A stretch of 35,681 nt of DNA, taken from assembly GCF_016786325.1 (NCBI RefSeq), contig NZ_JADWYU010000193.1, positions 1 to 35,681 on the forward strand. The letters run 5' to 3'. Shown here one piece after another: positions 1-35,681 of this stretch. This stretch comes from Frankia nepalensis (GTDB lineage: Bacteria > Actinomycetota > Actinomycetes > Frankiales > Frankiaceae). Position numbers and translations under genes: made by a program. The notes below the pieces were generated by a model. The model saw only the letters and a list, made by a program, of their open reading frames with translations. It had not been told where the DNA came from and did no database searches. Each line of letters opens with the position of its first letter. The stretch's first letter is position 1.

Positions 1-405
1 CCCAGACCAGCATCCGCAAACTCGTCGACAACAACCGCAACCGCCACCGGTAAGCAAACAGAATCACGCAACACTAGTGGTGGCCCCGGTGCCCGTTCGA
101 CGATTCCGTCGGGCATGCTCAAGGACTATGGTGTCGGCGCGCAATGGTATCCGCCGCTGAACCAGCCGTTGTGCTCCTACTGCCGGACGAACCCGGCCCG
201 CGCTATTGATCACGTGGAGCCCAGGTCCGGTGGTGGAGACCTCACGGACGCGAACACCACCCCTGCCTGCACGTTCTGCAAAAGCTCCAAGCGTGATAGG
301 GTGGTTCCGCTCAATCCACCGTCGAACTACCGAGGGCAGTGGCCGCCTCCGTGGTGGCCGGCCAATATGCAGGCGACAGTGAAAATTCCCAGAGTAATCA
401 AATAG
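1..405 (+). CDS. C-terminal end of an HNH-nuclease polymorphic toxin (5' partial, probably degenerate)
   Basis: The frame is open from the window edge to TAG at 403. The part from about codon 39 (ATG at 115) carries an HNH nuclease fold: CSYC, then IDHVEPRSGGGDL, then an N-x3-C-x2-C stretch (NTTPACTFC) followed by SSKRDR. The Cys pairs would bind structural zinc and the His of DHVEP is the general base. This arrangement is known from C-terminal toxin domains of polymorphic (Rhs/WXG-type) toxins that cut DNA of rivals. Oddity: the residue after the last Cys, normally Asn in the C-N-x-x-K signature, is Lys, which may weaken activity. The last dozen residues are encoded by a tandem repeat that resembles an IS end, so the native C-terminus may be lost. 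The first 110 bases are low-complexity Thr-rich in this frame. Another frame (3-53) ends at TAA and could be the tail of a different gene, so the 5' limit is uncertain. The immunity-like gene follows at 497. Confidence 0.6.
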   Translation, partial: PRPASANSSTTTATATGKQTESRNTSGGPGARSTIPSGMLKDYGVGAQWYPPLNQPLCSYCRTNPARAIDHVEPRSGGGDLTDANTTPACTFCKSSKRDRVVPLNPPSNYRGQWPPPWWPANMQATVKIPRVIK

Positions 406-432
406 GCGAAAATTCCCGGAGCAAGTAAATAG
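381..432. repeat. Tandem 25-bp AT-rich direct repeat, possible IS21-type end remnant
   Basis: Two copies (381-405 and 408-432), starting GAAAATTCCC and ending AAATAG, match at 21 of 25 positions with a 27-bp period. They are strikingly AT-rich for this genome. Short tandem copies containing a GAAAATTCCC-like core are typical of the multiple transposase-binding repeats at IS21-family ends; no transposase remains, so the identity is inferred. The first copy supplies the last codons and stop of the HNH toxin frame. Confidence 0.4.
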
Positions 433-433
433 A

Positions 434-470
434 CGATGTGCGGCGGGTGCCATGCGCCCGCCGCACATCG
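434..470. terminator. Long hairpin after the HNH toxin fragment
   Basis: Arms 434-450 and 454-470 (17 nt, starting CGATGTGCGGCGGG) pair with one mismatch around a 3-nt loop. GTTTCT follows, a weak U-tract. It lies between the toxin stop and the immunity-like start, so it is probably a terminator that separates their transcription. Confidence 0.6.
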
Positions 471-496
471 GTTTCTGACTGGTAGGAGAGGGCGTC

Positions 497-997
497 TTGC
501 AGGTCACGATTGACGGCGTTACCTACGTCAGCCATGAGAATCCCTCGTGGCGGGGCGAGCGGCACCACATGGCGATGGTGGACCTGGCTCCCTTCGATCT
601 TGGCGAGATGCTCGAGCAGCTTTGGTTGCGAGAGGTCGGCGAGGGCAGGCGCTATGAGATCTGCTGTGTCCCGTTCTACGCCTACGGTCTGGCACTGGGC
701 GACGTGGTGGGGCTTGATGAGTCGGATACCGTCGATCGTCTGATCGGAAGGTCGGGTCGTCGTGTTCTTCGGGTGCTCTTCGCCGAGTCCCGACCTGTGG
801 GGGACAGCCGGTCCGCGCTGCGCGGAGCCGTCGACTCCGTTGGGCTCCTGAGTGAATGGAACGGCGAGCGTCAGGTCGCGATCGACGTCCCGGATGTATC
901 GGTGATGCGGCCGGTCTTCGACGCCGTTCAGGAGGAGATCCGCGACGGGACAGCTTTCTGGGAGTGGAGCGACGCCAAAGACTTCAGATCCGCCTGA
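497..997 (+). CDS. DUF4265 protein, probable immunity protein for a polymorphic toxin
   Basis: A 166-residue soluble protein without signal peptide or membrane helix. TTG at 497 is chosen because AGGAGAGGG lies just upstream at the right distance. Residues about 36-70 match the DUF4265 core: an LWLREVGEGRRYEICC segment followed by VPFYAYGLALGDVV. In the family this region reads roughly LW..L..G.Y.I..IPF...G...GDVV. DUF4265 genes often lie directly downstream of toxin modules, and here the gene follows an HNH toxin end by about 90 bases, so an immunity role is inferred from position. The C-terminal half (a predicted ferredoxin-like segment ending AFWEWSDAKDF) is not assigned. If the toxin is defective, this may be a retained orphan immunity gene. 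Confidence 0.7.
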   Translation: MQVTIDGVTYVSHENPSWRGERHHMAMVDLAPFDLGEMLEQLWLREVGEGRRYEICCVPFYAYGLALGDVVGLDESDTVDRLIGRSGRRVLRVLFAESRPVGDSRSALRGAVDSVGLLSEWNGERQVAIDVPDVSVMRPVFDAVQEEIRDGTAFWEWSDAKDFRSA

Positions 998-1062
998 GCC
1001 GAGGCCCGAATCCGGAAGGTGATCGCGAGCGAGTTCGGGGTCGGCAGCGCAGAGATAATTCA

Positions 1063-1350
1063 TCGTGGGCCCGGGCGCCGGGTGAGGCGTTCGGGGCCGC
1101 GAAGGCCTGGGGATAGAGGGCGTCGCGTAGCCGTCTGTTGCCGGCGCCGCGGACGAGGACCATCCGACGGGTGCCGGAGGCGCGGGTGATCGGGGCGGCG
1201 CCGGCTTAGTTCTTGCGGGCCTTCGGGGCGGCGTGGTGGTGCGGGTTGTCTCCGGACTCGGCGAGCACCCGGGCGGCGAGGATTAGTCCCGGCCGTGGCT
1301 GGGACCGGTCGACCCCGGTGATGCCGTTCCTGAACGTGATCCAGCGACTG
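1063..1350 (-). pseudogene. IS110/IS116/IS902-family transposase, C-terminal remnant
   Basis: Read on the minus strand, the sequence encodes GITGVDRSQPRPGLILAARV, then LAESGDN, a stop (TAA) after KARKN, and then AGAAPITRASGTRR, MVLVRGAGNRRLRDALY and PQAFAAPNASPGARA. This is the conserved C-terminal domain of IS110-type transposases, in which the stop position normally carries Tyr (KxYAGxAPIT). No N-terminal RuvC-like DEDD domain remains nearby and no element ends are visible. It is a dead fragment, mutated by a single nonsense change and truncated at both ends. Confidence 0.8.
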
Positions 1351-1398
1351 GACTTCTGATGGCTCATGGTTCTGGGCGGCTCGGGAGCGAGGGTGGAA

Positions 1399-1617
1399 AT
1401 GGCGAGTGACGGCCGCTACGGCGATGCAGTACCGCAGATTCGCGATCATCTGGAGCGATACCAGAGGGCTCTTGACGGAGTCAAGTTTTCGCACCGTGGC
1501 CGTCCGATCGATGAAGTGCGGCGGGCTCTTGCATCAGCATTTCAGGCTGAAGGCATTGAAGTGTGGAAAGAAGTTGCTGAGGACGCGGTTCGGCTAATCT
1601 CCGAGGATCGGGAGTAG
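1399..1617 (+). CDS. Small hypothetical protein (72 aa)
   Basis: The ATG at 1399 follows GAGGGTGGAA, an acceptable ribosome binding site. The product is a charged, mainly helical 72-residue protein containing YQRALDGVKFSHRGRP, DEVRRALASAFQAEGIE and VWKEVAEDAVRLISEDRE. Composition and codon use look coding. I do not recognise the family. Its size and its place among toxin and immunity remnants would suit an accessory or immunity-type gene, but nothing in the sequence proves this. An upstream GTG at 1366 would add 11 residues. Confidence 0.5.
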   Translation: MASDGRYGDAVPQIRDHLERYQRALDGVKFSHRGRPIDEVRRALASAFQAEGIEVWKEVAEDAVRLISEDRE

Positions 1618-1690
1618 GGGTTTCTGTCTCGGATGGCTGCATGAGGGCGGGCGACGCAGCCCGAGTTTTCGTCACCGTTGCCGTCATGGC

Positions 1691-1727
1691 GAGAGGGCGT
1701 TTGGAGGATTCCTCCAAACGCCCTCTC
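1691..1727. terminator. 37-nt perfect palindromic hairpin
   Basis: Arms starting GAGAGGGCGTTTGGAGG pair perfectly over 17 bp around ATT. There is no T-tract on either side, so it is either a bidirectional terminator for the small gene ending at 1617 or an isolated palindromic element. A run of nine T lies further on at about 1781. Otherwise 1618-1805 holds no gene I can support. Confidence 0.45.
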
Positions 1728-1805
1728 AGAATCCCGTGCCGGGAGGCTGGGCTGGGTCGGCCCCGGAGGTTGAGCTGGGTTTTTTTTTGGGTCTGTCGCC
1801 GCTGA

Positions 1806-2036
1806 TGGTCCGGTGGTGGGTTCATCTCGGGGTGGTATGGCATCTGGGTGACAGTCTCGAGGCGACGGAGGATAAGACAGGGGCCGCATGACCGCAACCT
1901 CAATAACTGTGTGACGTTCTGCGCGAGGATCCTCGAAGCCGGAGGATATAAGACGCCGGTCTCGAAATCACAAGAGATCGCGAGCTGGCTCCTGGAAACG
2001 AGCTTCAAGCGACGAACCGCAAACGACCCTGACTAG
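1806..2036 (+). pseudogene. Fragment of a Cys/His (papain-like or NlpC-like) domain, possible toxin C-terminus
   Basis: The frame is open from 1806 and could start at GTG 1848. It contains HDRNLNNCVTFCARILEAGG, followed by YKTPVSKSQEIASWLLETSF and a short basic tail. An Asn-Asn-Cys preceded by His and followed by an amphipathic helix resembles the N-C-x2-F motif of permuted papain-fold domains, which occur at the C-termini of secreted toxins and peptidases. It is too short to be a whole domain, so I treat it as a remnant. IS630 inserted at the TA of its stop codon: without the element the sequence would still read GAC-TAG, so the insertion did not change the product. Function is inferred with low confidence. 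Confidence 0.4.
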
Positions 2037-3303
2037 TGCGCTGTCCACGAAGGTTGGCCGGTTTGGTTAGGCGGCGTGGGTGCGGGGGCGTCCCCAGCGT
2101 TGTTGGCGTTCGGCGCGGACGCGGGCGCGTTCGCGGCGTTGGGCGGCCAGGACGGTGGGGTGGCGGGCGTTGGCGTTGCGCCAGCGTAGGTAGGCCTGCA
2201 GTTTCCGGGCGAGGACGGGGTGGTTGGGGTGGTTGGAGTTGCCCATGACGAAGCTGCGCAGCGGGCCGAACTGGGCCTCGATCGGGTTCGCCCAGGAGGC
2301 GTGGGTCGGGGTGAAGCACAGCTCGACACGGTTGCGTGCCGCCCATTTGCGGATCTTTGGGGTCTTGTTCGCGGACAGGTTGTCCAGGACCACGTAGATC
2401 GGGGCGCTGTCCGGGCGGGTGGCGCGGATCGTGCGCAGGGCGGCGAGGGTGTTCTGGCCGCTCTTGCGCCGGCGGACCACGCCGAACAGTTGGTCGTCGC
2501 CGAGGGAGTAGCAGCCGTGGAAGTAGCGGACGCCGTGGGTGCGGGTGTAGGTCGCCGGCAGCCGCCACGGCCGGGTTCGCGGGGCCCAGCCGACCCCGTG
2601 GGTCGGCCGGATCGACAGGGGGCCGAACTGGTCGAAGGCGAAGCAGCGGTTCGGAAACGTGCTGGTCACGTACTCGATCCGGTCGAGCTTGGCTTCCTTG
2701 TCGGGGTCGGTGGACTCCTTCCAGGTCCGGGTCCGCTGGAACGAGATCCCGTGGGCGTGCAGCAGCTGGCGCAGCCGTTCCCGGCCGACCGTGACCGTGT
2801 GGTCGGGGTTGTCGGCGAGATAGGCGGACAGTTTGCGCAGGCTCCAGTGCGTGAACGGCCGCCCGAGCTTCGCGGGGCGGGTCCGGGCCGTCGTGAGCAG
2901 GAACTGCTCGTCCTCAACGCTGATCAGGCGGGGACGGCCTCCCGCCCACCGAGGGTCCAGGCAGGCCAGCCCGATCTCGTTGAACCGGTGGATCACGTCG
3001 CGGACCGTGTCCTCGTCCGCGGCCACCAACCTCGCGATCGCCGGCACCGGTGTCCCGGACGCCGACGCCATGATGATCGTCGCCCGGCGGACCCGGACCG
3101 ACGAGTGCGTCCCTCGCCGCACAATCGCCTGCAGGCGGCGGCCTTCCTCGTCGGTCAGCCGCCGCGCCCTCACGGGCTCCGCCACCCGCCACCTCCCAGT
3201 ACCGGACAGACAACGCCAGTACCGACAGTGCACACCAGGCCGGCCGATCAGCGACAGCCCGCCCGGCGTTTCCTACACCGGTGAACGTTCGTGGTCAGCG
3301 CAC
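2036..3303 (-). mobile_element. Intact IS630-family insertion sequence (1268 bp)
   Basis: Terminal inverted repeats of 16 bp, GTGCGCTGTCCACGAA at 2036 and its complement with one mismatch ending at 3303, enclose one transposase gene on the minus strand. TA dinucleotides flank both ends (2034-2035 and 3304-3305), the target duplication of IS630/Tc1-mariner elements. Intact ends and reading frame suggest a recent insertion. Confidence 0.9.
2067..3185 (-). CDS. IS630-family DDE transposase
   Basis: A 372-residue transposase of normal family length. N-terminal residues about 8-75 form a helix-turn-helix region (LTDEEGRRLQAIVRRG; IARLVAADEDTVRDVIHRFN) that binds the element ends. A second winged-helix segment lies near residues 100-150. 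The catalytic triad is visible: Asp185 (CFAFDQFG), Asp268 (VVLDNLSANKT) and Glu303 (SWANPIEAQF), giving the D-x34-E spacing of IS630. I chose GTG at 3185 because GGGAGG precedes it; an upstream ATG at 3233 would add 16 Arg/Trp-rich residues with no clear binding site. The frame is complete, so the element may be active. Confidence 0.88.
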   Translation of the reverse strand: MAEPVRARRLTDEEGRRLQAIVRRGTHSSVRVRRATIIMASASGTPVPAIARLVAADEDTVRDVIHRFNEIGLACLDPRWAGGRPRLISVEDEQFLLTTARTRPAKLGRPFTHWSLRKLSAYLADNPDHTVTVGRERLRQLLHAHGISFQRTRTWKESTDPDKEAKLDRIEYVTSTFPNRCFAFDQFGPLSIRPTHGVGWAPRTRPWRLPATYTRTHGVRYFHGCYSLGDDQLFGVVRRRKSGQNTLAALRTIRATRPDSAPIYVVLDNLSANKTPKIRKWAARNRVELCFTPTHASWANPIEAQFGPLRSFVMGNSNHPNHPVLARKLQAYLRWRNANARHPTVLAAQRRERARVRAERQQRWGRPRTHAA

Positions 3304-3434
3304 TAGGTAGGCACTCAAAACGATCTGACAGTGGCTGGGATTCGAGATTTATTGGAATCGGTCGGGCGGTGCATCGCGAGGATGCGGAGATTGCGCCCGT
3401 CGTTTCTCGGCGGTTGCGATACGGAGAAGGGAAG

Positions 3435-4184
3435 ATGGCTGGATACCCGGGCTTCGCCGTGATACTAGAACGGTTAATGGGCCGCCGGGAAATCGGTATG
3501 GGCGAGCTTTCTGAGCGGATGAGAATCCCCGAGGACGAACTACTGACAACATTGCGTGAACCGCCACCGAGTCCAGCGTTCCTTCGACGGCTTGCGCCTG
3601 TTCTCGGCCTGCGCACCGCAGATCTTTTCGCAATTGCGGACGTGCCTGTACCGAACGAGCTCGCGGTACTGGATGTTCGGGCTAGTCGGCACGTCCTTGG
3701 CGTTGTTTGGCCTGCTGTACAGCTGTCGTCATCGCGCAGAGGTGAACTACGTCGGCGGGTCGCCACCCTGCCGCAGCGGGATCGCGTCCAACCGGCTCCG
3801 CTCCCACAGCCATTTGAACAATATCCGTCGGGACCCGGTGCCGTGCTCATGCAAATGCTCGCCAACCGCAACCTGAAAAGATCCGACGCGGCACGTGTAT
3901 TTGCCTTGCTGACTCCCATGTATCTATCGGCCACTGTTTATGCCTCGATTGGACATGGCCGGAAGGATCTGACGGTCGATCTGTTGGCTGGCTTCGCAGC
4001 CGTGCTGGGCGTTCATCTCGGCGATCTTGCGGCCGTCGCCGGCCTTGAGCCGCTCGACGAGGAGCTGTTGCCGGACCAGAAACCGATGGACATCGCTGAG
4101 CTGATCTGGGACCTTCGCCGCCTGACGGTAGATCAGGTACTGGAGATTCGTAGAGAAGCAGAGAGCCTGATGGAATATGATTGA
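3435..4184 (+). CDS. Double helix-turn-helix (XRE-like) regulator, family copy 1
   Basis: A 249-residue protein. ATG at 3435 follows GGAGAAGGGA. Residues about 5-60 form an XRE/Cro-type HTH (FAVILERLMGRREIGMGELS, then ERMRIPEDELLTTL). Residues about 65-75 hold the family signature LRRLAPVLGLRTADLFAIA. A second HTH-like domain spans about 135-205 (YPSGPGAVLMQMLANRNL; LLAGFAAVLGVHLGDLAAVA). The C-terminus is a helix, AELIWDLRRLTVDQV. Two full-length relatives lie at 7828 and 8804 and two remnants at 4221 and 7076. Proteins of this layout are common in Frankia and Streptomyces; targets are unknown. Being next to immunity-like genes suggests a role in controlling the array, but this is inference. 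It lies just past the IS630 right end, which may have displaced its promoter. Confidence 0.75.
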   Translation: MAGYPGFAVILERLMGRREIGMGELSERMRIPEDELLTTLREPPPSPAFLRRLAPVLGLRTADLFAIADVPVPNELAVLDVRASRHVLGVVWPAVQLSSSRRGELRRRVATLPQRDRVQPAPLPQPFEQYPSGPGAVLMQMLANRNLKRSDAARVFALLTPMYLSATVYASIGHGRKDLTVDLLAGFAAVLGVHLGDLAAVAGLEPLDEELLPDQKPMDIAELIWDLRRLTVDQVLEIRREAESLMEYD

Positions 4185-4220
4185 GGCCTTTCTGTGCGCC
4201 CAGCGGACTGGAGATCATCC

Positions 4221-4440
4221 GAACCGGCGGTACCCACCGGGCGCAGGCGCGATCCTCATGCGCATGCTCGAGAACCGGAACCTGGATTGGGGAAATACGG
4301 CGGAAGTGCTCGCCTGACTGACCCCTATCTACCTCTCCGGGTCCACGATCGGGCGGGCAGGACACGGCCTTAGAGATCTTGCTCCTGACCTGCTGGCGGG
4401 TTTCGCGACCGTCGTCGGCGTCGAGTTCGACGACCTGTAG
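4221..4440 (+). pseudogene. Remnant of a double-HTH regulator (C-terminal domain, family copy 2)
   Basis: In frame the sequence reads RRYPPGAGAILMRMLENRNL, DWGNTAEVLA, then TGA where relatives have Arg or Trp, then LTPIYLSGSTIGRAGHGL and DLLAGFATVVGVEFDDL, ending at TAG. This matches residues about 145-215 of the proteins at 7828 and 8804. The N-terminal domain and the C-terminal helix are missing. Only 10 bases separate it from the IS701 element, but the nonsense codons were already inside it, so decay did not need the insertion. Confidence 0.85.
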
Positions 4441-4450
4441 GCGTAACTAT

Positions 4451-5961
4451 CGGTGGTTTGTTGTGATCGGTAGTTCTTCTGTGTGGCTAGGGTGGTAGGT
4501 AGAGGCGGAGCCGGTGCCCGGCGGCGAGCCTGTCGATCAGCTCGTGCAGTGGGGTGGGAATCGGGGTGGCCGTCTGGGCCTGCCAGATCTGTAGGAGGAA
4601 TAGCAGCGGGGTCAGGCAGGCGCGGATCTGGCGGAGGCTGGCCGGCCAGGATGGCGGCGGGGCTTGGCCGGGGCTGCCGCCGGGCGGGGTGGCTGGTGGG
4701 GAGCTGTCGTGCCAGCACAGGCTGAACGCGCAGTTCACCAGGGTCCAGTGCCGCTGGATGGCGGCGGCGGAGCGGACCTGGAAATCGGCCCAGCCGAGTT
4801 CGTGCTTGACGTGCTTGTAATCCTGTTCGACCCAGCCGCGCGGCCCGTAGAGGCGGACGATCTCGCTGTGGGCGGCGGCGGGGAACGGGCTGCGCCCGCT
4901 GGCGGGCAGGCCGGGATGGGCCAGGTTGGTGGCCAGGTACCAGGTGCTGGTCGCGGGCAGGGTGGCCGGGTCGGTGGTGGCCACGACCAGGCGCAGCGGC
5001 CCGCCGATCCGGTAGGGGCCGGCGCGGCAGTCGGTGGCCCACCAGGTCTCGGTGTGCCCGTCGCGGTAGGTGCGCCGCACGGGCGTCCACTGGCCGGGCC
5101 GCTCAGGACAGTCCCAGACCCGTTCGCGGGCGGCCTGGGCCGGGGTGCGCACCTGGCTGTCCTCGTCGGGGCGAGGCAGTTCCTGGTTCGGTTTGAGCCC
5201 CAGCACGAACGGCAGTCCGGCCCGGCGCGGCTCGGCGACCAGGCCGGGGCTCTCGGACGGCCCGTAGAAACAGTCGGCGACCACAGCGCGAAACGGGATA
5301 CCCGCCGCGCGGGCGTTGTTGACCAGGCCGGCGGCGATCTGCCCCTTGGTCCGAAACGACGAGTCCTCGCGCCCCTCGGGCAGGCAGGGGGCCGGAACAT
5401 ACAGCCGGGTGTGCAGCGGGTGATAGACCCGCTCGTCGGCCCAGGCCGTGGTCACCGCGACCACGCCAGGCCCGATACCTCCGCGGGAGCCGAGATACTG
5501 GCGCGACACCCCCGCGGTGGCATGCCCGCTCTTTCGGTCCCCGGAGTCATCGACGATCAGTACCCCGCCCGGGTGCGGGGCGCCACCCGGCTGCCGAGCA
5601 AGCAGCTCGACCCGCCGGCTGTTGATCTTCTCGTGGTCCCACGGCGACTCCGAAAGGAACCACTGCAGCCGCTGGACCCGCCGGTGCTGGGCGTCCACCA
5701 CCGGCTCCGCCCCGGCCAGGCACGTCAGCGTCTTGTTCCGGTCCCGCGGCGCCAGCAGCCCGACCAGGTACTCCCGGAACCCCTGCCGCTGCGCCCGCGA
5801 CGCGAAAAGGTCATCAAACTGGGACGCGTACACCTCCACCGGCGCCGGAGCCGGCGGGCACGGCAGTCGTGCCGTCATCACACACACCCCCATAACCGTG
5901 GGGCCTCTACTCCTCCTTACTCCCTGTGCCCACTCCGACTACCGATCACAACAAACCACCG
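4451..5961 (-). mobile_element. Intact IS701/IS4-type insertion sequence (1511 bp)
   Basis: Perfect 23-bp terminal inverted repeats begin CGGTGGTTTGTTGTGATC at 4451 and end with the complement at 5961. Direct copies of CTAT at 4447-4450 and 5962-5965 are the 4-bp target duplication, as expected for the IS701 group. The single transposase gene is uninterrupted, so the insertion appears recent. Confidence 0.9.
4487..5893 (-). CDS. IS701-family DDE transposase
   Basis: A 468-residue transposase. The DDE core is visible: Asp in VLIVDDSGDRKSG (near residue 115), Asp in AVVADCFYG (near 210) and Glu in GWVEQDYKHVKHELGW (near 360), typical of the IS4/IS701 DDE group with an inserted beta domain between the second Asp and the Glu. 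The N-terminal part has the FREYLVGLLAPRDRNKT segment seen in this family. ATG at 5893 gives the longest frame; an internal ATG at 5878 (MTARLPCPPAP) is equally possible. The gene fills the element between its inverted repeats. Confidence 0.88.
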   Translation of the reverse strand: MGVCVMTARLPCPPAPAPVEVYASQFDDLFASRAQRQGFREYLVGLLAPRDRNKTLTCLAGAEPVVDAQHRRVQRLQWFLSESPWDHEKINSRRVELLARQPGGAPHPGGVLIVDDSGDRKSGHATAGVSRQYLGSRGGIGPGVVAVTTAWADERVYHPLHTRLYVPAPCLPEGREDSSFRTKGQIAAGLVNNARAAGIPFRAVVADCFYGPSESPGLVAEPRRAGLPFVLGLKPNQELPRPDEDSQVRTPAQAARERVWDCPERPGQWTPVRRTYRDGHTETWWATDCRAGPYRIGGPLRLVVATTDPATLPATSTWYLATNLAHPGLPASGRSPFPAAAHSEIVRLYGPRGWVEQDYKHVKHELGWADFQVRSAAAIQRHWTLVNCAFSLCWHDSSPPATPPGGSPGQAPPPSWPASLRQIRACLTPLLFLLQIWQAQTATPIPTPLHELIDRLAAGHRLRLYLPP

Positions 5962-6084
5962 CTATTCAGGTCTTTGCTTGGCTGCTCCGGGCTCTAGCGG
6001 GTGGGTTGGCTGGGTGTGGCTGGTGTGCGGCCGATGGCGATCGGCCCGTAGGGTTCTGTGAAGCGTTCCCGCTTTTGTAGACAG

Positions 6085-6228
6085 CTATCTAAACTATGCC
6101 CGGAACCCATCGATGTCGGTGAGCGGGTTCTGGCGACCGACTCGGAGACCGGCCGCACCGAACCGCACACCGACACCGACACGATCGTCGGCCATGGCGA
6201 CAAGGATCTCGTCATAGCTGTTCCGTGA
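6085..6228 (+). pseudogene. Fragment of a toxin-associated Hint (intein-like) domain
   Basis: The plus-strand frame ending at TGA 6226 contains PEPIDVGERVLATDSETGRT followed by EPHTDTDTIVGHGDKDLVIA. Pretoxin-Hint domains, which release C-terminal toxins by autoproteolysis, have a closely similar run (IxVGDxVLATDPETGxTEPRxVTxTIVGHGDKxLV). The catalytic N-terminal Cys block is not present before it and the frame stops at once after the conserved part. It is therefore a remnant of a polymorphic toxin gene. The stretch 5966-6084 after the IS701 right end holds nothing else I can support. Confidence 0.65.
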
Positions 6229-6262
6229 GGCCTGGCGGGGTGAGCCGCGTGACTCTGCCCTC

Positions 6263-6664
6263 GTGATCGGTAGCAACATCGTCGGTAACGACGTGGCCGA
6301 GGTCGCCGCACAGTACATGGCCGAGTACGCACGGCTCGAGCTGTGGATGGGTCGCCGCGAGCCGCCCCTGGGTTTTCCGCGGAAGTTCGAGATAGCCCGG
6401 ATCGCAGCTGGGGAAAGGGTGGCGGTCTACGAGGCGTGGACCGCGTTCGAATCCGCGTACCAGGCGTCCGGTAAGAAGGTCGACCAGGTACGTGGCCAGC
6501 GGGAGGAACTGAAAGCGCCCTGCGCGGGGCTGCTGACGTTCTCGTGGGCCTCAGGACCGAATAGCAGTCATCGGCAACGTATACTGCGGAGAGCGGACGC
6601 TCTGGGTCTGGATGGAGAAGATGGAGAGTCGATTTCTTCTGGAACTCTCGTCGAAATCGGCTGA
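6263..6664 (+). CDS. Hypothetical protein (133 aa), unrecognised
   Basis: Starts at GTG 6263; no strong ribosome binding site is visible. The product has a helical N-terminal half (NDVAEVAAQYMAEYARLELW, FEIARIAAGERVAVYEAW, QVRGQREELKAPCAG) that looks like real coding sequence. The last 45 residues are Ser/Gly-rich and overlap the next gene (6612) in another frame, so the native end may have been lost by a frameshift near 6530. I do not recognise the family. It lies between a toxin Hint remnant and immunity-like genes. Confidence 0.4.
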   Translation: MIGSNIVGNDVAEVAAQYMAEYARLELWMGRREPPLGFPRKFEIARIAAGERVAVYEAWTAFESAYQASGKKVDQVRGQREELKAPCAGLLTFSWASGPNSSHRQRILRRADALGLDGEDGESISSGTLVEIG

Positions 6665-7082
6665 ACGCGCTGAGGACCTTGTCGGCCTCCTGGGGAACCT
6701 TGTAGTCAGGCGCGCGCCGGATGACGTTTCTCTCCATGGCCTCCCCGCATGGCTGTCCACCGCCTTCGCGCCCGCATCGACGGATAGCGAGGCGAGTGAA
6801 TGGGTGGCGCTCTGGCGTGCCGCGACACCCGCCGAGAAGGGAGCCCTGGAGGTGAACCATGGGTGGGAATTCGGGGAGTGGATCCACTGGTTCTCCACCC
6901 AGAATGAACTCTGGGAAATTCGCTCGGCCGAGCTCACCGAATCCGGGGGAGTAGAGGTTCTTGTCGAGCACGTAGACGACCCGTTTCCGGTCCAGGCGCT
7001 TGAGTGGCTGGTCGACGTGGCTGGCTACCGAGTGGCCTCGGTGATCGTGTCACGCGAGAGCGGCCCTTTAAACGTCGATTGA
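6612..7082 (+). CDS. Hypothetical acidic protein, possible immunity protein
   Basis: A 156-residue soluble acidic protein beginning MEKMESRFLLELSSKSAER; ATG 6621 is an alternative start. It contains LWRAATPAEKGALEVNHGW, EFGEWIHWFSTQNELWEIRS and AVTESGG-like beta segments ending QALEWLVDVAGYRVASVIVS. Trp and acidic residues are abundant, as in many immunity proteins that mask toxins. No named domain is recognised. It follows the Hint-domain remnant and precedes a double-HTH remnant that overlaps its last codons (from 7076), so its own 3' end may be a recombination junction. The immunity role rests on context only. Confidence 0.55.
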   Translation: MEKMESRFLLELSSKSAERAEDLVGLLGNLVVRRAPDDVSLHGLPAWLSTAFAPASTDSEASEWVALWRAATPAEKGALEVNHGWEFGEWIHWFSTQNELWEIRSAELTESGGVEVLVEHVDDPFPVQALEWLVDVAGYRVASVIVSRESGPLNVD

Positions 7083-7190
7083 AGGCTCTCTCGCTGGTGC
7101 GATTTCCTTGGGTATTCCCCGGGTTCGCGGCAGGCCGAACAGGAGGTGAGACGAAGGTGAGACACCCGGATTTTGCTCGGTCGAGTCGTT
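7076..7190 (+). pseudogene. Remnant of the 5' region of another double-HTH regulator (family copy 3)
   Basis: 7076-7118 starts CGATTGAAGG and aligns with 7747-7789 just upstream of the intact gene at 7828. Further on, GGAGGTGAGACGAAGGTGAG and a VRHPDFARS-like reading parallel GGAGGTGGACGATGGCGG and MAVYPDFGAV at that gene. Only the leader, ribosome binding site and about eight codons remain. It marks a deletion or recombination point inside the array. Confidence 0.55.
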
Positions 7191-7227
7191 CGTCGCGAAC
7201 CGAGCTATGCCCTCCCAGGCGGTTGAC

Positions 7228-7686
7228 ATGACGCCGGATCTGTTTGAGGACGGACAATGTGAGGTTTCCGTCGTGCGCGCCGGCGAACGGGAACGCTGTA
7301 TGTTGACCTGGAGGTTTCACAAGGACAGGTCGCGCTCGATCTCTTTGAGTGGGCCGTTCGGGACGCTGGAAGGCGCGGGGGATGATCTCTTTGAGGCGTT
7401 GAATGTGATCAGGAGATCGCTTGAGGGTCAGGGATGGTTCATCGCGGTGCAGGGGGCTCGCAGAAACACATGGGCCTCCGGAATGCTCCGAGACATGATT
7501 GGTGCTCGGCACGTGTATGTGCTGGAACCGGGGCGGGACATTCGCACCCGGGAGGACTGGGTTGATATTTTTGCCGAGGCGGAGCCGGACCAGTTGGCGA
7601 CCGTCGAGGAACAGCGTCAGTACTATCGTGAGTGGCAGGAAAGCGCGCGGCGCGAATGGATCCCCCCGTCGTCGGCCGCGACGTGA
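7228..7686 (+). CDS. Immunity-like protein, paralogue A
   Basis: A 152-residue soluble protein; ATG 7228 matches the start of its paralogue at 9621 (an upstream ATG at 7207 would add 7 residues). It begins MTPDLFEDGQCEVSVVRAGE and has a beta-rich N-terminal half (MLTWRFHKDRS; LSGPFGTLEG), a helix DDLFEALNVIRRSLEG, then WFIAVQGARRNTWASGM, RDMIGARHVYVLEPGR and a Glu/Gln-rich tail with EEQRQYYREWQ. The VQGARR...W.SGM.RDM block resembles small proteins that accompany Rhs-type toxin genes, so immunity is the likely role, but no toxin partner is left here. Its DNA is over 90 percent identical by eye to 9621-10049, a very recent duplication. Confidence 0.7.
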   Translation: MTPDLFEDGQCEVSVVRAGERERCMLTWRFHKDRSRSISLSGPFGTLEGAGDDLFEALNVIRRSLEGQGWFIAVQGARRNTWASGMLRDMIGARHVYVLEPGRDIRTREDWVDIFAEAEPDQLATVEEQRQYYREWQESARREWIPPSSAAT

Positions 7687-7827
7687 ACGTGCTAAACCGC
7701 GCGCCGCCCGGCGCCACGATCCTGCCGCGAGAGACCGGACTTGAGATTCGATTGAAGGTCCCAGCCTCGGCGCGATGATCTTCGGGTGTTCCTGGAGATC
7801 GCGGTAGGGCGGACCCGGAGGTGGACG

Positions 7828-8574
7828 ATGGCGGTGTACCCGGATTTCGGTGCCGTGCTCCGGGGGCTGGTGGACCGGCGGGGGTTGAGCCTTCGCGACC
7901 TGGCGCGGCGGGTGGAGGTATCGGAGGACGGGCTCAAGGCCCAGCTGCGTGGAGCGGTGCCGGACGGGTCGATCCTTCGCCGGCTCGCGCCCACGCTTGG
8001 ACTACACGCCGCGGACCTGTTCGCCCTGGCGCAGGTGGCCGTTCCGGAAGATCTCGCTCCTCTGGACGGAACGGCGAGGGAGGAAGTCCCTGGCCTCGTT
8101 TCGCTCGCCGTCTGCCTGTCGCCGGAGCGTCGAGACCAGCTACGGCGGTATGCCAGGTCGCTGCCACAGCATGGCCGTGTCGAGCCGGTCGCGCGGCCCC
8201 GACCGCACCACCGGTACCCGCCGGGCCCGGGTGCGGTGCTCATGTACATGCTCGCCAACCGGAACCTGGACTGGGACGGCTCGGCCCAGGTGCTCGCCCG
8301 ACTGACACCCGTTTACCTATCCGCGTCCACGATCGGGAGAACCGGTCATGGCCTTGAGCATCTGACCCCTGCCCTGGTCGAGGCCTTCGCGACTGTTCTG
8401 GGCGTCGATCCCGGTGATCTGGCGGGCTTCTGCGGGGTCGGACCGGTCGATCCAGACAGGTCGCTGGACCCAGCGGCGGCCGCCATCGCCGAGCTGATCT
8501 GGGATCTTCGCCGGCTGACCGCCGGCCAGGTCCGAGATGTGCGCAAGCATGCAAGGCTTCTGGCGAGTCCGTGA
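7828..8574 (+). CDS. Double helix-turn-helix (XRE-like) regulator, family copy 4
   Basis: A 248-residue relative of the protein at 3435. ATG 7828 follows GGAGGTGGACG. The first HTH covers about residues 5-60 (VLRGLVDRRGLSLRDLARRV, EVSEDGLKAQLRG), followed by LRRLAPTLGLHAADLFALAQ. The second domain covers about 140-205 (RYPPGPGAVLMYMLANRNL; LVEAFATVLGVDPGDLAGF) and the C-terminal helix is AELIWDLRRLTAGQVRDVRK. It begins 141 bases after the immunity-like gene at 7228, on the same strand, and could be co-transcribed with it. The intervening leader shares a segment with the remnant at 7076. The DNA or partner it binds is unknown. Confidence 0.78.
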   Translation: MAVYPDFGAVLRGLVDRRGLSLRDLARRVEVSEDGLKAQLRGAVPDGSILRRLAPTLGLHAADLFALAQVAVPEDLAPLDGTAREEVPGLVSLAVCLSPERRDQLRRYARSLPQHGRVEPVARPRPHHRYPPGPGAVLMYMLANRNLDWDGSAQVLARLTPVYLSASTIGRTGHGLEHLTPALVEAFATVLGVDPGDLAGFCGVGPVDPDRSLDPAAAAIAELIWDLRRLTAGQVRDVRKHARLLASP

Positions 8575-8803
8575 GCCGTTGCCGTCCGGCCTGCCTCTGG
8601 CGGGAAGGTAGGCGCGATCGTGAAAGGAACGGAGGGAGGCCCGCCCGGTGAGTCCGTGATCCGACCGTTCGGCGAGGCTGCCGACCGTGGTGCGGGCCGT
8701 AGTTCGCTGCTCCAGCGCGGGTGTCGTCAGGTCGATGGCGTGCCCGCTGGTCGAGTTCTGGGTCGTGGTTGAACTGGGGCGGAACACGAGGTGGGTGGGT
8801 GAG

Positions 8804-9550
8804 ATGGCGGAATACCCAGGCTTTGCGGCGGTGCTCGGGCGGTTGGTGGAGTCGCGGGGGCTCGATGGTCAGGAGCTGTCTCGACGTGCGGACGTGCCTG
8901 AGGAGGAGGTCCGGTCTGTGCTGGGCGGGGTGGTGCCGTCTTCGTCGTTGCTCCATCGGCTCGCGCCGGTGCTCGGTCTGCGCGTCGTGGACCTGTTCGT
9001 GATGGCGCAGGTGACGCCGCCGGAGGAGCTTGCTCCGCTTGACGCACGGGCCGGGCAGATGGTCTCGGGGTTCGTCGCGTTCGCCAGACACCTGTCGTCG
9101 GAAGGCAGGGATCAGCTGAGGCGGTATGTCCGGTCCCTGCCTCAACTGGACGGGCGGCAGCTGTCGCCACCCCGCCGTCACGAGCGGTTCCCGCCCGGGC
9201 CTGGTGGTGTGATGATGCGGCTGTTCGCCAACCGGAACCTGGACCAGTTCGGCGCGGCTGAAGTGCTCGCCTGGCTGACTCCGGTCTATCTTTCCGGATC
9301 GACGTACGGCCGGATAGGGCACGGTTACAAGGAGTTGACTCCCGGCCTGCTTGCGGGCTTCGCGACCGTCCTCGATGTCGAGTTCGACGATCTGGCGGCC
9401 GTCGCGGGGCTCGAGTCCGGTAGCGTGCGCCGAACACCGGATCCGGTGGCGGCCGACATCGCCAGAATGATCTGGGATCTTCGCCGCCTGACCATCGGCC
9501 AGGTCGAGCAGGCCCGCAGGGAGGCGACGCGGCTGCGCTCCTTGCTTTAG
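8804..9550 (+). CDS. Double helix-turn-helix (XRE-like) regulator, family copy 5
   Basis: A 248-residue protein starting MAEYPGFAAVLGRLVESRG at ATG 8804, after GGGTGGGTGAG. The domain order is the same as in copies 1 and 4: first HTH at 5-60, LHRLAPVLGLRVVDLFVMAQ, second domain at 140-205 (FPPGPGGVMMRLFANRNL; LLAGFATVLDVEFDDLAAVA), and a C-terminal helix IWDLRRLTIGQVEQARREA. The pseudogene at 4221 shares VEFDDL with this copy. It precedes the immunity-like gene at 9621 by 70 bases, so the order (regulator then immunity-like) is reversed relative to the 7228-7828 pair. Function unknown; regulator by fold. Confidence 0.78.
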   Translation: MAEYPGFAAVLGRLVESRGLDGQELSRRADVPEEEVRSVLGGVVPSSSLLHRLAPVLGLRVVDLFVMAQVTPPEELAPLDARAGQMVSGFVAFARHLSSEGRDQLRRYVRSLPQLDGRQLSPPRRHERFPPGPGGVMMRLFANRNLDQFGAAEVLAWLTPVYLSGSTYGRIGHGYKELTPGLLAGFATVLDVEFDDLAAVAGLESGSVRRTPDPVAADIARMIWDLRRLTIGQVEQARREATRLRSLL

Positions 9551-9620
9551 ATCCTCGTCGGTCACCGGGCCGAACCGCTCGTCCCGATCCGAATTACATC
9601 TGCCCTGGGTGGTTGACGCG

Positions 9621-10049
9621 ATGCCAGATCTGTTTGAGGACGGACAATGTGAGGTTTCCGTCGTGCGCGCCGACGAACGGGAACGCTGTATGTTGACCTG
9701 GAGGTTCCACAAGGACAGGTCATACTCGATTACGTTGAGCGGGCCGTTCGGGACGCTGGAAGGCGCGGGGGATGATCTCTTCGAGGCGCTGAACGTGATT
9801 AGAGGATCGCTGGAGGGGCAGGGGCGGTACATCGCGGTGCAGGGGGCTCGCAGAAATACCTGGGCCTCCGGAATGCTCCGGGACATGATCGGTGCTCACC
9901 AGATTTATGTGCTGGAACCGGGGCGGGACATAAACACCCGAAAGGACCGGGTTGATATTTTCGCTGAGGCGCAGCCGGACCAGTTGGCGACCGTCGAGGA
10001 ACAGCGACGGTACTACCGCGGGTGGCAGGAAAGCGTGCGGCGCGGATAG
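9621..10049 (+). CDS. Immunity-like protein, paralogue B
   Basis: A 142-residue near-copy of the protein at 7228; GTG 9609 is an alternative start. It begins MPDLFEDGQCEVSVVRADE. The same blocks are present: MLTWRFHKDRS, LSGPFGTLEGAGDDLFEAL, VQGARRNTWASGMLRDM and VYVLEPGR-like IYVLEPGRDI. It ends earlier (SVRRG) than paralogue A, which has ten more residues. Differences are scattered (for example R/G, W/R, ARHV/AHQI), so both copies are diverging but still open, and specificity may be shifting in the QIYVLEPGRDINTRKDR segment. It closes the array; the ABC exporter operon on the opposite strand follows. Confidence 0.7.
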   Translation: MPDLFEDGQCEVSVVRADERERCMLTWRFHKDRSYSITLSGPFGTLEGAGDDLFEALNVIRGSLEGQGRYIAVQGARRNTWASGMLRDMIGAHQIYVLEPGRDINTRKDRVDIFAEAQPDQLATVEEQRRYYRGWQESVRRG

Positions 10050-10070
10050 GTCATCCCGGTGACGGCGGCA

Positions 10071-10101
10071 GCCGGCCGCGGGCCAGGCGGCCGCGGTCGG
10101 C
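10071..10101. terminator. Hairpin between convergent genes
   Basis: GCCGGCCGCGG at 10071 pairs with CCGCGGTCGGC ending at 10101 (10 of 11 positions) around a 9-nt loop. It sits between the immunity-like gene (stop 10049) and the ABC permease (stop 10120), so it probably terminates transcripts from both sides. No T-tract is present. Confidence 0.45.
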
Positions 10102-10119
10102 TCATTCAGGCAGGCCTGG

Positions 10120-10986
10120 TCAGGCGTCGCGCTGGACGAGGGCGAGCGCGCCGGTGCCCAGCGCGAGGACGTTCCAGGCCAGCAGGTCGAGGAAGGCCGC
10201 GAGTGGGCTGAGCAGATCGGACTCCGCGTCGAGCAGCATCAGGGAGGCCGCCGCGCCGTCCGGCGTGAGCGACGCGAGCGCCATCCAGCCGTCCGGGAGC
10301 GGCTCGCGCAGGAAGGCCAGCACGACCGGCGCGACGAACAGCAGCCCGAGCAGCGTCGCGATGGCGCCGCCGGTGCTGCGCAGCAGCGTGCCGAGCCCAA
10401 GGCCGAGCAGCGCGACCGACATGACGAAGAACGCGGCGCCGAACACCGCGCGCGCCACACCCGGGTCGGTCAGCGAGGCGCCGATGCCCACGTCGTCGAG
10501 GATCTCCTGGCAGACGAGGAAGGTCAGCAGGCTGGTCACCAGGCCGAGCGCGAAGGTGACCGCGCCGAGCACGGCCGCCTTCGCCGACAGCATCCACAAC
10601 CGGCGCGGCGCGAGCACGAGCGACGTGCGGATCATGCCGGTGGAGTACTCGCCGCTGATGAACAGCACCCCGAGCACTCCGACCGCGACCTGCGCGACGT
10701 AGAGGCCCACGTGGGTGTTCAGCACCGGCTCGGTGGTGCCGCCGTCGCCCTCCCAGGTGTCCACGGTCACGGCGGCCACCAGCAGGCCGAAGCCGAGGGT
10801 GACGACCACGGTGGTCAGCGCCGTCCAGACCGTGGAGCGCAGCGTGATCAGCTTGGTCCACTCGCAGTGGAGCAGCCGAGGGAAGGTGACCCGCGCGGCG
10901 GCGTGGAACGGCGCCGGCGGCCGGCCAGGAACAGCGACGAGTCCCGCGGCCGGGGTGGTGGCGGGCGGTGGCGCCCCGGTGGTCAT
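10120..10986 (-). CDS. ABC-2 type transporter permease
   Basis: A 288-residue membrane protein with about six hydrophobic segments: TVWTALTTVVVTLGFGLLVA, a segment ending in VAVGVLGVLFISGEYSTGMI, AVLGAVTFALGLVTSLLTFL, AVFGAAFFVMSVALLGLGLG, IATLLGLLFVAPVVLAFL and a C-terminal helix AWNVLALGTGALAL. The GEYSTGMIRTSL motif is characteristic of ABC-2 permeases of the antibiotic or bacteriocin self-resistance type. A Pro/Ala-rich cytoplasmic N-terminus precedes LHCEWTKL, another hallmark. ATG 10986 overlaps the stop of the ATPase gene (ATGA), so the two are translationally coupled and form one transporter. The substrate is unknown; many relatives export peptides or drugs. Confidence 0.85.
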   Translation of the reverse strand: MTTGAPPPATTPAAGLVAVPGRPPAPFHAAARVTFPRLLHCEWTKLITLRSTVWTALTTVVVTLGFGLLVAAVTVDTWEGDGGTTEPVLNTHVGLYVAQVAVGVLGVLFISGEYSTGMIRTSLVLAPRRLWMLSAKAAVLGAVTFALGLVTSLLTFLVCQEILDDVGIGASLTDPGVARAVFGAAFFVMSVALLGLGLGTLLRSTGGAIATLLGLLFVAPVVLAFLREPLPDGWMALASLTPDGAAASLMLLDAESDLLSPLAAFLDLLAWNVLALGTGALALVQRDA

Positions 10987-12080
10987 CGCTGGCCCTCCCC
11001 GTGGCTGTCCAGCACGTCGTCGGCCGACGCCGGCATCCGCGCCCACCCGGCGCCGTCAGGCGGGCGCCACGCCGAGTCGTCCGGCGCGGCAGGCGGCACG
11101 GCGGGCTGGCCGGTACGCGCCGGCGCCGGCGCGGGCGGCGCCGGGCCCGCCGGGCCGCCGGGCGACGCCACCGGCCGGTCCGGCGCGAACTCCACGGCGC
11201 CGCGGGTGAGGCCGACGAACGCGTCCTCCAGCGAGGTCGCCTGGCCACCAAGCCCGTGCACCGCCAGGCCGGCGGCGCACGCGGCGTCGCCGACCTGCGC
11301 GCAGGTCAGACCCGACACGTCGAACGTGTCGGTGCCCGTCACCGTGACCCGGCCGCCCTGACCGCGCAGCAGGTCGGCCAGCTCGTGGGCCCGCGGCGAG
11401 CGGACCCGCACCACCTCCTCACCGGCGGCCGCGCGCACGAACTCGTCGACGGAGGTGTCCGCGATCAGCCGGCCGCGGCCGATCACGACCAGATGGCCGG
11501 CGGTGAGCGCCATCTCGCTGAGCAGGTGGGAGGACACGAAGACGGTGCGGCCCTCGGCGGCCAGCGCCCGCAGCAGGTCGCGGATCCAGCGGATGCCCGC
11601 CGGGTCGAGGCCGTTGACCGGCTCGTCGAGGATCAGCACCCCCGGGTCGCCGAGCAGCGCCGCCGCGAGGCCGAGGCGCTGCGCCATCCCCAGCGAGTAG
11701 GTGCCGGCCCGCTGGCCGGCCACCCGGTCGAGGCCGACCAGGCCGATCACCTCGTCGACCCGGCGGCGCGGGATCCCGTGCGAGCGCGCCGCGACCAGCA
11801 GATGCTGGTAGCCGGTGCGGCCGGTGTGGATGGCGCGGGCCTCCAGCAGCACGCCGACCTCGCAGATCGGCGCCGGAAGGTCCTCGTAGACGACTCCGTT
11901 GATCGTGACGCCACCCATGGTCGGGTGGTCGAGCCCGACGGCCATCCGCATGGTGGTGGACTTGCCCGCGCCGTTGGGCCCGAGGAACCCGGTGACCACG
12001 CCCGGCCGGACCGTGAAGGTCAGGTCGTCGACGGCGACCCGCCGGCCGAACAGCTTCGTCAGACCGTACGCCTCGATCAT
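10983..12080 (-). CDS. ABC transporter ATP-binding protein
   Basis: A 365-residue cytoplasmic ATPase. Walker A is GPNGAGKST (residues 34-42), the signature is the variant YSLGMAQRLGLA, Walker B is VLILDEPVNGLDP and the H-loop is VSSHLLSE. These fit the DrrA/BcrA type ATPase family. After about residue 230 comes a regulatory domain with VRVRSPRAHELADLL and LEDAFVGLTRG, which closes many family members. The last 60 residues are a low-complexity Pro/Ala tail that may be a lineage feature. ATG 12080 follows GAGGTAGTGG. It partners with the permease at 10120. Confidence 0.88.
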   Translation of the reverse strand: MIEAYGLTKLFGRRVAVDDLTFTVRPGVVTGFLGPNGAGKSTTMRMAVGLDHPTMGGVTINGVVYEDLPAPICEVGVLLEARAIHTGRTGYQHLLVAARSHGIPRRRVDEVIGLVGLDRVAGQRAGTYSLGMAQRLGLAAALLGDPGVLILDEPVNGLDPAGIRWIRDLLRALAAEGRTVFVSSHLLSEMALTAGHLVVIGRGRLIADTSVDEFVRAAAGEEVVRVRSPRAHELADLLRGQGGRVTVTGTDTFDVSGLTCAQVGDAACAAGLAVHGLGGQATSLEDAFVGLTRGAVEFAPDRPVASPGGPAGPAPPAPAPARTGQPAVPPAAPDDSAWRPPDGAGWARMPASADDVLDSHGEGQR

Positions 12081-12139
12081 CCACTACCTCACGGGCCGCG
12101 CGGATCTCCGGATCACCGTACGGGCGCTGGCGCGGACCG

Positions 12140-12949
12140 TCACCTGTCAATGTCCGGACAGGGTTCGCGCTGGAGCTGGACCTGGCGCTCGGCGTCGGTG
12201 AAGCCGAGGGCCCGGTAGAGCCCGATGGCGTGGTAGTCGGGGTCGGCGACGATGACGAGGGTGTGCGCGCCGCGCTCGCGTAGCCCCCAGGTCCCGGCCC
12301 GGTGGAGGAGGGTCGACGCCAGGCCGCGGCCACGGTGGGCGGGGTGGGTCTCGATGCTCTGGAACCGGGCCAGCCCGTCGTTGTCGCCGAGCAGCCCGCC
12401 GGCGGCGCGCAGCTGACCGTCGACGAACCCGCCGAACCAGGCGCCATGCCCCGCCTCGCACAGGCCGCGTTCCTCACGCAGCTGCCGCTCGACGAACCGC
12501 GCCGTGTCCGGGGAGGACGCCTCGTCCTCGTAACAGGCGAGACGCAGGGCGACGGCCCGCGCCCAGTCGTCGTCGCTGGTCAGCGGGCGGATGGTCGCGT
12601 CGGCGGCCGGCCGGGCCAGCGGTGCCAGCCGGGTGGCCGTCAGCACGGAATTCACCTCCACGGTCACCCCGAGCCGGGCGAGTTCGGCGGCGTCACCGGG
12701 GTCACCGTCGGTGCCGTCGACGCCGAGGGCGAGGTACGCCGCGTCGGGGAACTCGCCGCTGAACACCGCCTCCCACCGGGCGGCGTCGCCGGGGCGCGGC
12801 GGGTGGTCGAACAGCACGAAGTTCCCCCACCAGAAGCCGGGGTTGGCGGGAGTGGCCACGACCAGGTGGGACGCGTGCTCGGTGATCCGGGCACCGGCGA
12901 GTCTCCGCACCATCAGGTCGGTCCGGAACCCCAGGGAGATCGGCTTCAC
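12140..12949 (-). CDS. GNAT-family N-acetyltransferase
   Basis: A 269-residue protein with an N-terminal domain of about 130 residues (FRTDLMVRRLAGARITEHAS; FWWGNFVLFDHPPRPGDAAR) and a C-terminal GNAT domain. The acetyl-CoA binding loop is SIETHPAHRGRGLASTLLHR (the Q/RxxGxG/A motif as RGRGLA), followed by LVIVADPDYHAIGLYRALGF, the canonical YRxLGF end. The two-part build resembles aminoglycoside- or amino-acid-type acetyltransferases but the substrate cannot be read from sequence. GTG at 12949 (VKPISLGFR) gives the best N-terminus. It is first in the unit with the ABC exporter (60-base gap) and divergent from the SARP gene at 13159. Confidence 0.82.
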   Translation of the reverse strand: MKPISLGFRTDLMVRRLAGARITEHASHLVVATPANPGFWWGNFVLFDHPPRPGDAARWEAVFSGEFPDAAYLALGVDGTDGDPGDAAELARLGVTVEVNSVLTATRLAPLARPAADATIRPLTSDDDWARAVALRLACYEDEASSPDTARFVERQLREERGLCEAGHGAWFGGFVDGQLRAAGGLLGDNDGLARFQSIETHPAHRGRGLASTLLHRAGTWGLRERGAHTLVIVADPDYHAIGLYRALGFTDAERQVQLQREPCPDIDR

Positions 12950-13063
12950 CGGCCCGACCCTAGCCCCGGACGCCGCCCTCCGGCCGTCCGGGCCGGCGGG
13001 AAGGGCTCCGGCGCCCATCCAGGTTCTGAGAGTGCGCCGCGCCACAGTGACGCGGCGGGCCGC

Positions 13064-13082
13064 TCACATGGTCTGTCACATG
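13064..13082. promoter_or_regulatory. Direct repeat in the divergent promoter region
   Basis: TCACATG occurs at 13064 and again at 13076, a 12-bp spacing close to one helical turn. The 209-base space 12950-13158 separates the divergent acetyltransferase and SARP genes and must hold both promoters. SARP proteins bind short direct repeats about 11 bp apart, so this could be an autoregulatory site; evidence is weak. Confidence 0.25.
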
Positions 13083-13158
13083 CCGTGCCGTTCTACTGCT
13101 TGCTGCGAACGGTGCCGGACACCGCGCGTTCCGTGCCGTGCGACCCACTGGGGGATTG

Positions 13159-15519
13159 ATGTCGGTCGTGGTGCGGCTGCTCGGCCATGTGGACGTGACA
13201 GTGGACGGCTCGCCGCGCCCGGTGCCCGGCCTGCGGCGCAAGGCCGTCCTGGCGCGGCTGGCGTTGCGGCTGGGCGAGGTCGTCAGCGCCGACCAGCTGA
13301 TCGACGCGGTGTGGGACGGGAAGCCTCCGACGACGGCGGTGAACTCGCTGCAGAGCCACGTGTCCGCGCTGCGGCGCCTGCTCGGAGTGCCGGACGCGAT
13401 CCGCGCGCAGGCCCCGGGCTACGTGCTGGGCGCCGTGACGACCGACCTTCGCCTGTCCGAAGGACTCGTCGCGCGCGGCCGCGACGCCGCCAGCCCGGCC
13501 GATCGGCTGGCGGCCCTGGAACAGGCCCTGGACCTGTGGCGCGGCCAGCCGCTGGTCGACGTCGCCCGGCTTTCCTGGTTCTCCGACGAGGCGCCCCGAC
13601 TGGAGCGCGCGCGGCGGTCGGCTGAGCGGGCCGCCGTCGAGTGCCGACTGGTGCTTGGCCAGCACGCCGCGCTGGTGCCCGAGCTGACGAGGCTGTGCGA
13701 GCTGCACCCTTTCGACGAGGAGCAGCATGGCCACCTGATGCTCGCGCTCTACCGGTGCGGGCGGCAGGCCGAGGCGCTGGCGGTTTTTCATCGGCTGCGG
13801 GCGCGGCTCGGCGACGAGCTCGGGATCGACCCGGGTGGCCCGGCCCGCGACCTGCAGGCCGCGATCCTGCGTCAGGACCCCGGCCTCGCCCACGCGCCGT
13901 CGCCGGAGCGATCCGGGGCGCCGGCCGGTGCCGGCACGCCGCCCACCGGGCGGGCCCGCGCCACGCGACTCGTGGAACGGGCCGAGGAGATCGCGCTCCT
14001 CGACCGCGCGCTCGCTGAGGTGCAGGTCTCCCGTGCCGGGAGAATATTGATCTTCGAAGGTTCCGGTGGGGCGGGGAAGACGAGCCTGCTCGACCACGCG
14101 AGGAGGCGCGCCGCCGAACGAGGGCTCGCTGTGATGTCGGCGCGCGGCAGCGATCTGGAGACCGACCACGACTGGGGCTGTGTCCGGCAGCTGTTTCCCG
14201 GACAGGCCGGGGTGGAGCTGGATGCCGCGGCGGGACCGCTGTCGGATCGCGAGGCGCCTGGCGGGTACCGGACCATCGCTTCGCTGTACGAGCGGACACG
14301 CGATCTGGCGGTCCGAAGCCCGCTGGTGATCACCTTTGATGACCTGCACTGGGCGGACACGCCGTCGGCACGGTTCCTCGCGTTCCTGGCCGCCCGGCTC
14401 GACGCGTCGCCGACCGTGCTTGTCGTCGGGCTGCGGCCGGGGCATGAGCGCGTCGGGCGGTTCCTCGCGTCCATCGCGGGTCTGCCGTATGCGACCAGCC
14501 GGGTGTTGCGGCCGCTCGGCCGGGACGGCTGCGCTCAGCTGCTCACCGACACACTCGATGCGGTGCCGGACGAGGAGGTCGTCGACCGGTGCCAGGCGCT
14601 CACCCGCGGCAATCCCTTTCTGATGCGGGAACTGGCGAGCAGGCTGTCCGCGGTGGCCGGCGACGTGGAGCGGGCGCTGTCCGACTGTGGGCCGGGCCTG
14701 CGGCGGTTCGTGTCGCGACAGTTTCGCTGCCTCCCGCCCGAGTCGGCGGAACTGGCCCGGGTCCTGGCCGTGCTGGGCGACGGCGCTGGCTGCGACTGGC
14801 TGGCCAAGGCGGCGAGGATGACACCCCGGGAGGCCCTCGACGCGCTGGATCCCCTGGTCTCAGGCCAACTGGTCGTCGCCGAGGGCGCACCGGTTCGCTT
14901 CTCCTTCGAGCATCCCATGATCCGAGACAGCGTCTACGACTCGATTCCCTCGAGGCAACGTGCGGAACTGCACCTGCGCGCGGCCCAGGTCGCCCTGGGC
15001 GGCCATCACTCGATGACGGCGGCGACCCATCTGCTCCGGGTCCCGCCGGGTTTCGGGGACCTCGATCCGCTTACCGTCCTGAGCGAGGCGGCGGATCTCA
15101 GCCTGTCCCGGGGATTGGCGCGTACCGCGGTCAGCTTCCTGCGCCGGATCCTTGAGGAGGATCTGGCCGACCGGCGGGCCGAGATGATGGCGCGACTCGG
15201 CGCGGCCGAGGCCCTCGTCGATGGCCGCGCCACCGTCGAGCCGCGGTCACACACGCGGTTCAGAGCGCAGGGTCCGGATAGGAGCGGGCGGACCTTCGAC
15301 GGCCAGGCCAGCGCGCTTCGGGCGACCGGGGTGACTCAGGGGCGGCGTACGGGCCCGCCAGGTCCCCACCCGACCGTGGTCAGGGGATCACCGAGGACGG
15401 CCGGCGGCTCCCCTCGGGCCACGTCGCCCCAGTGGCGGACGGGATCCGCGACGGCTCCGGTCTCCCGTCGGCCTGGACGCACCTCAGTGCCACATCAGGA
15501 CCGCCTCAGCGGCGCATAG
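13159..15519 (+). CDS. SARP-type regulator with BTAD and AAA ATPase domains (AfsR-like)
   Basis: A 786-residue transcriptional activator. Residues 1-100 form an OmpR-like winged helix (VVRLLGHVDVTVDG; SADQLIDAVWDGKPPTTAVN). Residues 100-250 are the BTAD (LDLWRGQPLVDV; CELHPFDEEQHGHLMLALYR). Residues about 280-600 form an ATPase: Walker A FEGSGGAGKTSL and Walker B LVITFDDLHWAD. The remainder has a helical SFEHPMIRDSVYDSIPSRQR block. Complete relatives continue with TPRs and often a LuxR HTH. Here the frame turns into Arg/Pro-rich low-complexity sequence after AAEALVDG (about residue 690), so the C-terminus is eroded or frameshifted. Start ATG 13159 follows CTGGGGGA. It precedes the repeat-peptide, MFS and TPR genes on the same strand and is their likely activator. 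Confidence 0.85.
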   Translation: MSVVVRLLGHVDVTVDGSPRPVPGLRRKAVLARLALRLGEVVSADQLIDAVWDGKPPTTAVNSLQSHVSALRRLLGVPDAIRAQAPGYVLGAVTTDLRLSEGLVARGRDAASPADRLAALEQALDLWRGQPLVDVARLSWFSDEAPRLERARRSAERAAVECRLVLGQHAALVPELTRLCELHPFDEEQHGHLMLALYRCGRQAEALAVFHRLRARLGDELGIDPGGPARDLQAAILRQDPGLAHAPSPERSGAPAGAGTPPTGRARATRLVERAEEIALLDRALAEVQVSRAGRILIFEGSGGAGKTSLLDHARRRAAERGLAVMSARGSDLETDHDWGCVRQLFPGQAGVELDAAAGPLSDREAPGGYRTIASLYERTRDLAVRSPLVITFDDLHWADTPSARFLAFLAARLDASPTVLVVGLRPGHERVGRFLASIAGLPYATSRVLRPLGRDGCAQLLTDTLDAVPDEEVVDRCQALTRGNPFLMRELASRLSAVAGDVERALSDCGPGLRRFVSRQFRCLPPESAELARVLAVLGDGAGCDWLAKAARMTPREALDALDPLVSGQLVVAEGAPVRFSFEHPMIRDSVYDSIPSRQRAELHLRAAQVALGGHHSMTAATHLLRVPPGFGDLDPLTVLSEAADLSLSRGLARTAVSFLRRILEEDLADRRAEMMARLGAAEALVDGRATVEPRSHTRFRAQGPDRSGRTFDGQASALRATGVTQGRRTGPPGPHPTVVRGSPRTAGGSPRATSPQWRTGSATAPVSRRPGRTSVPHQDRLSGA

Positions 15520-15543
15520 TTTCGTGGTTCACGACCGGTGAGG

Positions 15544-15562
15544 AAAACGCCGATGGCGTTTT
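15544..15562. terminator. Small A/T-flanked hairpin between SARP and peptide genes
   Basis: AAAACGCC (15544-15551), GAT, GGCGTTTT (15555-15562): a perfect 8-bp stem whose ends are A and T runs, so it can act as a terminator in either direction. Outer complementary CCGGT and ACCGG extend it. It probably separates SARP transcription from the peptide operon starting at 15607. Confidence 0.5.
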
Positions 15563-15606
15563 ACCGGCCGCATCGGACTGACTGCCGAGAAAGGACCAGA
15601 ACCGCG

Positions 15607-15822
15607 ATGGAAACCCGACCCGCCGGGCGGAGTACCGCTACGAGCCACACCGAGATTTACCTTCCGGAGCCTTCGCGGAGGACCCCGGACCGCGACCGGA
15701 TCGTGCTGGCTCCGCCGTGCCTGGAGCCGGGGCTCATGAACCACAACCAGATCGTGCTGGCTCCGCCGTCCGCGGATCCGGGGATCGAACTGAACCACAA
15801 CCAGATCGTGCTGGCTGGCTGA
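15607..15822 (+). CDS. 71-residue repeat peptide, candidate multi-core RiPP precursor
   Basis: Starts at ATG 15607 with AAAGGA upstream; an in-frame ATG further up (15553) is less likely. Residues 1-27 are a polar, Thr/Arg-rich leader (METRPAGRSTATSHT, then EIYLPEPSRRTP). Three repeats follow: DRDRIVLAPP (28-37), NHNQIVLAPP (45-54) and NHNQIVLAG (63-71). The spacers are CLEPGLM and SADPGIEL. The last copy ends the protein. At DNA level the second and third cores share the same 24 bases, while the first differs in the polar half but keeps IVLAPP. Leader plus repeated hydrophobic cores plus Pro/Gly spacers is the build of multi-core RiPP precursors. SARP, exporter and TPR genes are neighbours, and no known modifying enzyme (lanthionine synthetase, radical SAM, YcaO, ATP-grasp) is in this window. 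A signal peptide is absent. Family unknown to me. Confidence 0.55.
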   Translation: METRPAGRSTATSHTEIYLPEPSRRTPDRDRIVLAPPCLEPGLMNHNQIVLAPPSADPGIELNHNQIVLAG

Positions 15823-15902
15823 GCCGTGCGGCGCCACGTTTCGACGGCCGCGGAGGACCGCGTCGCGAAACGGGGCGCCGGCCGCTGAGGAGAAGCATCG
15901 TC

Positions 15903-15948
15903 CCGGCTGGCCTTGTCCGGCCCGCGCGGGCCGGACAAAGCCAGCCGG
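15903..15948. terminator. 46-nt hairpin (attenuator) between repeat peptide and MFS gene
   Basis: Arms of 23 nt (CCGGCTGGCCTTGTCCGG and on; complement ending at 15948) pair with one mismatch and no spacer. There is no T-tract. It sits after the peptide stop (15822) and before the MFS start (15990). Such hairpins let precursor mRNA outnumber the downstream transporter mRNA, by partial termination or 3'-end protection. A smaller stem CGTTTCG/CGAAACG flanks 15837-15872. Confidence 0.55.
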
Positions 15949-15989
15949 TGACAGCTGACAATCCGCCGTGGGCGGCGAGGACGGTTTCG

Positions 15990-17444
15990 GTGAATGACGT
16001 CGCTGGCGGGCGGCCACGGCTGTCGCGGCCGGTCCGGCTGGTCCTGGGCGGCCAGTTCGTGTCGGCGGTCGGATCGGGCGCGACCATTCCTTACCTGTTC
16101 GTCTATCTCCATCAGGCGCGCGGCCTGACCGCGGGCGTGGTCGGAGCACTGCTCACGGCGCGCGCGGTGGGGGCGGTCGCCGGCGCCATCCTCGGCGGGG
16201 CCTGGGCGGACCGGGCCGGGCCGAAGGCCGCGACCTGGCGGGGCCTGGCCGCGGCCGCGGCCGCGACGGCCGCCCTCGCCCTGGTGCGGGACCCGGTCCT
16301 GGGCGTCGTCGTCCTCGCGGCCTTCGGGGTAGCCCTGGCCGCGGCCACGACCTCGATGTACGCGCTGCTGGGCGCCGCCGCCTCCGCCGAGGAACGACCG
16401 CGGGCCTTCGGCCTGAACTACCTGCTGACCAATGCCGGCGGGGCCGGCGGCGCGGTCCTGGCCGCGCTGGCGCTGGCCGTCTGGCCCGCGGCCGCGGCCT
16501 ACCCCGTGCTGTACCTGGCGGACGCGGCCACCTTCGCGTTCTTCGCGGTCCTCATCGCCGGCCAGGTGGCGCCCGCGGGCACGTCGCCGGCCCGGGAGAC
16601 GCCGGCGGAGGCCGCCGAGCGGCCGGGGTACCGGATGGTCGCCGCCGATCCCGCCCTTCGCTGGCTGGTCGTCGTCACCTTCGCCCTGGTGGCCGCGGGC
16701 CACAGCCAGATGCACGCGAGCATTCCCGTCGTCGCGGCCGCGCGCGAACTGCCCACCGCCGGGCTGGGATGGGTGTACGCCGCGAACATGGCCGCGGTCG
16801 TGCTGCTGGCGGCCCCGGTCCGGCGGCTGTCCGCTCGCTGGCGGCGAACCTCCAGCCTGCTCCTCGCGATCGGCCTCATGGTGGCCGCCTGGATGTTGGC
16901 GCAGACCTGCGGGAGCCTTGGCATCCCGGCACTCGTGGCCGCCGGTGTCGTGTTCGCCGGCGCCGAGGTCTTCCTCGCTCCGGTGCTGGCCGCGACGGTG
17001 AACGACCTCGCGCCGCCTGCCCTGCGCGGCCGCTACAACGGGATGCACACACTCGCCTGGACCGCCGGCTGGCTGAGCGGCACCGCCGCCACGGCGGCCC
17101 TGCTGGCCGTCGGCGCCACCGAGCTGGTCTTCCCCCTGCTCGTTCTCGTACTCGCGTTCACGGCGCTGGCGGTCCGCCCCCTGCGCCGCCATCTCCCACC
17201 CGCCCTGGACCAGTTGCCGCGACTCGGGGCCGACCCCGGCGCGGAACGCGGGGCGGGCCTTGGGCAGCCCGCGACGCCTCCCGAGGCCGCTGTGCCTCCC
17301 GAGGCCGTGGTTCCTGCCGAGGCCGCGGAGGCTCTGGAGCCAGCGGCGCCCAGGGAGACGGCGCCCCGGAACACGGCGGGCCGCGTGTTGGCCAGCCACG
17401 GCGCGGACGGGCCGCGCACTCGGAGGGAAGCGGTGCACCCATGA
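15990..17444 (+). CDS. Major facilitator superfamily transporter
   Basis: A 484-residue membrane protein of MFS type with about 12 hydrophobic segments, beginning after LSRPVRLVLGGQFVSAVGSG. Between helices 2 and 3 the segment GGAWADRAGPKAATWRG matches the MFS signature GxxxDRxGxR. A similar loop RGRYNGMHTLAWTAGWLSG lies in the C-terminal half. The last 80 residues are a cytoplasmic Ala/Pro/Glu-rich tail. I chose GTG 15990 because GAGGA stands eight bases before it; earlier in-frame starts would overlap the peptide gene and the hairpin. The stop overlaps the TPR gene start (ATGA). As neighbour of the repeat peptide it could export the mature product; the substrate is otherwise unknown. Confidence 0.82.
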   Translation: MNDVAGGRPRLSRPVRLVLGGQFVSAVGSGATIPYLFVYLHQARGLTAGVVGALLTARAVGAVAGAILGGAWADRAGPKAATWRGLAAAAAATAALALVRDPVLGVVVLAAFGVALAAATTSMYALLGAAASAEERPRAFGLNYLLTNAGGAGGAVLAALALAVWPAAAAYPVLYLADAATFAFFAVLIAGQVAPAGTSPARETPAEAAERPGYRMVAADPALRWLVVVTFALVAAGHSQMHASIPVVAAARELPTAGLGWVYAANMAAVVLLAAPVRRLSARWRRTSSLLLAIGLMVAAWMLAQTCGSLGIPALVAAGVVFAGAEVFLAPVLAATVNDLAPPALRGRYNGMHTLAWTAGWLSGTAATAALLAVGATELVFPLLVLVLAFTALAVRPLRRHLPPALDQLPRLGADPGAERGAGLGQPATPPEAAVPPEAVVPAEAAEALEPAAPRETAPRNTAGRVLASHGADGPRTRREAVHP

Positions 17445-18391
17445 ACCAGCGAACCGGCGGCCTCGGCGGGTCCGCCCCGGTGATCGATCCGGCCGAGGAC
17501 CGGCTGCGTGCGAGGATCCGCCGCGCCCCGGCGACGCCGGATGGCACCAGGGAACGGCTCGACGGCCAGCGGGCGCTGGCCGCGCACTGGCGCCACCGGG
17601 GTGACTACCGCCGCGCCGGCCTGCTCCTCACCCTCACCCTCGCCGGCGCGGACGCGCTTGTCGACCGGCCCAACCTGCTGGCGGCGAGGATCTGCACCGA
17701 GATCGGCGTGCTCGGCAAGTACGCCGGCCACTTCGCGCGGGCCGAGCGGTCCTACCAGCGCGCCCTGGAGATCTTCCAGGAGGCTCATGGTGCCGAGCAC
17801 GACACGGTCGCGACGATCTGTCACAACCTCGGCGGGCTGGCGCACGCTCGTGGGCACCACGTCGGCGGCGAGGTGTGGGCCCGTCGTGCCGTCGAGATCC
17901 GCGTCCGGATCCACGGCCCGGATCACGTCGACGTCGCCGCCGACCGCGGCGCCTGGGCGGCGCTGCTCGACGGATGCGGCCGCCACGACGAGGCCGAGGC
18001 GCAGCTCCGCGCGGCGCTGGCCGTCTTTCGGCGTGCCTATGGCGACGAGCACTACGAGGTCGCGGTGACGCTGCACAACCTCGCGGCCCTTCGGCAGCGT
18101 CGTGGCTGGTTCCCGGAGGCGATCGAGGGCTTCCGCGAGGCGCTGGCGCTCAAGGAACGGCTCCTGGGCGTCGATCATCCGGATCTCGCACCCACCCTCG
18201 TCAACCTCGCGACCGCGTACCGGCATCTGCGCCGTGGGTCGTCCGCCGGAGCGCACTACGCGCGCGCCGTCGCGGTGCTCAGCGACCGCGTCGACCCAGA
18301 CCACCCCCTTCTGGCCGCCGCCCAGGACGGCCTCGCCGCCGTGGCAACCGGGCGCGTGTCCCGGGTTCCATCCGGCCTCGGACACGGATAG
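17441..18391 (+). CDS. Tetratricopeptide repeat protein
   Basis: A 316-residue cytoplasmic protein with four or five kinesin-light-chain type TPR units of about 42 residues: HFARAERSYQRALEIFQEAH, TICHNLGGLAHARGHHVGGE, RHDEAEAQLRAALAVFRRAY, TLHNLAALRQRRGWFPEAIE and TLVNLATAYRHLRRGSSAGA. The repeated GxDHPxxA and HNLGxL elements are typical. Such repeats bind peptides or protein partners. ATG 17441 overlaps the MFS stop by four bases, so it is translated with the transporter. It may be a scaffold or leader-binding partner for the repeat peptide; this is inference from context. Confidence 0.8.
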   Translation: MNQRTGGLGGSAPVIDPAEDRLRARIRRAPATPDGTRERLDGQRALAAHWRHRGDYRRAGLLLTLTLAGADALVDRPNLLAARICTEIGVLGKYAGHFARAERSYQRALEIFQEAHGAEHDTVATICHNLGGLAHARGHHVGGEVWARRAVEIRVRIHGPDHVDVAADRGAWAALLDGCGRHDEAEAQLRAALAVFRRAYGDEHYEVAVTLHNLAALRQRRGWFPEAIEGFREALALKERLLGVDHPDLAPTLVNLATAYRHLRRGSSAGAHYARAVAVLSDRVDPDHPLLAAAQDGLAAVATGRVSRVPSGLGHG

Positions 18392-18405
18392 CCGAGGCCG
18401 GATGG
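18368..18405. terminator. Bidirectional terminator hairpin
   Basis: CCATCCGGCCTCGG (18368-18381) pairs perfectly with CCGAGGCCGGATGG (18392-18405) around a 10-nt loop. It lies over the TPR stop and just before the stop of the convergent RCC1 gene, so it can end both transcripts. Confidence 0.75.
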
Positions 18406-18413
18406 TGGTCGGG

Positions 18414-19757
18414 TCAGCCGCGCTCGGGGGGTGCGTTGATCGGCCTCGGCGGGGCGATCACCAGGCTGTGGCCGACGCCAGCGGAGACCTGGCGGACACC
18501 GGTGAGCGCCGGGATCTGAGAGGCGCCGTAGCTGCCCGCGCCCGAGAAGCCAAGACCCAGCTGCCCGTGAAAGTTCGAGCCCCAGGTCCACACCGTTCCG
18601 TCGGCCCGCAGCGCCATGGTGTGCTCGCGTTTGTTCGAGACCTCGACCATGTCGGTGGGCAGGTGCGTGACCGGCGCCGGGAAGGAGCCGGGCGCGACGT
18701 TGGCTCCCAGTTCGAAGTTGTCGTTGCAGCCCCAGCCGAGCACCCGGCCCTTGTAGCCGTCGGCGGCCGAGACAGCCAGGGTGTTCTCCCTGCCGGCCGA
18801 CACCTGAAGGACATCGCTGATTCGAGGGATCCGCACCGGCTGGGTGTGGATGTCGGCCGAGTTCGTGCCCGGCGCCAGCTGGCCGCAGACATTCTTGCCC
18901 CAGCCCCAGACGGTGCCGTCCGCGCGCAGCGCGACGCTGTGGAACGCGCCGGCGCTGAGCTGGGTGACGTCCTCGATGCCGTGGATCTGCACGGGAGCAC
19001 GGAAAATAGGCCCGAGGAGTGTTCCCAGCTGGCCGTGCTCGGTGTAGCCCCAGCCCCAGACCGTGCCGTCGGCCTTCAGCGCGAGGTTGTGACCCTCGCC
19101 CGCCGAGATCTGCGTGACGCCGGTCAGGCCGGGCACCGGCTTGGGAGTCGCGTCCTTCTCGGTGTCCTGACCGTCCCCGAGCTGCCCGTACCGGTTGTCG
19201 CCCCAGGCCCACACGGTGCCGTCGGAACGGAGCGCCAGGACGTGGGCACCGCCGGCCGCGACCTGGGTGAAGCCGGTGAGGCCGGGCACCTTGAAAGGCT
19301 TGTTCTGGTCGCCGGTCGTCGGGTCGCCCAGCTGGCCCTGGAAGTTCGTGCCCCAGGTCCAGACGTTGCCGTCGTCGTCCAGCGCGACGCTGACGTTGGA
19401 TCCGGCCGAGATGTCGGTCAGGTTGGGCAGGCCGACGGCATTCACCGGGCCGGGCCTTCTCGTATTCGTCCCGTCGCCCACCTGACCGGCGTTGTTGTCG
19501 CCCCAGGCGACGCCCGTGCGCAGCAGCGCGGGCGTCGGCGCCGCGCTCGCGGGTGTCGCCACCAGGATCGTGGCGGTCGCGGTGGTGGTCAGCGCGGCGG
19601 CCAGCGCCGCCGCCCAGGCGCCCCGACCGCGCCGACCGCGCCGGCCGCGCCGGCCGCGCCAGGCCCGGCCGCGAACGCCAGCCGAGCCCGGACGCGAGCC
19701 GGCCACGGCCACTTCCGGCTCGGGGACCGTCCCCAGATCCCCCGATCGGAACTTCAT
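18414..19757 (-). CDS. Secreted RCC1-repeat beta-propeller protein, paralogue 1
   Basis: A 447-residue protein. ATG 19757 follows GAGGAGACG. A long Arg-rich n-region (residues 1-45) leads into a hydrophobic stretch AWAAALAAALTTTATATILV and a probable cleavage site after ATPASA, so it is exported. The mature part has seven RCC1 repeats, each with a WGxNxxGQLG core: WGDNNAGQVGDGT, WGTNFQGQLGD, WGDNRYGQLGDGQ, WGYTEHGQLGT, WGKNVCGQLAPG, WGCNDNFELG and WGSNFHGQLGLG, alternating with SAG...ALRADGTVW segments. Seven repeats make one closed seven-bladed propeller. Two Cys residues (NVCG, WGCN) could form a disulfide. The binding partner is unknown. It is paralogous to 20069-21388. Confidence 0.88.
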   Translation of the reverse strand: MKFRSGDLGTVPEPEVAVAGSRPGSAGVRGRAWRGRRGRRGRRGRGAWAAALAAALTTTATATILVATPASAAPTPALLRTGVAWGDNNAGQVGDGTNTRRPGPVNAVGLPNLTDISAGSNVSVALDDDGNVWTWGTNFQGQLGDPTTGDQNKPFKVPGLTGFTQVAAGGAHVLALRSDGTVWAWGDNRYGQLGDGQDTEKDATPKPVPGLTGVTQISAGEGHNLALKADGTVWGWGYTEHGQLGTLLGPIFRAPVQIHGIEDVTQLSAGAFHSVALRADGTVWGWGKNVCGQLAPGTNSADIHTQPVRIPRISDVLQVSAGRENTLAVSAADGYKGRVLGWGCNDNFELGANVAPGSFPAPVTHLPTDMVEVSNKREHTMALRADGTVWTWGSNFHGQLGLGFSGAGSYGASQIPALTGVRQVSAGVGHSLVIAPPRPINAPPERG

Positions 19758-19838
19758 GTCCGTCTCCTCGCGAGAAACTCCCAAGGAGGCCGGCCACCCG
19801 AGCGAATCCACCACGCCGCGGGATGCCGCCAGGCGGGG

Positions 19839-19950
19839 CCAGCCACCGTCCCGACCGAGATGCCGAGATGAGGACAGTGAACGGACGCACCGTTTGAACA
19901 GGCGTGTGAAGCCACCCGCCGCCAGCTGTCAGCCAACGGACAGGTATTCC
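19839..19950. repeat. RCC1 upstream repeat, copy A
   Basis: A segment upstream of paralogue 1 that is shared with 21468-21580 and 21618-21730. All three hold a GAGGACAGTG element followed, about 65 bases later, by CTGTC-N8-GACAG (19926-19943 here), an 18-bp palindrome-like site. The conserved position, about 175 bases before the ATG in copies A and B, suggests a regulator-binding site. Confidence 0.6.
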
Positions 19951-20068
19951 CGAGTATCCGGGGACGCGCCGCCCCGGAGGACGGCCGCCAGTCGGCGTCC
20001 TCCGGGGCGGCGGTCAGTTGGTCGAAAGGGTTGTAGGACAGCCTGGCCGAGGCAGGTCGGTGGTTACC

Positions 20069-21388
20069 TCAGCCGCGATCGAGGGGTATGTTGCCCGAAA
20101 TGGGTGGGGCGATCGCCAGGCTGTGGGCGTAGCCCGCCGCGACGTGGCGGACGCCCCTGAGCCCCGGGACCTGGGAGGCGCCATAATAGCCGCCCGTGAT
20201 GCCGATGCCGAGCTGCCCGCGGTTGTTCGCGCCCCAGGTCCACACCGTTCCGTCGGCGCGCAGCGCCATCGTGTGCGTCCTGCGGTGCGACACCTCGACC
20301 ATGTCGGTGGGCAGGTAGTCGACCGGCACCGGGAAGGTGATGGGCCAGATCTCGCTTGCCAGCTCGCCGTTGGAGTTGCAGCCCCAGCCGAGTACCCGGC
20401 CCTGGTAGCCGTCGGCCGAGACCACCAGCGTGTTCTCCCGGCCGGCCGAGACCTGGAGGACGCCGCTGAGCCGGGGGATCCGCACCGGCACGGTGTGAAC
20501 GGCGTTCCAGCTCGTCGCCGGCGACACCTGTCCGCAGCCATTGGAGCCCCAGGCCCAGACGCTGCCGTCCGTCCGTAGCGCGACGCTGTGGAAGGTGCCA
20601 GCGCTGAGCTGGGCGACGACCTTGCCGATGCCGTGGATCTGCACGGGAGTGTAGATGACCTGCTGGGCGAGGGTTCCCAGCTGGCCGTATTCGTTGTAGC
20701 CCCAGCCCCAGACCGTGCCGTCGGCCTTCAGCGCGAGGTTGTGGCCCTCGCCCGCCGAGATCTGCTTGACGTCGGTCAGGCCGGGCACCGGCTTGGGGGT
20801 GGCGTCCTGCTCGGGGCCCTGACCGGCCCCGAGCTGCCCGTACCGGTTGTCGCCCCAGGCCCACACGGTGCCATCGGAACGGAGCGCCAGGACGTGGGCA
20901 CCGCCGGCCGTGACCTGGGTGACACGGGTGAGACCCGGCACCTTGATCGGCGTGCCGTGGGGCGTCGTCGTCCCGTCGCCGAGCTCGCCCTGGGTGTTCG
21001 TGCCCCAGGCCCAGACGTTGCCGAGCTCGTCCAGCGCCACGCTGAAGGCGCCACTGCTACCGGCCGACATGGCGGTCAGGTTGGGCAGGCCGACGGTGTT
21101 CACCGGGCGGTTCCGGGCTGTCATCGTCCCGTCGCCGAGCTCGCCGTAGTTGTTCGAGCCCCAGCTGAGGCCCGTGGCGACCGGCGCCGCCGGCGCCTGG
21201 GCGCCCGCGGGTGTCGCCACCAGGATCGTGGCGGTCGTTGTGGTGGTCAGCACGGCGGCTAGCGCCGCCGCCCAGGCGCTCCGGCCACGCCGGGCCCCGC
21301 GCCGAACGCTGGACGATGCCGGACGCGGGCCGACCAGGGCCTCCTCCGGCTCGGGCACCGTTGCCAGGCCCCCCGATCGGGACTTCAT
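20069..21388 (-). CDS. Secreted RCC1-repeat beta-propeller protein, paralogue 2
   Basis: A 439-residue relative of the protein at 18414. ATG 21388 has a strong AAGGAGG site. The N-terminus has the same plan, an Arg-rich region and then AWAAALAAVLTTTTTATILV and a cleavage site near ATPAGAQA. The seven RCC1 units are WGSNNYGELGDGT, WGTNTQGELGDGT, WGDNRYGQLGAGQ, WGYNEYGQLGT, WGSNGCGQVSP, WGCNSNGELA and WGANNRGQLGIG. Blades three and four are almost identical to paralogue 1 while blades five to seven diverge, so the binding surface may differ between the two. The genes lie in tandem on the minus strand, 310 bases apart, each with its own copy of the upstream repeat. The spacing and separate leaders suggest separate promoters. 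Confidence 0.88.
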   Translation of the reverse strand: MKSRSGGLATVPEPEEALVGPRPASSSVRRGARRGRSAWAAALAAVLTTTTTATILVATPAGAQAPAAPVATGLSWGSNNYGELGDGTMTARNRPVNTVGLPNLTAMSAGSSGAFSVALDELGNVWAWGTNTQGELGDGTTTPHGTPIKVPGLTRVTQVTAGGAHVLALRSDGTVWAWGDNRYGQLGAGQGPEQDATPKPVPGLTDVKQISAGEGHNLALKADGTVWGWGYNEYGQLGTLAQQVIYTPVQIHGIGKVVAQLSAGTFHSVALRTDGSVWAWGSNGCGQVSPATSWNAVHTVPVRIPRLSGVLQVSAGRENTLVVSADGYQGRVLGWGCNSNGELASEIWPITFPVPVDYLPTDMVEVSHRRTHTMALRADGTVWTWGANNRGQLGIGITGGYYGASQVPGLRGVRHVAAGYAHSLAIAPPISGNIPLDRG

Positions 21389-21467
21389 TTTCTGCCTCCT
21401 TGCGAGATCTTCACCAAGGAGGCCGGCCATCCGAGCGAACGCATTGCGTCGCGCCGCAAAGCGAGGC

Positions 21468-21580
21468 CAGCCACCCGTCCCGACCTAGCTGCCGGAACGA
21501 GGACAGTGAACGGACGAACCCTGTGACCAGGGATGTGAAGCCGCCTCGCGCCAGTTGTCCGCCAGCGGACAGGCACCTGG
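21468..21580. repeat. RCC1 upstream repeat, copy B
   Basis: Upstream of paralogue 2. It shares GAGGACAGTGAACGGACG with copy A. The palindromic site is diverged here (TTGTCCGCCAGCGGACAG at 21555-21572). Similarity between copies A and B continues down to the two start codons, so gene and promoter were duplicated together. Confidence 0.6.
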
Positions 21581-21617
21581 ATATCTCGCTCACATCGCAT
21601 GGCGCCGCCGCACAGAA

Positions 21618-21730
21618 GCCAGCCGCCGCCCGACACCAGATGCCGAGGCGAGGACAGTGCGACGACGCACCGTGTGGGCAGGCGTGTGAGGCCCCCGGCG
21701 CCAGCTGTCAGCCGACGGACAGGCATCCCT
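21618..21730. repeat. RCC1 upstream repeat, copy C (orphan)
   Basis: A third copy in the same orientation. It carries GAGGACAGTG and the site CTGTCAGCCGACGGACAG (21705-21722), but no RCC1 gene is attached: copy B follows directly. It is either the trace of a deleted third paralogue or a second regulatory unit for paralogue 2. The rest of the 736-base gap 21389-22123 contains no gene I can support. Confidence 0.55.
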
Positions 21731-21947
21731 GGAAATCCGGCTCACCGCGGTCGGCGTCAGGCGCTGACGCAGTGAAGAGGGGCGTCGCTTCGGGGGCACT
21801 CCGGCCAGGCCGCTCCGGCATTGTGCCGGCGATGGATGTTGGCCGCCCCTTCAAGCTTCTCGGCCGCTCGTGGGCGCCCGCCAACGCGGGCCACGCCCCG
21901 CTGATGCAGGCGTCGGCCTCGTCGGCCACCAGCCGGCCTTGGTCCGC

Positions 21948-21975
21948 GTCAGCGACGTGTCAGCCTGATTTCAGC
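21948..21975 (+). promoter_or_regulatory. Three 11-bp-spaced direct repeats, candidate SARP binding site
   Basis: GTCAGC at 21948, GTCAGC at 21959 and TTCAGC at 21970 are spaced exactly 11 bp. SARP activators are known to bind heptameric direct repeats at 11-bp spacing near the -35 region. The array lies about 150 bases before the SARP gene at 22124, so it may serve autoregulation or another SARP such as the one at 13159. Confidence 0.45.
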
Positions 21976-22123
21976 CGGCTGTGTTTCCCTGTCGCACCAG
22001 AAGCAGGACAACGACGTCCCACGGCGTCGCCGGGACGCTGAATCGATTCTTGAGAAGAAGACCAGGGCCGCGATTGTCGGGCCCGCGGTGATCCGTGTCC
22101 GTGAGCCAGACAGGAAGACACCC

Positions 22124-23119
22124 ATGACCATCACCGCTCCGACCACTGCTGGTACCGCCGGGGCCCAGCCCGCGGTGGCCGAGCAGGCGCCGCCTGCGCC
22201 GTCGCCGGTCGCCGGGTACGGCGACGGGCCGCGGGCGCGGAGCATGCCCGGAAGGGGGGCCGTGGAAATCCGGCTGCTCGGGCCGCCCGTGATCGAGCAA
22301 CACGGCCGGGCGGTCCGGCCGCCGCGGGGGCGCAAGGTGTGGGCGCTGCTGTGCTACCTGGTGCTGGCGGACCGCGCGCCCTGCCGCCGGCACCTGGCCG
22401 ACCTGCTGTTCGACGGGGCGGACGACCCAATGGGCGCGCTGCGCTGGATCCTCGCCGAACTGCGACGAGCGCTGGCAGCCCCGGACGTCTTCCGGGGCGA
22501 CCCGGTGGACACGACACTTGGAGACGACGTCTGGGTCGACGTCCTCCTGCTCACCCGGGCACCGGCCGGCCCGGACAGGTCGTTGCTGGAGCTCGACGGC
22601 GAGCTGCTCGAGGGCGTGGAACTCACCGCCGCGCCCGGGTTCGAGTCGTGGCTGCGGGTGCAGCGTCATCGGGTCGCGACCGCGCACGAGGCCCGCCTGC
22701 GCGACGCGGCGGCGGCGCGGCTGGCGGCCGGGCAGGCCGACGACGCCGTCAGATACGCCTCCTACGCGGTGGCGCGTAACCCCCTGGCGGAGGGCAACCA
22801 CGAACTGCTGGTGCGCGCCCTGGTGATGGTCGGTGACCACGCGGCGGCCCGGCGGCAGCTGTTCCTGGCGGACGACCTGTTGCGGCGGGAGTTCGGCGTC
22901 GGCGCGTCCGCTTCGCTTCAGGCGGCGGCGGGGAAACCGGCCGGCAAAGCCCACACGTCGGCACCGCGGACGGGCTCGACGGCGCCGGAGATGTTCGCGA
23001 CGGCGTTGCGGGGGTCGAGAGGTGGGCCCTTGTGGAAGAGCAACGGAACGAGAAGTCCCGCCGCTGGCCGGACCTTCGCGCGGGGATCCCGTAACGATCA
23101 AGCCTACGATCAAGCCTAG
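22124..23119 (+). CDS. SARP-family regulator with BTAD domain
   Basis: A 331-residue protein. ATG 22124 follows CAGGAAGACACCC. After a Pro/Ala-rich 45-residue lead comes the winged-helix DNA-binding domain (VEIRLLGPPVIEQHGRAVRP, PRGRKVWALLCYLVLADRAP, LRWILAELRRAL; about 46-130), then the BTAD (LLEGVELTAAPGFESWLRVQ, AARLAAGQADDAVRYASYAV, NPLAEGNHELLVRALVMVGD; about 140-260). The tail beyond FGVGASASLQAAAG (about 60 residues) is low-complexity and ends in a repeated YDQA-type sequence, while longer SARPs continue with other domains, so it looks truncated. A BTAD fragment follows at 23137. Target genes are unknown; the RCC1 genes and ETF operon lie on the other strand. Confidence 0.8.
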   Translation: MTITAPTTAGTAGAQPAVAEQAPPAPSPVAGYGDGPRARSMPGRGAVEIRLLGPPVIEQHGRAVRPPRGRKVWALLCYLVLADRAPCRRHLADLLFDGADDPMGALRWILAELRRALAAPDVFRGDPVDTTLGDDVWVDVLLLTRAPAGPDRSLLELDGELLEGVELTAAPGFESWLRVQRHRVATAHEARLRDAAAARLAAGQADDAVRYASYAVARNPLAEGNHELLVRALVMVGDHAAARRQLFLADDLLRREFGVGASASLQAAAGKPAGKAHTSAPRTGSTAPEMFATALRGSRGGPLWKSNGTRSPAAGRTFARGSRNDQAYDQA

Positions 23120-23136
23120 GGGTCACGGAGCAGCGT

Positions 23137-23193
23137 CGGAGCGGGCCCTGGACCTGTGGCGGGGACCGGCGAAGCTGACCCACCGGGCGCGGT
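23137..23193 (+). pseudogene. BTAD fragment of another SARP-type gene
   Basis: The plus strand reads SERALDLWRGPAKLTHRA. ALDLWRGPAL is a highly conserved BTAD motif (compare ALDLWRGQPLVDV in the regulator at 13159). It has no start or domain around it and lies directly behind the SARP gene ending at 23119, so it is a leftover of recombination between SARP genes. The rest of 23194-23306 shows nothing. Confidence 0.45.
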
Positions 23194-23306
23194 CGTCGCC
23201 ATCGCCGGCCTGAGCTCACGTGCCGGCCGACGCCGACCACCGATAGTGGCCGCGGCCCAGGACGGCCGAGCCGCGGTGCTGCCTGGTCAGCTCGGGCGCC
23301 CGGAGT

Positions 23307-24302
23307 TCACGACTCCTTCGACGTCAGGTAGCCGTTGCGGGTGAGGTAGGCGAGCAGCGCGTCGGCGGCCTCGGCGGGGGTCGTGGGGCCGACGATCGTG
23401 GGCGGATCGTGGGCGACCAGCGCGCCGGTCAGGGCCAGCAGGCGTTCGCGCGGCGTACCGCCGGTCGGCGGCGGGATGACCCTGGTCCGGGGGCGGTAGG
23501 CGCGGACGCCGGCGACCCGGACCGCCCCGCCCGTGCCGTGTGCCGGCTCGACGACCGGGATGGGGGCGTCGCCGGCGGCCAGCAGCGCGGGCAGGGAGGC
23601 GCGGCGCGGGCGCAGGCCGGCGGCCTCGGCGGAGCAGACCGCGGGCGTCGGGATGCGCAGCCGCTCGCGCCGGCCGCCGTCGAGGCGGCGCTCGCCGAGC
23701 AGCCGCGGGCCGGCCCCCTCGCGCGCCGGCTCGGCGCGCAGGTCGACGAGGCCCAGGGCCGCCGCCGCGCCGAGGGCGTGGGCGAGCTGGGCGGGCAGGG
23801 CGCCGGTGCCGCGGTCGGGGGAGTGGTCGCCGCAGAGCACCAGCGCCGGCTCGCCGACGGTCCGGATCGCGCCGGCCAGCGCCTCGGCGAGCGCGCGGGT
23901 GTCCCCGGCGAGGTCGGCGAGGTAGTCGGTGACCGGGCCGAACGGCTCCGGGTCCCGGCCCGCCGCCAGGCCGGGGCCGTGGGCGTGGGCACCACCGGGG
24001 GCCGCCGCGTGCGCGCCGTCGGCCGGTGGCCAGGCCACCCGCAGCACCTGGGCGCCGAGCGCGGCGGCCGCGCGAAGCGGGCCGTCGGCGATCGGCGGGC
24101 CGGCGGTGACGGCGAGCACCCGGCCCGACCAGGCCTCGGCGAGCGTCAGCGCCCGCTCCAGCGCCGCCTCGTCCGCGGGGGACAGGCCCGCGCCGTGCGG
24201 CGACTGGGTCAGCACCCCGGTCAGCGGGTCGACCTCCGGGCGCAGATCCGTCACCCGCAGGCACACCGCGACCAGCGGCCCGGCCGTGCTCCCCGCCGTC
24301 AT
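23307..24302 (-). CDS. Electron transfer flavoprotein beta subunit, mycofactocin-associated type
   Basis: A 331-residue ETF beta-like protein. ATG 24302 follows AAGGAGACAG. The N-terminus LVAVCLRVTDLRPEVDPLTG and the segment LSPADEAALERALTLAEAW match the ETF beta start (VCVKxV...D..ALE.AL.L.E). ALVLCGDHSPDRGTGALPAQ is the AMP-site segment (G...D...G..P..LA), followed by LAHALGAAAALGLVDLR. It is longer than ordinary ETF beta (about 260) because of inserts near residues 95-115 (His/Gly-rich) and a long C-terminus. With ETF alpha (26169) it would form the FAD-binding heterodimer. It is last in the operon, separated from the ferredoxin gene by a strong hairpin, whereas ETF subunits are usually adjacent. 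Confidence 0.8.
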   Translation of the reverse strand: MTAGSTAGPLVAVCLRVTDLRPEVDPLTGVLTQSPHGAGLSPADEAALERALTLAEAWSGRVLAVTAGPPIADGPLRAAAALGAQVLRVAWPPADGAHAAAPGGAHAHGPGLAAGRDPEPFGPVTDYLADLAGDTRALAEALAGAIRTVGEPALVLCGDHSPDRGTGALPAQLAHALGAAAALGLVDLRAEPAREGAGPRLLGERRLDGGRRERLRIPTPAVCSAEAAGLRPRRASLPALLAAGDAPIPVVEPAHGTGGAVRVAGVRAYRPRTRVIPPPTGGTPRERLLALTGALVAHDPPTIVGPTTPAEAADALLAYLTRNGYLTSKES

Positions 24303-24336
24303 CGATCTGTCTCCTTGGCTGCTGGCCGTCGATCAG

Positions 24337-24374
24337 TCAGACCAACCGCGTCGCCGCTGACGCGGTTGGCCTGA
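24337..24374. terminator. Strong hairpin between ferredoxin and ETF beta genes
   Basis: TCAGACCAACCGCGTC (24337-24352) pairs with GACGCGGTTGGCCTGA (24359-24374) with one mismatch, around GCCGCT. It lies inside the 174-base gap of the minus-strand operon, 35 bases before the ETF beta start codon. It may be an attenuator, an mRNA stabiliser or an operator; a T-tract is missing. Confidence 0.55.
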
Positions 24375-24476
24375 CCAACCGGACGGTGATGGGCGGGGAA
24401 CGGTGAAACGGGGGACGGGGAGGAGGGCTCGGAACGGGGCACGGAGGCGGGTCCGGAGGGAGACATGGGATGCCGG

Positions 24477-24800
24477 TCAGCCCTGGCGGAAGACGACGCC
24501 CTGGCCGCCGTCGGGGTAGGTCCAGGTCAGCGCGCCCTCGCCGTTGCAGACCATGTAGCAGGTGCCGCACTCGAAGCACTGCTCGTAGTTGAACAGGATG
24601 CCGCCGTCCGAGGTCGGCGCGAACAGGTTCGCCGGGCAGGCCGTGACGCAGGCCCGGGTGGTGCACGACCGGCAGACGTCCGAGTCGACGACGATGTGCG
24701 CCCGCTCGCCGACCCGGAAGTCGACGGTCGCCATCCGGTCGTCGAACGCGATGTCGCCGTACCGCCGGTCGCCCGCCGACTTCTTGGGGGTCAGCCTCAT
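24477..24800 (-). CDS. FixX-like ferredoxin
   Basis: A 107-residue iron-sulfur protein. The motifs CRSCTTRACVTACPANLF and CFECGTCYMVCNG carry the Cys residues for the [4Fe-4S] cluster as in FixX and the ETF:quinone oxidoreductase iron-sulfur domain. The N-terminal part (RLTPKKSAGDRRYGDIAFDD) and the segment HIVVDSDVC precede them. ATG 24800 overlaps the stop of the FixC-like gene (ATGA), so both are translated together. Known role of the family: it passes electrons from the FixC-type flavoprotein to the quinone or another acceptor. Cytoplasmic, membrane-associated through FixC. Confidence 0.88.
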   Translation of the reverse strand: MRLTPKKSAGDRRYGDIAFDDRMATVDFRVGERAHIVVDSDVCRSCTTRACVTACPANLFAPTSDGGILFNYEQCFECGTCYMVCNGEGALTWTYPDGGQGVVFRQG

Positions 24801-26176
24801 CGGAACACCTTCCCGATCCTCATGCCGTCGCGGGCGAGCTCGCGCAGGCTGACTCCGTTGCGTTTGGCGGACTGGCGCAGCAGCGCGAGCGCGCCGGGCT
24901 TCGGTTCCGGGTTCGTCACGGTGAACAGGCCCTCGACCAGGTCGGCGACCAGCCCCGGGTAGCGGCGCTGGATCCGCTGGGACAGGATGATCTCCGGGGC
25001 GCCGCGCAGCTTCTTGTGGTCGGCGAGCACGAACTGCTTCTCGAGCTCGTCCCGGTAGCGGCCCAGCCGCTTCTTCGAGGCGTCACCGGCGGCCGCGGCC
25101 TCGGCCGCGACCTTGCCGGCGACGAGCCCGGAGCCGATCGCGAAGTTCACGCCCTCCAGCCAGATCCCGGCGGCGAGCGTCATCCCGGCGGCGTCGCCGG
25201 TCAGCAGCAGGCCGTCGGTGGCCAGCGGCGGCATGTGGTCGTAGCCGCCCTCCGGGATCAGGTGCGCGGCGTACTCCTTCACGGTCGCGCCGCGCAGGTA
25301 GGGCGCGATCGCCGGGTGCGCCTTCAGGCCGGCGATGATCTCCTCGGGGCGTACCTTCGCCTCGACGAGGCCCGGCAGGGCGAGCACCGCGCCGATGCTG
25401 ACCGTGTCGGTGTTCGTGTAGAGGAAGCCGCCGCCGGGGATGCCGCGGGTGCAGCCGAGCATCTCGATGTCGAGGCCCTCCTGCCCGCGCAGCGAGAAGC
25501 GCTCGTCGATCACCTCGCGCGGCAGCGACAGCACCTCCTTGACGCCCAGCGTGTGGTGCTTCGGGTCGGCCTTCGGCAGCAGGCCGGACTCCTTGGCCAG
25601 GAACGAGTTGACCCCGTCCGCGGCGATCACCACCCTGGCGCGCAGCTCGCCGTCGGCGCGGTCGGTGCGCACCCCGACGACCCGGCCGGCGCCGTCACGC
25701 AGCAGCCCGGTCGCGACCGTGGACGTGACGAGCCGCGCGCCGGCGTCCGTCGCCTTGCCGGCGAGCCAGCTGTCGAAGTCGGCCCGGTAGGCCGTCATGC
25801 CGTTGTAGGGCGGCCCGGCCCAGCTCTGGGTGCGGAAGTCGACGGTGAGCGCCTGGGTCTCGGTGAGCACCATCGTGGAGCGGCGGACCACCCAGCGCTC
25901 GACGGGCACCTCCTCCCACCAGTTCGGCAGCACCGTGTCGAGGATCCGGCCGTAGATGACGCCGCCGTAGACGTTCTTCGACCCGGGGAACGGGCCGCGC
26001 TCAAGCAGCACCACCGACGCGCCGGCCCGCGCCGCGGCGAGTGCCGCCGCCGCGCCGGCGGGCCCGGCGCCGACCACGACGACGTCGACGTCCGGCGCCT
26101 GGTCCGCGACCGGGGCGCCCGGCGCGTTGCCGGGCCCCGCGTGCCAGGTGCCCTTCTGAGCCGTCGGGTCAGCCAT
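24797..26176 (-). CDS. FixC-like FAD-dependent dehydrogenase (ETF:quinone oxidoreductase type)
   Basis: A 459-residue flavoprotein. The FAD-binding Rossmann motif is VVVVGAGPAGAAAALAAARA (about residues 34-53), then LLERGPFPGSKNVYGGVIYG, characteristic of FixC/ETF-QO. Further signatures are ARVVIAADGVNSFLAKESGL, YDHMPPLATDGLLLTGDAAG (second FAD-binding motif) and LAAGIWLEGVNFAIGSGLVA (membrane-facing quinone segment). ATG 26176 has GGAGAAAG upstream and overlaps the ETF alpha stop by 8 bases; an upstream GTG at 26191 is possible. Known role: it takes electrons from reduced ETF and, with FixX, reduces the quinone. Here it would link the two OYE-type enzymes or other mycofactocin-dependent enzymes to the respiratory chain; that coupling is inferred from gene order. 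Confidence 0.88.
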   Translation of the reverse strand: MADPTAQKGTWHAGPGNAPGAPVADQAPDVDVVVVGAGPAGAAAALAAARAGASVVLLERGPFPGSKNVYGGVIYGRILDTVLPNWWEEVPVERWVVRRSTMVLTETQALTVDFRTQSWAGPPYNGMTAYRADFDSWLAGKATDAGARLVTSTVATGLLRDGAGRVVGVRTDRADGELRARVVIAADGVNSFLAKESGLLPKADPKHHTLGVKEVLSLPREVIDERFSLRGQEGLDIEMLGCTRGIPGGGFLYTNTDTVSIGAVLALPGLVEAKVRPEEIIAGLKAHPAIAPYLRGATVKEYAAHLIPEGGYDHMPPLATDGLLLTGDAAGMTLAAGIWLEGVNFAIGSGLVAGKVAAEAAAAGDASKKRLGRYRDELEKQFVLADHKKLRGAPEIILSQRIQRRYPGLVADLVEGLFTVTNPEPKPGALALLRQSAKRNGVSLRELARDGMRIGKVFR

Positions 26177-27380
26177 CGGCGCTTTCTCCACGCGGTTCGG
26201 GGACGGCGACGGCTCCCGCCGCGCCGGCCGGGACGGGCACCCCGAGGCGCCGGGCGAGCTCGACGAGCAGCGCCCCGGCGTCGGTGACCAGGCCCAGGTC
26301 GGCCATCGCGGTCATCGGGCAGCTGGGGTCGGTGTTCACGGACACCAGGTGGCGGGGCGCGCCCAGGCCGCCGGTGTGCTGGCTCGCGCCGGACACGCCG
26401 AACGCGATGTACAGCTCAGGGTCGAGGGCGATCCCGGTGGTGCCGATCTGACGGTCGTAGCCCATCCAGCCGGCGTCGGTGACGACCCGGGTCGCGCCGG
26501 CGGACGCCCCGAGCGCCGCCGCGACGCCCGCGAGCAGCTCGAACGCCGCCTCGGGCGGCACGCCGCCGAGGCCGCCCGCGCGCGCGACCAGCCCGGCGCC
26601 GCCGCCGAGCACCCGCGGGGCCTCGCCGAGGTCCATCGTCGCCGGGTCCGGCTCCAGCACCTCGACGACCTCCACGTCGACGACGCCCACGGGCGCGTCC
26701 GGCAGCGTGACGGCCACCGGTCCCGGCGTCGCCGCCGGCTCGCCGACGTCCGGCGTCCGCGTCGGCTGGACGGCCACCGCCACCGCCACCTCCGCCGGTG
26801 TCGCCGCCGCGGGCGCGGCGGCGTCGTGGACCGACCGGGCGCCGGGCAGCAGGGTCGCGACGGCGGGCGCGGCGCACATGGCCGTGACGAGCAGCCGGCC
26901 GTCGACGCGGGACAGCTCGGCGCGCGCCTGACCGTCCTCGGTGAGGCCCACGGCGACGGCGCCGGCCAGCAGCGGGACGTCCAGCCTGGCGGCCAGGCGT
27001 GGGGCGAGGTCGCGGCCGTCGGCGGACGCGGGCAGCACCACCAGGTCGGCGCCGGCCAGCGGCGGCGTGAGGGAGGCGGCCAGCGCCCCGGCGCGCAGGC
27101 CGGGCCCGGTGTCGGCCCACCAGACCTCGGACGCCGGCCCGCCGGCCACCTGGTGCAGCGCCTCGGCGGCCTCGGCGGCACCGGAGCCGACGACGAGCAC
27201 CCGCCCGCCGGCCTCCGCCGCGGCCTCGGCCCCGCCCGGCGGCACCTGCCCGCCGCGCGCGACGACCACGGCGACGGTGCCGGACAGCGCGAGCGCCGAC
27301 CCGGCCACGAGAGGGGCCGCGGCCACGCCGCCGGCGGGGGTGACCGGCGCCGTCGTGGACGGCGTCGCTGTCTCGGTCAT
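26169..27380 (-). CDS. Electron transfer flavoprotein alpha subunit, mycofactocin-associated type
   Basis: A 403-residue protein. The C-terminal FAD domain is clear: LGASAGATRVVTDAGWMGYD, RQIGTTGIALDPELYIAFGV, SGASQHTGGL, and VSVNTDPSCPMTAMADLGLV (family form GASRAVVDAGW...QVGQTG..V.PELYIA.GISGA.QH..G...IVAINKD). The usual INKD is VNTD here, a change that could tune FAD affinity. The N-terminal domain (LALSGTVAVVVARGGQVPPG) is degenerate and rich in Ala, with an Ala/Pro linker around residues 200-250. ATG 27380 follows GGGAGC; a GTG at 27395 overlapping the previous stop is an alternative. It pairs with the product of 23307. Confidence 0.85.
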   Translation of the reverse strand: MTETATPSTTAPVTPAGGVAAAPLVAGSALALSGTVAVVVARGGQVPPGGAEAAAEAGGRVLVVGSGAAEAAEALHQVAGGPASEVWWADTGPGLRAGALAASLTPPLAGADLVVLPASADGRDLAPRLAARLDVPLLAGAVAVGLTEDGQARAELSRVDGRLLVTAMCAAPAVATLLPGARSVHDAAAPAAATPAEVAVAVAVQPTRTPDVGEPAATPGPVAVTLPDAPVGVVDVEVVEVLEPDPATMDLGEAPRVLGGGAGLVARAGGLGGVPPEAAFELLAGVAAALGASAGATRVVTDAGWMGYDRQIGTTGIALDPELYIAFGVSGASQHTGGLGAPRHLVSVNTDPSCPMTAMADLGLVTDAGALLVELARRLGVPVPAGAAGAVAVPEPRGESADG

Positions 27381-27391
27381 CACGCTCCCGT

Positions 27392-29404
27392 TCACAGGCT
27401 CACCGCCGCGCGCTGCCCCTCGACGACCGCGGCGTGCGCCCGCCGCGGGGCAAGGCAGTCGCCGACCCTCGTCAGGGAGAACGGCAGTTCCCCGGCGGCG
27501 TCCCCGGCCTTGGCGCGCAGCGCCTTGTAGAGCGAGTCCTCGGCGCGCTGGTGCACGGCGCAAACCACCCAGTCGACGGTCCTGGTCTGGTCGGTCCCGG
27601 TGGGGTGGTGCTGCAGGTTCAGCACCACGCCGCCGTCGTCCGCCGGCGCCGTGCCCATCGGCACGAGGTCCGTGGCCTGGGTGACGCCGCGGGCGGCGGC
27701 CTTGACGTTCCACTGTTCCATGTCGAGTGTGACGCCCAGGTCCTGCCCGACGACCATACCGTTGGTGATCACCTCGACCTGGCAGCCGCGGTCGGCGAGC
27801 AGCTCCGCCACCGACGTCGCCTGGTGGAAGCCGAGCTCGTCGACGACGACGACCTTCCCGGAGGGTACGGCGCGGCCCTCCAGCACGTCGCGCACGTCGA
27901 CGACGCGGCGGCCCGCGTCTGGCCCTGATGACACGGCCCCGCCGGCCCACCACGGCGGGTTCGGCGCGGCGCCGGTGGCGAGGATGACCGCGTCCGGCTT
28001 CTCGGCGAGCAGCAGGTCGGCGTCCGCCTCGGCGCCGAGCTTGACGTCGACGCCGAGCCGGGCCGCGTGCGCGATCAGGTTGCGGACGATGTCGAGGAAC
28101 TCGGCCCGGCTCGGCACGCTCGCCGCCAGCTGCACCTGCCCGCCGAGCCGGTCGGACCGCTCGAACAGGGTGACGTGGTGGCCCCGTTCGGCGGCGGTGA
28201 CGGCGGCCTGCAGCCCGCCCGGGCCGCCGCCGACGACGAACACCCGCTGGCCGCGCCGGCGCGGCGTCGGCAGCGTGATCGCCTCCCGGCCCGTGCGCGG
28301 GTTCTCGATGCAGCCGAGCCAGCGGTTCAGGCCCATCCGGCCGACGCACTCCTGGTTGCAGGACAGGCAGGTGCGGATGTCGGTGGCGTGCCCGGCGCGC
28401 GCCTTGGCGACGAAGTCCGGGTCGGCGATCTGGCCGCGCACCACGCCGATCAGGTCAGCCTGCCCGGCGGCGAGCGCGCGGTCGGCCTGCAGCGGGTCCT
28501 TGAACCGGCCGACGCCGACGACCGGCAGCGAGACGGCCGCGCGGATCGCGCTCGGGATGAACATCGCGTAGCCCGGCGGCACCTGCATGCTCGCCTCGAT
28601 CATGTAGAGCGTGGCGGTGGCGACGCCGATCGAGGTGTTGATGTAGTCGACCTTGCCGCTCGCCTCGACCATCCTCGCGATCGCGACCGCGTCGTCGATG
28701 GTCGTGCCGCCCTCGATGAGCTCGTCGCCGCAGATCCGCACGCCGAGCACCAGGGCCGGCCCGATCGCGGCGCGCACCGCGTCGACGATCTCCAGCAGCA
28801 GCCGGGCCCGGTTCGCGAGCGACCCGCCGTAGCCGTCGGTCCGCTTGTTCGTCGCGGGGGACAGGAAGCCGCGCACGATCGAGGAGTGCGAGCACTGCAG
28901 CTCGATGCCGTCGAACCCGCCGGCGGCGCAGTGCTCGGCGACCTGGCCGTAGCCGGCGACGACCTCGCGGATCTCGTGCGGCTCCAGCGCCTTGGGCACC
29001 TCGCGGAACAGCGGGTCGGGCACCGGGCTCGGCGCCCACACCGGCTGGCGGGAGAACATGCTCGACGCCTGGCCGCCGTTGTGGTTGATCTGCGCCAGGA
29101 TCGGCGTGCCGTGGGCGTGCACGGCGTCGGTGATCCGCCGGTAGCCGGGGATGACGGCCGGGTTGAAGCCGTGGATGAGCTTCTCGTACGGCCAGTCGGT
29201 CGGGTGGGTCGAGTGCTCCTCGGTGATGATCAGCCCGGCGCCGCCGGCCGCACGGGCGGCGTAGTAGGCGGCGTGCTGCTCGGTCGGCAGCCCGTCGGCG
29301 GCGTAGTTCGTCAGGTGGGCCGAGAACACCACCCGGTTGCGCACCGTCAGCGGCCCGATCCGCAGCGGGCTGAACAGGTACTGGTACCGCCCGGTCGCGC
29401 TCAT
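27392..29404 (-). CDS. Mycofactocin-system FadH/OYE-family oxidoreductase 2
   Basis: A 670-residue three-domain flavoenzyme of 2,4-dienoyl-CoA reductase type. Residues 1-350 are an OYE-type FMN barrel (LFSPLRIGPLTVRNRVVFSA; ILAQINHNGGQ; FLSPATNKRTDGYGGS). A [4Fe-4S] cluster motif follows (CLSCNQECVGRMGLNRWLGC, four Cys), then an FAD/NADH-binding region with VFVVGGGPGGLQAAV. In E. coli FadH the catalytic acid Tyr lies in SEGYL of the equivalent GVEI...SEGYL segment; here it reads GIELQCSHSS with Ser, so the chemistry may differ. ATG 29404 overlaps the stop of the previous gene (ATGA) and has GAAGGAG upstream. The identity as mycofactocin-associated rests on the MftR, ETF and FixCX neighbours. 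The substrate is unknown. Confidence 0.85.
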   Translation of the reverse strand: MSATGRYQYLFSPLRIGPLTVRNRVVFSAHLTNYAADGLPTEQHAAYYAARAAGGAGLIITEEHSTHPTDWPYEKLIHGFNPAVIPGYRRITDAVHAHGTPILAQINHNGGQASSMFSRQPVWAPSPVPDPLFREVPKALEPHEIREVVAGYGQVAEHCAAGGFDGIELQCSHSSIVRGFLSPATNKRTDGYGGSLANRARLLLEIVDAVRAAIGPALVLGVRICGDELIEGGTTIDDAVAIARMVEASGKVDYINTSIGVATATLYMIEASMQVPPGYAMFIPSAIRAAVSLPVVGVGRFKDPLQADRALAAGQADLIGVVRGQIADPDFVAKARAGHATDIRTCLSCNQECVGRMGLNRWLGCIENPRTGREAITLPTPRRRGQRVFVVGGGPGGLQAAVTAAERGHHVTLFERSDRLGGQVQLAASVPSRAEFLDIVRNLIAHAARLGVDVKLGAEADADLLLAEKPDAVILATGAAPNPPWWAGGAVSSGPDAGRRVVDVRDVLEGRAVPSGKVVVVDELGFHQATSVAELLADRGCQVEVITNGMVVGQDLGVTLDMEQWNVKAAARGVTQATDLVPMGTAPADDGGVVLNLQHHPTGTDQTRTVDWVVCAVHQRAEDSLYKALRAKAGDAAGELPFSLTRVGDCLAPRRAHAAVVEGQRAAVSL

Positions 29405-31464
29405 CGGCCCGCTCCTTCGCCCGTGGCCGTGCCAGCGGCGGCCGCGACCGGGACCCGCCGCGGTCTCCCGGCGGCCGCGCCGACCTCCAGCGCGCGGCGG
29501 CGGCCCTCGAGCACCGCCTCCAGCGCGGTGCGGGGGGCGACGCAGTCGCCGGCGCGCGGGGTGCCCGGGCGCTCCAGGTAGAGGTCCTCCCTCGGCAGCC
29601 GGTGGCCGCAGTCGACGACGGCGGCGCAGCCGATCTCGCGGCGCGCGCCGGTCCAGACGTCCTCGAGCACCGCCCGGCCGTCGCCGACCTCCCGGATCAG
29701 GGCACGCAGCTCCCGGCGCACCCCGGCCTGGGCGAGCCGGGTGTTGGCCGGGGCGAGGTCGCCGGTCAGCGACAGCAGCGTGCCGGCGACCTGGTCGGGC
29801 GTCACCAGGGCGACGTCGCGCCCGGCGGCGGCCAGCCACTCGGCGATCCCGATCGCCACCGGCCCACCGACGGGGTCGTGCACGACGACCGGCCCGCCTG
29901 GCAGCACGTCGGCCGTGCCGGCCTCCAGCAGGGACAGCGCGGGCCAGCTGTCGACGGGGGCCGCGTCCGGTGGCGCCGGGTAGGCCCGGCCGGCCGTGAC
30001 GGACCCGGTGGCGAGGATGACCGCCGTGCCGGCGGCCTCGGCGGCGTCCAGGTCGGCGGCGGTGACCGTCTTCTCGAACCGGAAGCGCACGCCGAGGCGC
30101 TCGCACTCGGCGGCCAGCCAGTCGACCAGCAGCGCGAGCCGCTCCCGGCCCGGTCCGACGGCGGCCCCCCGCAGCGCCCCGCCGAGCACCGTGTCGTTCG
30201 TGGTGAGCGTGACCCGGTGGCCGCGGGTCGCCAGCACGCGGGCGGCCTCCAGCCCGGCGGGGCCGCCGCCGACGACCAGCGCGTCGCGGGCGCGGGCGTC
30301 GGTGCCCTCGACGGGGAGGTCCTCGGTCTCGTGGCCGCTGCGCGGCTCGCCGACACAGGACACGATCGGGTTGCGGTTGTCCCGGACCCGGCAGGCCTGG
30401 TTGCACAGCAGGCACGGCCGCACCCGCGCCGCGTCGCCGGCGCGGGCCTTGGCGACGAGCTCCGGGTCGGCGATCTGCGCCCGGGTCATCTCGACGAGGT
30501 CGGCGACGCCGTCGGCCAGCGCGGCGTCGGCGGCGGCGACGTCGACGACGCTGCCCTGCAGGGCCACCGAGAGGCGGCCCGCGGCGGCGGTCCGCATCGC
30601 CGCGCACAGGTCACGGTTGAAGGTCGGCGCGGTGTGCGACGTCGGCCGGTAGGCGGTCGTCGAGTACGGCCCGCCCCGGGTCACCACGAGCAGGTCGAGC
30701 AGGCCGAGGCCGGCGAGCGCGTCGACCTGCTCGGCCGCCTGCTCGGGGGTGACCCCGGCCCAGGGCGCCAGCTCGTCGCAGCACAGCCGCAGCGAGAGGA
30801 TCGCCTCGTCCCCGATCGCGGCGCGCACCGCGGTGAGCACCTCGCGGGTCAGCAGCAGCCGGTCGGCGCCGTACTCGTCGCCCCGGTGGTTGGTGAGCCC
30901 CGAGTGGAACTGGCGCAGCAGCGCCAACGGGCCGGCGTCGATCTCGACGCCGGCGAGGCCCGCGGCGACGGCGAGCGCGGCGCCGGCGGCGAAGCCGGCG
31001 ACGATCGCGTCGATGCCGTCGCGTTCCAGCTCGGCTGGCAGCTCGCGGCTGGCCGCGTCCGCGACCGGCGACGGCGCCCACAGCGCCGCCTGGGAGTAGG
31101 CGCTGGAGCCCTGGCCGCCCGCGTGGCCGAGCCCGGCGAGCACGATGGTGCCATGCGGGCGTACAGCGGCGGCGAGCGTCGCCCACCCCTGGCCGCAGTC
31201 CGCGGCCAGGGGCGCGCGCTCGTAGGGCCAGTCGTCGGCGGTCACGGACGCCGTCTCGGTGACGATCACTCCGGCGCCGCCGGCCGCCCGGCGGGCATAG
31301 TAGGCGACGTGCCGGTCGGAGATCTCCCGGCGGCGGGCGAGGTTCGTCTCGTGCGGGCCGAACAGGACACGCGACGGCGCCGTGCGCGCCCGCAGCGCGA
31401 GCGGCCGGGTGAGCGCCGGTGGTGTCGCGGGCGACGCGCCGGGACTACCGTCGATCGCGGTCAT
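29401..31464 (-). CDS. Mycofactocin-system FadH/OYE-family oxidoreductase 1
   Basis: A 687-residue relative of the next gene with the same domains: FMN barrel (LALRARTAPSRVLFGPHETN; IVLAGLGHAGGQGSSAYSQA), a four-Cys cluster motif (CLLCNQACRVRDNRNPIVSC) and an FAD/NAD region (LVVGGGPAGLEAARVLATRG). The barrel is more diverged: FLSPxTNxRxDxYGGS reads FHSGLTNHRGDEYGAD, and the catalytic-Tyr position is Ala (IDAGPLALLRQ). It may have changed substrate or act mainly in electron transfer with the second enzyme. Start ATG 31464 (MTAIDGSPGA) is chosen because further upstream the frame runs through the palindromes and the divergent mftR gene. It has no clear ribosome binding site; TATGGC just upstream could be a -10 box, so translation may be leaderless. 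It is the first gene of the operon. Confidence 0.83.
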   Translation of the reverse strand: MTAIDGSPGASPATPPALTRPLALRARTAPSRVLFGPHETNLARRREISDRHVAYYARRAAGGAGVIVTETASVTADDWPYERAPLAADCGQGWATLAAAVRPHGTIVLAGLGHAGGQGSSAYSQAALWAPSPVADAASRELPAELERDGIDAIVAGFAAGAALAVAAGLAGVEIDAGPLALLRQFHSGLTNHRGDEYGADRLLLTREVLTAVRAAIGDEAILSLRLCCDELAPWAGVTPEQAAEQVDALAGLGLLDLLVVTRGGPYSTTAYRPTSHTAPTFNRDLCAAMRTAAAGRLSVALQGSVVDVAAADAALADGVADLVEMTRAQIADPELVAKARAGDAARVRPCLLCNQACRVRDNRNPIVSCVGEPRSGHETEDLPVEGTDARARDALVVGGGPAGLEAARVLATRGHRVTLTTNDTVLGGALRGAAVGPGRERLALLVDWLAAECERLGVRFRFEKTVTAADLDAAEAAGTAVILATGSVTAGRAYPAPPDAAPVDSWPALSLLEAGTADVLPGGPVVVHDPVGGPVAIGIAEWLAAAGRDVALVTPDQVAGTLLSLTGDLAPANTRLAQAGVRRELRALIREVGDGRAVLEDVWTGARREIGCAAVVDCGHRLPREDLYLERPGTPRAGDCVAPRTALEAVLEGRRRALEVGAAAGRPRRVPVAAAAGTATGEGAGR

Positions 31465-31537
31465 GCTTTGGCCATACCGTGAGATCCGTCCATGTCGCAA
31501 TGGGTCGGTCGCCCGCTGGGGGCCGGGGCGGCCCTCC

Positions 31538-31570
31538 GCCCATCTGTGGCACTCGGTGTCATAGATGGGC
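31538..31570. promoter_or_regulatory. Palindromic operator 1 between OYE operon and mftR
   Basis: GCCCATCTGTGGCA (31538-31551) and TGTCATAGATGGGC (31557-31570) form an inverted repeat with 12 of 14 pairs. Its centre is the TGGCAC-TCG-GTGTCA core at 31547-31561. It is the probable MftR-binding site, given the intergenic location beside the regulator gene. Confidence 0.65.
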
Positions 31571-31588
31571 GAATGAGGGGAAGCATAT

Positions 31589-31603
31589 TGGCACCGGGTG
31601 CCA
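31589..31603. promoter_or_regulatory. Palindromic operator 2 (perfect)
   Basis: TGGCACCGGGTGCCA is a perfect inverted repeat and matches the core of operator 1. Centres are 42 bp apart, exactly four turns of B-DNA, so two regulator dimers would bind on one face. It covers the GTG at 31598, which speaks for the ATG at 31622 as the true mftR start and for autoregulation. Confidence 0.65.
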
Positions 31604-31621
31604 GAGGAAAGGGATTGCCGG

Positions 31622-32284
31622 ATGCGTTCCGCTCGCCCGCGTGGCGCCCCGCCCCGCGGTGAGGCCGCGCCGGCCGGTCGTCGGACAGACAACGTGACCG
31701 GCGGGCGGGCCGGGCGGCGCCCGGTGACGAGCGCGGCCGAGCTGGAGCGGCACGCGCTTCTGATCTTCGAGGAGCGCGGGTTCGAGGCGACGACCGTCGA
31801 CGACGTCGCCGCGGCCGCCGGCATCGGCCGGCGCACGTTCTTCCGCTACTACGCCTCGAAGAACGACGTCGTGTGGGGGGAGTTCGACGCCCACCTGGAG
31901 ACGATGCGCGCGGCGCTCGCGGCCACCAGCCCGGACGTGCCCGTGATCACGGCGCTGCGCCGCGCGATCCTGGACTTCAACACCTACCCGGTGGCCGAGA
32001 CGGACTCGCACCGGCGCCGGATGGCGCTGATCCTGCGCACCCCGGCCCTGCAGGCGCACTCGACACTTCGCTACGCCCGGTGGCGGGCGGTCGTCGCCGA
32101 GTTCGTCGCCGCCAGGACGGGGCGCGACGAGGGCGCGCTGGAGCCGCAGGCGGTTGCCTGGGCCTTCCTCGGTGTCGCCGTGGCCGGCTACGAGGAGTGG
32201 CTCGCGCACGCCGGCGCCGAGCTGATCCCCATTCTCGACCGGGCTCTTGGCCTGCTGGTCGACGGCTTGGACCGCTCGCTGTAG
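31622..32284 (+). CDS. mftR: TetR-family mycofactocin system regulator MftR
   Basis: A 220-residue TetR repressor. After a basic flexible leader, the HTH covers about residues 40-85: LERHALLIFEERGFEATTVD, DVAAAAGIGRRTFFRYYASK, followed by NDVVWGEFDAHLETMRAALA, a combination (RTFFRYYASKNDVVWGEFDAHL) closely matching mycobacterial MftR. The ligand domain includes ALRRAILDFNTYPVAETDSH and YARWRAVVAEFVAARTGRDE, QAVAWAFLGVAVAGYEEWL. ATG 31622 has GAGGAAAGGG upstream; GTG 31598 lies within operator 2. Known of MftR: it represses mycofactocin genes and responds to long-chain acyl-CoA. It is divergent from the OYE/ETF operon and probably controls it and itself. The mftA-F genes are not in this window. 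Confidence 0.85.
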   Translation: MRSARPRGAPPRGEAAPAGRRTDNVTGGRAGRRPVTSAAELERHALLIFEERGFEATTVDDVAAAAGIGRRTFFRYYASKNDVVWGEFDAHLETMRAALAATSPDVPVITALRRAILDFNTYPVAETDSHRRRMALILRTPALQAHSTLRYARWRAVVAEFVAARTGRDEGALEPQAVAWAFLGVAVAGYEEWLAHAGAELIPILDRALGLLVDGLDRSL

Positions 32285-32356
32285 CGCCCGCCGGGACCGA
32301 CGCCCCGACCCGGGGGCTGGCCCGCTGACGGGCGTTCGGCCGTGACGCATGGTAGA

Positions 32357-32371
32357 CACTGAGCTTCAGTG
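32357..32371. promoter_or_regulatory. Short palindrome before the His-rich gene
   Basis: CACTGA-GCT-TCAGTG is a perfect inverted repeat 55 bases before the start at 32426, in the gap after mftR. It could be an operator of a metal-responsive repressor for the ATPase unit, but nothing else supports this. Confidence 0.25.
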
Positions 32372-32425
32372 CAGTCACCAAGCGTAGTTGTCCGTCGCCG
32401 TTGCCTGACGGGAAGGGGAGTGGCC

Positions 32426-33460
32426 ATGCCGTCGAAGGCGCGCACGACGACCGCCAGCAGCGACGGAGGTACCGGGGCCGGCGCGACGGGAACCGCCGCG
32501 CCGTCGACCCGGCGCGCGGCATAGTCGCCGCCCCCCCCCCCCCCCCCCGCGCCCCCCCCCCGCCCCCCCCGGGCGGGGGGACCGGGGGCCGGCGCGACGG
32601 CACCCCCCGCCCCGTCGACCGGTCGCGCGGCATCGTCGCGGCCCGCCGCGACGCGCCCCGCGCCCCGCGCCGGCGCCACGAGGACCTCCACCAGGACCAC
32701 GACCACCAAGTCCGCCACCACCCGGGCCGGGGCGACCAAGTCCGCCACCACCCGGGCTGGCACGGCCAGGGCCGCGGCCTCCAGGACGGCGACCCCCAGG
32801 AGCACGACCGCGCGGCGCGCCGCCGGGGAGAAGTCGCCGACCACGTCGGGGGCCCCCCGCCCGGCCGCGGCGCGGCCCGCGCCGGGGGGCGCCCCCCGGA
32901 CGAGCGCCGCGGACGAGCGGATGCCGGCGTCCCAGGACTGGTACCGCCGCGGCGTCGCGGACGCGATCGAGCGCGAGCACGACGTGGCCGGCGCCTCCTT
33001 CCGGCTGCCGTTCCTGCGGGTCAGCCTCGAGATGCCGCGCCGCCACCGTCCGCTCGGGCTCGAGCGGGCCACGGCGCGAGACGTCGCCGCGCGTGCCGGC
33101 ATGGCGGAGCGGGCCGGTGACGAGGGCTGGCGGATCGGGCCGGTGGGCCTGCCGTCGCCGCGCAAGACGGCCTACTACCTGGGGCTCGGCGCGCTCGCCG
33201 CCATCGAGGTGGTCGAGTGGCCGATAGCCGCCGCGATCGCGGCGGGCACCTGGGTGGCCCAGCACACCCGGCCCGAGGCCCCCGCCGTCGGCACCGGGCC
33301 GTGGGAGCACCTCCACCTCCCCGGGCGCGGGCACGACGAGCACGCCCACGACGAGCACGCCCACAACGGGCACGCCACCAGCCGCCGCCGCGCCGCGTCG
33401 GCCAACGGGACGCACGCGCACAACGGCCACGGCCGCCGCCGCGCCTCCACGGACAGCTGA
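32426..33460 (+). CDS. His-rich membrane-associated protein upstream of the P-type ATPase (interrupted reading frame)
   Basis: From ATG 32426 (GGGAAGGGGAG upstream) the frame starts MPSKARTTTASSDGGTGAGA, stops at TAG 32522, then continues in the same frame through the poly-C tract into a second near-copy of the stop region (reading GRAASS, with TCG in place of TAG) and on to 33460. The N-terminal half is Lys/Arg/Thr/Ala-rich with KSATTRAGATKSATTRAGT repeats, histone H1-like. From 32921 (MPASQDWYRRGVADAIEREH) the product has a hydrophobic segment LGLGALAAIEVVEWPIAAAI and a His-rich tail (HDEHAHDEHAHNGHA, GTHAHNGHG), a plausible metal-binding region. It stops three bases before the ATPase start, in the same frame. 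A role in metal handling with the ATPase is inferred. The stop is probably a sequencing or assembly fault but could be real. Confidence 0.55.
32529..32580. other. Poly-C/poly-G low-quality tract
   Basis: Runs of up to about 18 C, broken by single G, then a run of G, lie between two imperfect copies of a roughly 50-base segment (32471-32527 and 32581-32640). This is typical of collapsed or mis-resolved sequence in a draft assembly. Reading-frame conclusions across it should not be trusted. Confidence 0.7.
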
Positions 33461-33463
33461 CGG

Positions 33464-35681
33464 GTGGTCGCCCTGCGTCCGCCCGGCCTGCCGCTGCCCG
33501 GGCGCGCGAACCTCGCGCGGGCGCTGGCCGCCCCCGTGAGCGTGGCGCGCGCCCTGCCGGGTCCCGGCCGTCTGGCGCGCGCCCTGCGACACGAGCTGAC
33601 GCACCCGGACCGCCGGCCTCGCCGGATCTGGCACGAGGACGGCGCCGCGCACATCGAGCTGATCGGGGTCGCCCGCACCGGCGGCCCGTCAGCCCACGCG
33701 GCCGTGTCCGACGCGCTGCGCCGGCTCGCCGGCGTGGACTGGGCCGAGGTCGACGAGGGGCTTGGCCGGGTGCTGGTCGGGTTCGACGGTGACCAGGTCG
33801 AGGTGTCCGACCTGGTCGACACCGTCGGCGACGTCGAGCGCGCGCTGCACGCCGAGGAAGGCCAGGGCCCTGGGCCGGCGCGGCTCGCCGAGCGCCACCC
33901 GGCCGAGGCCGACCCGCTGCTCGCCGAGACCATCGCGCTCGCCGTCGACACCGCCGCGTTCGGCGTGGCCCTGACCGGGCGCTTCGTCCGGCTGCCGTCG
34001 GCGCCGCGGGCCGCCGGCGCCATCGTCGCGGTCGTGGACGGCCAGCCTCGGCTGCGCGCCGCGCTCGCCGACCGGATCGGCCCGGCGACCACCGACCTCG
34101 CGCTCGGGTTCGCCAGTGCCTGGGTCGGCGCCCTCACCCAACAGCCCGACGTGCTCGCGGTGGCCGTCGTCGGCCGGCTCGCGCGGATCGCCGAGCTGCG
34201 CGCGGGCGCGCTCGCGTTCGGGCGACGGGCCACCGAGCTGACCGCGGACACCGGGCGACGCTCGGGGCCCGACGACGGCCAGCCCGGCCCGGGCGGCCCG
34301 GACGGCGGCTCTGGCGGCCCGCCCGGCGCCGGTCGCGGTGGGCCCGGCGGCGCGGCCTGGCGCGGGCGGCCCGTGCCGCTGCCCGACGGGCCGGTCGAGG
34401 TGGCCAGCGCGCGGCTGGCGGCCGCCGGGCTCGCGCTCGGCGGCGCCGGACTGGTCGTCGGCCGCTCCCCGCGGCTGGCCGGCGAGCTGGTGCTCGCGGC
34501 ACTGCCGCGCGCGGCCAGAGCCGGGCGGGAGATGTTCGCCGCCACGGCGGGGCGCCGGCTCGCCGCCCGGGGCATCGTGCCGCTCGACGCCAGGTGCCTG
34601 CGCCGCCTCGACCGGGTCGACACCGTGATGGTGTGCGCCTCGGCGCTGCTCGGCGAGCGCGTCCGGGTGCTGTCCGCCACCGACGCGCAGACGTGGGACC
34701 GGGCGGAGACGATGCTCGGCCACCTCGACCCACGCCGCTCCTTCCGGCCCGGAGAGGTGGTCGCGCGCGCCGGCGGCACCCGGCTCGTCGCCGCGCACGA
34801 CGCGGGCCGCCGCCGCGCCGCCGACCCCGCGGGGCTGCCGTTGCTGGTGCGGACCGGCTCGGTCAGCGCCGGGGCGCTCGCCGGGGTCACGCTGGACGGC
34901 CACGCGGAGGCGGTGCTTCGGGCCGCGCGTGGCTGCGGCCGGGTGGTGCTGACCGAGCATGCCAGCGTCGCCGACATCGCCGGCCTCGCCGACGTGACCC
35001 TGCCACCCGCCCCGCGGCCCCGCCAGGCCGCTGGGGCGCGGCCGTCCCGGCGGGAGGCGGGGCTCGCCGCCCAGGTTCACCGGCTGCAGGCGGCGGGCGC
35101 GGTGGTGTGCGTCGTCGCCGACGAGGAGGGCGACGAGGCGCTGCGGGCCGCCGACGTCGGCGTCGGGCTCGCCCGCGCCGGCCGCAGGCCACCCTGGTCC
35201 GCCGACCTGCTGTGCGGTTCGGAGCTGACCGACGTCTGGCGGGTGCTCCGGTTCATGCCGCCTGCCGCCGCGACGAGCCGGCGGGCCGCCACCCTGTCGG
35301 TGTCCGGCTCGGCGCTCGCCGCGCTCACCACCTTCGTCAACGGCCCAGGTGCCCGCCCGAGCGCCCGCCGGCTCGCGCTCGTCAGCGGGCCGGTGAGCGC
35401 CGCCGCGGCGACGGCCGTCGTCACCGGGCTCGTCGCGGCGCTGCGCGCGGACCGGGGCGCCGTGCCGGCGCCCGTCCTGCACACCGACTGGCACGCGCTG
35501 ACCGCCGAGGCCGCCCTGCGCCGGCTGGGCGCCGCCACCGGCGCGGACACGCGGCCGGCGGGCCAGCGGCCGACGGCACAGCCGACCGCGCAGCCGGCGC
35601 CGCGAGTGGCCGCGGCGGCCGCGCCCCGGGCCGGCGCCCCGCCACCGGCCCAGCGCGGCCCCGGCGCCGGCGGTTCCCGCC
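33464..35681 (+). CDS. ctpI: CtpI-type giant P-type ATPase, N-terminal half (3' partial)
   Basis: The frame is open from GTG 33464 to the window end (739 residues seen). Residues about 55-120 resemble a heavy-metal-associated domain without its CxxC (HIELIGVARTGGPSAHAAVS; VDWAEVDEGLGRVLVGFDGD). The next 400 residues follow the plan of a P-type ATPase but without catalytic residues. Around 382 RLDRVDTVM stands where DKTGTLT should be, and around 555 VADEEGDEALRAADVGVGLA stands for GDGxNDAPALxxADVGIAMG. This degenerate half, placed before a complete ATPase, is the known layout of mycobacterial CtpI (about 1,600 residues). The functional half would lie beyond the window. A Pro/Gly-rich linker covers about 265-305. 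Transport substrate unknown (a metal cation by family). It follows the His-rich gene directly. Confidence 0.75.
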   Translation, partial: MVALRPPGLPLPGRANLARALAAPVSVARALPGPGRLARALRHELTHPDRRPRRIWHEDGAAHIELIGVARTGGPSAHAAVSDALRRLAGVDWAEVDEGLGRVLVGFDGDQVEVSDLVDTVGDVERALHAEEGQGPGPARLAERHPAEADPLLAETIALAVDTAAFGVALTGRFVRLPSAPRAAGAIVAVVDGQPRLRAALADRIGPATTDLALGFASAWVGALTQQPDVLAVAVVGRLARIAELRAGALAFGRRATELTADTGRRSGPDDGQPGPGGPDGGSGGPPGAGRGGPGGAAWRGRPVPLPDGPVEVASARLAAAGLALGGAGLVVGRSPRLAGELVLAALPRAARAGREMFAATAGRRLAARGIVPLDARCLRRLDRVDTVMVCASALLGERVRVLSATDAQTWDRAETMLGHLDPRRSFRPGEVVARAGGTRLVAAHDAGRRRAADPAGLPLLVRTGSVSAGALAGVTLDGHAEAVLRAARGCGRVVLTEHASVADIAGLADVTLPPAPRPRQAAGARPSRREAGLAAQVHRLQAAGAVVCVVADEEGDEALRAADVGVGLARAGRRPPWSADLLCGSELTDVWRVLRFMPPAAATSRRAATLSVSGSALAALTTFVNGPGARPSARRLALVSGPVSAAAATAVVTGLVAALRADRGAVPAPVLHTDWHALTAEAALRRLGAATGADTRPAGQRPTAQPTAQPAPRVAAAAAPRAGAPPPAQRGPGAGGSR

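Follow-up and report, generated by a model that had tools for sequence, protein, structure and literature searches.

Linear peptide signals of the RRNPP kind are credited to Bacillota, where a propeptide of 10-100 aa is paired with a TPR protein of 250-500 aa and one subfamily is exported by a dedicated exporter rather than by Sec, according to the available part of the description (PMC10075063). Two other systems are also close to the locus analysed here. In the available portions of their reports, thiovarsolins derive from an actinobacterial precursor in which a short core recurs in imperfect copies, and have an MFS gene in the cluster (PMC6511847), and FxSxx-COOH systems comprise a small, fast-changing protein with a conserved C-terminus and TPR-bearing partners (PMC7159879); our locus resembles both in these respects. 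It lies in the window, the whole stretch of 35,681 nucleotides of Frankia nepalensis DNA that was analysed, and its features are as follows:

13138..15519, + strand: SARP-type regulator ORF, directly upstream (Pfam BTAD 9.6e-37, AAA_16 3.8e-16); its part in the cassette is uncertain
15590..15595, + strand: AAAGGA, resembling a ribosome-binding site, 11 bases 5' of the peptide start (read from the sequence)
15607..15822, + strand: ORF of the 71-aa multi-core peptide, ATG at 15607 and stop at 15820-15822 (translation; homologues next to family TPR genes)
15688..15717, + strand: core copy 1, DRDRIVLAPP, degenerate and without N-H (translation)
15739..15768, + strand: core copy 2, NHNQIVLAPP (translation; pattern match at 15739)
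15793..15819, + strand: core copy 3, NHNQIVLAG, C-terminal (translation; pattern match at 15793)
15990..17444, + strand: MFS transporter, 484 aa, probable peptide exporter (PF07690, 5.6e-30); its GTG start was picked by eye
17441..18391, + strand: kinesin-light-chain (KLC)-like TPR protein, 316 aa, probable core-binding partner (PF13424, 3.4e-33)

Residues 1-27 of the peptide precede the first repeat, and the three repeat copies follow. The MFS gene lies between the peptide and TPR genes in one apparent operon, and the ATG of the TPR gene overlaps the MFS stop codon (ATGA), as in two other loci checked. ORFs, translation and Pfam matches agree with the first-pass annotation, which had described a 71-residue peptide carrying these three sequences, the last at its C-terminus, between a SARP activator and an MFS/TPR pair on one strand. 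The codon statistics for which it had called gave a GC3 of 0.82-0.83 in the frame of the 71-aa ORF, which we count as more than chance. A consensus promoter scan found none, and no PADLOC anti-phage model matched the TPR, MFS or peptide at 1e-5. The Pfam matches of the 18 other window ORFs were to transposases, HTH, ABC, GNAT, RCC1, BTAD, ETF and flavin oxidoreductases.

The conserved part of the repeat proved to be NHx[Q/E] and not IVLA, which had been taken as the core; the consensus is [N/Q]-H-x-[Q/E]-x-x-hydrophobic ([L/V/I]), and the final copy lies at the C-terminus or close to it. All three repeats claimed for the window peptide are present, although the first (DRDR) is a degenerate copy. 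The near-invariance of N-H was counted over 64 cores, leaving out the DRDR copy and an LNQAVV copy in L164 (loci are cited by L numbers), and partly reflects the search pattern, which itself demanded N-H. Cassettes were found in the window's own genome and elsewhere, so that the prospect of a peptide with no homologues anywhere did not materialise. Two additional cassettes occur in the own genome, one with three copies of NHSQVVL plus NHNQVVL and the other with two of NHAEVVL; the three own-genome cassettes have a common core and different leaders. Homologous peptides combine conserved cores with variable leaders and spacers, the pattern that the first-pass annotation had proposed looking for. 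Single-core peptides occur in L203, L209 and L211, and the ribosome-site score was at least 4 at 22 of 23 assumed peptide starts. Core sequences cited as family examples include SYNHNEIVV and GLMNHNQIVLAG. Two cassettes sit on a single Streptomyces plasmid; one of their peptides is annotated 'hypothetical protein', and the other is absent from the PLSDB gene table, which describes itself as incomplete. The TPR protein of the Streptomyces sp. NBC_01334 plasmid is WP_327188176.1. A motif search of the accessible literature gave no published family with this core, in line with the earlier view that it belongs to none recognised; the RiPPER supplementary networks may already picture relatives. The repeat-core peptide is a real actinobacterial family and apparently an undescribed one.

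A search with the 71-aa peptide alone returned no significant match, as the conserved core is too short; the best non-self hit (E 0.0018) contained a stop. Searches with a TPR profile, which ignore the peptide, yielded 17 new loci (15 in a first run, two in a second), and at 15 of the 17 a short ORF ending in the core adjoined the TPR gene or, once, lay upstream in the same gene run. In the first run, a scripted test found such an ORF at 14 of 15 new loci, whereas the controls gave it at none of the 15 loci when reversed, at none of 37 unrelated loci and in 3.7% of 300 replicates of shuffled loci; in the second, it was adjacent in one of the two. At L212 the family TPR has no such peptide, and at L221 the only ORF of this kind is distant and has a single core.

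Other searches added little. The DNA pattern NH[N/S]Q[I/V]VL had no match in viral_contigs and nine in genome_contigs, a scan perhaps not including the own genome; by eye, all nine fell within ordinary proteins or unrelated frames. With an MFS bait, 3 of 41 genomes of relatives matched at 1e-25, the two non-self neighbourhoods were unrelated, and no additional cassette was found. A three-MFS bait matched 7 of 246 genomes at 1e-55; among its six non-own loci, a family TPR lay inside the 1.5-kb flanks only at L097. Single NHx[Q/E] matches in L075 and L076 were discarded on frame context only, and those among L103-L182 for showing no family TPR or MFS at 1e-12 within flanks of often just 1.5 kb per side. 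In the own family's other 34 genomes, nothing beyond single hits at scattered sites appeared among the matches listed for the peptide and the core patterns; the MFS search covered 24 of these genomes and the TPR profile none.

Between orthologues, the core is under purifying selection. Pooled over seven orthologous pairs, pN/pS was 0.29 in the core versus 0.86 outside, with similar pS in both (0.18 and 0.22). Whole-peptide dN/dS was not low throughout, ranging from 0.31 to 1.15 in the 10 of 11 pairs giving a value. Comparing repeats inside one peptide adds little because they differ little even at synonymous sites (4.7/92 synonymous differences in the first four core codons versus 20.3/712). 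Judged by its ribosome site, homologues and core selection, the peptide would qualify as a ribosomally made precursor.

In a first alignment, the identity of the window TPR to the seven other members was 37-58%, with 51-58% for three of the four Streptomyces-type ones; seven unfused family members measured 284-439 aa. AlphaFold modelling from the single sequence gave a pLDDT of 85 for the best of five models, the other four being poor (40-63). Among the matches listed, the solved structures closest to the model were KLC1 TPR domains, several with C-terminal cargo peptides. The best NCBIfam match was FxSxx_TPR, at 82.6 bits for the window TPR and 133.5 and 119.1 for the other two own-genome TPRs, all below the cut-off of 300. 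Gene coupling and the predicted fold suggest that the TPR might bind the core. The earlier idea that this protein carries or presents the peptide fits the fusion of MFS and TPR in L093, a cassette of the own genome; as to core binding itself, the idea draws on coupling and fold.

A homologous MFS adjoins 16 of 25 peptide-TPR pairs, and that of the window shares 33% identity with the second cassette's MFS. The queries used found no MFS in the other 9 of 25 pairs, and in eight of these nine the peptide has no signal-like segment, evidence on which export cannot be called general. The remaining pair without an MFS match is L211, whose peptide has an N-terminal signal-like segment and is the only one of 26 with a 17-residue stretch above a mean hydropathy of 2; this segment, in place of an MFS, points to export. 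The window peptide has no hydrophobic segment (best 17-residue mean 0.23), and the MFS is its candidate exporter.

The usual modification enzymes had been reported missing from the window, and none was recognised: tblastn with YcaO, TfuA, P450, radical-SAM, ATP-grasp and 2OG-oxygenase sequences of other loci returned only an ABC ATPase, and Pfam recognised no RiPP maturase among the 18 other ORFs. The YcaO-TfuA check covered 25 loci (the window, L074, L093, L163-L166, L199-L214, L220 and L221, with L222 left out). One has an intact pair, namely L199, where YcaO (6.8e-69) and TfuA (8.7e-42) lie between peptide and TPR; three Streptomyces-type loci, L166, L214 and L220, retain truncated remnants between peptide and MFS, namely the 5' end of ycaO and the 3' end of tfuA; and the window has none. 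P450s adjoin L093 and L211, and a radical-SAM/DUF5825/P450 set surrounds the L212 TPR. The shared extra enzyme gene that the first-pass annotation had suggested seeking did not emerge: besides TPR and MFS, no enzyme cluster occurred in more than 5 of 22 neighbourhoods, and no maturase or peptidase was common to the family in these 22, although this clustering can miss genes because the crude gene caller used recovered the TPR in only 15 of them. A 2OG-oxygenase and a glycosyltransferase near L074 are not cassette members, since an opposite-strand gene separates them from the peptide. The L165 cassette is followed by C39-ABC and ATP-grasp genes, which were not counted, as in our judgement they resemble a separate graspetide-type cluster.

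Its position next to a TPR gene, and often next to a transporter gene as well, makes the peptide the probable source of short peptides that are exported. We lean, by no great weight, towards a multi-core precursor recognised by its own KLC-like TPR and modified in some lineages. The ORF would encode a short linear motif as its core, [N/Q]-H-x-[Q/E]-x-x-[L/V/I], in several copies; the groove of the co-encoded TPR would recognise this motif; and, in loci with an MFS gene, the TPR would deliver the precursor or its cleaved cores to the MFS, the exported product being a short oligopeptide that might act as a signal or be antibiotic-like. Some lineages would modify the peptide before export, with YcaO-TfuA in one locus and formerly in three more, and possibly with P450s elsewhere. 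The observations behind this reading are the existence of the peptide family, the signature of selection that it bears and its coupling to TPR and MFS. The multi-core RiPP first proposed survives in part: a genuine multi-core family tied to the TPR and often the MFS is present, but the window peptide is only a candidate RiPP, no maturase having been recognised in the searches of the window.

Exported cores might also re-enter cells and meet the TPR as a receptor that, by RRNPP logic, steers transcription via nearby regulators. The small peptide together with the TPR forms the constant pair, and in L203-L207 the queries used recognised nothing else; the L211 peptide is signal-sequence-like; and regulators of LuxR type occur close to the cassettes of L164, L166, L200, L214 and L220 and SARP-like ones near the window, L074 and, by BLAST cluster, L208 and L210. 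However, SARP and LuxR-type regulators are frequent in actinomycete gene clusters, a Pfam scan found no DNA-binding or output domain in the window TPR, and no RRNPP receptor figures in the 50 structural matches listed for it, the nearest being KLC, LGN/Pins and APPBP2. Such signalling is possible, if doubtful. A fuller version, peptide communication in Actinobacteria on KLC-like TPR receptors, with a multi-copy pheromone, export by the MFS (once by a signal-like leader), hardening by thioamidation in some lineages and readout through SARP or LuxR-type STAND regulators, strikes us as rather unlikely.

A conventional antibiotic-like RiPP of thiovarsolin-like design, with maturases encoded elsewhere in most strains, would account for the YcaO-TfuA pair and its three remnants, for the P450s and radical-SAM set mentioned above, and for an MFS gene like that in the thiovarsolin cluster (PMC6511847, available part). 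Yet no maturase is common to the neighbourhoods, L203-L207 match neither the MFS nor the enzyme queries used, and L166, L214 and L220 keep peptide, MFS and TPR; modification seems dispensable there because only YcaO-TfuA is reduced to ends. We hold this account as tentative and doubtful. That the peptide stays inside the cell as a multivalent docking strip clustering TPR proteins, while the MFS carries something else, would suit the multiple cores, the nine pairs without an MFS match and the lack of a signal-like segment in eight of those nine peptides, but single-core peptides (L203, L209, L211) could not cluster anything, and the MFS-TPR fusion and coupling and the signal-like segment of L211 speak against it; this is improbable. 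Repeats as such can result from slippage, and window copies 2 and 3 have the same DNA across the core, but a chance repeat with no translated product is extremely improbable given homologues that share the core and differ in leaders and spacers, the ribosome-site scores, purifying selection on the core and the co-occurrence with TPR at 15 of 17 new loci.

The truncated YcaO-TfuA ends hint at a peptide that is losing its maturases while TPR and exporter stay, which makes modification and core function separable for testing. The TPR profile together with the short terminal core offers a search handle for very small genes, which annotation may overlook. Should the TPR bind the core, nature would provide a genetically encoded ligand-receptor-exporter set in numerous diverged pairs, which could help in finding new RiPPs and in testing whether linear peptide signals occur in Actinobacteria.

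Compared with RRNPP systems, the window pair (71 and 316 aa) falls within the size ranges; peptide and TPR genes adjoin directly in other loci, e.g. L203-L207, but the MFS gene intervenes in the window. Moreover, RRNPP systems belong to Bacillota, whereas ours are actinobacterial, with a KLC-type TPR without known output domain, repeated cores and an MFS in most pairs. Thiovarsolins have an APR/GPR core instead of NHx[Q/E], a YcaO-TfuA pair, found here in L199 and as remnants in three loci, and amidinotransferase and ATP-grasp genes, with no TPR protein mentioned in the available part of the report (PMC6511847). Most of our loci, the window included, have no YcaO-TfuA match, which sets them apart from the thioamidated YcaO-TfuA class. 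The std cluster peptide, a precursor from Streptomyces, also has a conserved motif at its C-terminus, is thioamidated at Asn by YcaO-TfuA and is accompanied by an MFS permease, but its motif is SNKEWQE, it has one core and other tailoring enzymes, and no TPR appears in the gene list of the available preprint text (bioRxiv, PMC13174530). Unlike FxSxx-COOH proteins, the window peptide ends in IVLAG and none of 24 family peptides ends in FxSxx; our peptides are multi-core and often accompanied by an MFS, the TPR match falls below the NCBIfam cut-off, and neither the metallopeptidase nor the AP-ATPase of those systems is among the window ORFs scanned. Kinesin light chain is a eukaryotic motor adaptor whose core motif is unrelated to NHx[Q/E], but its TPR domains (6fuz, 6fv0, 6swu) provide the closest solved fold, and several of the structures contain cargo peptides, in part C-terminal ones.

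The window carries a short peptide gene (product METRPAGRSTATSHTEIYLPEPSRRTPDRDRIVLAPPCLEPGLMNHNQIVLAPPSADPGIELNHNQIVLAG) followed by genes for an MFS protein and a TPR protein. When the ORF, MFS, TPR and upstream regulator were re-read, the description of the peptide and its gene order in the first-pass annotation proved accurate. The features are as follows.

2067-3233 and 4487-5893, minus strand: two transposase-type ORFs (DDE_3, DDE_5; Pfam) near the left end
3291-4184, 7786-8574 and 8687-9550, plus strand: three proteins mutually similar by eye, with an HTH_31 domain in 7786-8574 and no Pfam match in the other two
13138-15519, plus strand: BTAD/AAA_16 (SARP-type) regulator ORF, 5' of the peptide ORF
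15607-15822, plus strand: peptide ORF of 71 codons, AAAGGA 11 bases 5' of its ATG
15990-17444, plus strand: MFS gene, 3' of the peptide ORF
17441-18391, plus strand: TPR gene, its own ATG overlapping the MFS stop
18414-19814 and 20069-21430, minus strand: two RCC1-repeat proteins (PF00415, 2e-68 and 1e-66), directly downstream of the TPR gene
22088-23119, plus strand: second BTAD ORF (1e-9)
23287-31836, minus strand: electron-transfer-flavoprotein, FAD and FMN oxidoreductase cluster, beyond the second BTAD ORF

Two further cassettes occur in the same genome. One, on contig C372 (locus L074), was found by a tolerant DNA pattern giving four matches at 36-base spacing; its 69-aa peptide, with a GTG start preceded by AGGAGG, holds three NHSQVVL cores and one NHNQVVL, and is followed 3' by MFS and TPR genes with an ATGA overlap as in the window (33% and 38% identical to the window proteins, respectively). 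The other, on contig C67 (L093), was found by an MFS profile and is surrounded by three P450-type genes; its 82-aa peptide (NHAEVVL twice) is encoded divergently from a 799-aa fused MFS-TPR protein. Because this one protein joins both, the MFS and TPR proteins are functionally tied. The window SARP-type ORF has no TPR match at its C-terminus, whereas its 1112-aa L074 homologue has one; its tail resembles, by eye, a read-out of non-coding sequence, and the ORF may therefore be truncated.

The core pattern was run over 392 genomes of a Streptomyces-type genus and 393 of the class. Outside the own genome, closely spaced multiple matches occurred in three places (genomes G129, G589 and G307), each with peptide, MFS and TPR, as was also the case in the single-match genome G273. 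G129, also reached via the MFS profile, encodes a TPR protein 53% identical to that of the window, along with a peptide in which the core NHNEIV occurs three times. In G589 there are two additional peptides; one, with the divergent core QHNQAVV, has a separate MFS-TPR pair 3' of it, and the other has no TPR of its own. We label the genus of G129 Streptomyces-type because a named plasmid, NZ_CP130719.1 of Streptomyces sp. NBC_01334, has peptides near-identical to those of G273 and G603, which also belong to this genus. This plasmid holds two cassettes. In the first, the hypothetical protein WP_121413644.1, with two NHNE cores, precedes MFS WP_327188177.1 and TPR WP_327188176.1, and a LuxR regulator is encoded nearby. 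In the second, an ORF missing from the PLSDB gene table, MTQNNQAVVRRAGSMNHNQAVVRRAGSMNHNQAVVAR, precedes MFS WP_327188189.1 and TPR WP_327188190.1.

Peptide and TPR genes are coupled. Eight TPR proteins were combined into a profile (A4); searched against 240 genomes of G307's family at E<=1e-70, it gave 16 matches in 15 genomes, one already in the profile, leaving 15 new loci. At 14 of these a short ORF carried NH[N/S/T/V/A][E/Q] no more than 22 residues before its stop, as against 0/15 when the loci were reversed, 3.7% of 300 replicates with shuffled loci and 0/37 unrelated shorter loci; only L212 had a family TPR and no core-ending short ORF. At L199 the peptide and the TPR are about 3 kb apart, with the peptide upstream and two genes intervening. 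A second run over 231 Streptomyces-type genomes gave five matches in four genomes, two of them new: L220, where a peptide is present, and L221 (G511:C104), which has only a single-core ORF, near 1381 on the minus strand, that terminates in NHAEVVLV and is separated from the family TPR by about 7 kb. Over both runs, 15 of the 17 new loci carried a core-bearing peptide.

The peptides form a family of 26 (24 listed, plus those of L220 and L222). The 24 are 24 to 129 aa long and hold 64 cores matching [N/Q]H[N/S/T/V/A][E/Q], one to five each; N and H are near-invariant, partly since the search pattern demands them. The following residues are chiefly I/V/T, then V/L, then L/V/I, and the final core stands at or near the C-terminus (e.g. 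NHNEILIEA, NHNETVLA, NHNESLIG, NHNEVVL), with at most 13 residues past its NHx[E/Q]. The cores are under selection: pooled over 7 of 11 orthologous pairs, pN/pS was 0.29 in the seven-residue core versus 0.86 outside, with similar pS, while dN/dS over the whole peptide ranged from 0.31 to 1.15 (ten pairs). The ribosome-site score was at least 4 at 22 of 23 assumed starts, the exception being L207.

An MFS gene adjoins 16 of 25 peptide-TPR pairs (window, L074, L093, L163, two in L164, L165, L166, L199-L211, L213, L214, L220, L222). At the other nine (the second pair of L164, L199, L203-L207, L211 and L213) queries with MFS proteins of the cassette itself found none at 1e-20. The L211 peptide has an N-terminal signal-like segment and stands alone among the 26 in exceeding a mean hydropathy of 2 over 17 residues. 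An extra enzyme gene common to the homologues, also envisaged earlier, did not emerge, as no cluster besides TPR and MFS occurred in more than five of 22 neighbourhoods (crude gene caller); SARP-like proteins were seen in five (that of L165 a short fragment), LuxR-type proteins in four and P450s in four. In the Streptomyces-type subgroup, a 176-aa protein without a Pfam match lies 3' of the TPR (L214, 12903-13433), with a 98% identical homologue in L166 and one in pieces only in L220. Directly 3' of the L165 cassette (G307:C32, 4340-9154) are genes for a C39-peptidase ABC transporter, a small ORF and an MvdD-like ATP-grasp protein, probably a graspetide cluster.

The first-pass annotation had noted that the usual modification enzymes are missing from the window, and Pfam searches of 18 further window ORFs likewise showed no recognised RiPP maturase. 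Such enzymes do occur at other family loci. YcaO (PF02624, 6.8e-69) and TfuA (PF07812, 8.7e-42) lie between peptide and TPR in L199. In L166, L214 and L220, 35-42 aa of the YcaO start and 46 aa of the TfuA end remain between peptide and MFS, as if a single deletion had taken most of ycaO and tfuA and kept peptide, MFS and TPR; in L166 the adjacent MFS gene has an open reading frame, in L214 it is annotated, and in L220 it is seen as a 421-aa alignment. In L212 (G842:C68, 7295-11990), the family TPR is flanked by a B12 radical-SAM protein, DUF5825 and a P450, and an NHx[E/Q] peptide was not found, so this locus possibly encodes a different RiPP with a TPR partner of this type. Neither YcaO and TfuA nor this L212 set had a match in the window.

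In the TPR tree the window protein pairs with that of L212 (97/93), a pairing of which we are unsure given the length of the L212 branch and its atypical composition; both fall within an eight-row clade (96/94) with L199, L166, L214, L220, L163 and one protein from L164. The paralogues from the own genome, L074 and L093, are placed in another part of the tree together with L200 (100/99), which makes it probable that the window cassette was gained independently of them. The solved structures closest to the window TPR in sequence are those of an engineered TPR (9qhb, 1.4e-44) and of kinesin light chains (5fjy, 9.8e-44). The structures nearest to a single-sequence AlphaFold model (pLDDT 85, the best of five; others 40-63) are KLC1 TPR domains (4.5e-11), including complexes with JIP1 and torsinA C-terminal peptides. 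A groove of this kind could bind a conserved C-terminal core.

We favor a multi-core precursor whose cores would be bound by the TPR protein, released by cleavage and exported, via the MFS protein where present, with modification being optional. The product might serve as a signal, following RRNPP-like logic, or as a RiPP natural product, and we consider these uses about equally likely. Core strings gave one match, an irrelevant one, in 5.39 million PMC texts, and this family was not described in the accessible literature on RRNPP systems in actinobacteria, on peptide pheromones or on multi-core RiPPs that involve TPR proteins. The main text of the RiPPER paper contains neither 'NHN' nor 'HNE', and prior notice in its supplement is possible. 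A close conceptual parallel to the repeat-core peptide/TPR cassettes is provided by the actinobacterial peptide-processing systems of PMC7159879, for whose peptide the authors suggest a toxin or signal role.
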